From Nocardia vinacea NBRC 16497 (GTDB lineage: Bacteria > Actinomycetota > Actinomycetes > Mycobacteriales > Mycobacteriaceae): DNA of 64,000 bases. Made by a program: the position numbers and the translations under genes. Numbering within the stretch: position 1 is the stretch's first letter; the number at the start of each line of letters is the position of its first letter. The DNA lies in NCBI RefSeq assembly GCF_000308835.1, contig NZ_BAGN01000109.1, positions 1-64,000 of the forward strand, written 5' to 3'. The notes beneath the pieces were generated by a model, which saw only the letters and a list, made by a program, of their open reading frames with translations, ran no database searches and had not been told where the DNA came from. Positions 1 to 64,000 of the stretch are shown here, one piece after another.

Positions 1-780
1 CACGTCCGGACCGCCCTGTCGCTCGCCGAGTAGCGCCTGCCAACCGGTCTGGTTGTGGCGTCGGTCCCAGATACCGACCCCTTCCATCTGCAATGCCGAG
101 GCGGTGTCATTCCGGTCGTCGAGCATCGGGGCAATGAGGAGCTGCCCCTGTAGCGCGGGGCCACCGCGATCCCGCGCCAACAAAGCGACTCCCGCAGCCA
201 GACCACCCCCGGCGCTCACGCCGCCGATCACGATGCGGTCGGGGTCGATGCCGAGTTCGTCGGCGTGGTCCACGGTCCACGTCAGTCCGGCATAGGAATC
301 CTCGACAGGCGCCGGATCGGGATATTCGGGGGCGAGCCGGTATTCGACCGATACCACCGCTATTCCCAGCGGTGCAGCCAGGTCGAGCACGGGAAGGAAG
401 CCGGCGCGGGCATTGCCCGAGACCATGCCGCCGCCGTGGATGTTGTAGATCGCTGGGAAGGGTGCTTCACCTGCGGTCGGTAAACAGACCAGCAGCGTGA
501 TGTCCGGGTGACCGGCCGGTCCCGGCACCTGACGCTCGAAAAATGTGTAGGCGCCACCGTGACGAAGTTCCTCGTCGGTCGCGGTAGCGAGCTTCTCGGT
601 CATCTCCCGGAAAGCCGGGATTTTCTCGGGTGTGAGTATCTCCGGCAAGATCGCTTTCAGTGCCGCGAGGCCAGCCTCGCACTCCGGGTCGATCGGTGGC
701 CGCGGCCCCACAACGGGCGCCTGCGGTGCACGTGGCAATTCACGATCGGTAGCGATCCCGATTTCATCGGACATGGTCAT
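1..780 (-). CDS. alpha/beta hydrolase (HSL/esterase family), 3' end beyond window
   Basis: The reading frame stays open from an ATG at 780 to base 1 (260 codons), so the C-terminus with the acid and histidine of the triad lies outside the window. It carries the oxyanion-hole motif HGGG, the family block SVEYRLAPE and a nucleophile motif GVSAGGG, which marks a hormone-sensitive-lipase-type carboxylesterase. An ATG at 774 is also in frame, but GAGG six bases before 780 favours 780. No signal peptide is visible, so it is probably cytoplasmic. It is clearly a paralogue of the complete gene at 40063-41100, with the same N-terminal layout and long identical blocks such as LLARDRG and GWQALLGERQGG. 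The substrate is unknown. A decayed SDR lies upstream on the same strand, and the same two families are neighbours again near 41 kb. Confidence 0.9.
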   Translation of the reverse strand, partial: MTMSDEIGIATDRELPRAPQAPVVGPRPPIDPECEAGLAALKAILPEILTPEKIPAFREMTEKLATATDEELRHGGAYTFFERQVPGPAGHPDITLLVCLPTAGEAPFPAIYNIHGGGMVSGNARAGFLPVLDLAAPLGIAVVSVEYRLAPEYPDPAPVEDSYAGLTWTVDHADELGIDPDRIVIGGVSAGGGLAAGVALLARDRGGPALQGQLLIAPMLDDRNDTASALQMEGVGIWDRRHNQTGWQALLGERQGGPDV

Positions 781-1181
781 GACAAACCTCGAATATGTTT
801 TGCGGCCCGCTTCGGTGTGGCCGACATCGCAATCTTGCCGACTAGCGGAATCAAATTGCGCCCGACATCCGGCGGCGATTAACCGCCATCCGTCGGGTCG
901 CTTGGAGCATCCTCGAAAAGGTGGTCACGGTACAGTCGCGCCATTATCGATCACCATTACCGTTCCGATGATCTGTTTGCTTCCTCGGATGCGGTGAACA
1001 GAACGATCTTGGGTATGTCAACCGGCTTCCCGGCCCCCACTGATTGGGCACGAGCCATAGCCTGATCATCCGGTGTCTCGGTCGCTCCATACCCAGAATA
1101 TTCATACTGCCGAAACGTTTCGCCGATTCGGCAATCAATCCTGAAGCGAGCCCGGTAAATAGCACGACTCTGCCCTGCGTT
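781..1181. other. intergenic, no recognisable gene
   Basis: Short open frames occur here but none has a family signature or a ribosome binding site. The part next to 780 must hold the promoter or leader of the left-edge hydrolase. No convincing hairpin or palindrome was found. Confidence 0.5.
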
Positions 1182-2030
1182 CTATTTCTTCCTCACTTGG
1201 TCTATCCGCTCCGGCTCGACGATGTCGAGCGGTACTATAGGCGAATCGGCCTCATTGTGGAAATTTTCCGATACATGGCGGCAGGCGGCCTGAGTCACCC
1301 TGACCGTCGTACCGTTGTCGATCGCGGTTGTTGTGCCTGTGATCTGCCGGGCTTCGTCCGATGCGAGAAACTGGACGAGGTTGGCTACGTCGACCGGCTG
1401 GCCGATCCCGGCGGCCCGATTTGCCTCCAAAGCAGGCCCTGCTGGCATATTCGCCAATTCGCGCCGAACCATCGGCGTGTTATGCACGCCGGGCGACCGC
1501 GTTGACTCGAATCCCATAACCACGGTCCCGGCAATGCACCGCGACCGAACGAGTCAGGCCCACGATTCCCGCCTTGGCCGCAGAATATGCGGGCAGACCG
1601 GCCTCCCCCGAAGGCCCGCGATCGATGCGATGTTGATGATCGATCCATCCTTTGAGTCGGCGATCAGCGGCATGCCATATTTGCAGCCCAGAAAGGTGCC
1701 ATCCAATAGCACTCGCTGATGCAGCCGAAATCCTCGATGGTGCACTCCTCGATAGATCCGCTGCGGAAGGCCGGCATTGTTCACGGGTGTATGCAAGCCG
1801 CCGAATAGCTTTCCGTTTCAGCTATGACGGCTCGGCACCCGGGCTCGTTACTGACATCGTGCTCCAGAAAAACAGCGCCTGAAATCGATTCGGCCGTCGC
1901 TCGCCCGAGGTCAGCGTTGATATCTGTCATAACGACCGCCGCACTCTCCTACGCGAACCGCTCGGCCATTGCCGCGCCCAGGCCAGAGGCCGCCCCCTTA
2001 ATCAATGCAATCTTGCTTCCAGCCGCGCTG
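1182..2030 (-). pseudogene. decayed short-chain dehydrogenase/reductase
   Basis: Read on the minus strand, SDR sequence appears in pieces. A Rossmann start (KGAASGLGAAMAERFA) is followed by an in-frame TAG where the intact paralogue at 41190 reads on as DEGA. Then come TAESISGAVFLEHDVS, a frame change, the NNAG block, VLLDGTFLGCKYGMPLI and SIINIASIAG. A further frame change leads to the C-terminal region with HNTPMV and DVANLVQFLASDEA. No start codon sits at the expected N-terminus. The catalytic Tyr-x-x-x-Lys region is destroyed. It was once a classical SDR oxidoreductase, probably paired with the adjacent hydrolase, and is now non-functional. Confidence 0.85.
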
Positions 2031-2495
2031 GATTATTCCTTTCCGAGTTTCCGCATCACCGATTCTGAGCAGACTGCGATCATCGGAATACGCAACTGAT
2101 CGCGATCGGATGACTAATCCCATAGCCGACCTATCGGCTAGGTGGAACCCGACGCTACGGATTGGCAATGGGCTTATCCAGCCGACGAACGGCGGGCAGA
2201 TGCCGCGATTCGGCGGCCCTCGCCTATTTGGCGGATCTGCGCAACCTTTCCGCTTCAGCCATACCGTCATCGCCCCCGCCGAACCTGAGCGGATATGGCA
2301 GGTCCCTACCGGCAATCACGCTCTGGCCTCCTGGGCTCGGGGCATCACCGACGTCCGCACGATAAAGAAAAGCCAGGGCACCCAAAATAGCTGCCGCATT
2401 GAACATCTAGTCGGCGTCACCCGCCGCTCGCGGGCCCACGAGCTGTTACGGTCTCGGCGATAGACGGCGTGAACATGCTCGGTCCGACCGGTTGC
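2031..2495. other. intergenic/decayed sequence, no recognisable gene
   Basis: It lies between two SDR remnants. All frames are short and show no family motif. It is probably decayed coding sequence, but nothing specific can be supported. Confidence 0.4.
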
Positions 2496-2740
2496 TCACG
2501 AGTTGATGACGAGCTCGACCTGGTCGCGTTTGGTGTGCAGGTCCCAGTACAGCGTCGCGATATCGTCCGGGTCGCGGTGCGGATAACCTTCGGGCGCTCG
2601 GGCGGCGGGCAGCAAATTGATGGCCACGTTCGCGACATGGACCCCTTGGTCCGCGAGAACGCGGTGCAGGTTGATAGCCCAGTTGCGCAAGCCGGCCTGG
2701 GCGATGACGGCCAGCATGGGGTACGGGTTGATCGCTCCGC
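2496..2740 (-). pseudogene. C-terminal fragment of an SDR-like oxidoreductase
   Basis: A frame of about 75 codons resembles the C-terminal part of SDR-like proteins, with a segment reading NWAINLHRVLADQG and a tail DDIATLYWDLHTKRDQVE. The Rossmann fold and active site are missing. It begins almost at the stop codon of the MarR gene on the same strand, so a former MarR-SDR operon was probably truncated. The family assignment rests on recall of similar C-termini and is moderate. Confidence 0.5.
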
Positions 2741-2744
2741 CCCG

Positions 2745-3254
2745 TCAGCGTGTTTTCCAGTCGGTCGGGCACTGTGCATCCATGGCACCCAGGATGCGCT
2801 GGGCCACGGCACCCAGCTGGCGCTGCTGTGCCCGGGTCAATGGGTCGAACACGCGTCTGCGGACCTCGTCGACATGCCCGGGCGCCGCGAGGGTGACCTT
2901 TTCCCAGCCCGCCTCCGTGAGACTCGCCAGGGTGAAGCGACCGTCGGACGGATCCGCCTCGCGGCGCACCCAATCCCGCTTCTCCAATTTGCTCACCACG
3001 TTGGACAGCCGGGACAGGGTGCTGCCGGTGAACTGAGCTACGTCGCTCATCCGCAGGGTGCGGTCCGGCGCTATGGACAAGGCCGACAGTACGAGGTAGT
3101 CGAAGTAGCCGATGCCCGCTTCTCGCTGCATCTGCGCTTCCAACGCCGCCGGCAGTAAGGTGAGCACATACGCGAACGCGTACCAGGTCTGCTGCTCGTC
3201 AGCATCGAGCCAACGGGGTTCCCGCGTGTCCTCCGATTCACCCATATGTGTCAT
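2745..3254 (-). CDS. MarR-family transcriptional regulator
   Basis: A winged-helix regulator of about 169 aa. The DNA-binding core reads MSDVAQFTGSTLSRLSNVVS followed by the wing VRREADPSDGR, typical of MarR proteins that sense small aromatic or acidic ligands. The frame could begin at 3302, but an ATG at 3254 with GAAG seven bases upstream is the better start and gives a normal MarR length. Two inverted repeats of the form AACTT-N8-AAGTT lie directly upstream (3258-3310) and a related one stands before the SDR gene at 3457-4275. It therefore probably represses itself and that SDR (inference). A truncated SDR follows downstream. Confidence 0.9.
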   Translation of the reverse strand: MTHMGESEDTREPRWLDADEQQTWYAFAYVLTLLPAALEAQMQREAGIGYFDYLVLSALSIAPDRTLRMSDVAQFTGSTLSRLSNVVSKLEKRDWVRREADPSDGRFTLASLTEAGWEKVTLAAPGHVDEVRRRVFDPLTRAQQRQLGAVAQRILGAMDAQCPTDWKTR

Positions 3255-3257
3255 AGT

Positions 3258-3310
3258 AACTTCAAGAATAAAGTAATGCAAATAATCCATAACTTTAAAC
3301 ATGAAGTTAT
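3258..3310. promoter_or_regulatory. paired operator-like repeats upstream of MarR
   Basis: Two sites share the pattern CTT-N8-AAG. One is AACTT (3258-3262) facing AAGTA (3271-3275). The other is ATAACTT (3289-3295) facing AAGTTAT (3304-3310), a perfect 7-bp inverted repeat. They are only 14 bp apart and flank the MarR translation start, which suits autorepression. The stretch is strikingly AT-rich for this genome. Confidence 0.55.
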
Positions 3311-3456
3311 CTCATATGCATTCACTAAAATCTTGAACCTGCCTTCAAAAGTGCGAGGAATCTATGAACGTCTTCTTGTGGATCATCGCGCGCGTGCTCG
3401 CCCACCCGAGGCTGTGCGCCCGACACGAAAATGCTGGGCGCACAGCCACATTCACC

Positions 3457-4275
3457 TCAAACCCCGGTGAGCTTCCGGGAAATATCGATGATCTGACGGG
3501 TAACCGCCTCGTCCACGACAATGGGCGTGCGGCGCTCGAAATCTCCGGGCTTGTCCCAGTACACCGCGGCGGGCTCATAGTCGACTCGGCTTGCTTGCAC
3601 TGCGTTATGAGCCGATTCCTCGACAGAGTTGAACAACAGCGGACCGACAACCTTCGCCGATGCACGCATGTACCACGGCGACATCCGCAGGATGTCGGTC
3701 TTCGCTGCGCCCGCGTTCACTACGCCCGCGCGTATGCCCGGTTCAGTGCGAGCGAGATGAGCAGCATAGTGATGGTTCGACACATGAATAGACTTGCGCG
3801 CCCGACTGAAACTGAACGGCTCGAATGTGGGGAACATCTCGAGGTCGACGCTCGTCGACGGAGAGACCCGCGCGGTCATCATGACAACATGCGGATGCTC
3901 GGCATGGCGTAGCGCTGGCAGCAGCAGCTGCGTGAGGTGGTAGCGACTCAAGTAGTTGACCGTGAAGAACGGATGCAGCCCGTCCGCCGTCCGCATCTCC
4001 TGGGAGGTGAGTACCCCGGTCGTGTGCAGGACCACGTCGAAGCGATCGCTATCGGCGAGGACGCGCGCTGCGGCTTCCCGGACACCGTCGTGAGTCGACA
4101 GGTCGACCGAGTAGAACGAGGCACGCTCGGCGGCGGAGCCGAACGACGCGATCGCCTCCTCACCCTTGCGTTGGTCACGCCCGAGCAAAACGACGTGGTA
4201 GCCGAGCGCGAGGAACATCCGCGCCGCATGCAGCCCGATTCCGCTGTTGCCACCGCTGATGAGAATGGATTGCAC
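3457..4275 (-). CDS. short-chain dehydrogenase/reductase
   Basis: A Rossmann-fold oxidoreductase of about 272 aa. It starts at GTG 4275, preceded by GAAAGGGA at good spacing, and runs directly into the NAD(P) motif ISGGNSGIG. A downstream VNYLSRYHLTQLLLPAL helix matches the SDR fold of the retinol-dehydrogenase-like group. The usual NNAG motif is replaced by HTTG. The canonical Tyr-x-x-x-Lys is not obvious in the stretch SRARKSIHVSNHHYAAHLAR, so the chemistry is uncertain. It stands alone on the minus strand between MarR and a divergent TetR pseudogene. A MarR-type repeat at 4409-4426 suggests control by the neighbouring MarR. Confidence 0.85.
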   Translation of the reverse strand: MQSILISGGNSGIGLHAARMFLALGYHVVLLGRDQRKGEEAIASFGSAAERASFYSVDLSTHDGVREAAARVLADSDRFDVVLHTTGVLTSQEMRTADGLHPFFTVNYLSRYHLTQLLLPALRHAEHPHVVMMTARVSPSTSVDLEMFPTFEPFSFSRARKSIHVSNHHYAAHLARTEPGIRAGVVNAGAAKTDILRMSPWYMRASAKVVGPLLFNSVEESAHNAVQASRVDYEPAAVYWDKPGDFERRTPIVVDEAVTRQIIDISRKLTGV

Positions 4276-4408
4276 GACAGTCCCTTTCGTTGACGAATGA
4301 GCCGCCCGACGGGATGACCACAACTGAGGTCAGAGGCGGATGGAAGCCGAAGTGATCCAACGAGGACAGCATCCAGTCACTTCAAGCTTGCACTCAACAC
4401 TAGCACGA

Positions 4409-4426
4409 CACTTCAATATAAAAGTG
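4409..4426. promoter_or_regulatory. MarR-type operator-like repeat upstream of SDR
   Basis: CACTT (4409-4413), eight bases, AAGTG (4422-4426) has the same geometry as the two repeats at the MarR gene. It lies about 135 bp upstream of the SDR start in an AT-rich patch. Confidence 0.45.
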
Positions 4427-4514
4427 ATAGATTCTCCAAATAACTTCAATCTTGAATCACGATACTCGACCGTATCGGCTTTGCCACGGCCGAGAGTGAT
4501 GTCCACCACTCTTG

Positions 4515-4548
4515 CTGTCCGACCGGTCAGTTCTGACCGATCGGACAG
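4515..4548. promoter_or_regulatory. 34-bp TetR-type palindromic operator
   Basis: CTGTCCGACCGGTCAG (4515-4530), TT, then CTGACCGATCGGACAG (4533-4548). The 16-base arms are complementary except at one position. It ends four bases before the ATG of the TetR gene at 4553, where bound protein would block its transcription or translation. Confidence 0.75.
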
Positions 4549-4552
4549 CATC

Positions 4553-5129
4553 ATGGCTGCCATGGCCCGTTCACGCGTCGATTTGCGCAGCCAGCTTCTG
4601 CAGAGCGCCCTTCTACTCTTCGCCACTCACGGTTTCGGCGGGACAACACTGCAGGACATCGCCACCGAGGTGGGCTGTTCGAAGGCCTCGCTGCTCTGTC
4701 ACTTCGGCAGCAAGGAAGCCATCTTCACCGAGCTGCTCACGCCGACATCGACGGCCGCAACAGGAACTCATCGCGCACCTGACCGACGCCCCCGACGGCT
4801 CGGTTGCCGACGCCGCTGTAGCGGGCTTCGTCGACCTGGTGCTGCGGTTCCGGCGCGAGATGGTGCTACGCCTGATGGAAGCCGCGGAGATCGCTGGCAA
4901 CCCCGCGCTCAGGTCTTTGCCCCACGAGGGCGAGCGACTGCTAGATGCTGTAGCCGGACGGTCGAGCCTGCCCCGCGACCGCCTGCGCGCCTGGATGTTG
5001 CTCGGCGCAGTGGTGGTGGGCGCCACGACCGTACCGGACATGCCACATTCCCAGTTACGCGGCGAACTGTTCGGCGGCGGGCGACTGCTCGATAGCGGTT
5101 GTGCCGCAAACGAACCCGACGAACCGTGA
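4553..5129 (+). pseudogene. TetR-family regulator with a central frameshift
   Basis: The first frame, from ATG 4553, encodes a full TetR helix-turn-helix: a LLFATHGFGGTTLQDIATEV helix pair, then SKASLLCHFGSKEAIFTELL. At about 4745 the coding sense moves to another frame and continues as QQELIAHLTDAPDG through a ligand-binding domain to the stop at 5129. One base gained or lost would restore a protein of about 190 aa. The near-perfect operator upstream suggests recent loss or a sequencing error. Confidence 0.8.
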
Positions 5130-5168
5130 GCGAGCTCGTTCGGCTGTAGATTGCAGCGAAAAGGAGCT

Positions 5169-6002
5169 TTGGAATGTACGCTCTCTGATATCGGCTCGGC
5201 CGCTTCAGTTGTCGCGGTCGATGTCTTGGTCGCGCTTACCCTGCTACCAGCCATTCTCGGTTTTGCCGGACGCCGCATTTTACCCCCATCCGCGCGAAGG
5301 TCGCGGCCGTCGACGGTTCGGAGGTCCGCCTCACCGGCTCCACTGCGGTCGGCGTCGATATCTCGGCGAAACTCTCCGCCGCGCTACCGATCTACCTGCT
5401 GATTGCGGTCGGATTCACGATCCTGCCGCTCATACTGGTGTCCGGTCCGTCCTCGGGCCCATCAAAGCCGCAGTCGGCTTCCTACTCACCCTGGGCGCGA
5501 GCTTCGGAATCACCGTATTCGTATTCCAGCAGGGCCATCTGGCCAACCTGATTGGGATCCACATGCCAGCTCCGTTGGTCAGTTTCCTGCCGATCATGCT
5601 GATCGGTATTCTGTTCGGCCTCGCCATGGATTACGCGGTGTTCCTGGTCTCCCGCGTGCGAGAGGACTTTGACCACGACAAGAACCCACAGCAGGCCATC
5701 ATCAGTGGTCTCGGGCACAACGCCCGCGTCATCACTGCCGCGGCATTGATCATGATGTCGGTCTTCGCCGGATTCATGCTCGCGCCGGATCCGGTCATCA
5801 AATCGGTCGGCTTCGCTTTGGCTGTCGGGGTATTCATCGACGCGTTCATCGTCCGCATGAGCCTGGCACCCGCTGTAATGTCGCTGCCCGGCCGCGCCGC
5901 GTGGTGGCTACCCCCCCGTTGGACAAGATCCTGTCCGACCTCGACCTCTACCTCGATGTCCAAGGCGCGAAGCGTTCGCGCATGGTCGGTGAGCGCAGTT
6001 GA
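5169..6002 (+). pseudogene. MMPL-family transporter remnant
   Basis: Only the C-terminal half of an RND/MMPL transporter remains, spread over several frames. Membrane segment SAASVVAVDVLVALTLLPAI is followed, after an internal deletion, by VRLTGSTAVGVDISAKLS and LLIAVGFTILPLILV. After another frame change comes the long FLLTLGASFGITVFVFQQGH region with GLAMDYAVFLVSRVREDF, a hallmark of MMPL proteins. A run of seven C bases near 5915 shifts the final segment. Restoring the frame gives a natural C-terminus ending at 6002. The intact family exports lipids or drugs, and this copy is dead. Confidence 0.85.
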
Positions 6003-6058
6003 TCAGGGGTTGTCGACCCGCACAGTCTCGGTGCGATTCGCCTGAAGTCGCCCGCGCA

Positions 6059-6685
6059 TCAGGCTTTCGCAGATCCGAGGACCGGTGCGCCCACGATACT
6101 GAGTGCATAATCGCCATATTGCCGGGCGACCTCCGGCGCGGAGACATCGCCATCGTCGCGAAACCAGCGAGCGACCGACACACACATTTCCCGGATCGCA
6201 AAGGACGCCACTTTCGGGGATTCGACAGTGAACAGCCCGGCCTGCTTGCCGTCGACGATCAGTTGCCTGAACGAGTGCTCGTGTTCGCGCCGGATTTGTT
6301 GGGCCGCAGAGAGGTTCGGTTCCTCGAGGTGCACAGTGTCCTGGTTCACCACCAGAGCCTCGCGCCGGTGTGTCGCATGGCGCAAGGCGTACACGAGGGT
6401 GGCTCGGTGCAACCTCTCGACTGGATCGTCTACCTCGGCCATCACTCCGTCGAAATCCTCCACTACCCGGTCGAGGGTTTCCATCACAATGTCGAGCAGC
6501 AGCGATTGCTTCGATTCGATATGTGCGTACAGGCTCGGGGTTCGCAACCCCAAGGATTCGGCCACATCCTTCAAAGATGTGCCGTGATAGCCACGTTCAG
6601 CAAACAACGTCAGCGCCGCTTGACGCACATCAGCCTTCGTCACCGCCGGGATTGCCGCCGAGCGTCTGTCGACGTGACCTGTCAT
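6059..6685 (-). CDS. TetR-family regulator, probable local repressor of the 6-22 kb island
   Basis: A complete TetR protein of about 208 aa. The N-terminal HTH includes LFAERGYHGTSLKDVAESLG and TPSLYAHIESKQSLLLDIV, followed by an all-helical ligand domain. A GTG at 6688 and an ATG at 6685 are both possible starts; AAAGG upstream suits either. It lies at the downstream end of the molybdenum hydroxylase operon on the same strand. A palindrome at 6720-6735 upstream of it matches three others at the promoters of the island. From this I infer that it represses itself and the whole island and is released by a substrate or its CoA ester. Confidence 0.92.
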   Translation of the reverse strand: MTGHVDRRSAAIPAVTKADVRQAALTLFAERGYHGTSLKDVAESLGLRTPSLYAHIESKQSLLLDIVMETLDRVVEDFDGVMAEVDDPVERLHRATLVYALRHATHRREALVVNQDTVHLEEPNLSAAQQIRREHEHSFRQLIVDGKQAGLFTVESPKVASFAIREMCVSVARWFRDDGDVSAPEVARQYGDYALSIVGAPVLGSAKA

Positions 6686-6719
6686 CACGGGCCCTTTCGT
6701 ATATTGGTCGCCATGGCAA

Positions 6720-6735
6720 ATTAACTATAGTTAGT
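6720..6735. promoter_or_regulatory. island operator site A (TetR promoter)
   Basis: ATTAAC-TATA-GTTAGT differs from the perfect palindrome ACTAAC-N4-GTTAGT at one base. It lies 34 bp upstream of the TetR start. The remaining bases to 6963 show no gene. Confidence 0.7.
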
Positions 6736-6963
6736 TCAGTTCGAAAGCGTCCAACCACCGTACGCAGATCTAGATCGATGGGCACAATCCTGGCAAAATG
6801 CGCATGCAGCCGCGTACCGGGGAGACCTACTCGAGCCAGAGCTGTGGAGCCTCAGCACTGCCGCATAGTGGTACTTCTTCGATGCACTGCATTCCACCAT
6901 TCGTTCCGCGCGACATCCGACATCGCGCCATACGATCTGCGGGCGACCGCACTGACGGAGGCA

Positions 6964-7548
6964 TCAACTGGGGAATGACGGCTCCGGGCCTGCGGCAACT
7001 TCTGCCTGTGTTCCCGATATACGCCCCATCGAAGAGTCATGCTGTTCGACGGCCGCGCGTTCATCCGCAGGCGATCGGCTCATGCGGTTCATTTCCGCAG
7101 CCGCTTCCTCAACCGCATCGACTATGCCGATGTAGCCGGTACAGCGACAAATGTTGCCTGACATTTCCTCTCGGATCCGCTCTCGACTGGGTTCGACCTC
7201 ACGATGCAGGAGGTCGAGCGCCGACATGAGCATTCCCGGGGTGCAGAATCCGCATTGCAGGCCGTGCCGGTCGCAAAACGCCCGCTGCAACGGGTGCCAC
7301 GAACCATCGTCGGCGGCCATTCCTTCGACCGTCGTTACAGACGATCCATCGGCTTGCACGGCGAACATCAGGCATGCCCGCACAGGTCCTCCATCGACCA
7401 AAATGGTGCAAGCGCCGCAGACGCCGTGCTCACAGCCGAGATGAGTGCCGGTCAGCCCGAGGTCTTCGCGGAGAGCATCTGCGAGAGTCTTGCGGGGCTC
7501 GACGTCGATAGCAGCTCGTTCTCCATTGACGGTGAATTCAATACGCAT
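6964..7548 (-). CDS. (2Fe-2S) subunit of a xanthine-dehydrogenase-family hydroxylase
   Basis: The small iron-sulfur subunit, which passes electrons from the molybdenum site towards FAD. The plant-type cluster ligands are C39, C44, C47 and C59. The second cluster ligands are C99, C102, C134 and C136 (motifs CGFCTPG and CRCTGY). The conserved core ends near residue 155, and the remaining 40 residues form a polar tail of unknown role, making it longer than usual (194 aa against about 160). Its ATG overlaps the stop codon of the FAD subunit by one base (TGATG), so the two are translationally coupled. It is the last gene of the seven-gene minus-strand operon. Confidence 0.95.
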   Translation of the reverse strand: MRIEFTVNGERAAIDVEPRKTLADALREDLGLTGTHLGCEHGVCGACTILVDGGPVRACLMFAVQADGSSVTTVEGMAADDGSWHPLQRAFCDRHGLQCGFCTPGMLMSALDLLHREVEPSRERIREEMSGNICRCTGYIGIVDAVEEAAAEMNRMSRSPADERAAVEQHDSSMGRISGTQAEVAAGPEPSFPS

Positions 7549-8387
7549 CAGTGGGCTCCTGCCTTGTTTCCGATTGCCTGGGTCAGCGCTCGGCGAGTGA
7601 ACTCCTCGGTCATCGCGATTCGGTAGTCCGCTGATGCGTGGAGATCCGAGGCTGCCGTGATCTCGTTCGCGGCGGCGCGTGCTGCTTCGGTGATCTTCTC
7701 GTCTGTCATCGGTCCGTCCGCCAGAATCGATTCGGCCCCGAGAGGCCGGATAGGTACCGCACTGACGCCGCCTATGGCAACTCGCACAGCTCCGTTCACC
7801 TCCACTACAGCGACCGTGACGAGACCGAAGTCACCGTGCCGGCGGGCGAATTCCGCGAATCCGTACCGTTCCGGAATCGGAAAATCGATGGCAGTGAGGA
7901 TCTCGCTCTCACTCAGAGACGTCTCGAGGGGACCGACGAAGAGGTCGCCGACATCCACAGTGCGAAATCCACTGGGTCCGTGGACATGCACGACTGCGCC
8001 CAAAGCGGTTGCCACGACCGGCAGTTCAGCGGAGGGGTCGGCGTGAGCGATGCTGCCGCCCGCAGTGCCCCGCGTTCGGATGGCACTGTGGCCGATCCAC
8101 TGCGCCGCCTCCGACAGCAGCGGAAGGTGCGTCTGATCGATCAGCTCGGAGTGCCGAACCAGTGCCCCCACACGGACGGTGTCGCCGTTTGCCTTCTCGA
8201 TGGTGTCGAGTCCGGGCACTCGGTTGATGTCGACCAGAATTGACGGTCGTCCGAGGCGCATCGCCAAGACGGGGACGAGACTCTGTCCGCCTGCCAGAAC
8301 CTTGCCGTCGCCGTCCGCTGATTCCAGGATCTCGATTGCCTCGGCAACAGAGGACGGGCGGCTGTAGTCGAATGGTGCAGCCTTCAT
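7548..8387 (-). CDS. FAD-binding subunit of a xanthine-dehydrogenase-family hydroxylase
   Basis: A 279-aa medium subunit (CoxM/KoraB type). FAD-binding signatures are AGGQSLVPVLAMRLGRP near residues 32-48 and TRGTAGGSIAHADPSAELP near residue 110, followed by the CODH flavoprotein C-terminal domain. It accepts electrons from the (2Fe-2S) subunit. It sits 10 bp downstream of the crotonase gene and overlaps the iron-sulfur subunit by one base, so all are one transcript. The split small-medium-large architecture matches bacterial aerobic hydroxylases of N-heterocycles, purines, CO and furoyl-CoA. Confidence 0.95.
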   Translation of the reverse strand: MKAAPFDYSRPSSVAEAIEILESADGDGKVLAGGQSLVPVLAMRLGRPSILVDINRVPGLDTIEKANGDTVRVGALVRHSELIDQTHLPLLSEAAQWIGHSAIRTRGTAGGSIAHADPSAELPVVATALGAVVHVHGPSGFRTVDVGDLFVGPLETSLSESEILTAIDFPIPERYGFAEFARRHGDFGLVTVAVVEVNGAVRVAIGGVSAVPIRPLGAESILADGPMTDEKITEAARAAANEITAASDLHASADYRIAMTEEFTRRALTQAIGNKAGAH

Positions 8388-8397
8388 AGGTGCATTC

Positions 8398-9126
8398 TCA
8401 CTTTCCTACGAACTTCGGCAGCCGGTTCTCGGCGCGGGCGACCCGACTCTCGGCGAAGTCGTCGCTCGTCCAGCAGTCATCGAACTCGTCGTCAAGCCGG
8501 TCGTCCCAGGTGTCGAATTCGGTCAGCGTTTGCAATGCGCGTTTGGAGTAGCGCAACGAGAGCGGCGCGTAGGAAGCGATCTCGTGTGCGAGCGCCCTCG
8601 CGTCCTCGGTGGTGCCGACTCTGTCCGCGAGCCCACGGGTGAGCGCCATCGTTGCGTCGAGCGTGTCGCACGCGAGCAGCAGCGCGCGAGCGGTCGCTCC
8701 CCCAGCCAACGCGGCAAGCCGACGGATCGTCCAAGGATCGACGGCGAGCCCGTTGCGGGCAGTCGGTATCGCGAATCGCGCGGTGGGAGCGGCGATGCGC
8801 AGATCGCATGCGATTGCCAGCTGCGTGCCGGCCCCGATCGCGGGACCGTTGACCGCCGCGATCACCGGGACGGGCGCTTCGCTGATGACGTGCAGCGCGG
8901 TGTAGAGGGCGGCGCGGAAGCCATCGCTATAGACGCCGCCGAGGTCCGCACCAGCACTGAAGGTGCTGCCCGCACCGCTGATGACGAGTGCCCGACGACC
9001 CGACGACACGCATTCTTCGACCGCCGTCGTGAGCTGGGTCAGGTGGGCGACGTCGAGGGCGTTGCGCTTTTCGTGACGGTCGAGGGTGACCTCGGCAATG
9101 TCGCCGTGTTCGGTGACGGTGATCAT
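8398..9126 (-). CDS. crotonase (enoyl-CoA hydratase/isomerase) family protein, non-canonical active site
   Basis: A 242-aa crotonase-fold protein. The oxyanion-hole segments are visible (SAGADLGG near residue 58 and AIGAGTQLAIACD near 96). The two glutamates that add water in true enoyl-CoA hydratases (GGGCE and QPE in the rat enzyme) are replaced by Gln102 and Thr122. It is therefore more likely a CoA-ester hydrolase, isomerase or lyase than a hydratase. Its ATG overlaps the TGA of the molybdopterin subunit gene (ATGA). In furoate degraders a crotonase-type protein (HmfE) acts after furoyl-CoA dehydrogenase, which would fit this position, but that is inference. Confidence 0.9.
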   Translation of the reverse strand: MITVTEHGDIAEVTLDRHEKRNALDVAHLTQLTTAVEECVSSGRRALVISGAGSTFSAGADLGGVYSDGFRAALYTALHVISEAPVPVIAAVNGPAIGAGTQLAIACDLRIAAPTARFAIPTARNGLAVDPWTIRRLAALAGGATARALLLACDTLDATMALTRGLADRVGTTEDARALAHEIASYAPLSLRYSKRALQTLTEFDTWDDRLDDEFDDCWTSDDFAESRVARAENRLPKFVGK

Positions 9127-11468
9127 CGCATGGCCTCCCACAGGGAAGCCGGTGTGATCGGGAGATGAAGTATTTCCACGCCGACCGCGTTGTGGACTGC
9201 ACCAGCGAGTACCGCGTTGGGTCCTAGCGTGCCGCCCTCTCCGACTCCGCGGACACCGAGCGGGTTGTCGGCCGGGACGGAGATGTGCTCGATGATCATC
9301 TCTGGGACCTCGTGGCTGGTCGGCATCAAATAGTCCATCAATGTTCCGGTCGACAGGTTGCCAGCGTCGTCGTAGACGAGATGTTCGTACATGGCGCCAC
9401 CGATGCCCTGCGCGATGGAACCGACTATCTGCCCCTCCACGACCATCGGGTTGATCACCCGCCCAGCGTCCTCGGTACACACCCATTTGAGGATCTTCAG
9501 GTCTCCGGTGTCGCGATCTATCTCGATGGTGGCCGCCTGCGCGCCCGCTGCGAAGGCCCCTCGGATCGGATCGAAGAATCGCGTGGCCTGCAGGCCTGGT
9601 TCTATTCCTTGCGGGAGCTTGTTCGACTCCAGATAGGCGATCCGGGCCAGCTCTGCGAGCGTTGCTACGGGTTTGGTGTCATCAGGTCCCCAGATCTCGC
9701 CGTCCCTGCACTCGAGGTCCGACTCGTCGATCTCGTGCAGGGCGGCGGCGAGTTTGAGGACCTTGGCTTTGACTGCTTCGCCGGTTCTGTGCGCGGCGCC
9801 TCCGCCGATGACAGCCTGCCGAGAGCTGAAAGCCCCGAACCCCCAGAGGGATTCGTTCGTGTCGCCGATGCGCACGTTGACATCGTCGTAGCGAACGCCC
9901 ACTGCGTCGGCAACGACCTGCGCGATGGTGGTCTCCGAGCCCTGTCCTTGCGTAGTGACTCCGCTGAGCACGGTCACCTTGCCGTCGGGATCGATGCGCA
10001 CGGTGCACGCCTCGTGGCCGGTGCGGAACGGCATCCGCGGGCCGGCGGCGGCGGCACGTCCTAGCCCCGTGAGTTCGTTGTAGCAAGCGAAACCGATGCC
10101 GATCGGGTTCTCACCTGTCTGTCGCCGCCGATGTTGCTCGGTGAGAAAGGCGTCATAATCTATCGCCTCGACGCATTTGTCCAGACATGCGCCGTACCAG
10201 CCGGAGTCGTCGACCAGCCGACTGGGCATCCGGTATGGGATCTCCTCAGGAGTAATCAGGTTCTTGCGTCTGATCTCGAGGTCGGTCATTCCCAGCTCGC
10301 CGGCGGCCGCGGTCAGCAACGATTCCATCGCGAAGACCGTTGCCGGTCGAGCCACTCCGCGGTAAGGGCCCGCGCAGGAGGTATTGGTGGTGACACCGCG
10401 GGTCACGCAGCGGTAGTTGTCGAGTCGATACGGTCCGGACAGCAGGCCGCCTGCCATGAGAGGCTCGATGCCCGCGGTCCACGGATATACCGAGTAGGCG
10501 CCGACGTTGCAGGTGACATCCGCGTCAACGGCGAGCAGGGTTCCGTCCTTCGCGAAACCCGCTCTGACGAGATACCGATGATCGCGAGCGTGTGCGGCTG
10601 CTGCCAGGTGCTCGGCTCGGTCCTCGATCCACTTGACCGGATAGCCCCTCATTTCTCGTGCCATCACACACAACGCGACATCTTCCGGGTACAGGACAGC
10701 CTTGGTTCCGAACCCGCCACCGACGTCGGGTGCAATGACGCGCACATTGGACTCGGCCAGGCCGAGTAGCTCTGCGAGCATGTTGCGGACCAGGTGCGGA
10801 ATCTGGGTGCCCGACCACAGAGTGAGCTTGTCCTCGACCGGATCCCACAGCGCCACCCCGGCACGGCATTCCATCGGATTCCCGGCATGTCGATTGGTGG
10901 TGAGTTCGCGTTCGACGACGACATGCGATAGTTCGAAAGCGGCATCGACGTCCCCCGAATCGAATTTCCGCTCCAGCAGGATGTTGTCAGGTGCTTCCTC
11001 GTGGACCGGCACTTCGGGTGGCGCCCAGGCGAGGACGGTTGCGGGTAGCTGCTCGTAGTCGATCTCGATCCGTTCGATCGCATCCTCTGCGGCATAACGG
11101 TTTTCGGCAACAACTGCTGCCACTGCTTCACCGGCGAAGCGGGCCTTCTGCCACGCAAGGATCGGTTGAGCGGTCTCTACATACGACGGAAGCGCTGACT
11201 GCGCGCGCAGAGCGACCGATTTGAACGCGGGCATTCCGCCTGCGAATACACCATAAACTCCCGGCATAGCCTCAGCCGCGGCGACGTCGACGTCGGTAAT
11301 AGTGGCATGCCCGTATGGACTACGGAGGAAGGCGACGTGCCGCATCCGCGGCAGATCGAGATCGGAGACGTATCGACCATGGCCGGTGATCAATCGTCCG
11401 TCTTCCTTGCGGTGGACGGACCTACCGACCGCACCGGTTCCGCGTTGTGCGGCACGCTCGTTCGTCAT
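9123..11468 (-). CDS. molybdopterin-binding large subunit, xanthine-dehydrogenase family
   Basis: The 781-aa catalytic subunit. The start at 11468 is chosen because this ATG overlaps the SDR stop (ATGA); an upstream in-frame start would lie inside the SDR gene. Molybdopterin signatures include VGGGFGTK near residues 249-256, and the catalytic base lies in VGEGGTLGPN (Glu about 744). The active-site loop reads PYRGVARP (368-374), not the AYxCSFR loop of true form I CO dehydrogenase, so the substrate is an organic molecule. With the two small subunits it should hydroxylate an aromatic or heteroaromatic carbon using water. XdhC at 20795 would supply mature cofactor. Confidence 0.95.
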   Translation of the reverse strand: MTNERAAQRGTGAVGRSVHRKEDGRLITGHGRYVSDLDLPRMRHVAFLRSPYGHATITDVDVAAAEAMPGVYGVFAGGMPAFKSVALRAQSALPSYVETAQPILAWQKARFAGEAVAAVVAENRYAAEDAIERIEIDYEQLPATVLAWAPPEVPVHEEAPDNILLERKFDSGDVDAAFELSHVVVERELTTNRHAGNPMECRAGVALWDPVEDKLTLWSGTQIPHLVRNMLAELLGLAESNVRVIAPDVGGGFGTKAVLYPEDVALCVMAREMRGYPVKWIEDRAEHLAAAAHARDHRYLVRAGFAKDGTLLAVDADVTCNVGAYSVYPWTAGIEPLMAGGLLSGPYRLDNYRCVTRGVTTNTSCAGPYRGVARPATVFAMESLLTAAAGELGMTDLEIRRKNLITPEEIPYRMPSRLVDDSGWYGACLDKCVEAIDYDAFLTEQHRRRQTGENPIGIGFACYNELTGLGRAAAAGPRMPFRTGHEACTVRIDPDGKVTVLSGVTTQGQGSETTIAQVVADAVGVRYDDVNVRIGDTNESLWGFGAFSSRQAVIGGGAAHRTGEAVKAKVLKLAAALHEIDESDLECRDGEIWGPDDTKPVATLAELARIAYLESNKLPQGIEPGLQATRFFDPIRGAFAAGAQAATIEIDRDTGDLKILKWVCTEDAGRVINPMVVEGQIVGSIAQGIGGAMYEHLVYDDAGNLSTGTLMDYLMPTSHEVPEMIIEHISVPADNPLGVRGVGEGGTLGPNAVLAGAVHNAVGVEILHLPITPASLWEAMR

Positions 11469-12232
11469 GGCATCGAGTACCCGCCGTTGACTGACACGAT
11501 CTGGCCGGTTGTCCACGACGACTTCGGCGACGACAGCAACAAGATAGTAGGCGTGACGTCATCGGGAATGCCGAATCGGCGCAGCGGATATGCCGAGAGG
11601 ATGCGCTTCATCTTCGCATCGTCGGCGTTACCGGTATGGGCGTCGAGGCTGCCGGTCTGCACCAATGCGATAGATACGGCGTTCGCGCGGATCTTATGGC
11701 GGGCAAGTTCTTTCGCCAGGGACTTCGTCAGTCCCACCGTCGTGGCTCGGGTGGTCGCGGTGACGAGTAGACGGGATTCACCCACGCGGCCGGAGTCGCC
11801 CATCAGGTTGACGATCGAGCCTTCGACGTTGCATTCGACCATTTGACGGGCCACGGCCTGCGTGACACGAAGAGTCCCGGCGACGGTGATGGCGATCTGA
11901 GGAGCCCAATCCTCCTCGGTCGTCTCCAGGAAGGGCTTGCTCTGGGTGACGGCGGAGTTGTTGATGAGGATATCGATCGGTCCGATTTCGGCCTTGACTG
12001 CGTCGACTGCAGCTTTCACGGCGGAACCGTCCGCGAGGTCGGCGCCGACAGCCATGGCACGCACGCCGAGGGTTGCAGCTTCCTTTGCTGCTTCCTCGGC
12101 ACCGTGGGCGGAGGAGTGGTAGTGGAATGCCACGTTCGCGCCCTCCGCCGCGAACGCGAGGCCGATCGCACGGCCCAGCCCCTTGCCCGCTCCAGTAACG
12201 AGAACGGTCTTGTCTGCAAGATCGAGTTTCAT
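11465..12232 (-). CDS. SDR-family NAD(P)-dependent oxidoreductase
   Basis: A 255-aa classical SDR starting at ATG 12232, two bases after the metallo-hydrolase stop. It has a TGAGKGLGRAIG cofactor motif, ILINNSAVTQ in place of NNAG, and a C-terminal GQIVSVNGGYSMP typical of the family. In the catalytic region the usual YxxxK is not evident: the segment reads RLLVTATTRATTVGLTKSLA, with threonines where Tyr and Lys are expected. It may be an atypical or scaffold-like SDR. It is translationally coupled to the large subunit downstream, so a role in the same pathway is likely. Confidence 0.9.
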   Translation of the reverse strand: MKLDLADKTVLVTGAGKGLGRAIGLAFAAEGANVAFHYHSSAHGAEEAAKEAATLGVRAMAVGADLADGSAVKAAVDAVKAEIGPIDILINNSAVTQSKPFLETTEEDWAPQIAITVAGTLRVTQAVARQMVECNVEGSIVNLMGDSGRVGESRLLVTATTRATTVGLTKSLAKELARHKIRANAVSIALVQTGSLDAHTGNADDAKMKRILSAYPLRRFGIPDDVTPTILLLSSPKSSWTTGQIVSVNGGYSMP

Positions 12233-12234
12233 GG

Positions 12235-13041
12235 TCAGCTCTCCTTGTTGTAGTTCCAGCTCGGCGCACCGTCCCTGATCCGCAGTCGTCCGGCCCGCAT
12301 GCCGGGGAAATGTGCGGCGAGGATGTCGGTATCGGTATCGGTGAACTCTGCGACGAAGTCGGCGCGGACAGCGGCTGCCGCAACGGAGTCGAAATCGAAG
12401 GCGAAATGCCAATGCGGTTCAACGAGTTCGACCGGAGTATGGGCGAGGTCACCGATCAGTGCGGCGCGCTGTCCTTCGCTGGAAATGATGAAAGTGGTTG
12501 ATCCCGGAGTGTGTCCGGGGGTGTGCCGAGCGTCCAGCCCTGGGGCAAGGGTCAGATCAGAGGTGAAGAGTTCGAGCCTGCTCTCGAGCGGCGCAAGCTT
12601 GCGTACAGCACCTGGTTCCGCGGCAGGACTTTCGACGAAGTGCTCCCAGTCGGACTTGTGCACACGGTATGTCGCGTTCTCGAAGACGACGGCACCCTTC
12701 TTCGTTGCCCATCCGACGTGGTCGAAATGCAGATGTGTGAAAACCACGTCGGTGATGTCGTCCGGGTCCAGCCCGTGCGTCTTAAGGGATTCGAGAAATT
12801 GTCCGCCGCGGTATTTTCCGTTGTCGATCGTCCCCACACCGGCGTCGACGAGGATGTTGCGATCGCGGGAGCGGATCAGATAGCCACCGACGGCGAGTTC
12901 GAGACTTCCGTCCTCGGCGAGTAGTTCCGGGTGCTCGTCCCATGGGTCGCCTGGAGCCTCGGGCCTAGATAGGATCTCACGCGGATCCTCGCGGCCGGCG
13001 CCGTCGACAAGAGGGACGAGAAGTAGCGAACCTACCTTCAC
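12235..13041 (-). CDS. MBL-fold metallo-hydrolase
   Basis: A 268-aa metallo-beta-lactamase-fold protein with the metal motif THLHFDH (His103, His105, Asp107, His108). A further histidine lies in the TPGHTPGS motif and a bridging aspartate in ALIGDLAHTP. The length and motif order resemble lactonases and related ester hydrolases. It overlaps the CoxG stop (ATGA). In this operon it could open a lactone formed after ring hydroxylation, or hydrolyse a thioester. That is inference, since MBL proteins are very diverse. Confidence 0.92.
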   Translation of the reverse strand: MKVGSLLLVPLVDGAGREDPREILSRPEAPGDPWDEHPELLAEDGSLELAVGGYLIRSRDRNILVDAGVGTIDNGKYRGGQFLESLKTHGLDPDDITDVVFTHLHFDHVGWATKKGAVVFENATYRVHKSDWEHFVESPAAEPGAVRKLAPLESRLELFTSDLTLAPGLDARHTPGHTPGSTTFIISSEGQRAALIGDLAHTPVELVEPHWHFAFDFDSVAAAAVRADFVAEFTDTDTDILAAHFPGMRAGRLRIRDGAPSWNYNKES

Positions 13042-13766
13042 CGGGCGTCCTCGGTGCTGCCGATGCAGGGCGGAAGGACGAGGTTGATGGTGAGCGGGAC
13101 GCCCATGCCCCCGGTGGGGTAACCGCCGCCGAATGCAACCGGTCCGGGTCCACGGCGCCTACGGGTGAGGAGAAGGATCAGCGCGATCACGGCCGTCAGC
13201 GCTCCGGCGGCGGGTATAGCGTACTTCGCGACAATGTCGCCCATGCTGCCCATGACATCGAGAGGTTCGACCTCGTCGATCGACTTGGGGCGCGAAGATG
13301 CAGCGGCGGTGCCATCCGTTGTGCTCCTGGCAATTTCGGCTTCGAGGTTCTTGACGAACTGCCCGAGGAGCCTGTTGGAAACGTCGGCGATGACGCCACG
13401 GCCGAAGCCGGCGGCGCGACCGGACAGTGCGAGATCGGTGAGCACGTGGACCTCGGTGCCGGAGCCTTGTTCGGTCAATGTGGCGGTGATGAGTGCCTTG
13501 GCACCACCTTGGCCGCCGACGTCCTTGCCCTCGCCTTGAATGACCGCCCGGTAGTGCGCGGGGTCCTTTTCGAGGAATCGGCCCGCGCCTTTGTACTGGG
13601 CCGAGACCGGCCCGACCTTGATCTTCACGCCGCCCTCGAACTCGTCGCCATTCACGCTCGAAACCGCGGCGCCGGGCAGGCACGGGATCACTCGTTCCAG
13701 ATCGAGTAGGACCTCCCACGTGTCTGCCACGGGACGGTCCACCGAGAAGGTGTTGGTCAGTTCCAT
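13038..13766 (-). CDS. CoxG-like SRPBCC protein with membrane anchor
   Basis: A 242-aa protein and the first gene of the operon. Residues 1-150 form an SRPBCC/CoxG domain (MELTNTFSVDRPVADTWEVL, then DLERVIPCLPGA). A low-complexity linker follows, then one membrane segment around residues 185-205 (IPAAGALTAVIALILLL) and a short tail. CoxG tethers CO dehydrogenase to the membrane in carboxydotrophs, and homologues accompany other molybdenum hydroxylases and may recruit quinones. Here it probably links the hydroxylase to the respiratory chain. An operator palindrome lies 13 bp upstream of the start. Confidence 0.92.
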   Translation of the reverse strand: MELTNTFSVDRPVADTWEVLLDLERVIPCLPGAAVSSVNGDEFEGGVKIKVGPVSAQYKGAGRFLEKDPAHYRAVIQGEGKDVGGQGGAKALITATLTEQGSGTEVHVLTDLALSGRAAGFGRGVIADVSNRLLGQFVKNLEAEIARSTTDGTAAASSRPKSIDEVEPLDVMGSMGDIVAKYAIPAAGALTAVIALILLLTRRRRGPGPVAFGGGYPTGGMGVPLTINLVLPPCIGSTEDAR

Positions 13767-13778
13767 CGGAGCATCCTA

Positions 13779-13794
13779 ACTAATAATCGTTAGT
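13779..13794. promoter_or_regulatory. island operator site B (hydroxylase operon)
   Basis: ACTAAT-AATC-GTTAGT, one base from the perfect palindrome. It is placed directly before the coxG-like start and within the divergent region shared with the thioesterase gene at 13931. Confidence 0.72.
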
Positions 13795-13930
13795 ATAGAC
13801 TCTACGGATTGCATCTAGCGGTGTCAATTTGCGTTGAGCAGCCCGGACGATCGTTGCGCCGGAGGCACAGCGGAGGCGGGCCTTTTATGCAATAGCGCTA
13901 CCGCACAACGGATTCGACAGGAGAACAAGC

Positions 13931-14389
13931 GTGAACGCAGAGGCAGTTGGTGTGCGCCAGAATCTGACCGTCGCGGATTTCAAAGTTCGCCGCGCGGTCA
14001 CGACACGGTGGTCCGACAACGACATGTACGGCCACCTGAACAACGCCGTGTACTACCAGCTCTTCGATGCGGCGATCAATGGTTGGATCATCGAACAAGC
14101 CCGTATCGACCCCATCGCCACACCGGCGTTGGGCGTCGTCGTCGAGTCCAGTTGCCGGTACTTCGAGCAGCTTCAGTTCCCCCAAGCGCTCGAGGTAGGT
14201 ATCCGTGTGGCCAGGTTGGGCCGTACCAGTGTCACCTACGACCTCGGGATATTTCCCGCCGAGATGCCCGAGAGGACGGCCGTCGCCGCACAAGGCCGGT
14301 GGGTACATGTCTACGTTGACCGTGGTACGCGCCGCCCGGTAATGATCCCCGCCGACTTGCGCCGACTTTTCGAGTCGGCCAACGGATAG
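13931..14389 (+). CDS. hotdog-fold acyl-CoA thioesterase (4HBT family)
   Basis: A 152-aa protein starting at GTG 13931 with AGGAG eight bases upstream. The 4-hydroxybenzoyl-CoA-thioesterase-like core is clear: TTRWSDNDMYGHLNNAVYYQ with the catalytic Asp region, followed by VVESSCRYFEQLQFPQALEV. It hydrolyses an acyl-CoA to free acid and CoA. It is divergent from the molybdenum hydroxylase operon and convergent with the symporter. It could release the final acyl-CoA of the pathway or protect the CoA pool. Confidence 0.92.
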   Translation: MNAEAVGVRQNLTVADFKVRRAVTTRWSDNDMYGHLNNAVYYQLFDAAINGWIIEQARIDPIATPALGVVVESSCRYFEQLQFPQALEVGIRVARLGRTSVTYDLGIFPAEMPERTAVAAQGRWVHVYVDRGTRRPVMIPADLRRLFESANG

Positions 14390-14392
14390 GAG

Positions 14393-14424
14393 TTCCGTGG
14401 CGACGGAGATCGTCGGCCACGGAA
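14393..14424. terminator. bidirectional hairpin between convergent genes
   Basis: TTCCGTGGCGACG pairs with CGTCGGCCACGGAA (one bulged base) around a short loop. It is squeezed between the stop codons of the thioesterase (+) and the symporter (-), as expected for a shared terminator. Confidence 0.65.
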
Positions 14425-14434
14425 ACCCCTCCTT

Positions 14435-15982
14435 CTAGGATGTTTCCGCGCCGAGCCCGACCTGTGAGCGCACCCGCAGTTCGGTGAAGACATCGGCCTG
14501 CCGAGGATCTGGTTTTCCGATCATGGTCCCGATCCAGCAGGCCACGAAACCTACGGGAATCGATATCAGCACCGGAAAGGTCAGCGGGAACGGAGCATTC
14601 GCGGCGCCTCCGGGCCACACCTGGGGGCCGAGGATGATCAGGATAACGGAGGTGACCAGGCCTGCTCCGATTCCGATCACGGCGCCGAGGGTGTTGAAGC
14701 GTTTCCAACTCAGGCTGAGCGCGAGTGCAGGAAAGTTCGCACTCGCCGCGATGGACAATGCCAATCCAACGAGTAGCGCGACGTTGATCCCCGGCCCGAG
14801 TAGAAGAGTCAACATGATCGCAACTGCTCCGACAACCGCAGCAGCAACCCTGGCAACGACGGCGCCTTCGCGTTCGCTCGCGGGCCGTCGCTTGACGACG
14901 TTGAACCACAGGTCGTGCGACAGTGCACCCGAAGCGGACAGAACCAGCCCAGCAACCACGGCAAGTATCGTCGCGAACGCGACGGCGCTGACCAGCGCGA
15001 TGAATACGTCGCCGCCGAAGCTTCCTTCACCACCGCCGAGGTGTTGCGCGAGCAGCGGAGCCGTCAGGTTGCCTCCGGCAGTGGCCTTTTCCGATCCAGC
15101 GGGCAGAATCGCGCGAGCTCCGTATCCGATGATCGAGGTCATGATGAAGAAGATGCCGATGATGCCGACAGCCCATCCCACCGAGCGTCGTGCGGCTCGT
15201 GCGTCGGGGACTGTGAAGAATCTGATCAGGATATGCGGAAGGGCGGCCGTGCCGATGCCGTAAGCGACCGCCGCAGAGAGGGTGTTGAGCGGGTTCGCGT
15301 TGGATCCACCTGGGGCAAGGTACGCGTCGCCGTCAGGGTGGTTGTCGGCGGCCGCCTCGAACAAGCTCAGGGGGTTGAAGTTGAACTTCCACAGGACGCC
15401 TAGGCACATGACGGCGCCGACGATCAATAGCAACACGGCCTTGATGATCTGGACCCAGGTGGTCGCGAGCATGCCTCCGAAAACGACGTAGATCAGCATT
15501 GCGGCACCCGTAAGGATCACGGCGGGTATGAAATTCATCCCGGTCAAGGCTCGGATCAGCACTCCAGCACCGACGAGTTGGGCAATGAGGTAGAAGACCA
15601 CCACTACCAGCGTGGCCAGCGAGGTAACTGCGCGCACAGGTCGCTTACTGAAGCGAAACGAGAGTACGTCCGCGATGGTGTACTGGCCTGCATTGCGCAT
15701 TTTTTCCGCGAACAGCAACAGAATCAACAGAAACGCGAAGATCGCGGCCGTTGCCAGTACCCAGCCATCGAAACCGGTGAGAAAGATCAGTCCGGTGAAG
15801 CCGAGGAACGTGGCCGCGGACATGAGGTCGCCGGAGATCGCGAACCCGTTCTGGACTCCGGTAACGCTGCGGCCCGCGGCATAGAAGTCCGACTGGGTGC
15901 TTGTGCGGCGAGCGGCCCAGAACGTTACGACGACGGTGATGGCCAGTACGCCGGCGAAGAACAGCAGTCGTGTCACGTTCAT
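14435..15982 (-). CDS. sodium:solute symporter (SSF), ActP-like carboxylate importer
   Basis: A 515-aa integral membrane protein with about 13 hydrophobic segments. The family core is easily seen (SDFYAAGRSVTGVQNGFAIS, GDLMSAATFLGFTG, QYTIADVLSFRF). ActP-type members import acetate and other small carboxylates with sodium or protons. The start at ATG 15982 overlaps the stop of the DUF485 gene (ATGA), the usual partner gene order. In this island it probably imports the carboxylic acid that the CoA ligase then activates. Operator site C lies upstream of the pair. Confidence 0.93.
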   Translation of the reverse strand: MNVTRLLFFAGVLAITVVVTFWAARRTSTQSDFYAAGRSVTGVQNGFAISGDLMSAATFLGFTGLIFLTGFDGWVLATAAIFAFLLILLLFAEKMRNAGQYTIADVLSFRFSKRPVRAVTSLATLVVVVFYLIAQLVGAGVLIRALTGMNFIPAVILTGAAMLIYVVFGGMLATTWVQIIKAVLLLIVGAVMCLGVLWKFNFNPLSLFEAAADNHPDGDAYLAPGGSNANPLNTLSAAVAYGIGTAALPHILIRFFTVPDARAARRSVGWAVGIIGIFFIMTSIIGYGARAILPAGSEKATAGGNLTAPLLAQHLGGGEGSFGGDVFIALVSAVAFATILAVVAGLVLSASGALSHDLWFNVVKRRPASEREGAVVARVAAAVVGAVAIMLTLLLGPGINVALLVGLALSIAASANFPALALSLSWKRFNTLGAVIGIGAGLVTSVILIILGPQVWPGGAANAPFPLTFPVLISIPVGFVACWIGTMIGKPDPRQADVFTELRVRSQVGLGAETS

Positions 15983-16350
15983 GCGATGCCTCCCGGTGTC
16001 ACGCGATTCGAGATCGAACCCAGGGCTTGCTCTTCGAGAGGAAGAAAGACGCGTGTCGACGCGCGGAGGTAGGCGCCGGTCACGATCCACACAAGTGCGA
16101 ACTGTGACAGACCGAGGACATAGGCCACAGTGAGGCCGGGGGCAACGAAGTACCCCATGAATTCATGGGCGTAGGCAGTCAACACGACGAACGAGCCGAA
16201 CCACAGACTTGCGGCCGTTAGCGTCAGTCGAACGAAGCGTGACCTGCGAGCGCTCAATTCTGCGAAGTATGGCGAGGCCGCAACCTGTTGGACGCCGGGG
16301 TCGACCGGTAGGTATCGGGTACGCCCATCCGCGGAGTGATCCACTTGCAT
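15979..16350 (-). CDS. DUF485 membrane protein, symporter partner
   Basis: A small membrane protein of about 123 aa with two transmembrane segments (ASLWFGSFVVLTAYAHEF and a second near residue 80). It matches DUF485 proteins (YjcH type), nearly always encoded with ActP-like symporters. ATG 16350, with GAGAGGAAG just upstream, is preferred over the longer frame at 16377. It overlaps the symporter start and probably assists transport or assembly. Confidence 0.88.
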   Translation of the reverse strand: MQVDHSADGRTRYLPVDPGVQQVAASPYFAELSARRSRFVRLTLTAASLWFGSFVVLTAYAHEFMGYFVAPGLTVAYVLGLSQFALVWIVTGAYLRASTRVFLPLEEQALGSISNRVTPGGIA

Positions 16351-16400
16351 GACTCTTCCTCTCGAGCTGACCGACACAGCAACAGCCGCGCCATCACCTA

Positions 16401-16416
16401 ACTAACATGCGTTAGT
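16401..16416. promoter_or_regulatory. island operator site C (symporter operon)
   Basis: ACTAAC-ATGC-GTTAGT is a perfect 16-bp palindrome and the best copy of the motif. It lies 50 bp upstream of the DUF485 start. Confidence 0.78.
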
Positions 16417-16520
16417 ATGAAGTGTGATCCCCCTCACGTCAACGCGCCAGGACGCCCCGTCCGACATCGCCTCGCGTGACGGCACACCCCTTCCGTCCGC
16501 TACAAGGATCCGCTAATCTA

Positions 16521-16536
16521 ACTAACAATAATTAGT
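16521..16536. promoter_or_regulatory. island operator site D (ligase operon)
   Basis: ACTAAC-AATA-ATTAGT, one base from the perfect palindrome. It ends 14 bp before the GTG start of the CoA ligase. Confidence 0.74.
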
Positions 16537-16550
16537 CGAACGGAGACATC

Positions 16551-18128
16551 GTGCTGCACACCAATGTCATCGTGCCCATCCCCCAATTGTTGGCCAAGCA
16601 TGCCGACGAACGGCCGGACCAGATCGCCTTTCGCGACCCGAGGCAGGCCGTGACGTACTCCCAGCTCGATTCTCGAACCGCCCGCCTTGCCGGTCACCTC
16701 ATAGATCTCGGCCTGCGAGCGGGCGACCGATTGCTGATGTATCTGGACAATTGCGTCGAAGTGGCGGAGGGGTATCTGGTCGCCCCGCGCGCCGACGTCA
16801 TCACCGTATGCACGAATCCGAGCGGGACACGATATGAGCTCGAGCAGGTCCTCAGGGATTCCGGTGCCGTCGCGGTTCTCACCGATGGCGCACATCTGCC
16901 GACCGTTCTCGGGCTCATCGATAGCGAGGCTCCCGACTTCACAAACGTGAATGTCGTTATCGTCACCGGCCCACCCGGCGACGTTGCCCACTCGGACGCA
17001 ACAACGGTGGTGTTCTACGACGATCTGATCGCCACCGAACCAGCGCACAACGCACCGGACTCCACGCCCCTCGACGCCTGGTGCTGGATGCTTTACACCT
17101 CGGGAACCACCGGTCGACCGAAAGGGGTCCGCCTTTCCCAGCGCAGCTGCTTGTGGGTCGTCGGGGCGTGCTGGGTGCCGATCGCCGGACTGACCCACAC
17201 CGACATGATCCTGTCAGCTCTCCCTCTCTTCCACTCCTATGCCCTCGTACTATGCGTACTGGGAGTCGCCGCCACCGGCGCGTCCGCGCGACTCCTGCCG
17301 AGATTTTCCCCCTCCGAGGTACTTTCGGCGCTCGCCGAAGACAACGTGACGTTCGTACCGGGCGTACCCACGATGTTCCGGTACCTCATGAACTCCGCGA
17401 CCGACACCCGACTCGTGGCGCCCGCACTGCGCCTGTGCGTCTCCGCCGGTGCCCTGATGCCGACCGCCCTCAACGAAACATTCGAGGAGTTCGCCGGCGT
17501 TCCGCTACTCGACGGATACGGAATCACCGAAACATCCACCATGGTCACGATGAACTCGCCGACCGGCGGCAGAGTCCGCGGCTCCTGCGGCCTTCCGCTG
17601 CCCGGTTTGACCGTCCGTCTGATCGACCCGGCTACGGGAACCGACGCCGCGCCCGGCGATGAAGGTGAACTGTGGGTCCAGGGACCCAATGTGATGCTCG
17701 GGTATCACAACCTACCGGAGGCGACCGCCGATGTTCTGACGCACGGTTGGTACCACACCGGTGATCTGGCCCGTCGCGACGAGAACGGGTTCATCCGCAT
17801 CAGCGGGCGGGTCAAAGAACTGATCATTCGCGGCGGCGAGAACATCTACCCCGCGGAGATCGAGGACATCCTCATCCAATGCGAGAGCGTGGCCGACGCG
17901 GCCGTGGTCGCCGAGCCGCATGACGCGCTCGGTGAGGTTCCCATCGCGTTCGTCGTCGCGGCAGACGACACAGGCATCGATGAAGACGACCTCCGGATCC
18001 ACTGTGCTAACACGCTTTCCTACTTCAAGGTGCCCTCGGAGTTCATCGCGGTGGCCGAGATCCCGCGCACTCCCTCGGGAAAGATCCAGCGCCACCGGTT
18101 GCGTCGGCCGAAATCGTCCGCCACCTGA
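16551..18128 (+). CDS. acyl-CoA ligase (AMP-forming)
   Basis: A 525-aa ANL-superfamily ligase starting at GTG 16551 with CGGAG upstream. Motifs in order are the ATP loop YTSGTTGRPKGV (182-193), the adenylate motif DGYGITET (about 323), the hinge WYHTGDLARRDENGFIRISG, and the C-terminal lysine motif TPSGKIQRHRLR. It activates a carboxylic acid to its CoA thioester. As first gene of the ligase-ADH-ALDH-XdhC operon, and regulated with the molybdenum hydroxylase, it probably makes the hydroxylase substrate. Furoyl-CoA synthetase (HmfD) is the closest pathway analogue I can name. The specificity is not provable here. Confidence 0.93.
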   Translation: MLHTNVIVPIPQLLAKHADERPDQIAFRDPRQAVTYSQLDSRTARLAGHLIDLGLRAGDRLLMYLDNCVEVAEGYLVAPRADVITVCTNPSGTRYELEQVLRDSGAVAVLTDGAHLPTVLGLIDSEAPDFTNVNVVIVTGPPGDVAHSDATTVVFYDDLIATEPAHNAPDSTPLDAWCWMLYTSGTTGRPKGVRLSQRSCLWVVGACWVPIAGLTHTDMILSALPLFHSYALVLCVLGVAATGASARLLPRFSPSEVLSALAEDNVTFVPGVPTMFRYLMNSATDTRLVAPALRLCVSAGALMPTALNETFEEFAGVPLLDGYGITETSTMVTMNSPTGGRVRGSCGLPLPGLTVRLIDPATGTDAAPGDEGELWVQGPNVMLGYHNLPEATADVLTHGWYHTGDLARRDENGFIRISGRVKELIIRGGENIYPAEIEDILIQCESVADAAVVAEPHDALGEVPIAFVVAADDTGIDEDDLRIHCANTLSYFKVPSEFIAVAEIPRTPSGKIQRHRLRRPKSSAT

Positions 18129-18170
18129 CAGGCATCCTTACTCGACGCCGACGAAGGGAACCCCCTTGTT

Positions 18171-19283
18171 ATGAAGATTCGCGGAGCAGTCCTCGAGTCG
18201 AGCGGCCTTCCGCGGCCGTACGCGACATCCGTCCCAATTTCCATTGCCGACCTGGAACTAGATCCGCCTGGGCCCAGCGAAGTTCTCGTACGCATCGAGG
18301 CGGCAGGAATCTGCCATTCCGACCTGTCTGTCATCGACGGCAATCGTTCGCGACCGCTGCCGATGCTGCTCGGTCACGAGGCAGCAGGCCGGATCGAACA
18401 GATCGGCGCCGACGTTTCCGGTTTGACGATCGGTCAGCGCGTTGTGATGGTTTTCCTCCCCCGTTGCAACGAATGCGCCGAATGCCGAACCGATGGCAAA
18501 CTCCCCTGCGCTCCCGGCAGCGCAGCGAACAATGCAGGAACCCTCCTCGGCGGCGACATCCGTCTGCACCGCGACCACGTCGACATAAAACACCATCTCG
18601 GGGTCTCCGGTTTCGCCACTCATGCTGTGGTCGACCAGCATTCAGTCGTTCCGGTCGGGAACGACGTCCCACCGGACATCGCCGCCGTACTCGGATGCGC
18701 TGTGCTGACGGGGGGCGGCGCCGTCATCAATGCCGGCCGGCCGGAACGAGGCCAGACCCTTATGGTCGTCGGGCTGGGTGGTGTCGGCATGGCAGCGCTG
18801 ATCACCGCTCTTTCACTCGGTGAGGGCGAAGTGATCGGAGTCGACTCGAACCCCGACAAGCTCATCCAGGCAACAAAGTTGGGTGCGTCGTCGACCTACA
18901 CGCCGCAAGAGATAGTTGAACTAGGGATTCAGGCACCTATCGTCATCGAAGCCGCCGGCCACCCGCGCGCCTTCGAGACGGCCGTCGAGGCCACTGCTCC
19001 CGGAGGTACAACTGTCACAGTCGGGCTCCCCGCCCCGGACGCCCGGTCCTCCATCTCACCCTTGAGGGTGGTGGCCGAAGCACGAACCATCATCGGGAGC
19101 TACCTCGGCTCCGCAGTGCCGGCACGCGACATTCCGGTGTACGCGCAGCTGTGGCGCGAAGGAAGACTGCCGGTCGAGAAACTCATTTCATCCCGAATCT
19201 CCTTGTGGGACATCAACTCTGCGATGGACCAACTCGCCGATGGCAATGCTGTCCGGCAGGTCATCGTCTTCGACGAGAACTGA
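18171..19283 (+). CDS. zinc-dependent alcohol dehydrogenase (MDR family)
   Basis: A 370-aa medium-chain dehydrogenase. The catalytic zinc ligands are in GICHSD and GHEAAG. The structural zinc motif is complete (CNECAECRTDGKLPC, Cys-x2-Cys-x2-Cys-x7-Cys). The NAD motif is VVGLGGVGMAA near residue 200. The layout resembles actinobacterial class III/benzyl-alcohol-type enzymes that oxidise primary alcohols to aldehydes. It lies 42 bp after the ligase and 7 bp before the aldehyde dehydrogenase, so it supplies that enzyme's substrate. This suggests that the island also handles the alcohol form of its growth substrate. Confidence 0.94.
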   Translation: MKIRGAVLESSGLPRPYATSVPISIADLELDPPGPSEVLVRIEAAGICHSDLSVIDGNRSRPLPMLLGHEAAGRIEQIGADVSGLTIGQRVVMVFLPRCNECAECRTDGKLPCAPGSAANNAGTLLGGDIRLHRDHVDIKHHLGVSGFATHAVVDQHSVVPVGNDVPPDIAAVLGCAVLTGGGAVINAGRPERGQTLMVVGLGGVGMAALITALSLGEGEVIGVDSNPDKLIQATKLGASSTYTPQEIVELGIQAPIVIEAAGHPRAFETAVEATAPGGTTVTVGLPAPDARSSISPLRVVAEARTIIGSYLGSAVPARDIPVYAQLWREGRLPVEKLISSRISLWDINSAMDQLADGNAVRQVIVFDEN

Positions 19284-19290
19284 GAATATA

Positions 19291-20769
19291 GTGACGATCA
19301 CCCGAACAAGCCAGCAGACGCTGCTCGACTCTGTGCCCACCGCGCTCTACATCGACGGGCAGTGGCGCGCATCGACCGACGCTGGGACCTTTGTAGTTCA
19401 CGACCCCGCCACCGGTTCGGAACTCGCTGCTGTCGCCGACGCGACCGCGGCCGACGGATCAGCTGCGCTCGATGCGGCCGTCGACGCCCAAAAGTCCTGG
19501 GCCCGAACAGCTCCGCGCGAACGGGCCGAACTTCTGCGGGCAGCCTTCGACGCCTTGATCGCCCGATCGGAGGACTTTGCTCTGCTGATGACCCTCGAGA
19601 TGGGGAAGCCCCTGGCAGAGGCACGCGGGGAAGTCGCGTACGGCGCCGAATTCCTCCGGTGGTTCTCCGAAGAGGCCGTCCGCGTGTCCGGCCGCTACTC
19701 GACGGCCCCCGACGGAAGGATGCGACTGCTGGTCCACAAGCGTCCGGTCGGCCCCTGCTTGCTCATCACACCATGGAACTTCCCGCTGGCAATGGCCACC
19801 CGCAAGGTCGCCCCGGCTATTGCTGCCGGCTGCACAATGGTGATCAAACCCGCCGCATTGACGCCCCTGACCACCCTGCTGTTCGCGCAGATACTCGAAG
19901 AGGTCGGCCTGCCCCCGGGCGTGTTGAACGTCATCCCCACCTCGCGTGCCGGAGCCGTTACCGGCCCGCTCATCGCAGATCCGCGGCTCCGAAAACTATC
20001 CTTCACCGGATCCACCGAAATCGGTCGGCAACTGCTCGCGGACTCGGCACAGCAGGTTCTTCGCACATCCATGGAACTCGGCGGCAACGCACCCTTCCTC
20101 GTGTTCGCCGATGCCGACATCGATGCAGCAGTCGAAGGTGCCGTGGTCGCAAAACTTCGCAACATGGGTGAAGCCTGCACCGCTGCGAACCGGTTCATCG
20201 TTCACGAGTTTGTCGCGGACGAGTTTGCGGCAAAGCTCGCACGTAAAATGCAGCGCCTTACTGTGGGACCGGGCATCGATCCGGACTCTGAGCTAGGCCC
20301 GCTGATCGACCAGAAATCCCGGGACAAGGTCCATGATCTGGTCCAGGACGCCGTAACCACGGGTGCGTCAATTGTGACCGGCGGTCAGCCAATGCCCGGC
20401 GACGGATACTTCTACCTTCCAACTGTTCTCAGCGGGGTGGGAGCGGCCGCGCGCATCCTGCGCGAAGAGGTCTTCGGGCCCGTGGCGCCGATCACGACCT
20501 TCCGGGACGAAGAGGAAGCCGTCCGGCTCGCCAACGACACGGAATACGGACTCGTTGCGTACGTCTATACCCGCGACACCGCCCGCGCACTCCGCATGAG
20601 CGAAGAACTCGAGTCCGGAATGCTGGGAATCAACGCGGGTGTCGTGTCCAACCCTGCCGCACCGTTCGGTGGGATCAAGCAATCGGGACTAGGCAGAGAA
20701 GGCGGTTCAGAGGGGATTGAGGAGTACCTCGATACCCGGTACGTCGGCCTCGCAGATCCCTACGCATGA
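19291..20769 (+). CDS. NAD(P)-dependent aldehyde dehydrogenase (succinate-semialdehyde dehydrogenase-like)
   Basis: A 492-aa ALDH. A GTG at 19291, seven bases after the alcohol dehydrogenase stop, gives a normal N-terminus, while the longer frame overlaps the previous gene. Key features are PWNFPLAMATRKVAPAIAAG, the catalytic Glu in MELGGNAPFLVF, the nucleophile in NMGEACTAANRF, and FTGSTEIGRQL. Similarity is strongest to the GabD group, but these annotate many aldehydes. In context it should oxidise the aldehyde made by the preceding enzyme to the acid used by the ligase. Alternatively it acts on succinate semialdehyde late in the pathway. Confidence 0.93.
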   Translation: MTITRTSQQTLLDSVPTALYIDGQWRASTDAGTFVVHDPATGSELAAVADATAADGSAALDAAVDAQKSWARTAPRERAELLRAAFDALIARSEDFALLMTLEMGKPLAEARGEVAYGAEFLRWFSEEAVRVSGRYSTAPDGRMRLLVHKRPVGPCLLITPWNFPLAMATRKVAPAIAAGCTMVIKPAALTPLTTLLFAQILEEVGLPPGVLNVIPTSRAGAVTGPLIADPRLRKLSFTGSTEIGRQLLADSAQQVLRTSMELGGNAPFLVFADADIDAAVEGAVVAKLRNMGEACTAANRFIVHEFVADEFAAKLARKMQRLTVGPGIDPDSELGPLIDQKSRDKVHDLVQDAVTTGASIVTGGQPMPGDGYFYLPTVLSGVGAAARILREEVFGPVAPITTFRDEEEAVRLANDTEYGLVAYVYTRDTARALRMSEELESGMLGINAGVVSNPAAPFGGIKQSGLGREGGSEGIEEYLDTRYVGLADPYA

Positions 20770-20794
20770 CCCGTGTCGCAGGAAGAGGTGTCAC

Positions 20795-21946
20795 GTGCTA
20801 GAGATTCTGGATCAACTCATGAGCTGGAACCGTGAGGAAATCCCCTACGCGGTCGCGACCGTGATTCAAACGTTCGGCAGCGCCCCGCGAGCTCCGGGTG
20901 CGGCGATGGCCGTCTCCCAGACTGGCGCCATCGTAGGCAGCATCTCCGGAGGTTGCGTCGAGTCAGCAGTCGTCGAAGTCGCCCACGATGTAATCGCAAG
21001 TGGAAGGGCGTCTTACCAGCGATTCGGCGTGTCCGACGACGACGCCTTCGCCGTAGGACTGACCTGCGGCGGCACCATCGAAGTCTTCGTCGTCCCGCAC
21101 TCCTCCGAGTTCGCCCAGATGCTGGCAAGGGTGTGTCAGGCCGTCCGCGCTCAGGTGCCCATCGCCTTCGGCACCACACTGGAAGGACCGAAGCCTACTT
21201 TCCTTCTCTTCGACGGCGATCTGCACGGATCCACCGAATCTCCCGAGGTTGATCGCGCCATCGAAACCCGTATGGCTGGTCTACTCGCCGTCGGCTCGAG
21301 TGCCGTCGCTGAATGCAGTGCTGGGCACCGCTGCCAGTCGTCCGTCAGGCTCTTCGTGAACAGCTTCTCCCCACCGCCACGGATGATCGTCTTCGGGGCA
21401 ATCGACTTCGCTCGTGCAGTCGTGCAAGTCGGCAAGCTCATGGGATATTTCGTCACGCTGTGCGACGCGCGGCCGGTATTCGCCACCCGGGCGCGTTTTC
21501 CCGAGGCAGACGAAATAGTCGTCGACTGGCCCCACCGTTATCTGCAATCACAGCTTCTCGATTCGAGAACGGCGCTCTGCATCCTGACGCACGATGAAAA
21601 GTTCGACGTCCCACTTCTCGAGCGAGCGCTTCGTCTCGACGTGGGATATGTGGGCGCGATGGGGTCCCGCCGCACTTGTCTGAACCGCGAACGAGAACTC
21701 CGACTGCTTGGCCTCAATGACACGGAACTCCGCCGGTTACACGCACCGATCGGACTTGACATCGGGGGCAAAACGCCAGCGGAGACGGCGATCTCCATCG
21801 CGGCAGAGATCATCGCCACGCGCGAAGGCCGACCCGGTAGGTCGCTACGTGAGAGCCGTTCGGCGATCCATTCTCAAATTCACGAACCAGCGATAGTGGC
21901 AGCGACGGCGCAGCTTGCGACAGGCAGACAGACAGGAACACTGTGA
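20795..21946 (+). CDS. XdhC/CoxI-family molybdenum cofactor maturation protein
   Basis: A 383-aa protein beginning at GTG 20795 with GGAAGAGG upstream. The N-terminal XdhC domain has GSAPRAPGAAMAV and SISGGCVESAVV. The C-terminal Rossmann domain has VFGAIDFARAVV, CDARPVFATRARFPEADEIV and YVGAMGSRRT. Members bind and sulfurate the molybdenum cofactor and insert it into xanthine-dehydrogenase-family enzymes. Its presence in the ligase operon ties the plus-strand operon to the hydroxylase encoded by the minus-strand operon. Confidence 0.93.
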   Translation: MLEILDQLMSWNREEIPYAVATVIQTFGSAPRAPGAAMAVSQTGAIVGSISGGCVESAVVEVAHDVIASGRASYQRFGVSDDDAFAVGLTCGGTIEVFVVPHSSEFAQMLARVCQAVRAQVPIAFGTTLEGPKPTFLLFDGDLHGSTESPEVDRAIETRMAGLLAVGSSAVAECSAGHRCQSSVRLFVNSFSPPPRMIVFGAIDFARAVVQVGKLMGYFVTLCDARPVFATRARFPEADEIVVDWPHRYLQSQLLDSRTALCILTHDEKFDVPLLERALRLDVGYVGAMGSRRTCLNRERELRLLGLNDTELRRLHAPIGLDIGGKTPAETAISIAAEIIATREGRPGRSLRESRSAIHSQIHEPAIVAATAQLATGRQTGTL

Positions 21947-22516
21947 GGACCGAGGGCGTATCGACACTGTTTATTGCGCGAGTCGATCGTGGCGTCCTTG
22001 GTTGCGAGTGCCTGTGGATCGAACAGGATAAGTTCGGCGAAGCGTCTGCAAGGAATGCCGTACAGCGCAGGCTGATTCAACCCGGCGACGATGAAGGGCC
22101 GCACCAGTTCACCCGCCCTGACGTGGATGGTGGTGTGTCGGCTGGTCTTGCTGCATAGCTCGTCCTACCTGTCCGGATTGACCAGCAGATCGGCCGACGA
22201 GCCGATTCGCCGGGGTTGCCTGTGCAACGACGAAACGCGGCAATTCATTCTTCGACATCACTGCGAATCACCAAAATGATGTCACATTCATAGTTGGTCT
22301 ACAGTGCGCAGCTCGTCAAGACTAGGATCAATTTCCTCGGCCGATACGAACATTCAACCTCGCCATGACCGGACTGGATCAGCGCCAACAGAGGCCCATG
22401 AACAGCCAAGCGTCGACGGATGGGGCCGCCCCTGGTCGCGGCGCTCCAACACGCCTCGACGACAAGCACATGCCGATCAGACCTTGACGTAGCCTGGATC
22501 ACGCTGCACCATTATG

Positions 22517-22532
22517 CGACAATTAAGTGTCG
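22517..22532. promoter_or_regulatory. inverted repeat kept in both module copies
   Basis: CGACA-N6-TGTCG, about 95 bp upstream of the binding protein pseudogene. The same arms with a different spacer occur at 33523-33538, so the arms and not the spacer are conserved. An upstream TTGACG is also conserved in both. Confidence 0.45.
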
Positions 22533-22626
22533 ATACCTCGGACACGTGAAGAGTGGACTTCTATTGGGGACATTTCTCTGCCGACGCACACCCCTCGACC
22601 ATCTGGTCAGTTGCAGGAGACGAACG

Positions 22627-23860
22627 ATGAAGTTCCCCAATCACCGGCTTTCCACGGTCATCGCCACGTGCGCGCTCACGCTGTCGGCTGCCGCGCGCGG
22701 CAACTCCGCCTCCAGCGACGGAGGATCACCCGGCGAAATCGCCATCGGCAACATCGGCACGTACTCGTGAGATTCGCCTCCACCTCGGGTCACATCCCGC
22801 GGGTTGTCGACGCGTGGGCCGATTCGGTCAATTCGACCGGCGGTCTGAATGGACGCAAGGTTCGCATCATCGCCAAGGACGTCGGCACGACGACAGGCGC
22901 CGGCCTTACCGCGGCGCAAGAACTCATCAACAAGGAACACGTCGCGGCAATCCTCGACTTCGACCCGGCGACCCACCTGGATCCGCCTCGCCGCCGACAA
23001 GTCCGTACCCGTCATCGCCGCATTTGCCAGCCTCGGCAGCCTGTTGAGCCCTGACGTGTTCTCCGTCATCACCTCGCCGATCGCGCTCTCGTACGGTGCC
23101 GCAGCGGAGGCCAAGAAAATGGGCGACAAGCTCGGCATCGCCTACGCGGCGGAGGCAGCGGCGGGCGGACAAGTCGTCGCGATGATGCACACATTCTGTG
23201 ACGGCCTCGGACTGAAACTCGCCAGCACGGTCAAACTCTCCTCCTCGGCCGCGGACTACACCGTCTTCTGCCAGCAATTGCAGGAATCCGGCGCCAACTC
23301 CTATTTTCTCGCATTCGCGTCCGTGACATCACAAAAGATCACGAACCAATGTTTCCAACAGGGCACACGAATTCCCCAACTATTGAGCGATCCGGCGGCA
23401 GTGCCTGCCTGGAAGCCCGATGCCGGGTATGATTGCGGTCCGGTAATCGATGGTGTCGCACCCTTTTTCTATACCTCGATAGCAGGACAGAAGGCGTACC
23501 GCGATGCACTGAGCAAGTACGCTCCCGCCCTTGCTGAGGCCGGTGAGTCCAGCTCGACGGGGACCTTCGCCTGGGCGTCCGCACAGCTGATCGCTGTTGC
23601 CGCCTCCACTATCAGCACCGAAACACGCAGAATCGATGCAGAATGCCCTGTTCGGCATCAAAGGCGAAACCCTCGGCGGTCTCGTTCCGCCTTTGACCTC
23701 CACCAAGGGGAAACCTCTGCTGTCAACTGCTATTTCGCCTGGAAGGTGTCCGGTGGAAATTACGTTGCCCCCAACGGATCGACGCCCACCTGTGCCCCCA
23801 CCGACGCGATCGCCCCTATCGAGCGTGCCGCTATCAAGGCAGTCGGCGGTTCCCAACGGC
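22627..23860 (+). pseudogene. ABC transporter substrate-binding protein, decayed copy
   Basis: This is a degenerate paralogue of the intact lipoprotein gene at 33637. It starts with MKFPNHRLSTVIATCALTLS but the lipidation cysteine has become Arg (AAARGNS against AAACGSS). A one-base loss gives a TGA after GTYS. Further frame changes occur around 22975 and 23630. Long intact stretches remain, for example QELINKEHVAAILDFDP and SSAADYTVFCQQLQESGANS. It was a type I periplasmic binding protein for a LIV-type importer. Because at least three lesions are present it is not a single sequencing error. Confidence 0.9.
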
Positions 23861-24097
23861 GGCAGCCCATCGTCTACGCCGAGCACTCGTCGCGTGCGAT
23901 CGCCACGCGATAGTCCGGCTGGTTGTCTACCGCCATATGTCGGACAAAGACCAACGGTTGGCGGATGCAATGAATTCTTATGCAGCCTACGCTGCATTAG
24001 TTGACAGATCAAGGTCAGCCTAATAGATCTCCATAGCCTTCAATTATTCAATAAGTTTCAAACCTAACTTCCAGAATGTCAGACGAAAGGTTCATCA

Positions 24098-25693
24098 ATG
24101 CAAGCGACCGAGCGAATTGAACGTGTCTCATCACATCAGTGGGTCACGATGCCGCCTAATGAGCCCGATCCGCAGGTTCTGCAGCGGTGCACAAAGCACG
24201 CCATCAGCGCCGCCGTCGCCGATCTGGAAGGTGTATCGATCGAGTCGGTGACCATCAACCGGACCGGCCAATACCATGTTCCCCCAAGCCCATTCGGATT
24301 TCCGCAATACGTGGAAGAAAACCTCCCCGACTACTGCGAAGTGCTCGTCCACCAAGCCAACCCCGGCGATCACATCGCAGAGGTCCTGGTGTGGGTACCC
24401 CTGGTATGGAACGGCCGATTCCTCGGAACCGGGGGCGGCGGTAACCGGACCACTTTCGGATTCGTTGAAGGTGACCAACTACGGAATGCGGCAATATCAA
24501 GTGGTCTTCGCAATGGTTTCGCGTCCGCGAGTACCGACGGCGGCTACGGGCACGACCCGCGCTTGGCCGACTGGCAGTTCATCGAGGAAACCAGAGAACA
24601 CGATCGCGAACTGATCGAGAATTGGGTGCACCGCAGCACCCACGAGATGACAATCATCGGCAAAGCAGTTACCGCCGCAATCCACGGAACGGAACCGCGC
24701 TTCTCCTACTTTCAAGGCAGCTCCGGCGGCGGGCGGCAAGCACTCGCCCAAGTCCAACGGTATCCGAACGACTACGACGGCGTCTGGGCGACAGATCCCG
24801 CAATCAACTACAACCGCTTCATCCCCGCCGAACTTTGGCCCGCCCTGGTGATGAAGGAACTCGACAACGCCCTGCCGCCAGCGAAACTCGAGGCATTCCG
24901 CACCGCGGCCGTCGAAGACTTCAACCATCGCAACGGCACCTCGGAACCCTTCACCACCAGCATCGAACCACCCGTCTTCGACGCGAAACGAATCGTCGGA
25001 CAGGCGACCGACGCTGGGGACATCACCGAAGCCGACGCCACGGTCATGAACATGATCTGGGAAGGACCAAAAACCCCCTCCGGCGAGCAACTCTGGTTCG
25101 GACTGCGCCCGGGCGCCGAAACCTGGGGCGAGGTCACCCCCGGTGTCGGACTGTGCGTCACAACCGAAGATGAGGACGGCCGCCGGAAGCCAGATCCGTT
25201 TTTCGTCGTTACGTCGTGGTTCGCCACCTGGCTGCTGCGTGATCCGCAGTGGGACTGGACAACTCTGACCTTCGAGGAGTACGCCCTCCTGTTCAAAAAG
25301 GGGGTCGAGGAATTCGCGGAGGTGGCCGTCGACGACCCGGACCTGACCGGGCTCCGCGACAGCGGAAACAAACTACTCCTCACCCACGGTACCGACGACC
25401 AGGTGATCTTCTCCCAAGGCACAGTTCACTACTTCGATCGCGTACTCGACCGCATGGGCGGCTTCGCCGGCACGCGTAACTTCGCACGGTTCTTCTTCTG
25501 CCTCGGAGACGGGCACAGCGCCCGAATCGAGAAGAACTTCGGCCTCGATCTGGCGACCGGGATGGTCACACTGATGAACTGGGTGGAAAACGGCATCGCA
25601 CCAGACCACCTCGACCTCGTGCACCTCGCGCAAGACAAAGTCACTGTCGACGGCACACGCCGCGTCAGCGCCTACGGAACACCGCGCGATTGA
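24098..25693 (+). CDS. tannase/feruloyl esterase-family hydrolase, copy 1
   Basis: An intact 531-aa protein with GAAAGG seven bases before ATG 24098. It belongs to the tannase/feruloyl esterase family of alpha/beta hydrolases: nucleophile motif GSSGGG with Ser at about 209, an acid in THGTDDQVIFSQGT, and a histidine in GDGHSAR. Family members cleave esters of phenolic acids. No signal peptide is visible, so it acts inside the cell on imported ester. It is closely similar throughout to copy 2 at 35471. Its own binding protein and permease are lost, yet its frame is undamaged, which implies continued selection. Confidence 0.92.
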   Translation: MQATERIERVSSHQWVTMPPNEPDPQVLQRCTKHAISAAVADLEGVSIESVTINRTGQYHVPPSPFGFPQYVEENLPDYCEVLVHQANPGDHIAEVLVWVPLVWNGRFLGTGGGGNRTTFGFVEGDQLRNAAISSGLRNGFASASTDGGYGHDPRLADWQFIEETREHDRELIENWVHRSTHEMTIIGKAVTAAIHGTEPRFSYFQGSSGGGRQALAQVQRYPNDYDGVWATDPAINYNRFIPAELWPALVMKELDNALPPAKLEAFRTAAVEDFNHRNGTSEPFTTSIEPPVFDAKRIVGQATDAGDITEADATVMNMIWEGPKTPSGEQLWFGLRPGAETWGEVTPGVGLCVTTEDEDGRRKPDPFFVVTSWFATWLLRDPQWDWTTLTFEEYALLFKKGVEEFAEVAVDDPDLTGLRDSGNKLLLTHGTDDQVIFSQGTVHYFDRVLDRMGGFAGTRNFARFFFCLGDGHSARIEKNFGLDLATGMVTLMNWVENGIAPDHLDLVHLAQDKVTVDGTRRVSAYGTPRD

Positions 25694-25700
25694 TGCCGTC

Positions 25701-25729
25701 CCGGCGAGCGCGGCAATAGCGCTCGCCGG
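25701..25729 (+). terminator. hairpin after esterase copy 1
   Basis: CCGGCGAGCGC (25701-25711) and GCGCTCGCCGG (25719-25729) form a perfect 11-bp stem with a seven-base loop, eight bases after the stop codon. Confidence 0.7.
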
Positions 25730-26221
25730 TCTCGTGCCGACCCACCGATCCATCGCCCGCGTCGCACCGCGGTCAGGTTCGCACCTCGCGCCGACGGACC
25801 ATGTCAGCAATGGTGTCGGTGCCACCAGCCACGAGCTGATCGCCCGTCACGGCGAGACGTCCCTCCGCTCCAGTCGAGCGGCAGCTGAACTAACCGTTCC
25901 CGCCAGCGCGCTGTCATCGAGTCGAAGCAGGACGGGGTCGTTACGGCGATATCACGCGTCGTGACCAACTGCATCGACGTGGTCGCAACAAACCGCGCAG
26001 CGCGGCATTCGCGCGATCGCGTAAACTGTTCTCCGCCAACGCCTCCCGCATCAAGACCACGGGCGATGCGCCCACATGACAAGGCCGCCCCTTGTACGCA
26101 CCATCGATGACCTCACCAGCACCTGACTGGCAGACGTGCTCGGCGCGAAAGCGCGTGGCTTCGACGCCGAACCGGTAGGCACCGGGCAGTTCAGCAGCAC
26201 CTACCATAGTTCCCTGGACTC
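25730..26221. other. gene graveyard, unassigned decayed sequence
   Basis: The frames are broken and none has a clear family signature. It sits between a real gene and recognisable gene fragments, so it is probably degraded coding DNA. Confidence 0.4.
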
Positions 26222-26449
26222 GGACGTGCCGCCGCGCTGCGCAATCTACTGGACCGCACCACGATCAGCCCCGCCGTTGTCGACGATGTGATCGTCGGCT
26301 GTGTCAACAACATCGGCCCGCAGGCGGGCCATATCGGCCGCACCGCCTGGCTGACCGAGGGTTACCCGGAGGAAGTTCCAGGGGTGACGATCGACCGTCA
26401 GTGCGGATCCTCCCAGCAGGCCATCAATTTCGGCGCGGCGAGGTCAGAC
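26222..26449 (+). pseudogene. N-terminal fragment of a thiolase (acetyl-CoA acetyltransferase)
   Basis: The frame reads VVDDVIVGCVNNIGPQAG, then GRTAWLTEGYPEEVPGVTID and RQCGSSQQAINFGAA. This is the thiolase region around the nucleophilic cysteine (in CGSSQQA). Neither the true N-terminus nor the remaining three quarters of the protein follows; the frame runs into unrelated sequence after about 26449. Confidence 0.82.
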
Positions 26450-26499
26450 CGTGACCTGCTCCCGCTCTTCGGACCTGATCGATATCGACCGCCTCACCG

Positions 26500-26741
26500 C
26501 CCTGCGGTAATCCGATGCGCTCGCCGATGGACAGCATCAGTGTCGGCGGTTTTCGTGAGGCGACGTTGAAGAAGCTGAAGGGGGCCAGGTTGCGCAGCCC
26601 GTCTCGGTCCACTGTTGCGACCCAGGCGATAGGACGAGGTTGCACGGCGGCCGACAACAGTGTGTACACCTGGGCGTCGTCGAGATCGGCGATCGCATAG
26701 GCGCGACCATCGTCAGCCCGCGTCGCTGCTGAAACATCCAC
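26500..26741 (-). pseudogene. N-terminal fragment of a flavin reductase-like protein
   Basis: From a GTG at 26741 the minus strand encodes AYAIADLDDAQVYTLLSAAV, QPRPIAWVATVDRDG and NLAPFSFFNVASRKPPTLML. These are the start of flavin-reductase-like (FMN-binding split-barrel) proteins. After IGERIG the similarity stops and the second half of the domain is missing. Confidence 0.75.
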
Positions 26742-26783
26742 TGTGCCAAAACCTTTCGTCGCGATCGGCAACATCGCAATAGC

Positions 26784-27599
26784 TTGCGCAACCGATTGCA
26801 CGTGCTGGTGCCGCGCCTGACCGACACCGTGCTCGCAACGGTGTACGACGCGCTCGAGGAGACCGCCAACCGGGCTGGCTACGCCACGTTCGTCTCCAAC
26901 ACCCACGACGACCCGGAGGAGCAGCGGCGCCTCGTATCGCTGCTGCTCGGTCGCGCCGTGGACGGGCTCATCATCGGCGATGCCCGTCTCGACAACGACA
27001 ATATCGCCCGCATGCGTGAACACGGAGCGGACATCGTGCTGCTGAGTCGTCGAAGCCCGGACGCGGAGTCGGTCACGATCGACGATGTTGCAGGTGGCCG
27101 AATCGCCGGGGAACATCTTGTCGCGCTGGGACATCAGCGGATCGGGCTGGTCTGCGGTCCCCTGTATGCCAGCACCGCCGCCGATCGACTCGACGGATTC
27201 CGGGCCGCGCTGGCCGCCGGCGGGGTGGTGCTGCCATCGGAACGAATCTACGAAGAAGGCTTCGATGTCGCGGCTGGTCGCCGCGGAGCGCAGTGGCTAC
27301 TGGACCGTCCCGACGCCCCCACCGCGATCTTCGCGACGAACGACGACTGCGCGATGGGTGTGCTGCGCGAGCGCGGGCTCACCCCGGGACGTGAGGTATC
27401 GGTCTTGGGCTACAACGACATTCCGATCAGCCGCGAGTTGACTGTGCCGCTGTCGACCGTCGGCTGCCCGATTCGGGAGATGGGTATGCGCGCTGCCGAG
27501 ACGATGCTCGCCATGGTGCACCGGCTGCCGGTGTCGTCGGTGATGGTGCAGCCCACCTCCGTGGCCCGCGCTACTACAGGGTGGCCACTATCCATCTGA
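26784..27599 (+). pseudogene. LacI-family regulator lacking its DNA-binding domain
   Basis: A 271-codon frame encodes a complete type I periplasmic-binding-like effector domain of a LacI regulator (VLVPRLTDTVLATVYDALEE, DGLIIGDARL, RIGLVCGPLYASTAADRLDG, AIFATNDDCAMGVLRERG). The N-terminal helix-turn-helix and hinge, about 60 residues, are missing. The frame begins at a TTG without a convincing ribosome site, right beside the flavin reductase fragment. It is best read as a truncated gene. Whether the sensor domain is still made is unknown. Confidence 0.82.
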
Positions 27600-27829
27600 A
27601 TTCGCCGACTTCGACTCGACTCGATGGGGATGTATTTTGCCATCGAGACCGCGCAACTTCGTGTATTGGCTGAACAACCAGCCGATTTCGCTGAATGTCG
27701 GAGCCATTGTTCATGCCACCTCTCGTTCGAGTTCTGTATTAGAAGCAATCATGACGTGACCCCGCTGGTTCGGTCCGGCTGATGTGAGAGTCTTGTTGCC
27801 CACGCTGTGGGCGGGAAGGCTCGATACCG

Positions 27830-28111
27830 ATGACCACCAGGAAGAGGCACACCCCGGAGCAGGTGGTGCGCAAGCTGACCGAGGCCGATCGGCTGCTTGG
27901 TGAGGGCAAGGACGTCGCCGATGTGTGCCGGACGTTGCAGATCACCGAAGCCACCTACTATCGGTGGCGCAACCAGTTCGGCGGGTTGAAGGCCGATGAC
28001 GCCAAGAAACTAAAGGACCTCGAACGCGAAAACGCCACCCTCAAAAGGCTTCTCGCGGAAGCGGAGCTGGAGAAGGCCGCCTTGAAGGAGATCGCGAAGG
28101 GAAACTTCTAG
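27830..28111 (+). CDS. IS3-family transposase OrfA
   Basis: A 93-aa protein with a helix-turn-helix (VADVCRTLQITEATYYRWRN) and a C-terminal leucine-rich coiled coil (LKDLERENATLKRLLAEAEL). It binds the inverted repeats. It also supplies the N-terminus of the OrfAB transposase when ribosomes shift at 28099-28105. The frame ends at TAG 28111. Confidence 0.95.
   Translation: MTTRKRHTPEQVVRKLTEADRLLGEGKDVADVCRTLQITEATYYRWRNQFGGLKADDAKKLKDLERENATLKRLLAEAELEKAALKEIAKGNF
28099..28105 (+). promoter_or_regulatory. programmed -1 frameshift heptamer GGGAAAC
   Basis: In the OrfA phase the codons are AAG GGA AAC, so the heptamer has the X-XXY-YYZ form. Slipping back one base leads into KLLDPERRRAAVAHLMRVL, which joins the OrfB frame without a stop. 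Confidence 0.75.
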
Positions 28112-28134
28112 ACCCGGAACGCCGACGGGCGGCC

Positions 28135-28941
28135 GTGGCACACCTGATGCGTGTTCTCGAGGTGAGCGAGCGGTTCGCATGCCGGGTCACCGGGCAGCAT
28201 CGAAGTACCCAGCGGCGCAGCGTCTCTGCGCAGTCATCGGTGGATCCGGATGCGGCGCTTCGCGCCTGGTTGCGGGACTGGGCGCGCCGGCATCCCCGGC
28301 AGGGATTCCGACGCGCTTACCATGACGCGCGCGGCGAAGGCTGGACGGTCAATCACAAGAAGGTCCAACGGCTCTGGCGTGAGGAGGGCCTGCGGGTTCC
28401 GGTGCGGCGCCGCCGCAAACGCATCGGGACCTCGACGGTCACCGCGGTGACCGCGGACGCACCGAATCGGGTGTGGGCGGTGGACTTTCAGTTCGATGCC
28501 ACCGACGACGGCCGCCCGGTCAAGATCGTCTCGATCGTCGACGAGCACACCCGAGAATGCCTCGGCGGCCTGGTGGAACGATCGATCACCGCCGATCGGC
28601 TCATCGACGAGCTCGACCGCCTGGCCACCGCCCGCGGCTACCCAGACGTGCTGCGCTGCGACAACGGCCCCGAACTGGCGTGCGCGGCGATGCGGGATTG
28701 GGCAGGAGAACGCATCGGGCTGGCGTTCATCCCGCCCGGTCAGCCCTGGCGCAACGGCTACATCGAATCGTTCAACGGCCGGTTACGCGATGAATGCTTG
28801 AACATCAACAGCTTCTGGTCGCTCACCCAGGCTCGAGTTGTGATCAGCGATTGGAAGGATGAATACAACCACCGCCGAAGACATTCCGCACTGGGCTACC
28901 GCGCCCCGGCGGACTACGCTGCTGCCTGCATCCACCGATAA
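28135..28941 (+). CDS. IS3-family transposase OrfB (DDE integrase domain)
   Basis: A 268-aa catalytic part. The first Asp is in VWAVDFQFDAT, the second in VLRCDNGPELA and the Glu in NGYIESFNGRLRDECLN, giving the DD(35)E pattern of IS3 elements. The tail ALGYRAPADYA is also typical. The free frame begins at GTG 28135, but most active product is likely the -1 frameshift fusion with OrfA. The gene appears intact, so the element could still move. Confidence 0.95.
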   Translation: MAHLMRVLEVSERFACRVTGQHRSTQRRSVSAQSSVDPDAALRAWLRDWARRHPRQGFRRAYHDARGEGWTVNHKKVQRLWREEGLRVPVRRRRKRIGTSTVTAVTADAPNRVWAVDFQFDATDDGRPVKIVSIVDEHTRECLGGLVERSITADRLIDELDRLATARGYPDVLRCDNGPELACAAMRDWAGERIGLAFIPPGQPWRNGYIESFNGRLRDECLNINSFWSLTQARVVISDWKDEYNHRRRHSALGYRAPADYAAACIHR

Positions 28942-29084
28942 CCGACTCTCACCACCGGTGGACCGATCCCTGGGGTCCCGTCAATCAGGTTTCCGCAGCT
29001 CAGCCGGTTCTATGGTGTCGGTATTCGCTGTCCGGTGGCGGTATGGAACGGCGAAGGCGGCGATGATGGCGAGCGCACAAATTC

Positions 29085-29280
29085 CGGCGGAGATGGCCCG
29101 ACTAGACGGTCCCGACGCCGCGCTGCGCGCCGAACTAACCGCCGCGATCATTACCGGCATCAGCTTCCTCCGAGAAAAAGTTGGCACCGGTGCGCTTTCT
29201 TGCGCCGACCGCGAAACGTTGCGAACCTATGTCAACCGCATGTCAGCACCTCTGCTCGCCTCTGAATCAATACCGACGGA
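29085..29280 (+). pseudogene. C-terminal fragment of a TetR regulator
   Basis: A segment reading MARLDGPDAALRAELTAAII then TGISFLREKVGTGALSCADR aligns with the C-terminal domain of the TetR at 42174-42851 (ARLDGPDAALRAELLAALI). The HTH is missing. It lies 100 bp after the IS element, so insertion or associated deletion may have removed the 5' part. Confidence 0.75.
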
Positions 29281-29352
29281 CATCTCCCCGACGGTTAGCC
29301 AACCCACGTGGTCCTCGCCAGATATTCCTTGGGAACGCACCGCCTATAGGCC

Positions 29353-30132
29353 TCAATCCCCCGGCCCCATAGTGAAATCACCACCGAGATAACCCCGCAG
29401 CACCTCTTCCTCGTCGAGTTCCCCAGGCGGGCCGTCGTAGGTCACCACACCTTTGTTCAGCAGCACCACCGCATCCGCCATCTCCATTGCCCTGGTCACA
29501 TACTGTTCGACAAGGAGCATGGCGATACCCCGCTCGGCGAGTTCGTGAAGGGCCGCGAAGATCTCATCGACGATTCGGGGCGCAAGGCCCATCGACACCT
29601 CGTCGAGCAAAATTACCTTTGGCTCACCGACATAGGCGCGGGCCAGCGCCAGCATCTGCTGTTGCCCACCCGACAAGCGCCCGGCAATATCGTTCATCCG
29701 TGAGGACAGCGCGGGGAAGACAGCAAATGCGCGCTCGAACGCCTCGGCAAGGTTCGAGCGCCCCTCGCCGAGTTGAAGACGAAGATTCTCGCGGACAGTG
29801 AGGCTTCGGAAAACGCCGCGGCCTTCTGGTATGAGGCAAACCCCCTGGGCGGCTCGCCGATACGGTGCGTCGTCGGTTACGTCGACACCTTCGAGTCTGA
29901 CGGCGCCCACCGTAGGGCGCAGCACTCCTGCGGCGGTTCGCAGTGTCGTTGTTTTTCCCGCTCCATTCGATCCGAGCAAAGCAACTACCTGCCCAGGCGG
30001 GATACTGAACGAGACATTGCGAAGGATTGTGGTCGAACCGTAGCCGGCGCTCACATTGCTCAGCTCCAGTACCGCGTTCGACGATACGTCGCCATGAAGC
30101 GTATCTCGTTGCGCCAGTGGTCGATTGGTCAT
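29353..30132 (-). CDS. livF: LIV-type ABC transporter ATP-binding protein (LivF)
   Basis: A 259-aa ABC ATPase. It has Walker A GSNGAGKTTT, the signature LSGGQQQMLALARA and Walker B KVILLDEVSMGLAP, followed by the switch histidine region replaced by LLVEQY as in LivF proteins. It powers import through the permease fusion encoded immediately upstream, whose stop overlaps its start (ATGA). The partner ATPase is the C-terminal third of that fusion. The binding protein is encoded divergently at 33637. The likely substrate is an aromatic or phenolic-ester compound, judged only from the neighbouring esterase. Confidence 0.94.
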   Translation of the reverse strand: MTNRPLAQRDTLHGDVSSNAVLELSNVSAGYGSTTILRNVSFSIPPGQVVALLGSNGAGKTTTLRTAAGVLRPTVGAVRLEGVDVTDDAPYRRAAQGVCLIPEGRGVFRSLTVRENLRLQLGEGRSNLAEAFERAFAVFPALSSRMNDIAGRLSGGQQQMLALARAYVGEPKVILLDEVSMGLAPRIVDEIFAALHELAERGIAMLLVEQYVTRAMEMADAVVLLNKGVVTYDGPPGELDEEEVLRGYLGGDFTMGPGD

Positions 30133-32876
30133 GCCGGCTGCCCTCCCAGCTCGAGACTACGAACCTCGGGCAAGTCGTCCTCGCCCAGGTAAGCCTTTCG
30201 TACGATCGGCGACAACTGGGTCTCGCGCACGGTCCCCTCGAAGATGGGTTTACCGAAGTCGATGACATAGACGTAATCGCACAAGCTATTCACCAATGCC
30301 ATGTCGTGCTCGATGAGCAGAATGCCGACCCGCTGCTCGCGGACTATGCGTTTGAGGATGGCACCGAAACGCTCGGTTTCGATTCTGTCCAGACCCGAGG
30401 AAGGCTCATCGAGCAACAGCACCTCATAGGAGCCCGCGACACATCGTGCCAACTCGACCAGCCGTCGCTGGCCAGTCGACAGCGTACCGACGCGATCGTC
30501 GGCGACGTCAGCCAATCCGCACAGCTCGAGCGCATGATCGCCACGGCTGCGGACCAATGCCTGCTGCCCAGGTCGGCTCACCAAATGGTTGGCCGGGTTC
30601 CACCCCGCGAACGCTCCTTCGCAACCCATCTCCAGATTCTGACGAGTGGTCAGGGAGTCGAATAGTTCCATGTGCTGGAACGTTCGCCCGATGCCGCGGC
30701 GCGCCCGGGCCGGTGGCCCCAACCGGCGAATACGGCGGTTATCGAGCAGAATTTCGCCGCCATCAGGATCCAGCAACCCGGAGCAGGCGTTGAACACAGT
30801 GGACTTGCCAGCACCGTTCGGGCCGATCAAACCCGTGATCTTTCCGGGTGGAGCGATGAGGTCGACTTGGTCCACAGCCACTACCCCGCCATATCGCACG
30901 ATCAACTTCTCCACGGCGAGCCCAGATCCTCGTCCATTCACGGACGCTGGGTCCGCATTTGATCGGTGCGGTATGCCCACGGGTGACGCGCTACTCGGAG
31001 TCTTCGCAGCGGGCCCCAGTCGGTCGATGAGCTGTCGAATGGTCAGCGGGAGCTGACGGACGTTCTCGGGCGCAATGCTGAGCAGCACCGCGCCGACACC
31101 GAAGAGTGCCGTGAACGCGTAACCGACAGTCGGTCCGGTGGAGATATAAGCCGGCACAACCACTTGACCTGCGGCAGCGAGCACCGAATACCACAACGGC
31201 GGCCCAACAGTCAGCAGAATCAATGCGAACAGCAGCAGTGACAACATCGGCTGGTATCCGTCTCCGCCGACAATGCCGATTGCCGCACCGTCAAGGACTC
31301 CAGCCACCGCAGCCAGCGACGCGGATAAGCAGAACACCAGTACCCGGCTGACGTTGATCGAAGCGCCCGTGGCAGCCAGTCCCGTCGAACTGTCGGCCAT
31401 CGCCCGCAGAAGCCGGCCCAAACGGCTTCGCGTCAGAACAACGACTATGGCGGCGATGACGACCGTGACTGCCAGGACAAAGTAGTAGTAGCCGCGATCG
31501 CTGTCGATATCGATCCAGCTCAGATGCGGCCGTGGAATGGACAGACCGAAACCCAGAGTTCCGAACATATAAGGCTGTGTATAGAACATCTGCTGGAGCA
31601 GAATTCCGAATCCGAGAGTGGCCAGTGCCAGGTAGAGCCCTGGAAAGCGAATCGCGGGAATCGCGAGTACCGCTCCGATGGGTGCGGCGATCGATGCGGC
31701 AGCGAGCAGCGCGACAAACCAGGGCCAGTCGCGATCGACCGCAATATGCGAAAAGGCGGCGACGCCGATGGCCATGAAACTGACGTGAGCCAGCGACACC
31801 TGCCCCGACATCCGCACCAATAGACCCAGTGACAGGAACAGCACAACATAGGCAAGGAACCTCGTCCATTCCACCATGTGGAACCCGGCGAATTGCGGCA
31901 CGGCGACCAACGCCGCCAACAATGCGACCGTCCCTCCCGTCCTGACTGTCCACGGCGCGCGCCACGACGAGCGAGCAGCCATGTGCGGATGACCGCTGAT
32001 ACTCGGTCTGCGCAGCCGAGGAGCAACCAGCAAGAGCCCGAACAGGATCAGGAACGGCAGGCTGCTGGACAGACCGCCCGCCAGCCCAGTCGAGGCGACA
32101 AAATACTTCTGCAACAGCGCCTGGCCGACGCCGATGCCCAACCCTCCCAGGTAGGTCACGGGCAGGTTGGTGAACGCACCAACGGCCGCCGCGCCGAAGG
32201 CTGTCACAACCAGGAACGTCATCGTGGTGGCATCCAATGGCAGCAGCGGAGCCAGCAGCACACCGGAGGCGGCGGCCATCGTCGAGCCGATCGCCCAAGC
32301 CAGCCGCCGGATGCGTACGGGTGGTATACCCATCACGTCGAGCAGTTCGGCATTGTCGACGACCGCTCGCATGGCCAGCCCGGTCCTGCTGTACCGCAAA
32401 AAGGCCGTGAGTGCTACGACGCATGACACGCCGATACCGAAGATGATCAACTGGTATCCCGCTATTGCGGTATCACCCAAATGCACCCCGGCCGTCGGCA
32501 GGAATTGACGAACCTGACGACTGGGTCCCGGCGGAAACAGCAGCTCCAGTCCGCCTTGAACGAATAGCAGCACCCCAACGGTGGCCAGAACCTTCATCGA
32601 GAGGCTCACCATCGCCAAGTGTCGAGCAATCCACTCCAGCAGCAGCCCGACCAATGGGCCGCCGAGCACAATGCAGATCCCGGCGGCGACCGGCCATGGC
32701 AGATCGTGCTGATCGTGCAGAAAATAGAAAAGGAATGCCGAAGCACTGGCCAGTGCGCCGTGTCCGAAATTGAAGATTCCCGACGTCTTATAGGTGAGAA
32801 CGAGTCCGACTCCGGCAAGCGCGAAGATCGAGCCGGTTGTCAGCCCCGCAACGATGAAGGGCAGCACCAGCCTCAC
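30129..32876 (-). CDS. LivH-LivM-LivG fusion: two permeases plus ATPase in one chain
   Basis: A single chain of about 915 aa. First comes a LivH-type permease (FIVAGLTTGSIFALAGVGLV, NFGHGALAS). It is followed by a LivM-type permease (LVRMSGQVSLAHVSFMAIGV, RFPGLYLALATLGFGI). A linker then leads to a LivG-type ATPase (GPNGAGKSTVFNACSG, signature LSTGQRRLVELARC, Walker B EVLLLDEPSSGLD, switch IEHDMALV). The frame extends upstream to 33008, but those 44 residues lack family similarity. The GTG codons at 32876 and 32867 stand next to a GGACGG sequence and begin at the first membrane helix, so I place the start there. It is coupled to livF. Confidence 0.9.
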   Translation of the reverse strand: MRLVLPFIVAGLTTGSIFALAGVGLVLTYKTSGIFNFGHGALASASAFLFYFLHDQHDLPWPVAAGICIVLGGPLVGLLLEWIARHLAMVSLSMKVLATVGVLLFVQGGLELLFPPGPSRQVRQFLPTAGVHLGDTAIAGYQLIIFGIGVSCVVALTAFLRYSRTGLAMRAVVDNAELLDVMGIPPVRIRRLAWAIGSTMAAASGVLLAPLLPLDATTMTFLVVTAFGAAAVGAFTNLPVTYLGGLGIGVGQALLQKYFVASTGLAGGLSSSLPFLILFGLLLVAPRLRRPSISGHPHMAARSSWRAPWTVRTGGTVALLAALVAVPQFAGFHMVEWTRFLAYVVLFLSLGLLVRMSGQVSLAHVSFMAIGVAAFSHIAVDRDWPWFVALLAAASIAAPIGAVLAIPAIRFPGLYLALATLGFGILLQQMFYTQPYMFGTLGFGLSIPRPHLSWIDIDSDRGYYYFVLAVTVVIAAIVVVLTRSRLGRLLRAMADSSTGLAATGASINVSRVLVFCLSASLAAVAGVLDGAAIGIVGGDGYQPMLSLLLFALILLTVGPPLWYSVLAAAGQVVVPAYISTGPTVGYAFTALFGVGAVLLSIAPENVRQLPLTIRQLIDRLGPAAKTPSSASPVGIPHRSNADPASVNGRGSGLAVEKLIVRYGGVVAVDQVDLIAPPGKITGLIGPNGAGKSTVFNACSGLLDPDGGEILLDNRRIRRLGPPARARRGIGRTFQHMELFDSLTTRQNLEMGCEGAFAGWNPANHLVSRPGQQALVRSRGDHALELCGLADVADDRVGTLSTGQRRLVELARCVAGSYEVLLLDEPSSGLDRIETERFGAILKRIVREQRVGILLIEHDMALVNSLCDYVYVIDFGKPIFEGTVRETQLSPIVRKAYLGEDDLPEVRSLELGGQPA

Positions 32877-33522
32877 CCGTCCTGACGTGGTTGTTGGAGG
32901 GTCGGGTGACCTTGCATATCTGTCCTGCCTGTCCCTGTTGGACCGGCGGATCGGCGGAAGAGCCGATTCGCTTGGGATTGCATGTGCGATCGCAGAATGC
33001 GGCATCACACTGCGCCGCGACGTCCACGAGACCTATCGAATCATTCTTCGACATAGCAGCGAAACGTCAGATTATTGACGCACCAATGGTGGGCCAAAGT
33101 GTGCAGTACGTCAAGACTTGGCCCAGTTTTCGGTCAACACCCGGAGATTCGGTTCCGACATCACGGGGCCGCCGACAGCGAAGCACGTCGAGCAGTGGGA
33201 CGTCCCGGCACGATGCACTCAGTCGTACACGTCGAGATGCTCTTCGCAGGGACGATGGGCGCCACGAGGACGTGACACCCCCCGCCTTCACCAGCGCACC
33301 TGCGGATCACAACCCCTCCGACATACGCGATCGCCGATGCCAGCCATCGACACCCACTCGGCGACTGCCACAAGGCGCCGCTACCAACTCGCCTGACGAA
33401 CCGGAACCACATCTGCATCAAGCCGCAGACGGGCCCCCGCCATGACGACGCGTCCGCCTCGATTGGCCGCAGCCAATCCAGATCAGGCCTTGACGTAACT
33501 CAGATCACATTGCACTATTATG

Positions 33523-33538
33523 CGACATTTGCGTGTCG
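33523..33538. promoter_or_regulatory. inverted repeat upstream of binding protein gene
   Basis: CGACA-N6-TGTCG, conserved in arms and position with 22517-22532 while the spacer differs. It is a candidate operator for import and esterase genes. Confidence 0.48.
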
Positions 33539-33636
33539 ATACGTCAACCATCTGAAGAGTAAGCATCCCTTCTGGGTACCTTTCTAGACCCGTCGCGCGC
33601 CGGTCGATCATCCAAATCATTTGCAGGAGGCGAACT

Positions 33637-34860
33637 ATGAAGTTCCCTAATCACCGGTTTTCCACGATCGTCGCAACGTGCGCACTCGCGTTGTCGGCCG
33701 CCGCTTGCGGCAGCTCGTCCTCGAGCGGCGGAGGATCACCTGGTGAGATCGTCATCGGCAATATCGGCGCATACTCGGGCGCATTCGCATCCACCTCGGG
33801 TTTTGTTCCACAAGTCATCGACGCGTGGGCCGAGTCGGTCAATGCGGCCGGCGGACTGAATGGGCATAAGGTTCGCGTCATCACCAAGGACGTCGGCATG
33901 ACGACCGGAGCCGGCGTAACCGCAGTACAAGAACTCATCAACAAGGAACACGTCACAGCCATCCTCGACTTCGATCCCAGCGACACGACCTGGGTCCGTC
34001 TCGCCGCCGCCAAGTCAGTTCCGGTCATCGCCGCATTCTCGAGTCTCGGCAGCCTGCTGAGCCCTAACGTCTTCTCCATCGTCACGTCGCCGATTGCACT
34101 CGCTTACGGCGCCGCAGCCGAAGCCAGGAAATTGGGCGACAAGATCGGCATTGCGTACGCAGCGGAGTCCGCGGAGGGCGGACAAATCGTTGCGATGATG
34201 CAAACATTCGGCGACGGGCTCGGGCTGACACTGGCAACCGCAGTCAAACTCTCTTCCTCGGCTGCGGACTATACTGTGTTCTGTCAGCAGTTGCGCGACT
34301 CCGGTGCCAATTCCTATTTTCTCGGATTCGCTACCGCGACAGCACAGAAGATCACCGACCAATGCTTCCAACAGGGCGTACGCATACCCCAATTATTGAG
34401 CGGTCCGGTAGCGGTGCCCGCATGGAAGACCGACGCCGCGTACGACGGTAGTCCCGTAATCGACGGCGTCGCACCCTTTTTCGACACATCGGTGCCAGGC
34501 CAGAAAGCCTACCGCGATGCGCTGGGCAAGTACGCTCCAAGCCTTGTCGAGTCCAGCTCGACAGGGACCTTCGTCTGGGCGGCCGCGCAGCTTATCGCCA
34601 CCGTCGTCCCAACAATCAGCACCGAAATTACGCCGGAATCCCTGCAGAACGCCTTGTACAGCGTCAAAGACGAGACACTCGGCGGGCTAGTACCGCCGGT
34701 GACCTTCACCAAAGGTCAAACCTCGACTGTCAACTGCTATTTCGTCTGGAAGGTGTCCGGGGGGAATTACACAGCACCCAACGGAACATCCTCCACCTGC
34801 GCCCCCGCCGCCGCGATCGCCCCCGTCGAAAGTGCAGCGGTCAAAGCCGCCGGTGGTTAA
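33637..34860 (+). CDS. ABC transporter substrate-binding lipoprotein (LIV type)
   Basis: A 407-aa type I periplasmic binding protein. The signal peptide ends in ALSAAAC with lipidation at Cys24, then a serine/glycine linker, then the binding domain (EIVIGNIGAYSGAFASTSGF, VNAAGGLNGHKVRVITKDVG, GVRIPQLLSGPVAVPAW). It delivers ligand to the LivHMG/LivF importer encoded divergently. GCAGGAGG lies before ATG 33637. It has a decayed paralogue at 22627. A pair of strong hairpins follows the stop codon. Confidence 0.94.
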   Translation: MKFPNHRFSTIVATCALALSAAACGSSSSSGGGSPGEIVIGNIGAYSGAFASTSGFVPQVIDAWAESVNAAGGLNGHKVRVITKDVGMTTGAGVTAVQELINKEHVTAILDFDPSDTTWVRLAAAKSVPVIAAFSSLGSLLSPNVFSIVTSPIALAYGAAAEARKLGDKIGIAYAAESAEGGQIVAMMQTFGDGLGLTLATAVKLSSSAADYTVFCQQLRDSGANSYFLGFATATAQKITDQCFQQGVRIPQLLSGPVAVPAWKTDAAYDGSPVIDGVAPFFDTSVPGQKAYRDALGKYAPSLVESSSTGTFVWAAAQLIATVVPTISTEITPESLQNALYSVKDETLGGLVPPVTFTKGQTSTVNCYFVWKVSGGNYTAPNGTSSTCAPAAAIAPVESAAVKAAGG

Positions 34861-34875
34861 CCGATGAGATGCCTG

Positions 34876-34902
34876 TCGTGAGTGTCGCGCCGACACTCAC
34901 GA
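34876..34902 (+). terminator. hairpin after binding protein gene
   Basis: TCGTGAGTGTCG and CGACACTCACGA form a perfect 12-bp stem around CGC, 15 bases after the stop codon. Confidence 0.72.
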
Positions 34903-34928
34903 CCGCCCGATTCAACTCCAGGGTGCAT

Positions 34929-34962
34929 GGCGGTGCGACCGGCTCAGGCCGGTCGCACCGCC
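34929..34962 (+). terminator. second, stronger hairpin
   Basis: GGCGGTGCGACCGGC and GCCGGTCGCACCGCC form a perfect 15-bp stem with loop TCAG. Together with the hairpin at 34876 it should separate the binding protein gene from the esterase gene. Confidence 0.7.
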
Positions 34963-35470
34963 GACGAATCCACTGCCAACTAATCGGCGTCCGCCCACAG
35001 AGCAAGTAGTCCAGCCCGACCACGCCCAGTCAGACACGGAGTCCAACCATGGAGCCGATCGATCATCTGCGCTCGTCGACTCTGAGCGGTCGCCGTTCGA
35101 AAGTACGATCGGTTGTCAACCGCCATCTGGCGGACAACGGCTCACGGTTTGCGGGGTGTGCTCAACGCCCGAACGGCCATACGCTGCAATTGCTGACACG
35201 GTCGCCATCAGACAATAGAGCGCCAATGCCTCCAGAGGTCCAGGAGTTACCGCACCGCCATCGTATTCCGCAGTCACACCGATACAACAGTGCCGACGCA
35301 CTCGGTCGCAGTCCAATGCATCACCAAGGCAACGGAATTCGTGGCAAGGCATCAGCCCGGGACGCGCAGCAACATCGATAAAGCGCCGAGAGGGCGCCGA
35401 ACAATGCAGCGATAGAACGGGCATCCGTCCAACGAAAACGTCTCCAAAATATCTAATGAAGGGCCAACTA
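34963..35470. other. intergenic, no gene recognised
   Basis: No coding signature is visible. A short stretch near 35107 resembles bases near 23920 in the other module copy, so part of it belongs to the duplication. It presumably contains the esterase promoter. Confidence 0.45.
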
Positions 35471-37069
35471 GTGCAATCGACTGAAAAAGTAGAGCGCGTT
35501 GCACGGCATCAGTGGGTCACGATGCCACCGAGCGACCCCGACCCGCAGGTTGTGGAGCAGTGCACGAAGCATGCCATCAGCGCGGCCGTTGCCGATCTGG
35601 AAGGTGTATCGATCGAGTCGGTCACCATCAACCGGACCGGTCAATTCCATACTCCTCCAAGCGTATTCGGATTCCCAGTTTATGTGGAGGAAAATCTCCC
35701 TGACTACTGCGAAGTGCTCGTTCATCAGGCCAGCCCCGGCGGTCATATCGCTGAGGTCCGGGTGTGGGTTCCCTTGGTGTGGAACGGCCGGTTCCTCGGA
35801 ACCGGGGGCGGGGGTAATCGGACCACTTTCGGATTCATACCGGGTGACGACGTACGAAACACAACGTTGCCGAACGCTGTACGTAACGGCTTCGCGGCGG
35901 CAGGTACAGATGGCGGGGTCGGAGGCGACCCACGCCTATGGGATTGGCAGCTCATCGAGGAAACCGGAGAACTCGATGGTGAGCTGATCGAGAACTGGAT
36001 TCACCGCAGCACCCACGAGATGACACTGATCGGCAAGGCCGTCACCACAGCGATCCACGGAACCACACCCCGCTTCTCCTATTTTCAAGGCAGCTCCGGC
36101 GGTGGCCGGCAAGCACTCACGCAAGTTCAGCGGTATCCGAACGACTACGACGGAGTATGGGCAGCTGACCCGGCGATCAATTGGCCTCGCTTCATCCCCG
36201 CAGAGCTGTGGCCGGCTCTGGTAATGAAAGAACTCGACAACGCCCTTGCACCAGCGAAACTCGAAGCATTCCGGACCGCGGCGGTCGAGGATTTCAACCA
36301 GCGCAATGGAACATCAGAACCTTTCATTACCAGCGTCGAACCGCCGACCTTCGACGCGAAGCGACTGGTCGGACAGTCAACTTCTGCCGGGGACATCACC
36401 GAAACCGACGCCGCGGTCATGAACATGATCTGGGAGGGACCGAAAACGCCCTCCGGCGAGCAGCTCTGGTTCGGACTACGCCCCGGCGCAGAAACCTGGG
36501 GCGAGATGATGCCCGGTGTCGGACTGTGCGTCACGGTCGAAGACGACAACGGACAGCGCAAACCCGACCCGTTCTTGGGTGCTCTGGCGTGGTTTGGCAC
36601 CTGGATGCTTCGTGACCCGCAGTGGGACTGGACAACTCTGACGTTCGAAGAGTTCGCCCGTCTGTTCAAAAAAGGAGTCGAGGAGTTCGCGGATACGGCC
36701 ATCGACGACCCCGACCTTATTGGTCTGCGTGACGGCGGTGCCAAGCTGCTCCTCACGCACGGTGCGGACGACCAAGTGATCTTCTCCCAAGGAACAGTTC
36801 ACTACTTCGATCGTGTACTCGACCATATGGGCGGAGTCGCCGGCACAAGTAACTTCGCACGATTCTTCCTCTGCCCCGGCGACGGACACAGCTTCCGACT
36901 CGAGCAGAATTTCGGACTCGATCTGGCAACCGGGATGGTGGCACTGATGAACTGGGTGGAAAACGACATCGCACCCGAAAGCCTCGACCTGCTGCACTAC
37001 GCCGAGGACAAAATCGCCATCGACGGCACACGACAAGTCGACGCATACGCACTACATCCGAGCAAGTGA
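35471..37069 (+). CDS. tannase/feruloyl esterase-family hydrolase, copy 2
   Basis: A protein of about 532 aa. I prefer GTG 35471 to the ATG at 35456 because GAAGGG lies just before the GTG and the N-terminus then aligns with copy 1 (QSTEKVERV against QATERIERV). It has the nucleophile Ser of GSSGGG at about 209, an acid in THGADDQVIFSQGT and a histidine in GDGHSFR. It is cytoplasmic by lack of signal. It probably hydrolyses an ester imported by the adjacent ABC system to give a phenolic acid and an alcohol. The exact ester is unknown. Confidence 0.92.
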   Translation: MQSTEKVERVARHQWVTMPPSDPDPQVVEQCTKHAISAAVADLEGVSIESVTINRTGQFHTPPSVFGFPVYVEENLPDYCEVLVHQASPGGHIAEVRVWVPLVWNGRFLGTGGGGNRTTFGFIPGDDVRNTTLPNAVRNGFAAAGTDGGVGGDPRLWDWQLIEETGELDGELIENWIHRSTHEMTLIGKAVTTAIHGTTPRFSYFQGSSGGGRQALTQVQRYPNDYDGVWAADPAINWPRFIPAELWPALVMKELDNALAPAKLEAFRTAAVEDFNQRNGTSEPFITSVEPPTFDAKRLVGQSTSAGDITETDAAVMNMIWEGPKTPSGEQLWFGLRPGAETWGEMMPGVGLCVTVEDDNGQRKPDPFLGALAWFGTWMLRDPQWDWTTLTFEEFARLFKKGVEEFADTAIDDPDLIGLRDGGAKLLLTHGADDQVIFSQGTVHYFDRVLDHMGGVAGTSNFARFFLCPGDGHSFRLEQNFGLDLATGMVALMNWVENDIAPESLDLLHYAEDKIAIDGTRQVDAYALHPSK

Positions 37070-37247
37070 AATAGGCTCCGCCGAACACTTCTGAAATTGC
37101 CCACCACTCAGCTCGGCAGGGTATGTGAACACATGCTCGCCAGTGCAGTCCGAGCTTTTCCTCCTGTGCTACCGGGTCGTCGACCTGGACGCGTGGCGCG
37201 GCATTCACGACCCGGGCGCAAAGGAGCGAAAGACTCTGCGGCGGAAT

Positions 37248-38657
37248 CTAATACAAGATGTGACTGGGCACGGGAGTTGCCGATGACCGGCTGGGTCGGT
37301 ACCCCACTGCCGACGCCTGGACTCGCAGGATGCCATCCAAACGCACCGACTGACGTTCATGCCACTCATCGAAGGTGTCACCGATGTCGCGCGCTACATC
37401 GCGACCAGCCGCCACCCGCCCCCCGGTGCCCCGCAGCATCGCGGCCGCGGCCAGTCGAGCCCTGGTACTCAGGTCCATCACAGAATGTGGTGCGCGAACG
37501 CGCGACATCACCTCCACCACCGCACGCGCCAGATCCGGATCCGAGGCGGCGGCCCGATACAACTCGACCTCCAAAGCTGTCATCCCTTCGCCACGAGCGA
37601 GCCGATTCGTCCACTGATACATATCGAGACAGTCGAGTTCACGCCGACGCTCCCAGCCCCGCAGCGCCACGTCTAAGGCCGCTGAGTCCTCGAGCACGGG
37701 AGCGATTATTTCACCGAGCAACCGGCCGTACCGCAGAGCATCACGAATGCCTTGTGCGGTAACCGGATCCTTGAAATGCCCAGCATCGCCGGGCAGAGCC
37801 CACCCCGGTCCGCTCGAGCGCCGGAAATACGAAGTGATGCCGACCGCCGACCGAACTCGCCCAGCCATCGTGCACCCGCGCAGCCGCTCGGACAATCCTG
37901 GAATATCGGCGATCATCTCCTGGTAAGCGGCATCCGCACGCCCTACGACGTGCCGGGGTTCCTGCGCCGCAGGCTGGATCAGGCACAATAACAAACCCCC
38001 GTCACAAGGAAACGCCGTGCCCAGCGAGGTACCACTGCGCCACTGTGCGGCGACGTCGCGCCATTCGTCCCGGCCGTCGTGCCAATACCCGAAGTAGCAG
38101 GCGCGACCACTGGGTTTGCTTCGATACGGCTCGCCGACCCCGACCAGCCGCGCGACGGTGCTGCGCCGGCCATCGGCGCCGACCACTATCCGCGCACGTA
38201 GTTCATGCTCGTCGCCGGACCTATCGACGTAGTGAACGCCGACTACACGATTGCCGTCGCGAACCAGGTCGACGACACGGCATCGCTCGCGCAGCTCCGC
38301 TCCCGCCTCTCTGGCCGTCGCCACCAGCGCGGCGTCCAACCCCGGGCGACGCACACACATCCCGAAGTCCACCCCGCGGTAGGCCGTGAAGGGTGCCCGC
38401 ACGACATGACCGGCACCGACAGCGTAGGCAGTGGTCAACGGTGGAGCGCCGATCGCGCGCACCCGCTCCAGCGCCCCCAACCTCTCCAATTCGGCGACAC
38501 CTGAAGGCCATAGCAGATGAGTCGACAACGTGTCGGACGGAAATGCCGAGCTGTCGAGTCCGACCACCCGACGTCCCGCTCGCGCCAGTGCGGCCGCAAC
38601 GCTGCTACCGGCGCAGCGGGTTCCGACGACCACGGCATCCACGGTTTCGATGGGCAC
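37248..38657 (-). CDS. FAD-dependent oxidoreductase/monooxygenase
   Basis: A protein of about 469 aa with start GTG 38657, seven bases after GGGAGG. The N-terminal FAD motif is VVVGTRCAGSSVAAALARAG. Further motifs are GADGRRSTVARLVG and, for the flavin ribityl region, ALPGDAGHFKDPVTAQGI, a layout found in geranylgeranyl-reductase-like and aromatic-hydroxylase-like flavoproteins. The gene is divergent from the TetR at 38825 and has a perfect palindrome in its promoter, so that TetR probably represses it. The substrate is unknown. Confidence 0.92.
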   Translation of the reverse strand: MPIETVDAVVVGTRCAGSSVAAALARAGRRVVGLDSSAFPSDTLSTHLLWPSGVAELERLGALERVRAIGAPPLTTAYAVGAGHVVRAPFTAYRGVDFGMCVRRPGLDAALVATAREAGAELRERCRVVDLVRDGNRVVGVHYVDRSGDEHELRARIVVGADGRRSTVARLVGVGEPYRSKPSGRACYFGYWHDGRDEWRDVAAQWRSGTSLGTAFPCDGGLLLCLIQPAAQEPRHVVGRADAAYQEMIADIPGLSERLRGCTMAGRVRSAVGITSYFRRSSGPGWALPGDAGHFKDPVTAQGIRDALRYGRLLGEIIAPVLEDSAALDVALRGWERRRELDCLDMYQWTNRLARGEGMTALEVELYRAAASDPDLARAVVEVMSRVRAPHSVMDLSTRARLAAAAMLRGTGGRVAAGRDVARDIGDTFDEWHERQSVRLDGILRVQASAVGYRPSRSSATPVPSHILY

Positions 38658-38686
38658 CCTGAGCCTCCCATTGTGGGTCAATGTGT

Positions 38687-38703
38687 TCGGACACTATGTC
38701 CGA
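38687..38703. promoter_or_regulatory. palindromic operator between FAD oxidoreductase and TetR
   Basis: TCGGACA-CTA-TGTCCGA is a perfect 17-bp palindrome, 29 bp upstream of the oxidoreductase start. It is the natural binding site for the divergent TetR. Confidence 0.7.
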
Positions 38704-38824
38704 TGCAATGAGCATCCGGTGGTCGTCACCCGATTGTCAAGGGATTCGCGTCCGAGACCATCGATCGACTGCGGCACTGTCTGCGGCACAATGTCGGCAT
38801 GACTGAGCAGAAAGCGCGGTTGTC

Positions 38825-39460
38825 ATGGCGTCGCTGACGCGTACACCCGGACGTGACCGAGCCGAGCGTGACGAACGCCGAGACGCGGTAGAGCACCGCG
38901 TCCTGGCAGCCGTCGACAGACTGCTCGCCGACGGGACGTCGTACACCGAACTGGCTGTCCAGCGCATTGCCACCGAGGCCGATATCGCACGGTCGACCTT
39001 CTATCGCTACTTTCCCGACAAGAGCCGATTACTCATCCGCATGGCCGAATTGGCGACCGACGATCAGTTCCGGACCGCGGAACGATGGTGGGCGGCCAAC
39101 CATGCCGACGGTGAAGCCGGCGTTATCGAGGCGATGCGCATGATGATCGACGCCACGGAACAGCATCATCGGCTGCTGCGCGCCCTTATCGAGGTCTCGG
39201 CCTATGACTCCGATGTCGCGGCCTACTGGCATGCGCGTTTGCGGCGGTTCATCGACCTGGTCCGAAACCGGCTCGACACCGACCGCGACGCCGGATATCT
39301 GCCCGACCAAGCCGATACCGCGGCAACTGCTCTCGCACTCACCTGCATGGTCGAGCGATCCATCGACGTTTACTTCGCTACCGCACCGTCCCTGGACCCG
39401 CAACAACTTGCGCGAGCGCTCGGTCGCATCATCTGGCTGAGCGTCTCGCCGCAGACTTGA
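38825..39460 (+). CDS. TetR-family regulator
   Basis: A 211-aa protein. The HTH reads YTELAVQRIATEADIARSTF then YRYFPDKSRLLIRM. A helical ligand-binding domain follows. It is divergent from the FAD oxidoreductase at 37248-38657 with a palindrome between, which supports a local regulator-target pair. ATG 38825 lacks a strong ribosome site, so a slightly different start is possible. Confidence 0.92.
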   Translation: MASLTRTPGRDRAERDERRDAVEHRVLAAVDRLLADGTSYTELAVQRIATEADIARSTFYRYFPDKSRLLIRMAELATDDQFRTAERWWAANHADGEAGVIEAMRMMIDATEQHHRLLRALIEVSAYDSDVAAYWHARLRRFIDLVRNRLDTDRDAGYLPDQADTAATALALTCMVERSIDVYFATAPSLDPQQLARALGRIIWLSVSPQT

Positions 39461-39529
39461 CCTCGCGGACTGCGCGCCCCCGCATCGGTTAACTCTGGGC
39501 ATCAATCCCGAACGCGTCAACATCAACTG

Positions 39530-39778
39530 GTTTCGACGACCTGGTCGTCGGTCAGATCTTCGGCGGGGCACCGCCGGTAACCGTTACCAGTGAGCTGGCG
39601 ATCCACACCGTCAACCAAGACAACCGCACAGTGCTCGACTTCCATCGGAAAGCCGTGCTGCGACTGAGCCCGGACCTGAACCGCATCTGGGACGACGACG
39701 ATCTGTCCCGGACCGATGAACGACGACGACGCGAAGAAATTCGTTCCGGAGACATGGAATTCAGGCGCCTCCCGTGAA
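39530..39778 (+). pseudogene. MaoC-like dehydratase fragment
   Basis: One open stretch reads FDDLVVGQIFGGAPPVTVTS, then ELAIHTVNQDNRTVLDFHRK and AVLRL, resembling part of hotdog-fold MaoC-type hydratases. There is no start and no hydratase motif, and the rest is absent. The identification is tentative. The remaining bases from 39779 to 40062 show no gene. Confidence 0.45.
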
Positions 39779-40062
39779 CGCGTTCCCGGACAGCACTTCT
39801 CAACCACCCGGGGAAAACCCCAGGATGAGCGGGCCTGCCTGTGGTCGATACGACTAAGTCCTCCGCCGGATCAACCTGACCGGGTTGGCGGGTCCCGCAG
39901 CCGTCTATGTAGATCAGCTACCAGCCGACGGCGTTCAGCCTTCAGACCGCCGCATGGCGGGTGATGACCGCCGCTCGGCTGCTATTGCTGGCCATAACGC
40001 GGCGGCAAACTTATTGCGACCAGCCGCGACGAGGCGGCAGGTGTGCGTATTGCGAGGTTTGA

Positions 40063-41100
40063 ATGACTTTGACCGGAAACATCGGTGCCAATACTGATGG
40101 CGGGGTCCCACGCCCACCCGAACCACCAGTCGTAGGCCCACAGCCGACACTCGATCCCGAGTGCACGGCCGGTCTCGCCGCACTGCAGGAGATCATGCCC
40201 AAAACTATCATTCCGGAAACTATCGCTAATTGCAGAGAAATAACTACGACATTAGCAACGGCAACGGATGAGGATTTGCGTCGCAATGGTACCTACACTT
40301 TCTCGGAACGCGAGGTGCCCGGGCCGTCAGGCGCGCCGGCTATCACACTATTGATCTGCATGCCGTCCTCATCACAGGGACCGGTGCCGGCGATCTATAA
40401 CGTGCATGGCGGCGGAATGATCATGGCCAATCGCCGCACCGGAGTCCAAACCGTACTCGACTTGGCCGCGCCATTGGGCGCTGCCGTCATCTCGGTCGAA
40501 TACCGGCTCGCGCCCGAGCACCCTGATCCCGCACCCGTCGAAGACTGCTACGCCGGGCTTGCGTGGACCGCCGAACACGCGAGCGCACTCGGAATCGATC
40601 CCAGTCAGATCATCATCGTCGGCGGTAGCGCAGGTGGCGGCCTCGCTGCCGGTGTCGCATTGCTGGCACGGGACCGCGGTAATTCGCCTCTGCTCGGCCA
40701 GCTGCTGATGTGCCCGATGCTCGACGACCGCAACGACACGGCATCGGCACTGCAAATGGACGGCAGCGGCGTTTGGGACCGGACCGCCAACCGCACCGGC
40801 TGGCAGGCGCTCCTCGGTGAGCGCCAGGGTGGACAAGATGTCTCCCCTTACGCCGCCCCAGCGCGCGCCACCGATCTGTCCGGGCTGCCCCCCACCCTGA
40901 TCGATGTCGGATCCGCGGAAATATTCCGCGACGAAGCGGTCACCTACGCCTCCAGAATCTGGCAAGCCGGTGGATCCGCTGAACTACACGTCTGGCCAGG
41001 CGGTTTCCACGGGTACGAGGTGGCCGCTCCCGAAGCAGCCATATCGCGGGCAACAATCCGAGCCCGCAACGACTGGCTGGCTCGGCTGCTGGCGAAATGA
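40063..41100 (+). CDS. alpha/beta hydrolase (HSL/esterase family)
   Basis: A complete 345-aa esterase. It has the oxyanion motif HGGG near residue 114, SVEYRLAPEHPDPAPVED, the nucleophile in GGSAGGG near 186, a triad acid in the IDVGSAEIFRDE region and the histidine in GGFHGYE. GAGG precedes ATG 40063. It is a close paralogue of the partial gene at the left edge of the window. An SDR follows on the same strand, so an ester could be cleaved and the released alcohol oxidised, but no substrate can be named. Confidence 0.94.
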   Translation: MTLTGNIGANTDGGVPRPPEPPVVGPQPTLDPECTAGLAALQEIMPKTIIPETIANCREITTTLATATDEDLRRNGTYTFSEREVPGPSGAPAITLLICMPSSSQGPVPAIYNVHGGGMIMANRRTGVQTVLDLAAPLGAAVISVEYRLAPEHPDPAPVEDCYAGLAWTAEHASALGIDPSQIIIVGGSAGGGLAAGVALLARDRGNSPLLGQLLMCPMLDDRNDTASALQMDGSGVWDRTANRTGWQALLGERQGGQDVSPYAAPARATDLSGLPPTLIDVGSAEIFRDEAVTYASRIWQAGGSAELHVWPGGFHGYEVAAPEAAISRATIRARNDWLARLLAK

Positions 41101-41189
41101 GACAGGACAAGCGCTCATAAGGGAATTCACTGTCCCCGGTCTATGAACCTGACAAAAGGAGAGTTCGAAATGGGACGAGTCGACGGAAG

Positions 41190-41906
41190 GTGGCGCTGGT
41201 AACCGGCGCCGCGCGGGGTTTGGGCGCCGCGACCGCTCGACGGTTGGCTGACGAAGGCGCCTCGGTCGCGCTGACCGACGTGCTGGTGAATGAAGGCCGC
41301 GCGACTGCTGAGTCGATCCCGGGCGCACTGTTCCTCGAACAAGACGTCAGCGACGAGGCGCGTTGGCAGACCGTACTGGCCGAAATCAAGGACCGGTTCG
41401 GCGGCCTGCATGTGCTGGTCAACAACGCAGGCGCCGTGCGAATCGGTGCCATCGAAGATGCGACTCCGGACGACTTCCACTTCCACCAGCGGGTGCTGCT
41501 CGACGGAGGGTTCCTCGGGTGTAAGTACGGCCTGCCACTTATCACGGCATCCGGCGGCGGCGCGATTATCAATATCACCGCACTGGCGGGTGTCCGCGGT
41601 GTCGGTGCCCTCCCGGCGTACTCGACGATGAAGGCGGGACTCGCAGGCCTAACGCGGTCACTAGCCGTGCATTGTAAGGAGCAGGGCTATCCGGTCCGGG
41701 TGAACGCCGTCGCACCGGGCGCGCACGACACCCCGATGCTGCGGCAAGGTATGGCGGACGCCGACGAGGCGATGACACGGATCATCGAGGCTGGAATGAG
41801 CGATGCGGTCGACATCGCTAACACGGTTCTGTTCCTCGCCTCAGCGGAAGGCCGAAACGTAAACGGGCAGGAGCTGGTAGTCGACGGTGGAGCGAGTACC
41901 AGATAA
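41190..41906 (+). CDS. SDR-family oxidoreductase with a lost-base N-terminus
   Basis: From GTG 41190 the frame encodes a full Rossmann core (VALVTGAARGLGAATARRLA, VLVNNAG, serine region IINITALAG, catalytic YSTMK, C-terminal GQELVVDGGAST). It is 238 aa. The natural start appears to be ATG 41170, with AAAAGGAG upstream. Reading from it gives MGRVDG and then stops, because one A is missing in the run GGAAGG (expected GGAAAGG for DGKVALVTG). Either this is a sequencing error, a recent frameshift, or translation now begins at GTG 41190. A decayed paralogue lies at 1182-2030. Confidence 0.8.
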   Translation: MALVTGAARGLGAATARRLADEGASVALTDVLVNEGRATAESIPGALFLEQDVSDEARWQTVLAEIKDRFGGLHVLVNNAGAVRIGAIEDATPDDFHFHQRVLLDGGFLGCKYGLPLITASGGGAIINITALAGVRGVGALPAYSTMKAGLAGLTRSLAVHCKEQGYPVRVNAVAPGAHDTPMLRQGMADADEAMTRIIEAGMSDAVDIANTVLFLASAEGRNVNGQELVVDGGASTR

Positions 41907-42016
41907 CTGCCGATTCCAGATTGCTCTAACCCGTCAACTCCAGCAACGCTTCTCGCGCTACGCACGGCACCCCGGCCAAGATCATTAGTAGGGGTGCCCT
42001 GCACCGACCGGGCGAC

Positions 42017-42226
42017 ATGGAAGCTCGGCTGGTCGACGCGATCGCTCGCCGACTCGGTGCCGCCTCACATGGCATGGCCATCCGGGTGCAGGCAGCCATG
42101 ATCACGGGTGCGATTCAGATCATGGCCGAGGAATATGTCAGGCATGGAGACGAGTACGGCGACGACACTCGCGTCATCCTGGAGCAGGCCCTGCTTCTGG
42201 TTGCAGAGGGTTTTGCCGAGCAGTGA
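42017..42226 (+). pseudogene. possible TetR C-terminal fragment
   Basis: A 69-codon frame reading LVDAIARRLGAASHGMAIRV and AAMITGAIQIMAEEYVR looks like the last two helices of a TetR ligand-binding domain. There is no HTH upstream. Its end overlaps the end of the opposite-strand TetR. It is a remnant or a chance ORF. Confidence 0.35.
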
Positions 42227-42851
42227 GATCGCCGTCGAGCGCCGAAAATCCATCAGCGGCAGCCTTGGGTTCGACCTCGAGGATCGGAGCAGCCATCGAA
42301 GCTACATACGCGCCGAGGGTGGCGCGATCGGCACTCGACAGCGACCGCGTTTCGACCTTGTTCCGCAGGAACGCGATGCCCGTAATCAACGCGGCGAGCA
42401 ACTCGGCGCGCAGCGCCGCATCGGGACCGTCCAGGCGAGCTGCCAGCAATGACCCAAAAGTGATGTCGATGCGATCCCGAATGATCGCCCGGACGGTATC
42501 GTCGTTGGCCGCGCCGAGAAACCGGGCGATCCCCCCGACCTCGTCGGCGGCGGGGGCAACGCTCACATCCAGCGTGTGGTCGAGCAAAGTTACGGCCAAG
42601 TCGGCCAACGGCGTGCCATTGATGATCGCATTGGGTGCTGACGTGCCGGCAGCCTCTGCGAATAATTTCTCTTTGGACCCGAAGTAACGGTAGACCAACG
42701 CCTGGTTCACACCGGCGGTCGAGGCGACGTCACGGGTACTCGTGCCTTCGACACCACGCTGCGCCATCAATGCCCGCGCAGCCTCGAGTAACGCCATGCG
42801 GGTGGCTGCCGCATCGCGTCGCCGCGATTGCCGTTTTCCGGTGTCCACCAT
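42174..42851 (-). CDS. TetR-family regulator of the MFS pump
   Basis: A 225-aa protein with AAGGAG nine bases before ATG 42851. The HTH is ALMAQRGVEGTSTRDVASTA followed by VNQALVYRYFGSKEKLFAEA. It is divergent from the MFS gene at 43009, and the intergenic region carries three inverted repeats, so it should repress the pump and itself. Its C-terminal domain matches the TetR fragment at 29085. Confidence 0.93.
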   Translation of the reverse strand: MVDTGKRQSRRRDAAATRMALLEAARALMAQRGVEGTSTRDVASTAGVNQALVYRYFGSKEKLFAEAAGTSAPNAIINGTPLADLAVTLLDHTLDVSVAPAADEVGGIARFLGAANDDTVRAIIRDRIDITFGSLLAARLDGPDAALRAELLAALITGIAFLRNKVETRSLSSADRATLGAYVASMAAPILEVEPKAAADGFSALDGDLTARQNPLQPEAGPAPG

Positions 42852-42880
42852 CAGCCATCACTCCTTGATCGTCAAATGAC

Positions 42881-42909
42881 CAGTTCAGTGTAGAAGGGCC
42901 ACTGAACTG
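42881..42909. promoter_or_regulatory. 10-bp inverted repeat near TetR start
   Basis: CAGTTCAGTG (42881-42890) and CACTGAACTG (42900-42909) are perfectly complementary arms with a nine-base spacer. The repeat is 30 bp upstream of the TetR ATG. It could be an operator or an mRNA hairpin of the TetR leader. Confidence 0.6.
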
Positions 42910-42937
42910 CAGTGACAGCGATCACTCCTCCACATGT

Positions 42938-42993
42938 AGTCAATCGTTGACTTATGCGATAGCCCAATCTAGCGTGTAAGTCATCAACTGACT
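42938..42993. promoter_or_regulatory. tandem TetR operators AGTCA-N5-TGACT upstream of MFS
   Basis: One site is AGTCAATCGTTGACT (42938-42952) and the other AGTCATCAACTGACT (42979-42993). Both have the same arms and spacing, and their centres are 41 bp apart, about four helical turns. The second ends 15 bp before the GTG of the MFS gene. Confidence 0.7.
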
Positions 42994-43008
42994 ACATAGG
43001 AGGTAGCG

Positions 43009-44778
43009 GTGCCCCAAATCCTTGTCACGCCACCGCAGCCCAGCGCCGCGGCGGTGTCCGCCGCTCAACCCGAGCGACGACCGGACTCCCACCCGACGGC
43101 CGTCCTACTGGTGCTCGCACTGTCGACATTCGCAATCGTGGCCATGCAGAGCATGGTGATGCCAATCCTCAGCCGGCTGGCGAACTCGCTGCACGTGTCC
43201 CTTGCCGATGCCTCGTGGATCATTACGGTCAGCATGCTGTCGGCCGCGGTGTTCACGCCGGTTCTGGGCTCGCTCGGAGATGCGCTGGGCCGCAAGCGAG
43301 TCCTGATAGTCACGCTGGCTCTGACAACCATCGGCTCAGTACTTATCGCCACGTCCCACCTGATGGCGTTGGTATTACTCGGCCGGGCACTGCAAGGCAT
43401 GGGCTTCGCGGCGATGCCGCTGGCAATCGGCATCGTGCGATCCATCTTCCCAACGGAACGCGTACCGTCCAGCATCGCCTTGCTGAGTGCACTGACCGGG
43501 ATCGGAGCTGGAGCCGGACTACTGGTTTCCGGACTCCTCGTTAAGGCTGGTATGAGTGCGCAGGGCATGTTCTGGATCTCGGCCGCAGCTACCGCCCTCG
43601 GTCTCTTCGGTGTAGTCGCCCTGATTCGAATTCGCGAGCAAGCCAAGCCGTTTCGCGTCGACATCGGCGGCCTGCTGACTCTTGGCGGTGGCCTGGTATG
43701 CCTCGTGCTCGCTATCAACCGCGGCTCCAGTTGGGGCTGGACCTCCCCCACCGTGGTGAGTTTGTTCGCCGGTGCGGCGCTGTTGCTGATCGGGTGCTAT
43801 TTCATCGAACAGCGAGTGAGCGAACCGCTTATCGACATGCGCATGATGCGTACTCCCGTTGTGCTCGGGACGAATACCACCGCCCTGCTCGTGGGCGCCG
43901 GAATGTTCGGCGCATTCGTACTGGTAATCCAGTTCGTGCAGACACCGAGCCGGTTCGGTTACGGCTTCGATTCCGATGCGCTCGGCGCCGGCCTGACCCT
44001 GCTTCCCCTGACTGCCGGCACCCTCATCGCCGCCGCCGCCGTGTCGAAGCTCATCAGCGTCGTCGGCGCCAAGTTTCCGATGGTCCTCGGCACGATCGTG
44101 GCGACTCTGACATTCGGTTTCCTTCTGCTGTTCCACACCGAACACTGGCAGTTCTATGTCGCTACCTGCCTGCTCGGACTCGGGCTGGGCCTCGCGATGG
44201 GCGCCATGCCCACATTGCTCAACAGCGGCGTCTCCCCCGAGCAGACCAGTGTCGCCAATAGCGTGAATCAGACGCTGCGCTCGGTCGGCGGCTCGATCGG
44301 CACTGCCATCGCCACGGCAATCATTACCACCCACACTATTCCGGGCACACCGCTGCCGACTTTGGACGCCTACAACCTGGCTTTCCTGGTATCAGGTGCG
44401 GTCGCCGTCGTCGCAGTGATCGCCGCAGCCATGGTCCCCTATCGCCATCGCCCCATCCAGCCCGAATCCGAACCCCCCGGCTCGACCAACACTCGAAGTG
44501 TCGAGGGCACGGTCATCGGCGCCGCGCAATCACCTAATCCAGCGGTAACCGTCACGGCGTTTCGCGCCAACGGCGAACTCTTGTCCAGCACCGTGACAGA
44601 TCCGGACGGAACCTACCGGTTCGCCGCCCTCCCCGCCGAACCGCTCACACTCGTAGTCACCGAGATTCCGTTTGTCGTCGAATCCATATCTATCGGCGTC
44701 GATCTCACCGAACGGTACGACATCGTCTTGCCCACGAATCCAGAATCCCATCCGGACGATTCGGCCCGCGCCTCATGA
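43009..44778 (+). CDS. MFS drug-efflux-type transporter with a C-terminal carboxypeptidase-regulatory-like domain
   Basis: A 589-aa protein with GTG 43009 five bases after AGGAGG. Residues 1-485 form a 14-helix DHA2-type transporter; motif A appears as GSLGDALGRKRVL and motif C around GIGAGAGLLVSGLLV. Residues of about 495-580 form a soluble beta-sandwich typical of carboxypeptidase-regulatory-like domains (GTVIGAAQSPNPAVTVTAFR, then VTDPDGTYRFAALPAEPLTL). The domain is predicted to be cytoplasmic if the helix count is 14. The divergent TetR probably controls it. It likely exports a hydrophobic toxic compound. The role of the extra domain is unknown. Confidence 0.92.
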   Translation: MPQILVTPPQPSAAAVSAAQPERRPDSHPTAVLLVLALSTFAIVAMQSMVMPILSRLANSLHVSLADASWIITVSMLSAAVFTPVLGSLGDALGRKRVLIVTLALTTIGSVLIATSHLMALVLLGRALQGMGFAAMPLAIGIVRSIFPTERVPSSIALLSALTGIGAGAGLLVSGLLVKAGMSAQGMFWISAAATALGLFGVVALIRIREQAKPFRVDIGGLLTLGGGLVCLVLAINRGSSWGWTSPTVVSLFAGAALLLIGCYFIEQRVSEPLIDMRMMRTPVVLGTNTTALLVGAGMFGAFVLVIQFVQTPSRFGYGFDSDALGAGLTLLPLTAGTLIAAAAVSKLISVVGAKFPMVLGTIVATLTFGFLLLFHTEHWQFYVATCLLGLGLGLAMGAMPTLLNSGVSPEQTSVANSVNQTLRSVGGSIGTAIATAIITTHTIPGTPLPTLDAYNLAFLVSGAVAVVAVIAAAMVPYRHRPIQPESEPPGSTNTRSVEGTVIGAAQSPNPAVTVTAFRANGELLSSTVTDPDGTYRFAALPAEPLTLVVTEIPFVVESISIGVDLTERYDIVLPTNPESHPDDSARAS

Positions 44779-45487
44779 TCTTCTCGAACCCGGTGCGGCC
44801 CCGGTAGTCCGGAACGAAAGCGCACCACGCCGAAATACCGCGTAGGTCAACCGATCCACCAATCGTACGACGATCCCAGTCCCGTCACCCACGCCCACGG
44901 AAGCCCAGGTCGGGCGTACTGAAACATCATGTCGGCGCGGCGGCGACAGGATCGAGTACGATCGGCGCAACCTTATGCATGATACATACGTTATGTGTCG
45001 TACACATGTGATTGCGGCCGCCTCGGCGACATGTTCGGCAGCGCCGGATTCTGTTCGCCAATCTGCTTCTGCTGGTTGAAAGTTCAGTGGTCCGCGCGGA
45101 CATAGCCGCCATCGGTACCACGGTAAAGATCGACCTGGACATCGAGGTGGTGCAAAGGGGAACAACTTCCGGCGATGTCGGCCGTGCGCTACAGCAAGGT
45201 CATCGAGACACTTCCATCGCGATCGCCATGACGATGCCCTCGGTCGTCTTGTTTGCGGTCGCCGAGCCGCGCGTGGCGGTAATCGAAGCGACGACGTCGG
45301 GCAACCGCATGGTCGCGATATCACAGTGCGGGAGGCACTGGCAGTACACGGAAGACAGCGTCTTGTGATCCGGCACAGTTGCCGAATCGGAGGTTTCTCG
45401 CCGATCCCACAGAACGCCGCGAATTCGCCTGCGCGGGCTGCGGCACTGGATACCGTGATCCATCCCGCAGCGCGGAAGGAGTCATCG
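44779..45487. other. intergenic region, no recognised gene; palindrome at 44984-44996
   Basis: About 700 bp. A 118-codon plus-strand frame (45012-45368) has no ribosome site and no recognisable family, so it is not called. ACATA-CGT-TATGT (44984-44996) is a perfect small palindrome in an AT-rich patch and may be an operator. The promoter of the CdaR-type gene at 45488 must lie here. Confidence 0.45.
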
Positions 45488-46585
45488 ATGACCGAATCCC
45501 CCATTGCCCGCATATGCCACACGTTCGCCGCGAACATGCTCTACGGCCAAGACATTTCAGCCACGAATGAGCGACTGCAGGCAGCCGCCGCGCGGTGGGC
45601 GCGCGAATCCGTCCCCATCGACACGATCCACCGTGCCATCCGCGATGGAGTGCAGATCGCCCTCGATCACCGCGCCGCCGAATCCGACGACCGCAGCACA
45701 CAGCAATCGTCGACAACGACTCCGCAGGGCCGCGAAAACCTGCTCGACGAGGCCGAGCTCATCATGAGAGTGATCGACCGCATGAGCTCGGTCATCTCAC
45801 AGGCCTACGTCCGCGAGTTGCGCACAATCGTGGGCGAATACCACGAGGATGTACACAATCTCACCGCGGCACTGCTCGACGGCAGACCGACGTCCACCAT
45901 GGCACGAGAATGCGGAATCGAAATCGCCCAGTCGTATTCTATTCTCGCACTATCGATTCCGAGACACCATGATGAGCGCGATGCCGCATTGGACGGCAGG
46001 GAGATGAAACATCGAAGGCTCCGCCGAATCCGCTCCGAACTGATCACCCGATGTGGGGAAACCGCACTCGTGCTGTGGAATTCGATGGGCGGTACCGCGC
46101 TCGTCCCCGATACCCAACCTGCTGCCGGTGGCCTGGACGAGTTGGTGCGGCACCTGTCCCGGGCCGCCGAGATACCCATTACCGCCACCGTCACCGCCGC
46201 TGCCCCACCGGACCTGCCGAGCGCCGCGTCCCAAGCTCACGAATTGCTCGATATGGTTGTGCGCATGGGCTGTACGCCCGGACTGTATCGCTTCGACGAC
46301 CTCGTTCTCGAGTACCAGCTCACCCGTCCCGGGCCCGGGCGCGAGTACCTCGGCTCACTGCTCGACTCACTGGATGAGCATCCGGAACTGCTGGAAACCC
46401 TCGAACGGCACATCGCGAACGACCTCAATCGCCAGCGCACCGCTCACAGCCTGCACGTCCACGCCAACACCGTCGACTACCGCCTCAGACGGATCGGTCG
46501 GCTCACCGGTTTCGACCCGACGCAGGTATCCGGCCTGTGGTATTTGCGCTCGGCCCTACTTGCCCGGTCCTATCGGATCACCTGA
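45488..46585 (+). CDS. CdaR/PucR-type transcriptional regulator, paralogue 1
   Basis: A 365-aa protein; ATG 45488 follows AAGGAG at seven bases. The N-terminal third is helical and resembles sensory domains of actinobacterial CdaR-like proteins. A central GGDEF-like/CdaR domain contains GGTALVPDTQ. The C-terminus is the PucR/CdaR helix-turn-helix (HVHANTVDYRLRRIGRLTGF) preceded by LYRFDDLVLEYQL. It stands just beyond the tatC end of the Tat operon, convergent with it by 26 bp. A paralogue at 50913 flanks the other end, and a third begins at 63526. Confidence 0.9.
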   Translation: MTESPIARICHTFAANMLYGQDISATNERLQAAAARWARESVPIDTIHRAIRDGVQIALDHRAAESDDRSTQQSSTTTPQGRENLLDEAELIMRVIDRMSSVISQAYVRELRTIVGEYHEDVHNLTAALLDGRPTSTMARECGIEIAQSYSILALSIPRHHDERDAALDGREMKHRRLRRIRSELITRCGETALVLWNSMGGTALVPDTQPAAGGLDELVRHLSRAAEIPITATVTAAAPPDLPSAASQAHELLDMVVRMGCTPGLYRFDDLVLEYQLTRPGPGREYLGSLLDSLDEHPELLETLERHIANDLNRQRTAHSLHVHANTVDYRLRRIGRLTGFDPTQVSGLWYLRSALLARSYRIT

Positions 46586-46611
46586 CTCTGCCGCCATTGG
46601 AGCAACGGCCG

Positions 46612-47538
46612 TTATCGGCCAATGGCGTGCCTATTTTCGCCGATCCGCTCGGACTGCAGGATGGGCTCAGGTGCGGCAATCGAACCGGCCTCGTCATCAG
46701 GTAATGCGGCGAGCGTAATCGCTGCGCGCAGAGCCCGACGCTTATCGCTGATCCGCACGATCTGAACCGCGCATTCGAACAGGATCGTGAGCGCTGCGGC
46801 CAGGGCCATCATCGAGAACGGGTCCTGTGGGGTCACGATGGCCGCGAATACGAAGAGCCCGAAGATCAACCCGCGCCGCCAAGCCCTGAGCTTCGCATAG
46901 GGCAGCACCCCGATGAGATTCAAACCCACGATCAGCGCAGGGGTTTCGAAGCTCACACCGAAGATGACCAACAGCCGAACCAGGAATCCGAAGTACTGTG
47001 CACCACTCAGCGCAGTGATCTGAACGTTGTCGCCGACGGAGAGCAGGAAGCCGAGTGCATGGGCGACAACTACATACGCCAATACCGCACCGGTGGAGAA
47101 AAGTATGCTCCCGCAGCTCACGAACCCGATGGCGTACCTGCGCTCCTTGACGAGGAGCCCGGGCGTGATGAACGCCCACAGCTGATACAGCCAGACCGGT
47201 ACGGCGAGCACGATGCCCGCGGTAAGGGCGACCTGAAGCCGGAGCATGAACTGCTCGAATGGCGCGGTGGCCAGCAGCCGGCAAGAGCCATCGGCGGCAA
47301 GTGCGGCACGCGCGTCCGGCGGCAACGCACAGTACGGACCCCGAAGGATACCGCCGAGGCTCTCGATTCCCAGGAACGAGTGTGAGTACCAGAGGAAGCC
47401 GATCACAGTGGTTATCGCGATAGCGCCGAGCGACTTCAGTAGCCGATTCCGCAATTCTTCCAAGTGCTCGATCAGCGACATGGCGCCGTCGGGATTCCGC
47501 CGCTGCGCCTTACGCCGAATATCGAATGGGATTCGCAT
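46612..47538 (-). CDS. tatC: twin-arginine translocase subunit TatC
   Basis: A 308-aa six-helix membrane protein that receives twin-arginine signal peptides. Conserved features are [17 protein letters not shown] with the signal-binding glutamates, the first periplasmic loop ending in [33 protein letters not shown] with the second conserved Glu, and [13 protein letters not shown]. The loop after the first helix is longer than usual and holds two cysteines. The tail after residue 265 is long and polar. It is encoded with TatA, an SSI-like protein and a Tat-signal flavoprotein. Because actinobacteria have a housekeeping tatC elsewhere, this is probably an extra copy (inference). Confidence 0.94.
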
Positions 47539-47565
47539 ATGACCACCCCGGTGTCGAAAGTCGCG

Positions 47566-47605
47566 CTCGGCGACCGTGTGTCAGGAGCTCGCCTCGGTCG
47601 CCGAG
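47566..47605. terminator. hairpin between SSI-like gene and tatC
   Basis: CTCGGCGACCG (47566-47576) and CGGTCGCCGAG (47595-47605) form a perfect 11-bp stem with an 18-base loop, just upstream of tatC. It may weaken read-through from the upstream genes. Confidence 0.5.
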
Positions 47606-47638
47606 CATCAGTGCCATGAGTAATGGAGAACTTGCGAA

Positions 47639-47697
47639 CGCCCTCGCGCTACTATCCGCCTCGGCATTCGGAGAATCGGCGTACTAGCGCGAGGGCG
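47639..47697. terminator. long-loop inverted repeat after SSI-like gene
   Basis: CGCCCTCGCGCTA (47639-47651) and TAGCGCGAGGGCG (47685-47697) are perfectly complementary 13-base arms around 33 bases. They begin 10 bases after the stop of the SSI-like gene on the minus strand. Confidence 0.5.
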
Positions 47698-47707
47698 ATG
47701 ACGGGCA

Positions 47708-48406
47708 TCAGAACCTGTATACGGCCTTCGCCGACTTCTCGAGCGCGCACCAGTTCGGGAATTCATGCGCGTACAACACGTCCGCGCCGTTCCAGACGCC
47801 CGACACCAGCAGCGTCACTTTCTGGTCTCCACCCGAGCACGAGGCGGAATCATCAGCCGTCAGTTTCGCGAAATCGCCACCAGCAGTGGCCAATTCGGAA
47901 CATGCCTCCTGGGCTTTCGGGTGGGTGTTGCCCTCCGTCGGCTGGCACGCCAATGTCGCCGATCGAACCTCGGGCTTTTCGCCCTCCGAGATCGCGGCCA
48001 GCATAACCATGGAGTCCCCTGTCAACGCGGGCGGAGCCGTGGTGGGTTGCGGGGCGGACGTGGTCGGGTCGCCAGAGGTGGGCGGTACCACCGAGGTGGA
48101 CGGAACCTCGGTCGGAGACGGCTCGACCGATGTCGAGGGCGTCGTCGACGGAGTGGAAGTCTCCGACGATGGCGGGACGCTGGACGACGGCGGTGCCTCA
48201 GTCGAGGTAGACGGGGCCGAGGTGCTCGGCTCCGTCGATGTGGGCGGCGCTTCCTGGGGAGGCGTGACCTGTACCGATGTGGTCGGCGAGCTGCTCGTCG
48301 TCGGAGCCGGCTCGGTGTCCGACGGGGCGGCATTGGCCGACACACCGACCAGCCATGAAGAACCCACCAGCACGGCGACACCCGCGACTCGTGCTAATTT
48401 GGACAT
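47708..48406 (-). CDS. secreted protein with Ser/Thr/Pro-rich linker and subtilisin-inhibitor-like (SSI) domain
   Basis: A 232-aa protein. The signal peptide is ARVAGVAVLVGSSWLVGVSA with cleavage after ANA. Residues 27-130 are a Pro/Ser/Thr-rich stalk. Residues 131-232 form an SSI-like (I16) domain: cysteines at 154 and 169 and at 190 and 220 have exactly the 15 and 30 residue spacings of Streptomyces subtilisin inhibitor, and it ends AVYRF. The position equivalent to the P1 residue, two after the third cysteine, is Gly192 instead of the usual Met, Lys or Leu. It may therefore not be a classical protease inhibitor. It lies between tatA and tatC. Confidence 0.85.
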   Translation of the reverse strand: MSKLARVAGVAVLVGSSWLVGVSANAAPSDTEPAPTTSSSPTTSVQVTPPQEAPPTSTEPSTSAPSTSTEAPPSSSVPPSSETSTPSTTPSTSVEPSPTEVPSTSVVPPTSGDPTTSAPQPTTAPPALTGDSMVMLAAISEGEKPEVRSATLACQPTEGNTHPKAQEACSELATAGGDFAKLTADDSASCSGGDQKVTLLVSGVWNGADVLYAHEFPNWCALEKSAKAVYRF

Positions 48407-48457
48407 AGCGAAACCTTCCTGTGTTACCTGAAATTTGAAATCGGCCGTCCGTCTGCG

Positions 48458-48730
48458 CTATGCGCTCGCGACACGGCGAGGCTCTGGACTCATCCGTCCC
48501 GCCCCGTCGCTCTCCGGCCGCACGACCGCCACCGCGGCCACCGAATTCTCCGATTCGGTTGGCGCCTTTGATATTCCGTCGCCATCCGAGTGCAACTCGC
48601 GCATCTCGCTCTTGAAGATGCGCAATGAACGTCCCATGCTCCGTGCGGCATCCGGCAATCGCCGGGCGCCGAACAGAATTACGAAAGCTCCCACGATTAT
48701 CAGCCAGTGGGTGGGGCTCAAAGTTCCCAT
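48458..48730 (-). CDS. tatA: twin-arginine translocase subunit TatA
   Basis: A 90-aa protein with GGAG seven bases before ATG 48730. A single N-terminal membrane helix ([17 protein letters not shown]) is followed by the hinge and amphipathic helix [20 protein letters not shown], the TatA signature, then a polar tail. It forms the translocation pore with TatC. It is located 74 bp after the flavoprotein gene and 51 bp before the SSI-like gene on the same strand. Confidence 0.95.
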
Positions 48731-48804
48731 GCGAGGACTCCGTTTCTGCGAGAGGTACGGGCGGCCCGGGTTGCCGGAAACCGGGCCACCTGCCGGAAGT
48801 GGGG

Positions 48805-50571
48805 TCAGTTGTCGAACAGATTCTTCTGACCGTTACGCCAACGCGTTTCGTCCAGCGCCCGCAGCCCGTCGAATTCGCTAATGGTCACGTGCGGCCAGAG
48901 CTTGGCCTTGCTCGCCGTGGACCCGGACGCGTCGAGGATGGCGTTCGCGGCATTGCGACCGCCCTCGCAGGCGCCCTCCATAGTGGCGAGGTCGATATTG
49001 CTCTGGCAGAAGTCCCCCGCGAGGAACAGATTCGGGATCTTCGTCACCGAGGTGGGACGGTTGCCCCAGGACTTCGCGGTGTTGATCATCAACGGATCGT
49101 CGTTGGTGTTCGCGCTGCCGTCCCATTTGATGCCCGGGTCGAGGTGCCAATACACCAGATCGCTCTCCTTGACGGTATCGAGCGTCTTGGTGACCTGATG
49201 CCAGCTCTCCCGTGCGACTTCTTCCGGGCTGCAGTCCTTCGCCGCCTTCTTGATCAGTTCGCCCGGGGTGTGCCAGTCCGAGATGTCCACGGACAGAATT
49301 TCTTTGGCTTTCCCATCACCGAAGTCACGGGAGATGTTGTAGGGCTTCCAGTGCTGTCCCTGCTGGATACCGGTGAGCCGCCAAGGGGATTCGATCCAGC
49401 CGATGTGGCCGGGCGCGAGTTGCTTGTCGGTGTTCACAAAGAACTGGATGCCGGTCATCCAGTCCACGAACAGGTCCTTGATCTTGGCCAGACCGGGATC
49501 GGCGTTGTAGATGTCCGGCGTGCAGATGTTGCTCACCTGCTCGGGCGCAACCGCGGTGACGAACCAGTCCGCCTCGATCGTCGAGGTCGCCCCATTCTGA
49601 TCCTGCACCGTCGCGGACTTGATCTTGCCGCCCTCCATATTGAGCGACTGGATCGTGAATCCGAGCTGGAAGTCGACATTCTGCGACTTCAGGTAGTTCA
49701 TCCACGGATCGATCCACCGCTCGTTCGTCGGTCCGTTCAACAGATTGTCGGTTTCGCGGCCGTCATTGTTGCGGTTGAGGATGTTGAGCAGGAAGTTCTC
49801 AGCCTGCGTGCACATGGTGCGGCTGCTGGCGATCTCCTCCTTGGCGGCGACCAGCGTGCGCGTCAGGGTCGAGATGAGCAGCATGTATTGGGGGTTGGAA
49901 TTCGGGGTGACCTTCGCGAAGTCCAAGAACGATGTCTGCTCCCACTGCCCGATGCGGCGAGCATCACAGCTTGTGAAGTAAACGAACAAGCGATTGGCGA
50001 AGGTGAGCAGGTCCGAGTAGGGAAGCTTCGGAATCCATTGCGCCGCCCCGGCCAAGGTCTTGATGATCCACTTGAGATCGATTGCCGCGCCGATCTGGTC
50101 GGGTTGGATACCGAACGGCAGGGTGATATCCGCGCCCGACTGCGCCGCCGTGAGCGTCGGCGCGCTCGTCAGGTTGTCGTACACCCCATTCGCATTGCCC
50201 GGGAACGGGATACGTTTCATCGTGTCTGGCACTGCCTGGTAGTAGCCGGGGAAGAAGCGGAATCCGTGCTCACCGGGTAGCGGCCTGCGACCATCGGCAA
50301 CGGGCAGCGCGGAATCCATGCTCCGCGCTTTGCCGCCCCAGGCACGCTTCTCGAAAACCGTTACCTTGAAGCCGCGTTCGGCCAATTCATGGGCCGTGGT
50401 CAGACCGGCGACACCGCCGCCGACCACCACGACTCGATTCTGCGCCGGCGCCGAGCGCGCCGGACCGATTCCTACCAGACCGCTACTTGTCGCGGTCGCG
50501 GCAGCTAGTGCAATGGATCCCGCAGCAGCACCCTTCAAAACGGTGCGGCGGGACAGGTCGGACTCCACCAT
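48805..50571 (-). CDS. Tat-exported FAD-dependent oxidoreductase (phytoene desaturase/amine oxidase fold)
   Basis: A 588-aa protein. The N-terminus is a twin-arginine signal ([20 protein letters not shown], Arg8-Arg9) with predicted cleavage near residue 42. The mature part begins with the FAD motif [20 protein letters not shown] and [18 protein letters not shown], typical of carotenoid-desaturase-like and hydroxysqualene-dehydroxylase-like flavoproteins. Near the C-terminus [20 protein letters not shown] completes the FAD site. FAD-loaded, folded enzymes need the Tat route. The next genes downstream are tatA and tatC, so this is the likely dedicated cargo. The substrate is unknown; a lipid, sterol or amine in the envelope is possible. 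Confidence 0.92.
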
Positions 50572-50912
50572 GGGATCACGTCCTCATCGACAGCAGGCCA
50601 GCGGTCGAGTGGATGTCACTCTAAGCACTTCCATGCGGCAAGGTCAACTGTGTACCCGATATTGATGCTTTGTCGCATCAGCGCTATCGTTGTCCCTCAC
50701 CCGATGTCGTCATCCGAGGACGGTCACAGCTGGCTACTGATCGACGAACAACCCGTGGTCACCCGCGCGGCTTGAATCGTAATCCTTTGCACCACAAGTG
50801 ATTTCGAAACAGCTTCCGCCACGAACTCGGTACGTCACACCGAGCACTTCGAACGATCACTCGAAACGACACCGGCGCACGACGCGATCCGCAGATCGAA
50901 TGGAGCACATCG
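50572..50912. promoter_or_regulatory. divergent promoter region of the Tat locus
   Basis: 341 bp between the flavoprotein (-) and the CdaR-type regulator (+). It contains TGATGC-TTTGTC-GCATCA (50663-50680), a perfect inverted repeat about 92 bp upstream of the flavoprotein start. No gene is seen. Confidence 0.5.
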
Positions 50913-52181
50913 ATGTCCGTCACCGCCGACGTCACCGCCGAAGCCGATGTCCCGCCCCTCCGCCGCCCCACAACGACCGGTTCGAGCAGTGGCCGAATCG
51001 CGCCGCGCCCACAAAACACACCCCGCGTCGGGCAGGCGGGGGCTCACCGGAACAACGACGAAGGCAACGAATTCCGAATGCTTACCCAGCGATGCGGAGA
51101 AGTCATCTCGATCGCACTCGGCGCGCAGAGTGACACAACCGAGTTGTCACAATTACGCCAGATGGCACAATCCCTGACCCGCCGAGGTTGTTCCCTTGCC
51201 GCGATCAACCGCGCCGTCCGAACCGCTTTCGATGATGCCTTCGGTCGAATTGCTCAGAAATCCACCCGTACCACCCCGACCGATATCGCGGCCACGCTGT
51301 GCCGGCTGCGCGAGATACACGAGACGATCACCTGCGCGGTCTCCTCAGCGGTCGTCGATGTGATCTGCGGTAGCTTGGCCGGCGAAAATCTCGATCGCAT
51401 CGGCGAGCCGAGAAATGCCGCGCCGAAAATCACCGTTGCGCCCACCGAGGACAGAGCGCCGAGCATGGAGATCACTTCTCCGACCGCTTCCCACGTGGTG
51501 TTGGCCCTCGCTATCCCACAGCACATCGACGAGCAGGATCCGGAACACGATCGAAAACTGGCCGGGCAGCGCAAACTTCATCGCGTACAGGCCCTGCTAC
51601 GCGAGCGATTGGAACCCACCGCCAGAATAGCGTTGAGTCCACGCGGTGGAACAATCGTGCTACCCGCCCATACTGTCACGGAAAGCAGCCTCGACGAACT
51701 CGTCAGTCGGCTGTCGTGGGCCGCACAGGTGCCCGTTACAGCGATAACGCTCAGGGGATCGGGCGCATGGGTTCGAAGACTTTCCGACCTGGCCCATGAC
51801 TTGCTGAACGTCGCACAGGGCCTCGGGTTCGCGGGCGGCTTATACCGTTTTCCCGACCTCGCTCTCGAATATCAGCTGACCCGCCCCACCCCGGCCCGCG
51901 AAAAACTCGCCCACGCGCTCGATCCGCTCGACGACCACCCGGAGCTGCTGCACACATTGACTCTGTATATCCACACGAATATGACTCGCCGGATCACCGC
52001 ACGGTTGTTGAACCTTCACCGCAACACCATCGATTACCGATTGAATCGTATCGAGGAACTCACCGGATACGACCCCTCCATCCCTTCCGGGATTTGGTAT
52101 CTGCGTTGTGCACTGGTCGTGCGCACCTATCGGAAGTCCGCGGGCGACGCACCGGCGATCGGCCTCGAGATCACGGCGTAA
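50913..52181 (+). CDS. CdaR/PucR-type transcriptional regulator, paralogue 2
   Basis: A 422-aa protein; ATG 50913 follows GGAG at eight bases. After a low-complexity N-terminal extension of about 50 residues come a helical domain, a central domain (RIALSPRGGTIVLPAHTV) and the C-terminal HTH (LNLHRNTIDYRLNRIEELTG) with LYRFPDLALEYQLTRPTPAR before it. It aligns with the regulator at 45488 along the C-terminal half. Divergent from the flavoprotein-tatA-tatC operon, it is the best candidate for its activator or repressor. Confidence 0.9.
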   Translation: MSVTADVTAEADVPPLRRPTTTGSSSGRIAPRPQNTPRVGQAGAHRNNDEGNEFRMLTQRCGEVISIALGAQSDTTELSQLRQMAQSLTRRGCSLAAINRAVRTAFDDAFGRIAQKSTRTTPTDIAATLCRLREIHETITCAVSSAVVDVICGSLAGENLDRIGEPRNAAPKITVAPTEDRAPSMEITSPTASHVVLALAIPQHIDEQDPEHDRKLAGQRKLHRVQALLRERLEPTARIALSPRGGTIVLPAHTVTESSLDELVSRLSWAAQVPVTAITLRGSGAWVRRLSDLAHDLLNVAQGLGFAGGLYRFPDLALEYQLTRPTPAREKLAHALDPLDDHPELLHTLTLYIHTNMTRRITARLLNLHRNTIDYRLNRIEELTGYDPSIPSGIWYLRCALVVRTYRKSAGDAPAIGLEITA

Positions 52182-52226
52182 AACCCGCTGAACTCGCACG
52201 ACGACCCATAGCCGCACAATACGAAT

Positions 52227-52265
52227 GAGGGGCGCGGCCAGGATATTCTCCTGGCCGCGCCCCTC
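52227..52265 (+). terminator. strong terminator after CdaR-type gene
   Basis: GAGGGGCGCGGCCAGGA and TCCTGGCCGCGCCCCTC form a perfect 17-bp stem with loop TATTC, followed by GTTTTCC. It starts 45 bases after the stop codon. Confidence 0.85.
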
Positions 52266-52329
52266 GTTTTCCTCGAAAGCGAAAAGCAGCACGCCCGGGA
52301 GAATAATTGACGTGATACGATATCGGATA

Positions 52330-52415
52330 GCTCGCTCGGCGACCCGACCGTTGGCCTGCGTTTCATATGGTTTGGAATCGCCGAGCGAGCCGTGACACCG
52401 AATGCGTCACGGCTC
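52330..52415. repeat. two adjacent inverted repeats, possible structured leader
   Basis: GCTCGCTCGGCGA (52330-52342) pairs with TCGCCGAGCGAGC (52378-52390). GAGCCGTGAC (52387-52396) pairs with GTCACGGCTC (52406-52415). The second arm of the first overlaps the first arm of the second by four bases, so the two structures are mutually exclusive in part. No gene is present between 52182 and 52712. Confidence 0.5.
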
Positions 52416-52712
52416 AAACGATATCCGTACCGGCTCCTTCGGTAACCAATTATCGGTAACGATGGATATCTGACGATCCTTTTAATCCTTCATTACGTCG
52501 ATATCACAACAAGGTCACGCGACCATGAAACCGGGGCAAGTCCCGCCTTCGCCGGCGACCATGTTCACTTGCACTACCCCGGATCGACGATGGCTGTGAC
52601 GTATCAAAACGAAGGATCGATATCTGAACTGCTCCCGCGCCCACCCTTATCGTCTGTAGTGGCGCAGTTGCTTCACGACTGACGCTTCGATACAAGTGCA
52701 AAGGAGCATGGC

Positions 52713-52955
52713 ATGACGGGATCGGGACGCCCCGCGCACGATCGGTGCGGATACCAGGAAACTCCGACTCGCCGCATTGTCATCTATTTCGAAGGTGTCG
52801 GCCGCGGTAGCGATCTCGCTCTGGAGTACGCGGCGACATTCGTGGAAGCCTGCGAATTCGCGGCAGCGGCGCTGCGAAGCGGGTTAGCGGTCACCGTCGA
52901 CCGAAAGTTGCGGCCCGACCTGCGCCCACTGCCATGCCGCGGACTTTGGGGGTGA
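52713..52955 (+). CDS. 80-aa protein of unknown function coupled to TatB
   Basis: ATG 52713 has AAAGGAG nine bases upstream, and the stop (TGA 52953-52955) is only three bases before the TTG start of the TatB-like gene, so the two are translationally coupled. The protein has no signal peptide or membrane helix; it reads RRIVIYFEGVGRGSDLALEY then AATFVEACEFAAAALRSGLA, perhaps one strand and one long helix. I do not recognise the family. Its position suggests a Tat-associated factor or simply a leader cistron. Confidence 0.65.
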   Translation: MTGSGRPAHDRCGYQETPTRRIVIYFEGVGRGSDLALEYAATFVEACEFAAAALRSGLAVTVDRKLRPDLRPLPCRGLWG

Positions 52956-52958
52956 CCT

Positions 52959-53399
52959 TTGTTAGGTATCGGCTGGGCGGAGATGATCGTACTTCTCGCG
53001 GCGGCATTGGTAATCCTGGGACCAGAACGGCTGCCCGGAGCAATCCGCTGGACGACGGGCGCAATGCGGCGAATACGAGAATATGCCGACGAGGCCACCG
53101 GGCAAGTGCGTCAGGAATTCGGAACGGAGTTCGATGAGCTACGCGAACCCCTCCGGAGACTCGACGAACTGCGCGCGATGACACCTCGATCGGCGCTCAC
53201 GAAGTTTCTGCTCGACGGCGATGATTCGGTACTGACCGGAAAATTCGAGGGCGTGTCGGAGCCGACAACGCCGCATCTCACACCCGAAGACATTGCGCCG
53301 CATCTCCCGAATCCCGGTCCCGCCACAAATTGTGGATCCTTCGATGCGATCAGACCGCACGGCGAGACGGTGCCGCCGATCGATCCGGACGCCACGTGA
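52959..53399 (+). CDS. tatB: TatB-like Sec-independent translocase subunit
   Basis: A 146-aa protein starting at TTG 52959. The first residues [20 protein letters not shown] and [11 protein letters not shown] are the TatB membrane helix and hinge (the Glu in the helix and the GPE motif favour TatB over TatA). A long amphipathic helix follows ([20 protein letters not shown]), then an acidic, proline-rich tail. It partners TatC in signal peptide recognition. Together with tatA and tatC at 46.6-48.7 kb it completes a three-component system in one locus. Confidence 0.9.
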
Positions 53400-53535
53400 T
53401 CGAGATCTTGCGCATAGTCAGCGCACCGAGGCCGAGATGTGCAGCGGCACAACCACCTTCGTGCCGTCCCTGTGCCTCGCGGCAATGATCGACACAACCT
53501 TCGCATCAATGAAATGATATCTGTAAATTTGATAC

Positions 53536-54204
53536 ATGGTCCGTGATCACAAGGATGTCCATGACAAGCTCGGCGAACGAATACTCGACGCGGCCCTCGC
53601 GCGTATTCTGCACGTCGGCATCCGGCGGGCCAGCCTCGACGACATCGCCCGTCGCGCGCAGGTCAACCGGGTCACCATCTATCGCAGGTTCACCAGCAAG
53701 GAGAACCTGATCGACGCGGTGCTGTCGCGAGAGATCGCACGGATCCTGGCCCAGGTCGCCGAAATCGTCTCCACCACAACAGGAATCGATACACAGATAG
53801 AGCTGACAGTCATGTTCGTGCTCCAGCAGACCCGGACCCACCCGTTGGTGCCCTTCCTACTCGAATCGACCTCCGATGAAATCGTGGGCTTCTACACGAT
53901 TCGTGGACGGGAGATGGTTTCGTTCGGTATCCACTCGATCACCCAGCTACTCGACCGCGCCCAGGAGGTCGGCGCCATCGACCGCTACGATCCCGTGCCG
54001 GTCGCGGAGTTACTCGCACGGTTCGCGCATTCGGTCTTGCTGACTCCCGACGGCGGTGTCGATTTCGGGATCGAAGAGCAGATGCGCGATTTCGTCCGTA
54101 CGGCCGTGGTACCACTCGTGAAATACGGCGTACCCATCCACTCGATGGAGCACGAGCACGCCGACCGCCATGCCACACCACCATCACCCCACCGCACACT
54201 CTAG
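53536..54204 (+). CDS. TetR-family regulator, paralogue a
   Basis: A 222-aa protein. The HTH reads LHVGIRRASLDDIARRAQVN then RVTIYRRFTSKENLIDAVLS. It is closely related along its length to the regulator at 62661-63329 (for example IYRRF, THPLV, ESYDPVPVAELIARLAHS against DRYDPVPVAELLARFAHS). Its start region TTTGATACATG is identical to that of the paralogue. It is convergent with the ligase fusion gene, with two bases between the stop codons. It probably regulates part of the 54-62 kb gene set. Confidence 0.92.
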   Translation: MVRDHKDVHDKLGERILDAALARILHVGIRRASLDDIARRAQVNRVTIYRRFTSKENLIDAVLSREIARILAQVAEIVSTTTGIDTQIELTVMFVLQQTRTHPLVPFLLESTSDEIVGFYTIRGREMVSFGIHSITQLLDRAQEVGAIDRYDPVPVAELLARFAHSVLLTPDGGVDFGIEEQMRDFVRTAVVPLVKYGVPIHSMEHEHADRHATPPSPHRTL

Positions 54205-54206
54205 TG

Positions 54207-56279
54207 TCACGGAGCCTGCGGGCTAGTCGGGTCGGGGGCGACAAGGAACCGTTTGATGATCTTTCCGGTTTCACCTCGTGGCAGCGATGGCAGGAACGAA
54301 ACATCACGCGGCACTGCGACACGGCCGAGCCGGTTTCGGATGTAGTCGCGCACCATTTGCGAATCCAGACCCGCCCCTTCACGTTTGACGACAAACGCGA
54401 CTACCCGCTGACCGAATTCAGGGTCGGCGACACCGACCACGGCAGCCTCACGCACCTGTGGCAGATGCTCCAACGCCTCCTCCACCGGCCGCGGGAACAG
54501 CTTCTCCCCGCCGGAGATGATCATCTCGTCACCCCGACCGTCGATGAACAACCGACCTGCGGCATCGATATAGCCGACATCCCCGGTGTCGAGCATGCCG
54601 TTGGCCTCCGTCGGCGGGGCGGCGTTGACATAGCCGTCGAACAGCATGTGGTTTCCGACGAATATGCGGCCGGTCGTACCGATCGCCACCGGGCGCAGGT
54701 CCGGTCCGAGCACGGCTACTCGCGTACCTGCCGGCGGTCGGCCCACCGTGGCCGGTGCGGCCCGCAGATCCTCCGGCGTCGCGATCGTCGCCCACGACAC
54801 CTCTGTGGACCCGTAGACGTTGTAGAGAATGTCGCCGAAGGCATCGATGAATCGCAGCACCGCGGCACCTGGCAAGGGCGCGCCACCGCAGGCCACGACG
54901 CGCAGCGTCGAGGTGTCGTAACGGGCGCGCACCGCGGCAGGCAGGTCGAGAATCCGCTGCAACATGGTCGGGACGACGACCAGGGCGTCGATGCGATGTT
55001 CGGCGATCAGTCGCAGACACTGCTCGGCGTCGAACCGCTCCTCGAGCACCACAGTGGCACGCAGTGCGGTACTCAGCTGCAGCATGCCCAGCCCCCAGGT
55101 GTGAAACAGCGGAGAAGCGATCAATATCTTCTCCTCCATCCGCAGCGGAATCCGCGCCAGCACCGCGGCAACCGGGTCCAGGCTCTCGAGATGTGGTCGG
55201 CGGGCGCCCTTGGGCATTCCACTGGTGCCGGATGTGAGCACTATGAGCCGCCCCGGGTGGGTAGCGCGCGCGGCTCTTCCCGGCGAGAGCACGACCAGAT
55301 CCTCGATGGTCGTCCGCTCCGGCGAGGGCGGCCGAGCGTCGGTGGTGAAGCGGCAGATTCCCGGATGTAGGTAGCGGACCAGCGATTCGAGCTCACCGTC
55401 TACGAATAGCGCCGAAAGCCGTTCGCGCTGGGCGATATCCTCGAGCTGGCGACCGGACAGTCCCGCATTGAGCAATATCAGGTCGAGTCCGACCTTTCCG
55501 GCTGCCACCATCGTTTCCAGCATCCCGGCGTGATTGCGGGCCAGCAGACCGGCGCTGTGCTGACCGCGGAGCCCGAGCGCGGTCAACGCCCGAGCGAACG
55601 CATCGCTGCGGCTGTGCACCTCGGCAAAGGTTCGCTGTCCCGAGTTGTCGATGACGGCAACACGTTCCGGCGTACAGGCCGCGGCCGCGGCGTAGCCGCC
55701 CGCCAGACTGAGCCCCCACTTCGCGAGACCGGCCATCTGTTTCAGGCCGTGGTCGGGCCGACGCGGCCGGATCACCCCCGTCGACACCAGCTGCCGAACC
55801 ACGCCGAGCTGCCGGATAACCGGGGTGGCGGCGCTGTCGCTCAATACCGCGTTGGGTGTGGCGGCGCAGCGCTCGACGATACGTTGCAGTCCCGCTCGCA
55901 GCCATGCGACCACCGCCGAGTTGGGTGCGGCCGCCACGACCGGATGGACACGACCAGGCGAGAGGAATGTGACGGTCACCCGCGTCCGGTCCTGCTTGGT
56001 GCGCAATCGAACCGAGGCCAAACTCCCCGATGCGGGACAATACAATTCGAAACCGTCGTACCAGCGCCCCACGATCAACTGCACCCGAACAACGCTGACG
56101 CCGGTATGCACGGTTCCTACCCGGAACAGCAAGGTCGGGGTCGAGTCGCTCTGCAAGAATTCGCAGCCGCCGATCCCGGCAAACAGCCGTAGATAGGTTC
56201 GCGGGTCGATGAGCGCCGCCCACATCGCGTGGCGGCCGATCGACACATCCTGGGTCGATTCGATGATGTCGGTAACCAC
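54207..56279 (-). CDS. SRPBCC domain-acyl-CoA synthetase fusion
   Basis: A protein of about 690 aa. GTG 56279, eight bases after GGAGG, is preferred; the frame extends to 56324 without a ribosome site. Residues 1-150 resemble an SRPBCC (START-like) domain: TDIIESTQDVSIGRHAMWAA then the beta-rich segment around GRWYDGFELYCPASG. Residues of about 195-690 form an AMP-forming ligase with LTSGTSGMPKGARR, VYGSTEVSWATIATP, DTGDVGYIDAAGRLFIDGRG and the lysine motif PRGETGKIIKRFL. It activates a fatty or other hydrophobic acid. The N-terminal pocket may deliver or retain the ligand. Last gene of a four-gene minus-strand operon. Confidence 0.92.
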   Translation of the reverse strand: MVTDIIESTQDVSIGRHAMWAALIDPRTYLRLFAGIGGCEFLQSDSTPTLLFRVGTVHTGVSVVRVQLIVGRWYDGFELYCPASGSLASVRLRTKQDRTRVTVTFLSPGRVHPVVAAAPNSAVVAWLRAGLQRIVERCAATPNAVLSDSAATPVIRQLGVVRQLVSTGVIRPRRPDHGLKQMAGLAKWGLSLAGGYAAAAACTPERVAVIDNSGQRTFAEVHSRSDAFARALTALGLRGQHSAGLLARNHAGMLETMVAAGKVGLDLILLNAGLSGRQLEDIAQRERLSALFVDGELESLVRYLHPGICRFTTDARPPSPERTTIEDLVVLSPGRAARATHPGRLIVLTSGTSGMPKGARRPHLESLDPVAAVLARIPLRMEEKILIASPLFHTWGLGMLQLSTALRATVVLEERFDAEQCLRLIAEHRIDALVVVPTMLQRILDLPAAVRARYDTSTLRVVACGGAPLPGAAVLRFIDAFGDILYNVYGSTEVSWATIATPEDLRAAPATVGRPPAGTRVAVLGPDLRPVAIGTTGRIFVGNHMLFDGYVNAAPPTEANGMLDTGDVGYIDAAGRLFIDGRGDEMIISGGEKLFPRPVEEALEHLPQVREAAVVGVADPEFGQRVVAFVVKREGAGLDSQMVRDYIRNRLGRVAVPRDVSFLPSLPRGETGKIIKRFLVAPDPTSPQAP

Positions 56280-56426
56280 GTACCCGCCCTCCGATCGGCC
56301 GGCACCACTGCCGCGCGACATCACCGAACGCTAGGGCGGCACCGGCCGGGTCACGACGAAATCCGATGCGGCTGGACAGGACACAGCGTCGACCCAGCAC
56401 CCGCTAGTGGATCGTCACTGTCGCGT

Positions 56427-59280
<2,854 letters not shown>

Positions 59281-59294
59281 TGTGTCTCCCTTCG

Positions 59295-60512
59295 TCAGGC
59301 GGCGTGGCGTGTCTGTGCGACCGAAGCGCCGATGACAGCGGGCCGGCCACCGATCAGGGTGCTCAGGAACGCCTCCTGCGCCTTTCGCCCTCGCCTTGCG
59401 GCACGGTCGAGACCACCCGGAACGGTGCGGGCGATAAGCGAGCGCGTGAGGTTGCTCGGTGCGCGCAGGATCGGATACCAGGGCAGCACATAGGCGGGCA
59501 GACCTAGTCGGCGCATCGCCCTGGGCCCCAGGAACGTCGCGGCGATCGACAGATGCTGGGCCCGGGCGATCCTGCCACGCAACCACGGGAAGTTGCGGTA
59601 ATGCCAGCGCAGCGGATCGTCGGCCATCGGCAGCGCCAGTTGCGGTGTGGTTTCGTCCGGATTGGTGATCGCCGACAGGGAGTGGTACAGCACCCGCACC
59701 GCGTCTCGAAAACTGTTGGGCAGGAAGCAATCCTCGACGCCGATGAGCCATCCGACGTAGCGGGTCAGGTGCGCGGCGGCATCCAGGTCGGTGCGCGAGG
59801 GCACGACACCCATCGCGAAGGCGCCGACGAACGGCGCGATCAATGCCCCGACCAAGGTCGCGGCCATATCGGTTTGGTTGATCGGCAAGCCCCAGTCAGC
59901 GCCCCGCCAGTCGGGCATCGCGGCGACATGCCGCCGCACAAATGCGTGAATCAGGCGCACGTGGATCGTGGACCGGTAACCGCGTCCGCCCGTCGCCAAG
60001 CCGTCCTCGACGGTCACATCCAGTGCCCACTGCAGGGTTTCGGCGAAGCGCTGGGCCGGGCCCTTTTCCAGCGCTCCGGTGCGGATCAAGGTTTTGTTGA
60101 ACCCGGAGGCCAGGTATCCGCCGAGGAACGACACGTCGCGCGCGACGTAGACCCCGTCGGGGCCGCCCATCCGGAATACCCGGGCGCCGCGACGGAGTTT
60201 GTCCCGATCCAGCCACGGCGGCGGCGTCTCGATCCGAACGAAGAACTCGCGCAACGGTTCCGGGGCATCGGCAATGCTGTCGATACCGTGCTCCAGCGCG
60301 CTGTCGAACAGCGGGCGAGTGTGGACGATCCCCTCGCTGTACATCCACTCGACCAGGTCGTCCATCGGCGCATCGCCGACGACGAGCGAGGAGCCGAGGT
60401 GGTCCCATTGCTCGGGCGCGGGCAGCCGCAGTCCCAGCAACAGCGCAAACGGTCGCAGCCCTGGAACCCTACGCGGCGCGGTCGGGTGCCGAGTGGGGAT
60501 AGTCGCAGTCAT
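59295..60512 (-). CDS. MpaB/latex-clearing-protein-like oxygenase (DUF2236)
   Basis: A 405-aa protein with AAAAGG seven bases before ATG 60512. It has the DUF2236 layout with RGYRSTIHVRLIHAFVRRHV and NQTDMAATLVGALIAPFVGA, a region that in heme-containing Lcp oxygenases carries conserved Arg, Thr and His residues. No Tat or Sec signal is evident, so unlike exported rubber oxygenases it should be cytoplasmic. Relatives cleave isoprenoid double bonds. First gene of the operon oxygenase-acyl-CoA dehydrogenase-nitronate monooxygenase-ligase, which suggests oxidative cleavage of an unsaturated lipid followed by beta-oxidation (inference). Confidence 0.88.
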   Translation of the reverse strand: MTATIPTRHPTAPRRVPGLRPFALLLGLRLPAPEQWDHLGSSLVVGDAPMDDLVEWMYSEGIVHTRPLFDSALEHGIDSIADAPEPLREFFVRIETPPPWLDRDKLRRGARVFRMGGPDGVYVARDVSFLGGYLASGFNKTLIRTGALEKGPAQRFAETLQWALDVTVEDGLATGGRGYRSTIHVRLIHAFVRRHVAAMPDWRGADWGLPINQTDMAATLVGALIAPFVGAFAMGVVPSRTDLDAAAHLTRYVGWLIGVEDCFLPNSFRDAVRVLYHSLSAITNPDETTPQLALPMADDPLRWHYRNFPWLRGRIARAQHLSIAATFLGPRAMRRLGLPAYVLPWYPILRAPSNLTRSLIARTVPGGLDRAARRGRKAQEAFLSTLIGGRPAVIGASVAQTRHAA

Positions 60513-60658
60513 GCATTCGCCTTTTCAGTCGTTCGAGCAACGATTCGGGAGCAATGCGGGCGGGACCGCCGCACGCGTATCCGTCTCGGCACGCCTGGCA
60601 TCGCCGTATCCCTTTCCCGGCAGCCCAACCCATTCGATGCACCGAAGATACAAGTTCT

Positions 60659-60673
60659 GTTTCATTGGGTCAA
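60659..60673. promoter_or_regulatory. 15-bp motif shared with the TetR promoter at 63350
   Basis: GTTTCATTGGGTCAA occurs exactly here and at 63350-63364. Here it lies in the divergent region between the MpaB-like operon (start 60512) and the monooxygenase (start 60871), and there just upstream of a TetR gene. It is a likely binding site of that TetR. Confidence 0.65.
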
Positions 60674-60870
60674 CAAATACAAACTTGGAACGAACTCGCC
60701 ATCAGAGCTTGTGAACAACGAATCCTGTTGACCTAGTGACTTTTCCGGAAACAGACCAGCCAGCACAGTTCGAATGCATCGAAGATGCAACTCTTGTTGC
60801 ACCGATGCTTGTGGACTACATTCACCCCTCGGAGGCGTGCCCCCTCCGCGACTGCCCAACAGGAGCCACT

Positions 60871-62352
60871 TTGAGCAACAACCACCGCCACCGGCCATCG
60901 ATTGCGATCGTAGGCAGCGGCTTCAGCGGGATCGGGTTGGCGATCCGGCTGATCCAGGCCGGATTCACCGACATGACGGTCTATGAGAAGGCTGCCGATA
61001 TCGGCGGCGTGTGGCGCGACAACTCCTACCCCGGCGCCGCCTGCGATGCACCGTCACACTTGTATTCGTATTCGTTCGAACCGAATCCGGACTGGTCACG
61101 CCGCTTCGCCGAGCAGCCGGAAATCCTGCGGTACCTTCGGCACTGCGCGACCAAGTACGACGTCCTTCGTCATATCCGGACCAATACCGAGGTGGTCGGC
61201 GCGGACTACGACGCGGCCGAGCACGCCTGGACGTTGACGATGCAAGACGGCACGGTGGCCCGTGCCGACGTGCTGGTCACCGCATGCGGTCAGCTCAGCC
61301 GCCCGTCGATTCCGGATGTACCCGGCCTCGACACCTTCACCGGCACGGTGTTCCACTCGGCCACCTGGAACCACGAGCACGACCTTCGCGACCGCGACGT
61401 CGCGGTAATCGGCAACGGCGCGAGCGCCATTCAGTTCGTTCCGCACATCGCCGCACAGGCCCGTTCGCTGACCGTGTTCCAACGACAGGCGCACTGGATC
61501 AGCCCCAAACCCGACTACGTATACCCACGGCTACGCAAACGCGCCAACCGGTTGTTCCCGATACTCCAGAAGCTGCCGCGCCTGGCGATCTTCCTGTGGT
61601 TCGAAACGGTCCTCAACCCCATGCTGGTCTCACCGATCGGCCGAAAGGTGCTGTCCTGGCCGATCCGGATGTGGTGTCGATGGAATCTACGTCGCGTTCA
61701 CGATCCACAAGCGCGACGCGCCTTGGTGCCGTCATATGAGCTGGGCTGCAACCGGATCCTGACCTCGAACGACTACTACGACACACTCAACCGGGAGAAC
61801 ACCACACTCGCCACCTGCCAGATCGATCGAATCGAAACCGATGCGCTGATCACAGACGACGGGCACAAATATCTGGCCGACACCATCGTCTTCGCCACGG
61901 GTTTCCGCTCGCACGACTTCGTTGCGCCGATGCGCATCACCGGATCCGACGGGCGAAATCTCACCCATGCCTGGCATGAGCGCCCGCGCGCCCATCTCGG
62001 GCTGACCGTTCCAGGGTTCCCCAATTTCTTTCTGATGTACGGACCCAATACCAATGTCGGTTCCGGATCGATCGTCCACATGCTCGAAAGTCAGATGAAC
62101 TACATCGTCGACGCCGCCCGACACGTGGCGCGCCACGGCACCCTCGAGGTGCATCCCGATGTGCTCGAGGAATCCGACAACAGGACGCAGCGCCGATTGG
62201 CGACGACGGTGTGGAACACCGGTGGCTGTCACAGCTGGTACGTCGCCGCCACCGTCAACGGACCCGCCAATACCAATAATTGGCCCGGCTCGATGCGCGA
62301 ATACCGGCGGCGCACAAGGGATGTGGATCTGCGCGACTATCGCCCCAGCTGA
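60871..62352 (+). CDS. Baeyer-Villiger-type flavin monooxygenase
   Basis: A protein of about 493 aa. The frame is open from GTG 60736, but TTG 60871 has AGGAG six bases upstream and begins 15 residues before the FAD motif IAIVGSGFSGIGLAIRL, so I prefer it. Further motifs are GGVWRDNSYPGAACDAPSHL, the BVMO fingerprint FTGTVFHSATWN (Asn where Pro or Asp is usual) and the NADPH motif VAVIGNGASAIQFVP. It inserts oxygen into a ketone or oxidises a heteroatom using NADPH. It is divergent from the MpaB-like operon with a shared regulatory motif, so it is probably part of the same pathway. Confidence 0.94.
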   Translation: MSNNHRHRPSIAIVGSGFSGIGLAIRLIQAGFTDMTVYEKAADIGGVWRDNSYPGAACDAPSHLYSYSFEPNPDWSRRFAEQPEILRYLRHCATKYDVLRHIRTNTEVVGADYDAAEHAWTLTMQDGTVARADVLVTACGQLSRPSIPDVPGLDTFTGTVFHSATWNHEHDLRDRDVAVIGNGASAIQFVPHIAAQARSLTVFQRQAHWISPKPDYVYPRLRKRANRLFPILQKLPRLAIFLWFETVLNPMLVSPIGRKVLSWPIRMWCRWNLRRVHDPQARRALVPSYELGCNRILTSNDYYDTLNRENTTLATCQIDRIETDALITDDGHKYLADTIVFATGFRSHDFVAPMRITGSDGRNLTHAWHERPRAHLGLTVPGFPNFFLMYGPNTNVGSGSIVHMLESQMNYIVDAARHVARHGTLEVHPDVLEESDNRTQRRLATTVWNTGGCHSWYVAATVNGPANTNNWPGSMREYRRRTRDVDLRDYRPS

Positions 62353-62411
62353 TTGGCGCATGGATCGCCGGTAGTCATCGGGTGGCCGAAACACAGCGAC
62401 CTATTGACACG

Positions 62412-62440
62412 ATGTAACTACTTTCGTACTTTTGTTACAT
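62412..62440. promoter_or_regulatory. inverted repeat at truncated TetR start
   Basis: ATGTAAC (62412-62418) and GTTACAT (62434-62440) are perfect arms with a 15-base spacer, and the second arm overlaps the start codon. The start context TTGTTACATG resembles TTTGATACATG at the two other TetR genes of this group. Confidence 0.5.
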
Positions 62441-62650
62441 GGGCGCCGGATGCGACGGACTCGACGACGAGGTCATCGATGCCGCACTGGAGCGATTCCT
62501 CCAGATGGGTATTCGGCGCACCACTTTGGATGACATAGCCCAGGCCAGCGGCGTGGACCGCCCCATTTTCCATCGTCGATTCCCCGGCAAGGAGTGTTTG
62601 GTCGATGCCGTACTGACCCGTGAAGCAAACGCACACTACGCCGCCACCAC
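62439..62650 (+). pseudogene. TetR-family regulator, paralogue c, truncated after the DNA-binding domain
   Basis: From ATG 62439 the first 70 codons encode a TetR HTH (LQMGIRRTTLDDIAQASGVD then FHRRFPGKECLVDAVLTREA) clearly related to the regulators at 53536 and 62661. After about 62650 the frame continues only as antisense of the neighbouring TetR's C-terminal region. The ligand-binding domain is gone, so the gene was cut by a deletion that brought the two into tail-to-tail contact. Confidence 0.8.
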
Positions 62651-62660
62651 AACTTTCGCC

Positions 62661-63329
62661 TCAGGTCGACGCGCCCGACTTCTTGCGCGTGCGACGGATT
62701 CCCGTGGTGGCGCGGGGCCTCTTGCCGGGCGTCGCCGCACTACCGGGACCACGCAGCATCAGCGGAACAATGGCCGCTCTGACGAAGTCGCGGGCCGCGT
62801 CGACATCACCGAAGTCTATGCCGGCGGCGGGCGTCAGCAGTAGCGAATGGGCAAGGCGGGCAATCAATTCGGCGACCGGTACCGGATCGTATGACTCGAT
62901 CTCACCGCGCTCCTGCGCGGCTTGCAGAATGCTCGTGATGTATTCGACGCCCAGCGATACAACATCGGAACCACGGACCGTATAGAAGCTCAGTGCTTCT
63001 TCCGGCGCGACGTCGATCAGCTGCGTCACCAGCGGATGAGTCCGCGTGAGACGCAGAATGTAGAGGACTGTCTCTTCGATTTGCGCTTCGACACCGGAGG
63101 CGGTGGTCGCGATGACCGTCGCCTCGGCGAGTATTCGCTGTATCTCACGCGACAGCACGGCCTCGACCAGATTGTCCTTGCCCGAGAAGCGACGGTAGAT
63201 GGTTACCCGGTTCACTCCGGATCGGCGCGCGATGTCATCCAGACTGCTCCGTCGAATACCTACCTGGAGAATCCGCTGCAACGCCGCGTCCATGATCCGC
63301 TCGTCCACTTCGTCGCTCTCCCGCATCAT
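62661..63329 (-). CDS. TetR-family regulator, paralogue b
   Basis: A 222-aa protein; ATG 63329 or 63326. The HTH reads LQVGIRRSSLDDIARRSGVN then RVTIYRRFSGKDNLVEAVLS. A ligand domain with RLTRTHPLVTQLIDVAPEEA and a basic tail follow. It is a close paralogue of the regulator at 53536. The 15-base motif GTTTCATTGGGTCAA stands 21 bp upstream of its start and recurs before the monooxygenase and MpaB-like operon, suggesting those are its targets. It is divergent from the CdaR-type gene at 63526. Confidence 0.93.
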   Translation of the reverse strand: MMRESDEVDERIMDAALQRILQVGIRRSSLDDIARRSGVNRVTIYRRFSGKDNLVEAVLSREIQRILAEATVIATTASGVEAQIEETVLYILRLTRTHPLVTQLIDVAPEEALSFYTVRGSDVVSLGVEYITSILQAAQERGEIESYDPVPVAELIARLAHSLLLTPAAGIDFGDVDAARDFVRAAIVPLMLRGPGSAATPGKRPRATTGIRRTRKKSGAST

Positions 63330-63349
63330 GTATCAAAGGTACAGAGTAC

Positions 63350-63364
63350 GTTTCATTGGGTCAA
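63350..63364. promoter_or_regulatory. 15-bp motif in TetR promoter (copy 2)
   Basis: GTTTCATTGGGTCAA, identical to 60659-60673. A looser match (CAATGAAATG) occurs the same distance from the start of the paralogous TetR at 53536. Confidence 0.62.
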
Positions 63365-63525
63365 AATGTTGGCCGATTCGGCAAGTACCTCGAATGCGAT
63401 AGCGTCACAACTGCATCGATCGCGGCCAACAATGCACCTTATGTTGATACAGTGTTACAGCTCGCGGTATGGTGTGCAGAACCCTTCACCACGGCTGAAG
63501 CTTCGGACACGGGAGGGGGACTCGA

Positions 63526-64000
63526 GTGACGACGATGGACTCGATCCCATCAACTGTGACGGTCACGCGCAACGAGCGAACCTGCGCGTCGATCGCGCAC
63601 GAGCACGAAATGATGAGTGCGATCATGACGGCTCTGCTCGAGGGCCGCAATGCCTCGGCGGTGCTACGCCTCAACGGTATGACTATCGCCGACTGGTATT
63701 CGGTACTGGCAGTCGATATCCCGATGCACCCGGAGGAGAGGCAAACCCCACTCGAACTGCAACAGGCGGCCAGAACGAGGCTCGACCGCGTGCACGCGGA
63801 ACTGACCAGGCACGGCAGACAGCACGCATTGTCGATGCTCGGTAGCCGTGGCGGCACGATCCTGGTCCCCGCACCGCATACACCCGAACTGTTCACGCTC
63901 ACCGCGCGCCTATCCGCAAGCGCCGAGGTGCCGATCACCGCGACCGCGGTGAATGTTCCGCACCACGAGGTCCCAGCGGGCGCGGATCGGGCACACGAAC
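63526..64000 (+). CDS. CdaR/PucR-type transcriptional regulator, paralogue 3, 3' end beyond window
   Basis: GTG 63526 is preceded by GGGAGGGGG. The 158 visible residues begin directly with the region equivalent to the middle of the other two regulators: DWYSVLAVDIPMHPEERQTP, SMLGSRGGTILVPAPHTPEL and RLSASAEVPITATAVNVPHH. The N-terminal helical domain of those proteins is missing, so this is a shorter type. The C-terminal HTH lies outside the window. Confidence 0.85.
   Translation, partial: MTTMDSIPSTVTVTRNERTCASIAHEHEMMSAIMTALLEGRNASAVLRLNGMTIADWYSVLAVDIPMHPEERQTPLELQQAARTRLDRVHAELTRHGRQHALSMLGSRGGTILVPAPHTPELFTLTARLSASAEVPITATAVNVPHHEVPAGADRAHE

Follow-up and report, generated by a model that had tools for sequence, protein, structure and literature searches.

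Most bacteria carry one Tat set that exports many substrates, and because of this the question of how Tat substrates are chosen is still open. The DNA analysed here (the window, 64,000 nucleotides of Nocardia vinacea NBRC 16497) encodes a tatC, a tatA and a tatB close to a flavoprotein with a twin-arginine signal. Does this genome contain a second translocase that serves mainly one cargo?

Gene content of the locus

Profile matches and translations identified all the components that a first-pass annotation had named here, namely tatC, tatA, tatB, a Tat-signal flavoprotein, an SSI-like protein and an 80-aa ORF. The features are as follows.

45488..46585, + strand: CdaR/PucR-type regulator (left); PF13556 61.2 bits, scanned from 45491
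46612..47538, - strand: accessory tatC, full length; TIGR00945 219.5 bits, cut-off 132.7
47152..47154, - strand: codon 129 (Leu) of the accessory TatC at the E. coli Tyr100 place; alignment to E. coli TatC and column comparison
47708..48406, - strand: secreted protein with a C-terminal subtilisin-inhibitor-like (SSI) domain; PF00720 74.4 bits
48458..48730, - strand: accessory tatA; TIGR01411 57.0 bits, cut-off 53.9; TatA model NF001854 90.4 bits
48805..50571, - strand: Tat-signal FAD oxidoreductase of amine-oxidase / phytoene-desaturase fold, likely cargo; PF01593, model and fold search
50515..50553, - strand: signal peptide of the cargo, twin-arginine motif and KGAAAGS block; signal comparison
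50913..52181, + strand: CdaR/PucR-type regulator (right); PF13556 60.9 bits
52713..52955, + strand: 80-aa ORF, unknown family; homologue (61 %) at the accessory tatC locus of genome G132 (L118:7831-8067)
52959..53399, + strand: accessory tatB, TTG start; TIGR01410 73.6 bits, cut-off 56.5
53536..54204, + strand: TetR regulator of a subfamily recurrent in related loci; PF00440; FAM 3, in fetched loci of 10 genomes
54207..56324, - strand: acyl-CoA ligase (FadD12-like), a recurrent neighbour outside the Tat machinery; profile matches and recurrence in related loci

The core of the locus is the run flavoprotein-tatA-SSI-tatC on one strand, with the tatC stop 26 bp from the left CdaR by coordinates. 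Two paralogous CdaR-type regulators (36 % identity across 362 aa) had been described as bracketing the whole set. The left one lies to the left of the range first assigned to the locus and the right one inside it, so that the bracket encloses the flavoprotein-tatA-SSI-tatC run only; the 80-aa ORF and tatB are outside it and on the opposite strand. An AAGGAG resembling a Shine-Dalgarno site precedes the 80-aa ORF, whose end lies 3 nt upstream of tatB, and the homologue in G132 makes a spurious ORF unlikely. The SSI protein has a hydrophobic N-terminal signal, as read by eye from the translation, and the accessory TatB falls under the Pfam cut-off (18.1 vs 21 bits).

A separate housekeeping Tat set

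The same genome has a second tatA-tatC on contig C301, adjoining a DSHCT helicase, and a tatB on C234, adjoining a trypsin-like PDZ protease. This rules out that the window holds the only Tat genes of the genome and bears out the earlier proposal that a Tat-signal flavoprotein is accompanied here by an additional Tat set. Both sets encode homologous TatA, TatB and TatC, but the window set has CdaR and the flavoprotein in place of the helicase and protease neighbours, and neither CdaR nor a flavoprotein relative was found within the 16-19 kb fetched around the housekeeping loci. Identity between window and housekeeping subunits is 45 % for TatA, 50 % for TatB and 69 % for TatC, the last value excluding a recent copy of the resident TatC.

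The candidate cargo

The N-terminus of the flavoprotein, a 19-residue stretch, is a twin-arginine signal, and a scan across the called genes of the window turned up no second convincing one. In a fold search the best match of the flavoprotein was 5mog, the phytoene desaturase of rice (E 7e-22; TM 0.80 over the target length and 0.64 over the query length). The modelled protein thus has a phytoene-desaturase / amine-oxidase fold, a match that does not imply a substrate class. Assignment as the hydroxysqualene dehydroxylase HpnE was rejected (TIGR03467 92.7 vs a cut-off of 283 bits). The signal block KGAAAGS is present in 7/7 tat-linked flavoproteins, 1/4 unlinked members of the clade and 0/28 rows outside it (27 distinct), a distribution that tracks flavoprotein phylogeny and is therefore not independent evidence.

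Conservation of the flavoprotein-tat link in the genus genomes that have the flavoprotein

We surveyed 148 genomes of the genus. A close flavoprotein is encoded in nine of them, and in seven of these nine an accessory tatA and/or tatB lies at most about 1.3 kb away, so the association noted at the window locus is conserved in most genomes with this flavoprotein. The link is maintained even though the flavoproteins are only 55-62 % identical. By coordinates the flavoprotein-tatA gap is about 70-191 bp in four genomes, and the flavoprotein-tatA-tatC order recurs in G003 with no SSI gene between. Co-occurrence of the flavoprotein with accessory tat genes gives a Fisher p of 2e-6, which is overstated because close relatives are counted; the test used a hand-made list of 17 genomes with any accessory tat (G030 and G136 excluded), and the searches behind part of this list may miss weak TatB copies. 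The stretches fetched around the clade flavoproteins of G137, G074 and N. brevicatena and around the second G124 copy showed no tat gene, and 76 more distant named flavoprotein loci gave no tat match. The neighbouring gene of G003 has a Pfam SSI domain, but in G034 and G124 the SSI-like ORFs gave no such match, so SSI was rejected as a general part of the set.

The description of the set as self-contained does not extend to all seven linked genomes. G108 and G040 have tatA and tatB by the flavoprotein and one TatC each, no second tatC being found, and their tatA2/tatB2 products would need the housekeeping TatC as partner. In G034 and G124 a different contig carries the second tatC, and in G132 it lies 600 kb off. 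Among the eight genomes with an accessory TatC, only five have the close flavoprotein. These arrangements fit an effect of dosage, in which extra Tat subunits would raise capacity for a bulk flavoprotein, mix with housekeeping subunits and carry any Tat substrate, as does a lone tatA with CdaR in five genomes with one TatC each (G078, G102, G133, G035, G002). The age of TatC2 indicated by its 69 % identity argues against dosage, as does the altered second-arginine contact in 7/8 accessory TatCs described below, and on balance we regard it as rather unlikely.

Divergence of TatC at a signal-contact residue

In E. coli, TatC contacts the signal through H12, E15, F94, Tyr100 and E103, with Tyr100 packing on the second arginine (PMC13323110). 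The equivalents of four of these in the window TatC are H25, E28, F123 and E132, and they are kept in 8/8 accessory TatCs. The Tyr100 place is Leu129 in the window TatC, and tyrosine is found there in one of the eight accessory TatCs vs 62 of the 64 distinct housekeeping TatCs (Fisher p 2e-7, overstated because close relatives are counted). The two housekeeping exceptions, both from other genera, have a natural His, and tyrosine is thus not strictly defining for Tat. In the accessory TatC of G122 the otherwise kept Glu198 is replaced by Gln.

The count of eight leaves out G032, a genome 85 % complete and 5 % contaminated whose two almost identical copies are of housekeeping type, the frame-split G072, one G128 fragment and the sequences under the cut-off (a third TatC in G003 and those of G004, G014, G097, G104 and G140); the distant TatCs of G030 and G136 are also outside it and are reported apart.

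At 166 housekeeping-invariant columns the accessory TatCs deviate 11-30 times, compared to 0-9 for housekeeping TatCs, and their long branches could reflect relaxed selection. Such divergence would also be expected of decaying duplicates without function. We find decay very improbable, since the three window tat ORFs are intact and above the curated TatA/B/C cut-offs, the signal-site H, E, F and E are conserved throughout, and the flavoprotein-tat link persists despite low flavoprotein identity. Grouping of the accessory TatCs as one clade was weakly rejected (AU p 0.0365), and we therefore make no claim that they form a single system by descent. The TatB tree is poorly resolved, with 4/23 inner branches starred.

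Regulator linkage

A CdaR/PucR gene lies within 1.5 kb of 10/22 accessory tat loci and of 0/70 housekeeping loci (63 distinct); the comparison is limited to this distance because flank lengths differ (about 3.7 kb for housekeeping, mostly 15-20 kb for accessory loci). The Fisher p of 9e-8 (70 housekeeping loci) or 2e-7 (63) overstates the linkage owing to related genomes, multiple loci per genome and seven repeated housekeeping places; the close relatives among the 22 accessory loci are G078/G102/G133/G035/G002, G108/G040 and G114/G128. Regulators of this type are common, with 8-35 per genome in 14 genomes.

CdaR associates more with tat than with the flavoprotein, being found in the fetched stretch of one of 80 named flavoprotein loci, that one tat-linked. 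This would suit a common CdaR/TetR-regulated catabolic island in which tat, flavoprotein and acyl-CoA genes travel together and the real cargo is a different secreted protein. The accessory set stands beside lcp or other genes in other genomes, and the window has a GC content of 62.4 % compared to 65.5-66.0 % for three loci elsewhere in the same genome, both consistent with such hitch-hiking. The tight flavoprotein-tatA gaps in four genomes and the absence of a convincing twin-arginine signal from every other called gene of the window point the other way, and we consider hitch-hiking quite improbable.

Comparison with described Tat systems

The first-pass annotation did not recognise the locus as a described system. 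This stands for actinobacteria to the extent that none of the literature matches listed describes a cargo-linked accessory Tat set there, and is too broad otherwise, since Bacillus has a known cargo-linked second set and second sets are reported for some actinobacteria (PMC3827258, PMC3219685). According to the available text, Bacillus subtilis TatAd-TatCd with PhoD is a second Tat set of experimentally established specificity (PMC3827258), with the cargo gene beside it and another Tat set in the genome. The source genome likewise has a second Tat set and an adjacent, conserved Tat-signal gene (7/9 genomes, with tatA or tatB at least). The Bacillus sets, as described in that text, are TatA-TatC without TatB, and this minimal composition is not matched by the window set, which has TatB. 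The window locus further differs in its flavoprotein cargo, its CdaR and TetR regulators and its changed tyrosine place, and any specificity of the window set is putative. By analogy, it is best read as an actinobacterial variant of the TatAdCd-PhoD arrangement.

Extra tatA, tatB and tatC genes, as in the window, are reported for actinobacteria, Corynebacterium variabile having tatC1/tatC2 and four TatA-family genes and Streptomyces having paralogues (PMC3219685, PMC5001237, PMC3827258); unlike in the window, no linked cargo or regulator is named in the available parts of these sources. Nocardia is absent from the five actinobacteria of a 2013 multi-tatC table.

A probable regulated export line for the flavoprotein

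Judging from gene content and comparison across genomes, we think it fairly probable that TatA2, TatB2 and TatC2 from this locus make up a regulated accessory Tat translocase whose main task is to export the co-encoded flavoprotein. From what is known of Tat, the flavoprotein would fold and bind FAD in the cytoplasm, TatC2/TatB2 would read its signal (a 13-residue stretch) and the protein would then leave through TatA2. CdaR/PucR and TetR would probably induce the set in response to a substrate of lipid or isoprenoid type. Once exported, the flavoprotein may desaturate or dehydrogenate this substrate, the product possibly being used by the FadD, acyl-CoA dehydrogenase and FMO-like neighbours. 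With a general and a diverged TatC in one genome, a candidate cargo and a recurrent contact change, specificity becomes testable by residue and signal swaps.

Other oxidoreductases beside accessory tat genes

Accessory tatA-tatC genes adjoin a Tat-signal rubber oxygenase (Lcp, 414 bits to Streptomyces K30 Lcp) in G114 and G128, and accessory tat genes with a far more distant TatC adjoin a Tat-signal intradiol dioxygenase in two genomes. As in the window, the Lcp loci join a Tat-signal oxidoreductase to accessory tatA-tatC; the enzyme there is a rubber oxygenase, whereas a search for Lcp at E 1e-40 gave nothing in the source genome. We tentatively propose, as a possibility, that orthogonal Tat translocases have arisen repeatedly in Nocardia. 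Each would be switched on by a CdaR regulator and adapted to the signal peptide of a single extracellular oxidoreductase, either the phytoene-desaturase-like flavoprotein or the rubber oxygenase, and their TatCs would have lost the second-arginine tyrosine, perhaps on more than one occasion. If true, such cells would have inducible export routes, specific for one cargo each, in addition to the general Tat. Such loci may be a source of export lines for extracellular redox enzymes, including rubber oxygenase.

The MPAB/Lcp-like FAM 7 proteins were set aside as further cargo, since their called starts show no signal peptide. At E 1e-40, Lcp matches occur in 127/148 genus genomes. Seven Lcp loci have annotated neighbours; no tat genes were seen in four (one on a 5.9-kb contig), tatA-tatC is adjacent in two, and in the remaining one (G128 contig C4) accessory tatA/tatB lie about 11 kb off.

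Gene content of the accessory Tat locus

The open reading frames named in the first-pass annotation are real and intact in the window sequence, and the window TatC, TatA and TatB all pass the curated NCBI cut-offs of their profile models. The genes are arranged as follows:

48805-50571, minus strand: Tat-signal flavoprotein, first gene of the run
48458-48730, minus strand: accessory tatA, second in the run after the flavoprotein
47708-48406, minus strand: SSI protein, between tatA and tatC
46612-47538, minus strand: accessory tatC, last of the run
50913-52181, plus strand: right CdaR regulator
52713-52955, plus strand: 80-aa open reading frame, directly before tatB
3 nt downstream of the 80-aa frame, plus strand: accessory tatB, TTG start
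alongside CdaR, the 80-aa frame and tatB, plus strand: TetR gene

From the coordinates, the gaps within the minus-strand run are about 75, 50 and 170 bp, and 26 bp lie between the end of tatC and the end of the second CdaR gene. The 80-aa protein belongs to no known family; it is 61 % identical to the product of 7831-8067 in L118, another accessory tat locus, and two loci of lcp, the gene for latex clearing protein (L285 and L295), show a weak likeness to it (E 0.008 and 0.02).

The first-pass annotation held these genes to be an extra set, and a separate housekeeping set is indeed present in the genome. A search of that genome at E 0.001 gives two TatC loci in total and, besides the window TatA, one TatA on contig C301 and one TatB on contig C234; the window TatB is found only at a looser threshold. 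On C301, tatA and tatC are followed by a DSHCT helicase, and on C234 a trypsin-like PDZ protease precedes tatB. Identity to the housekeeping counterparts is 69 % for the window TatC, 45 % for TatA and 50 % for TatB.

The GC content of the window is 62.4 %, even throughout, compared to 65.5-66.0 % in three other loci of the same genome, which hints at a transferred segment. The contig is a catabolic, lower-GC one: 7548-25693 and 33637-37069 hold genes for molybdenum hydroxylase subunits, accompanied by CoxG and XdhC-like ones, as well as for periplasmic binding proteins and two proteins of the tannase/feruloyl-esterase type.

Linkage of the flavoprotein to tat genes in the genus

While a relative of the flavoprotein is found in 147 of the 148 genus genomes, a close one (55-62 % identical) is present in nine: G000 (the window's own genome), G003, G034, G040, G074, G108, G124 (with two copies), G132 and G137. 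Seven of the nine have an accessory tatA and/or tatB within about 1.3 kb; G074 and G137 have neither in the 20 kb around the close flavoprotein. The window locus is a real, conserved and cargo-linked accessory Tat set, and it is plausible that this set serves the flavoprotein exclusively.

By tblastn, tatA lies near the flavoprotein in 2 of 80 named loci, some of them short stretches; the two belong to N. arizonensis and N. takedensis, already listed above as G034 and G124. N. brevicatena has a close flavoprotein but no tat gene was found at its locus by tblastn. In a tree of the flavoproteins (39 rows, of which 38 are distinct), the close ones form a single group of 11 (SH-aLRT 100), seven of them tat-linked, and the distribution of the linkage requires at least two changes.

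With some rows dropped from the count, accessory TatC itself is present in eight of the 148 genomes. The locus had been described as self-contained, which does not always hold. In G000 and G003 tatC adjoins the flavoprotein-tatA pair. In G034 and G124 it is on a different contig, where its neighbours are an acyl-CoA dehydrogenase gene and a tatB in divergent or convergent orientation; G132 has it 600 kb away on the same chromosome; and genome searches found none in G108 and G040. In the remaining three genomes with accessory TatC, namely G114, G122 and G128, the close flavoprotein is missing.

A 2013 survey reports multiple tatC genes in 39 species, among which are five actinobacteria but no Nocardia, and describes the TatAdCd-PhoD link (PMC3827258). 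Extra tat genes are reported in C. variabile and Streptomyces (PMC3219685, PMC5001237), and Pseudomonas putida has two TatCs, for which a double mutant was attempted without success (PMC6839425). Among the leading literature matches, in a collection with few subscription papers, there is no description of a cargo-linked Tat set in actinobacteria. The window set is a variant of a known cargo-linked arrangement.

Signal peptide and enzyme type of the cargo

A KGAAAGS block follows the twin arginines in all seven tat-linked flavoproteins. It is found in one of four unlinked members of the clade and in none of the 28 rows (27 distinct) outside it. The block is confounded with descent. The one unlinked case is the second G124 copy (L112:8913-10715, contig C27), which has no twin arginine at that place, either a real loss or a wrong start.

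The best match of the AlphaFold model of the flavoprotein (pLDDT 82) is rice phytoene desaturase, followed by other amine-oxidase-type flavoenzymes and oleate hydratases. Our guess for the substrate is an isoprenoid or a lipid. HpnE is the best NCBIfam model, but was rejected with a score far below its cut-off.

Signal-recognition residues of accessory TatC

In the E. coli core complex (2026), TatC is reported to contact the signal through H12, E15, F94, Y100 and E103, with Y100 packing onto the second arginine (PMC13323110). The aligned residues of the window TatC are H25, E28, F123, L129 and E132. The H12, E15, F94 and E103 places are kept in all eight accessory TatCs. The Tyr100 place is Leu in G000 and G132, Arg in G003 and G124, His in G128, G114 and G122, and Tyr in G034. 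Among 64 distinct housekeeping sequences it is Tyr in 62 and His in two, both from other genera; in a slightly smaller set, all 51 sequences of the genus and 9 of the 11 from other genera have Tyr. N-terminal tail aside, this is the most altered housekeeping-invariant column of the accessory TatCs.

General fast evolution is part of this signal, since 11-30 of the 166 invariant columns are altered in accessory TatCs, compared to 0-9 in housekeeping ones. Placing all eight in a single clade is weakly rejected (p 0.0365), and the change may therefore have more than one origin. As for function, alanine at Y100 is reported to be harmful to E. coli TatC, and Y100C is absent from the inactivating changes of one screen (PMC3712464). 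The natural His of two housekeeping TatCs shows that Tyr is replaceable without a known change of function.

Regulators and recurrent neighbours

Of 22 accessory tat loci, 10 have a homologue of the window CdaR regulators at a distance of up to 1.5 kb, and 13 have one when the distance is extended to 3 kb. None of 70 housekeeping tatC loci (63 distinct places, including 11 from other genera) has one within 1.5 kb, and only one of the 80 flavoprotein loci, itself tat-linked, has a CdaR anywhere in the fetched stretch. Fisher p is 9e-8 or 2e-7 depending on the set, values that are too small because the loci include close relatives. PucR-type HTH proteins number 8-35 per genome (14 genomes counted). 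The other nine accessory loci have no CdaR within 3 kb; it is at 6-7 kb in L106 and L107, and six or seven loci have none across the fetched 15-20 kb or more (L105, L116, L117, L119, L158, L305, L309).

Families recurring in these neighbourhoods are FadD, FMO-like, acyl-CoA dehydrogenase, MPAB_Lcp-like and PF00756 members, the last presumably Ag85-type esterases. A lone TatA-type gene stands beside CdaR at L154, L155, L156, L157 and L308 (G078, G102, G133, G035 and G002), each genome with a single TatC match.

Other putative cargo

In G114 and G128 the gene order is lcp, TetR, tatA, tatC (L121:6269-12304 and L119:5495-9550; TatCs 98 % identical). CdaR and tatB come next in G114, while G128 has a CdaR-tatB pair on another contig. 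The tat-linked Lcp has a twin-arginine N-terminus, NRRDALKAGG, and scores 414 bits against the Streptomyces K30 rubber oxygenase. Lcp matches are found in 127 of the 148 genomes and, in the same search, not in the window's own. The type found here (81-100 % identical) is present in five, G114, G128, G124, G046 and G006, two of which have it linked to tat genes; in G124 it is on a 5.9-kb contig. The stretches fetched from G124 (5.9 kb) and G046 (20 kb) contain a near-identical lcp (97-99 % to the G128 copy) and no tat genes, as though lcp had moved recently.

The TatC of a different tatA-tatC set in G030 and G136 is much more distant (36 % and 31 %). This set directly adjoins the gene for a protein that combines a Tat signal with an intradiol dioxygenase domain (L159:9735-11756 and L123:8199-10142), and the genus thereby has two kinds of cargo-linked Tat set.
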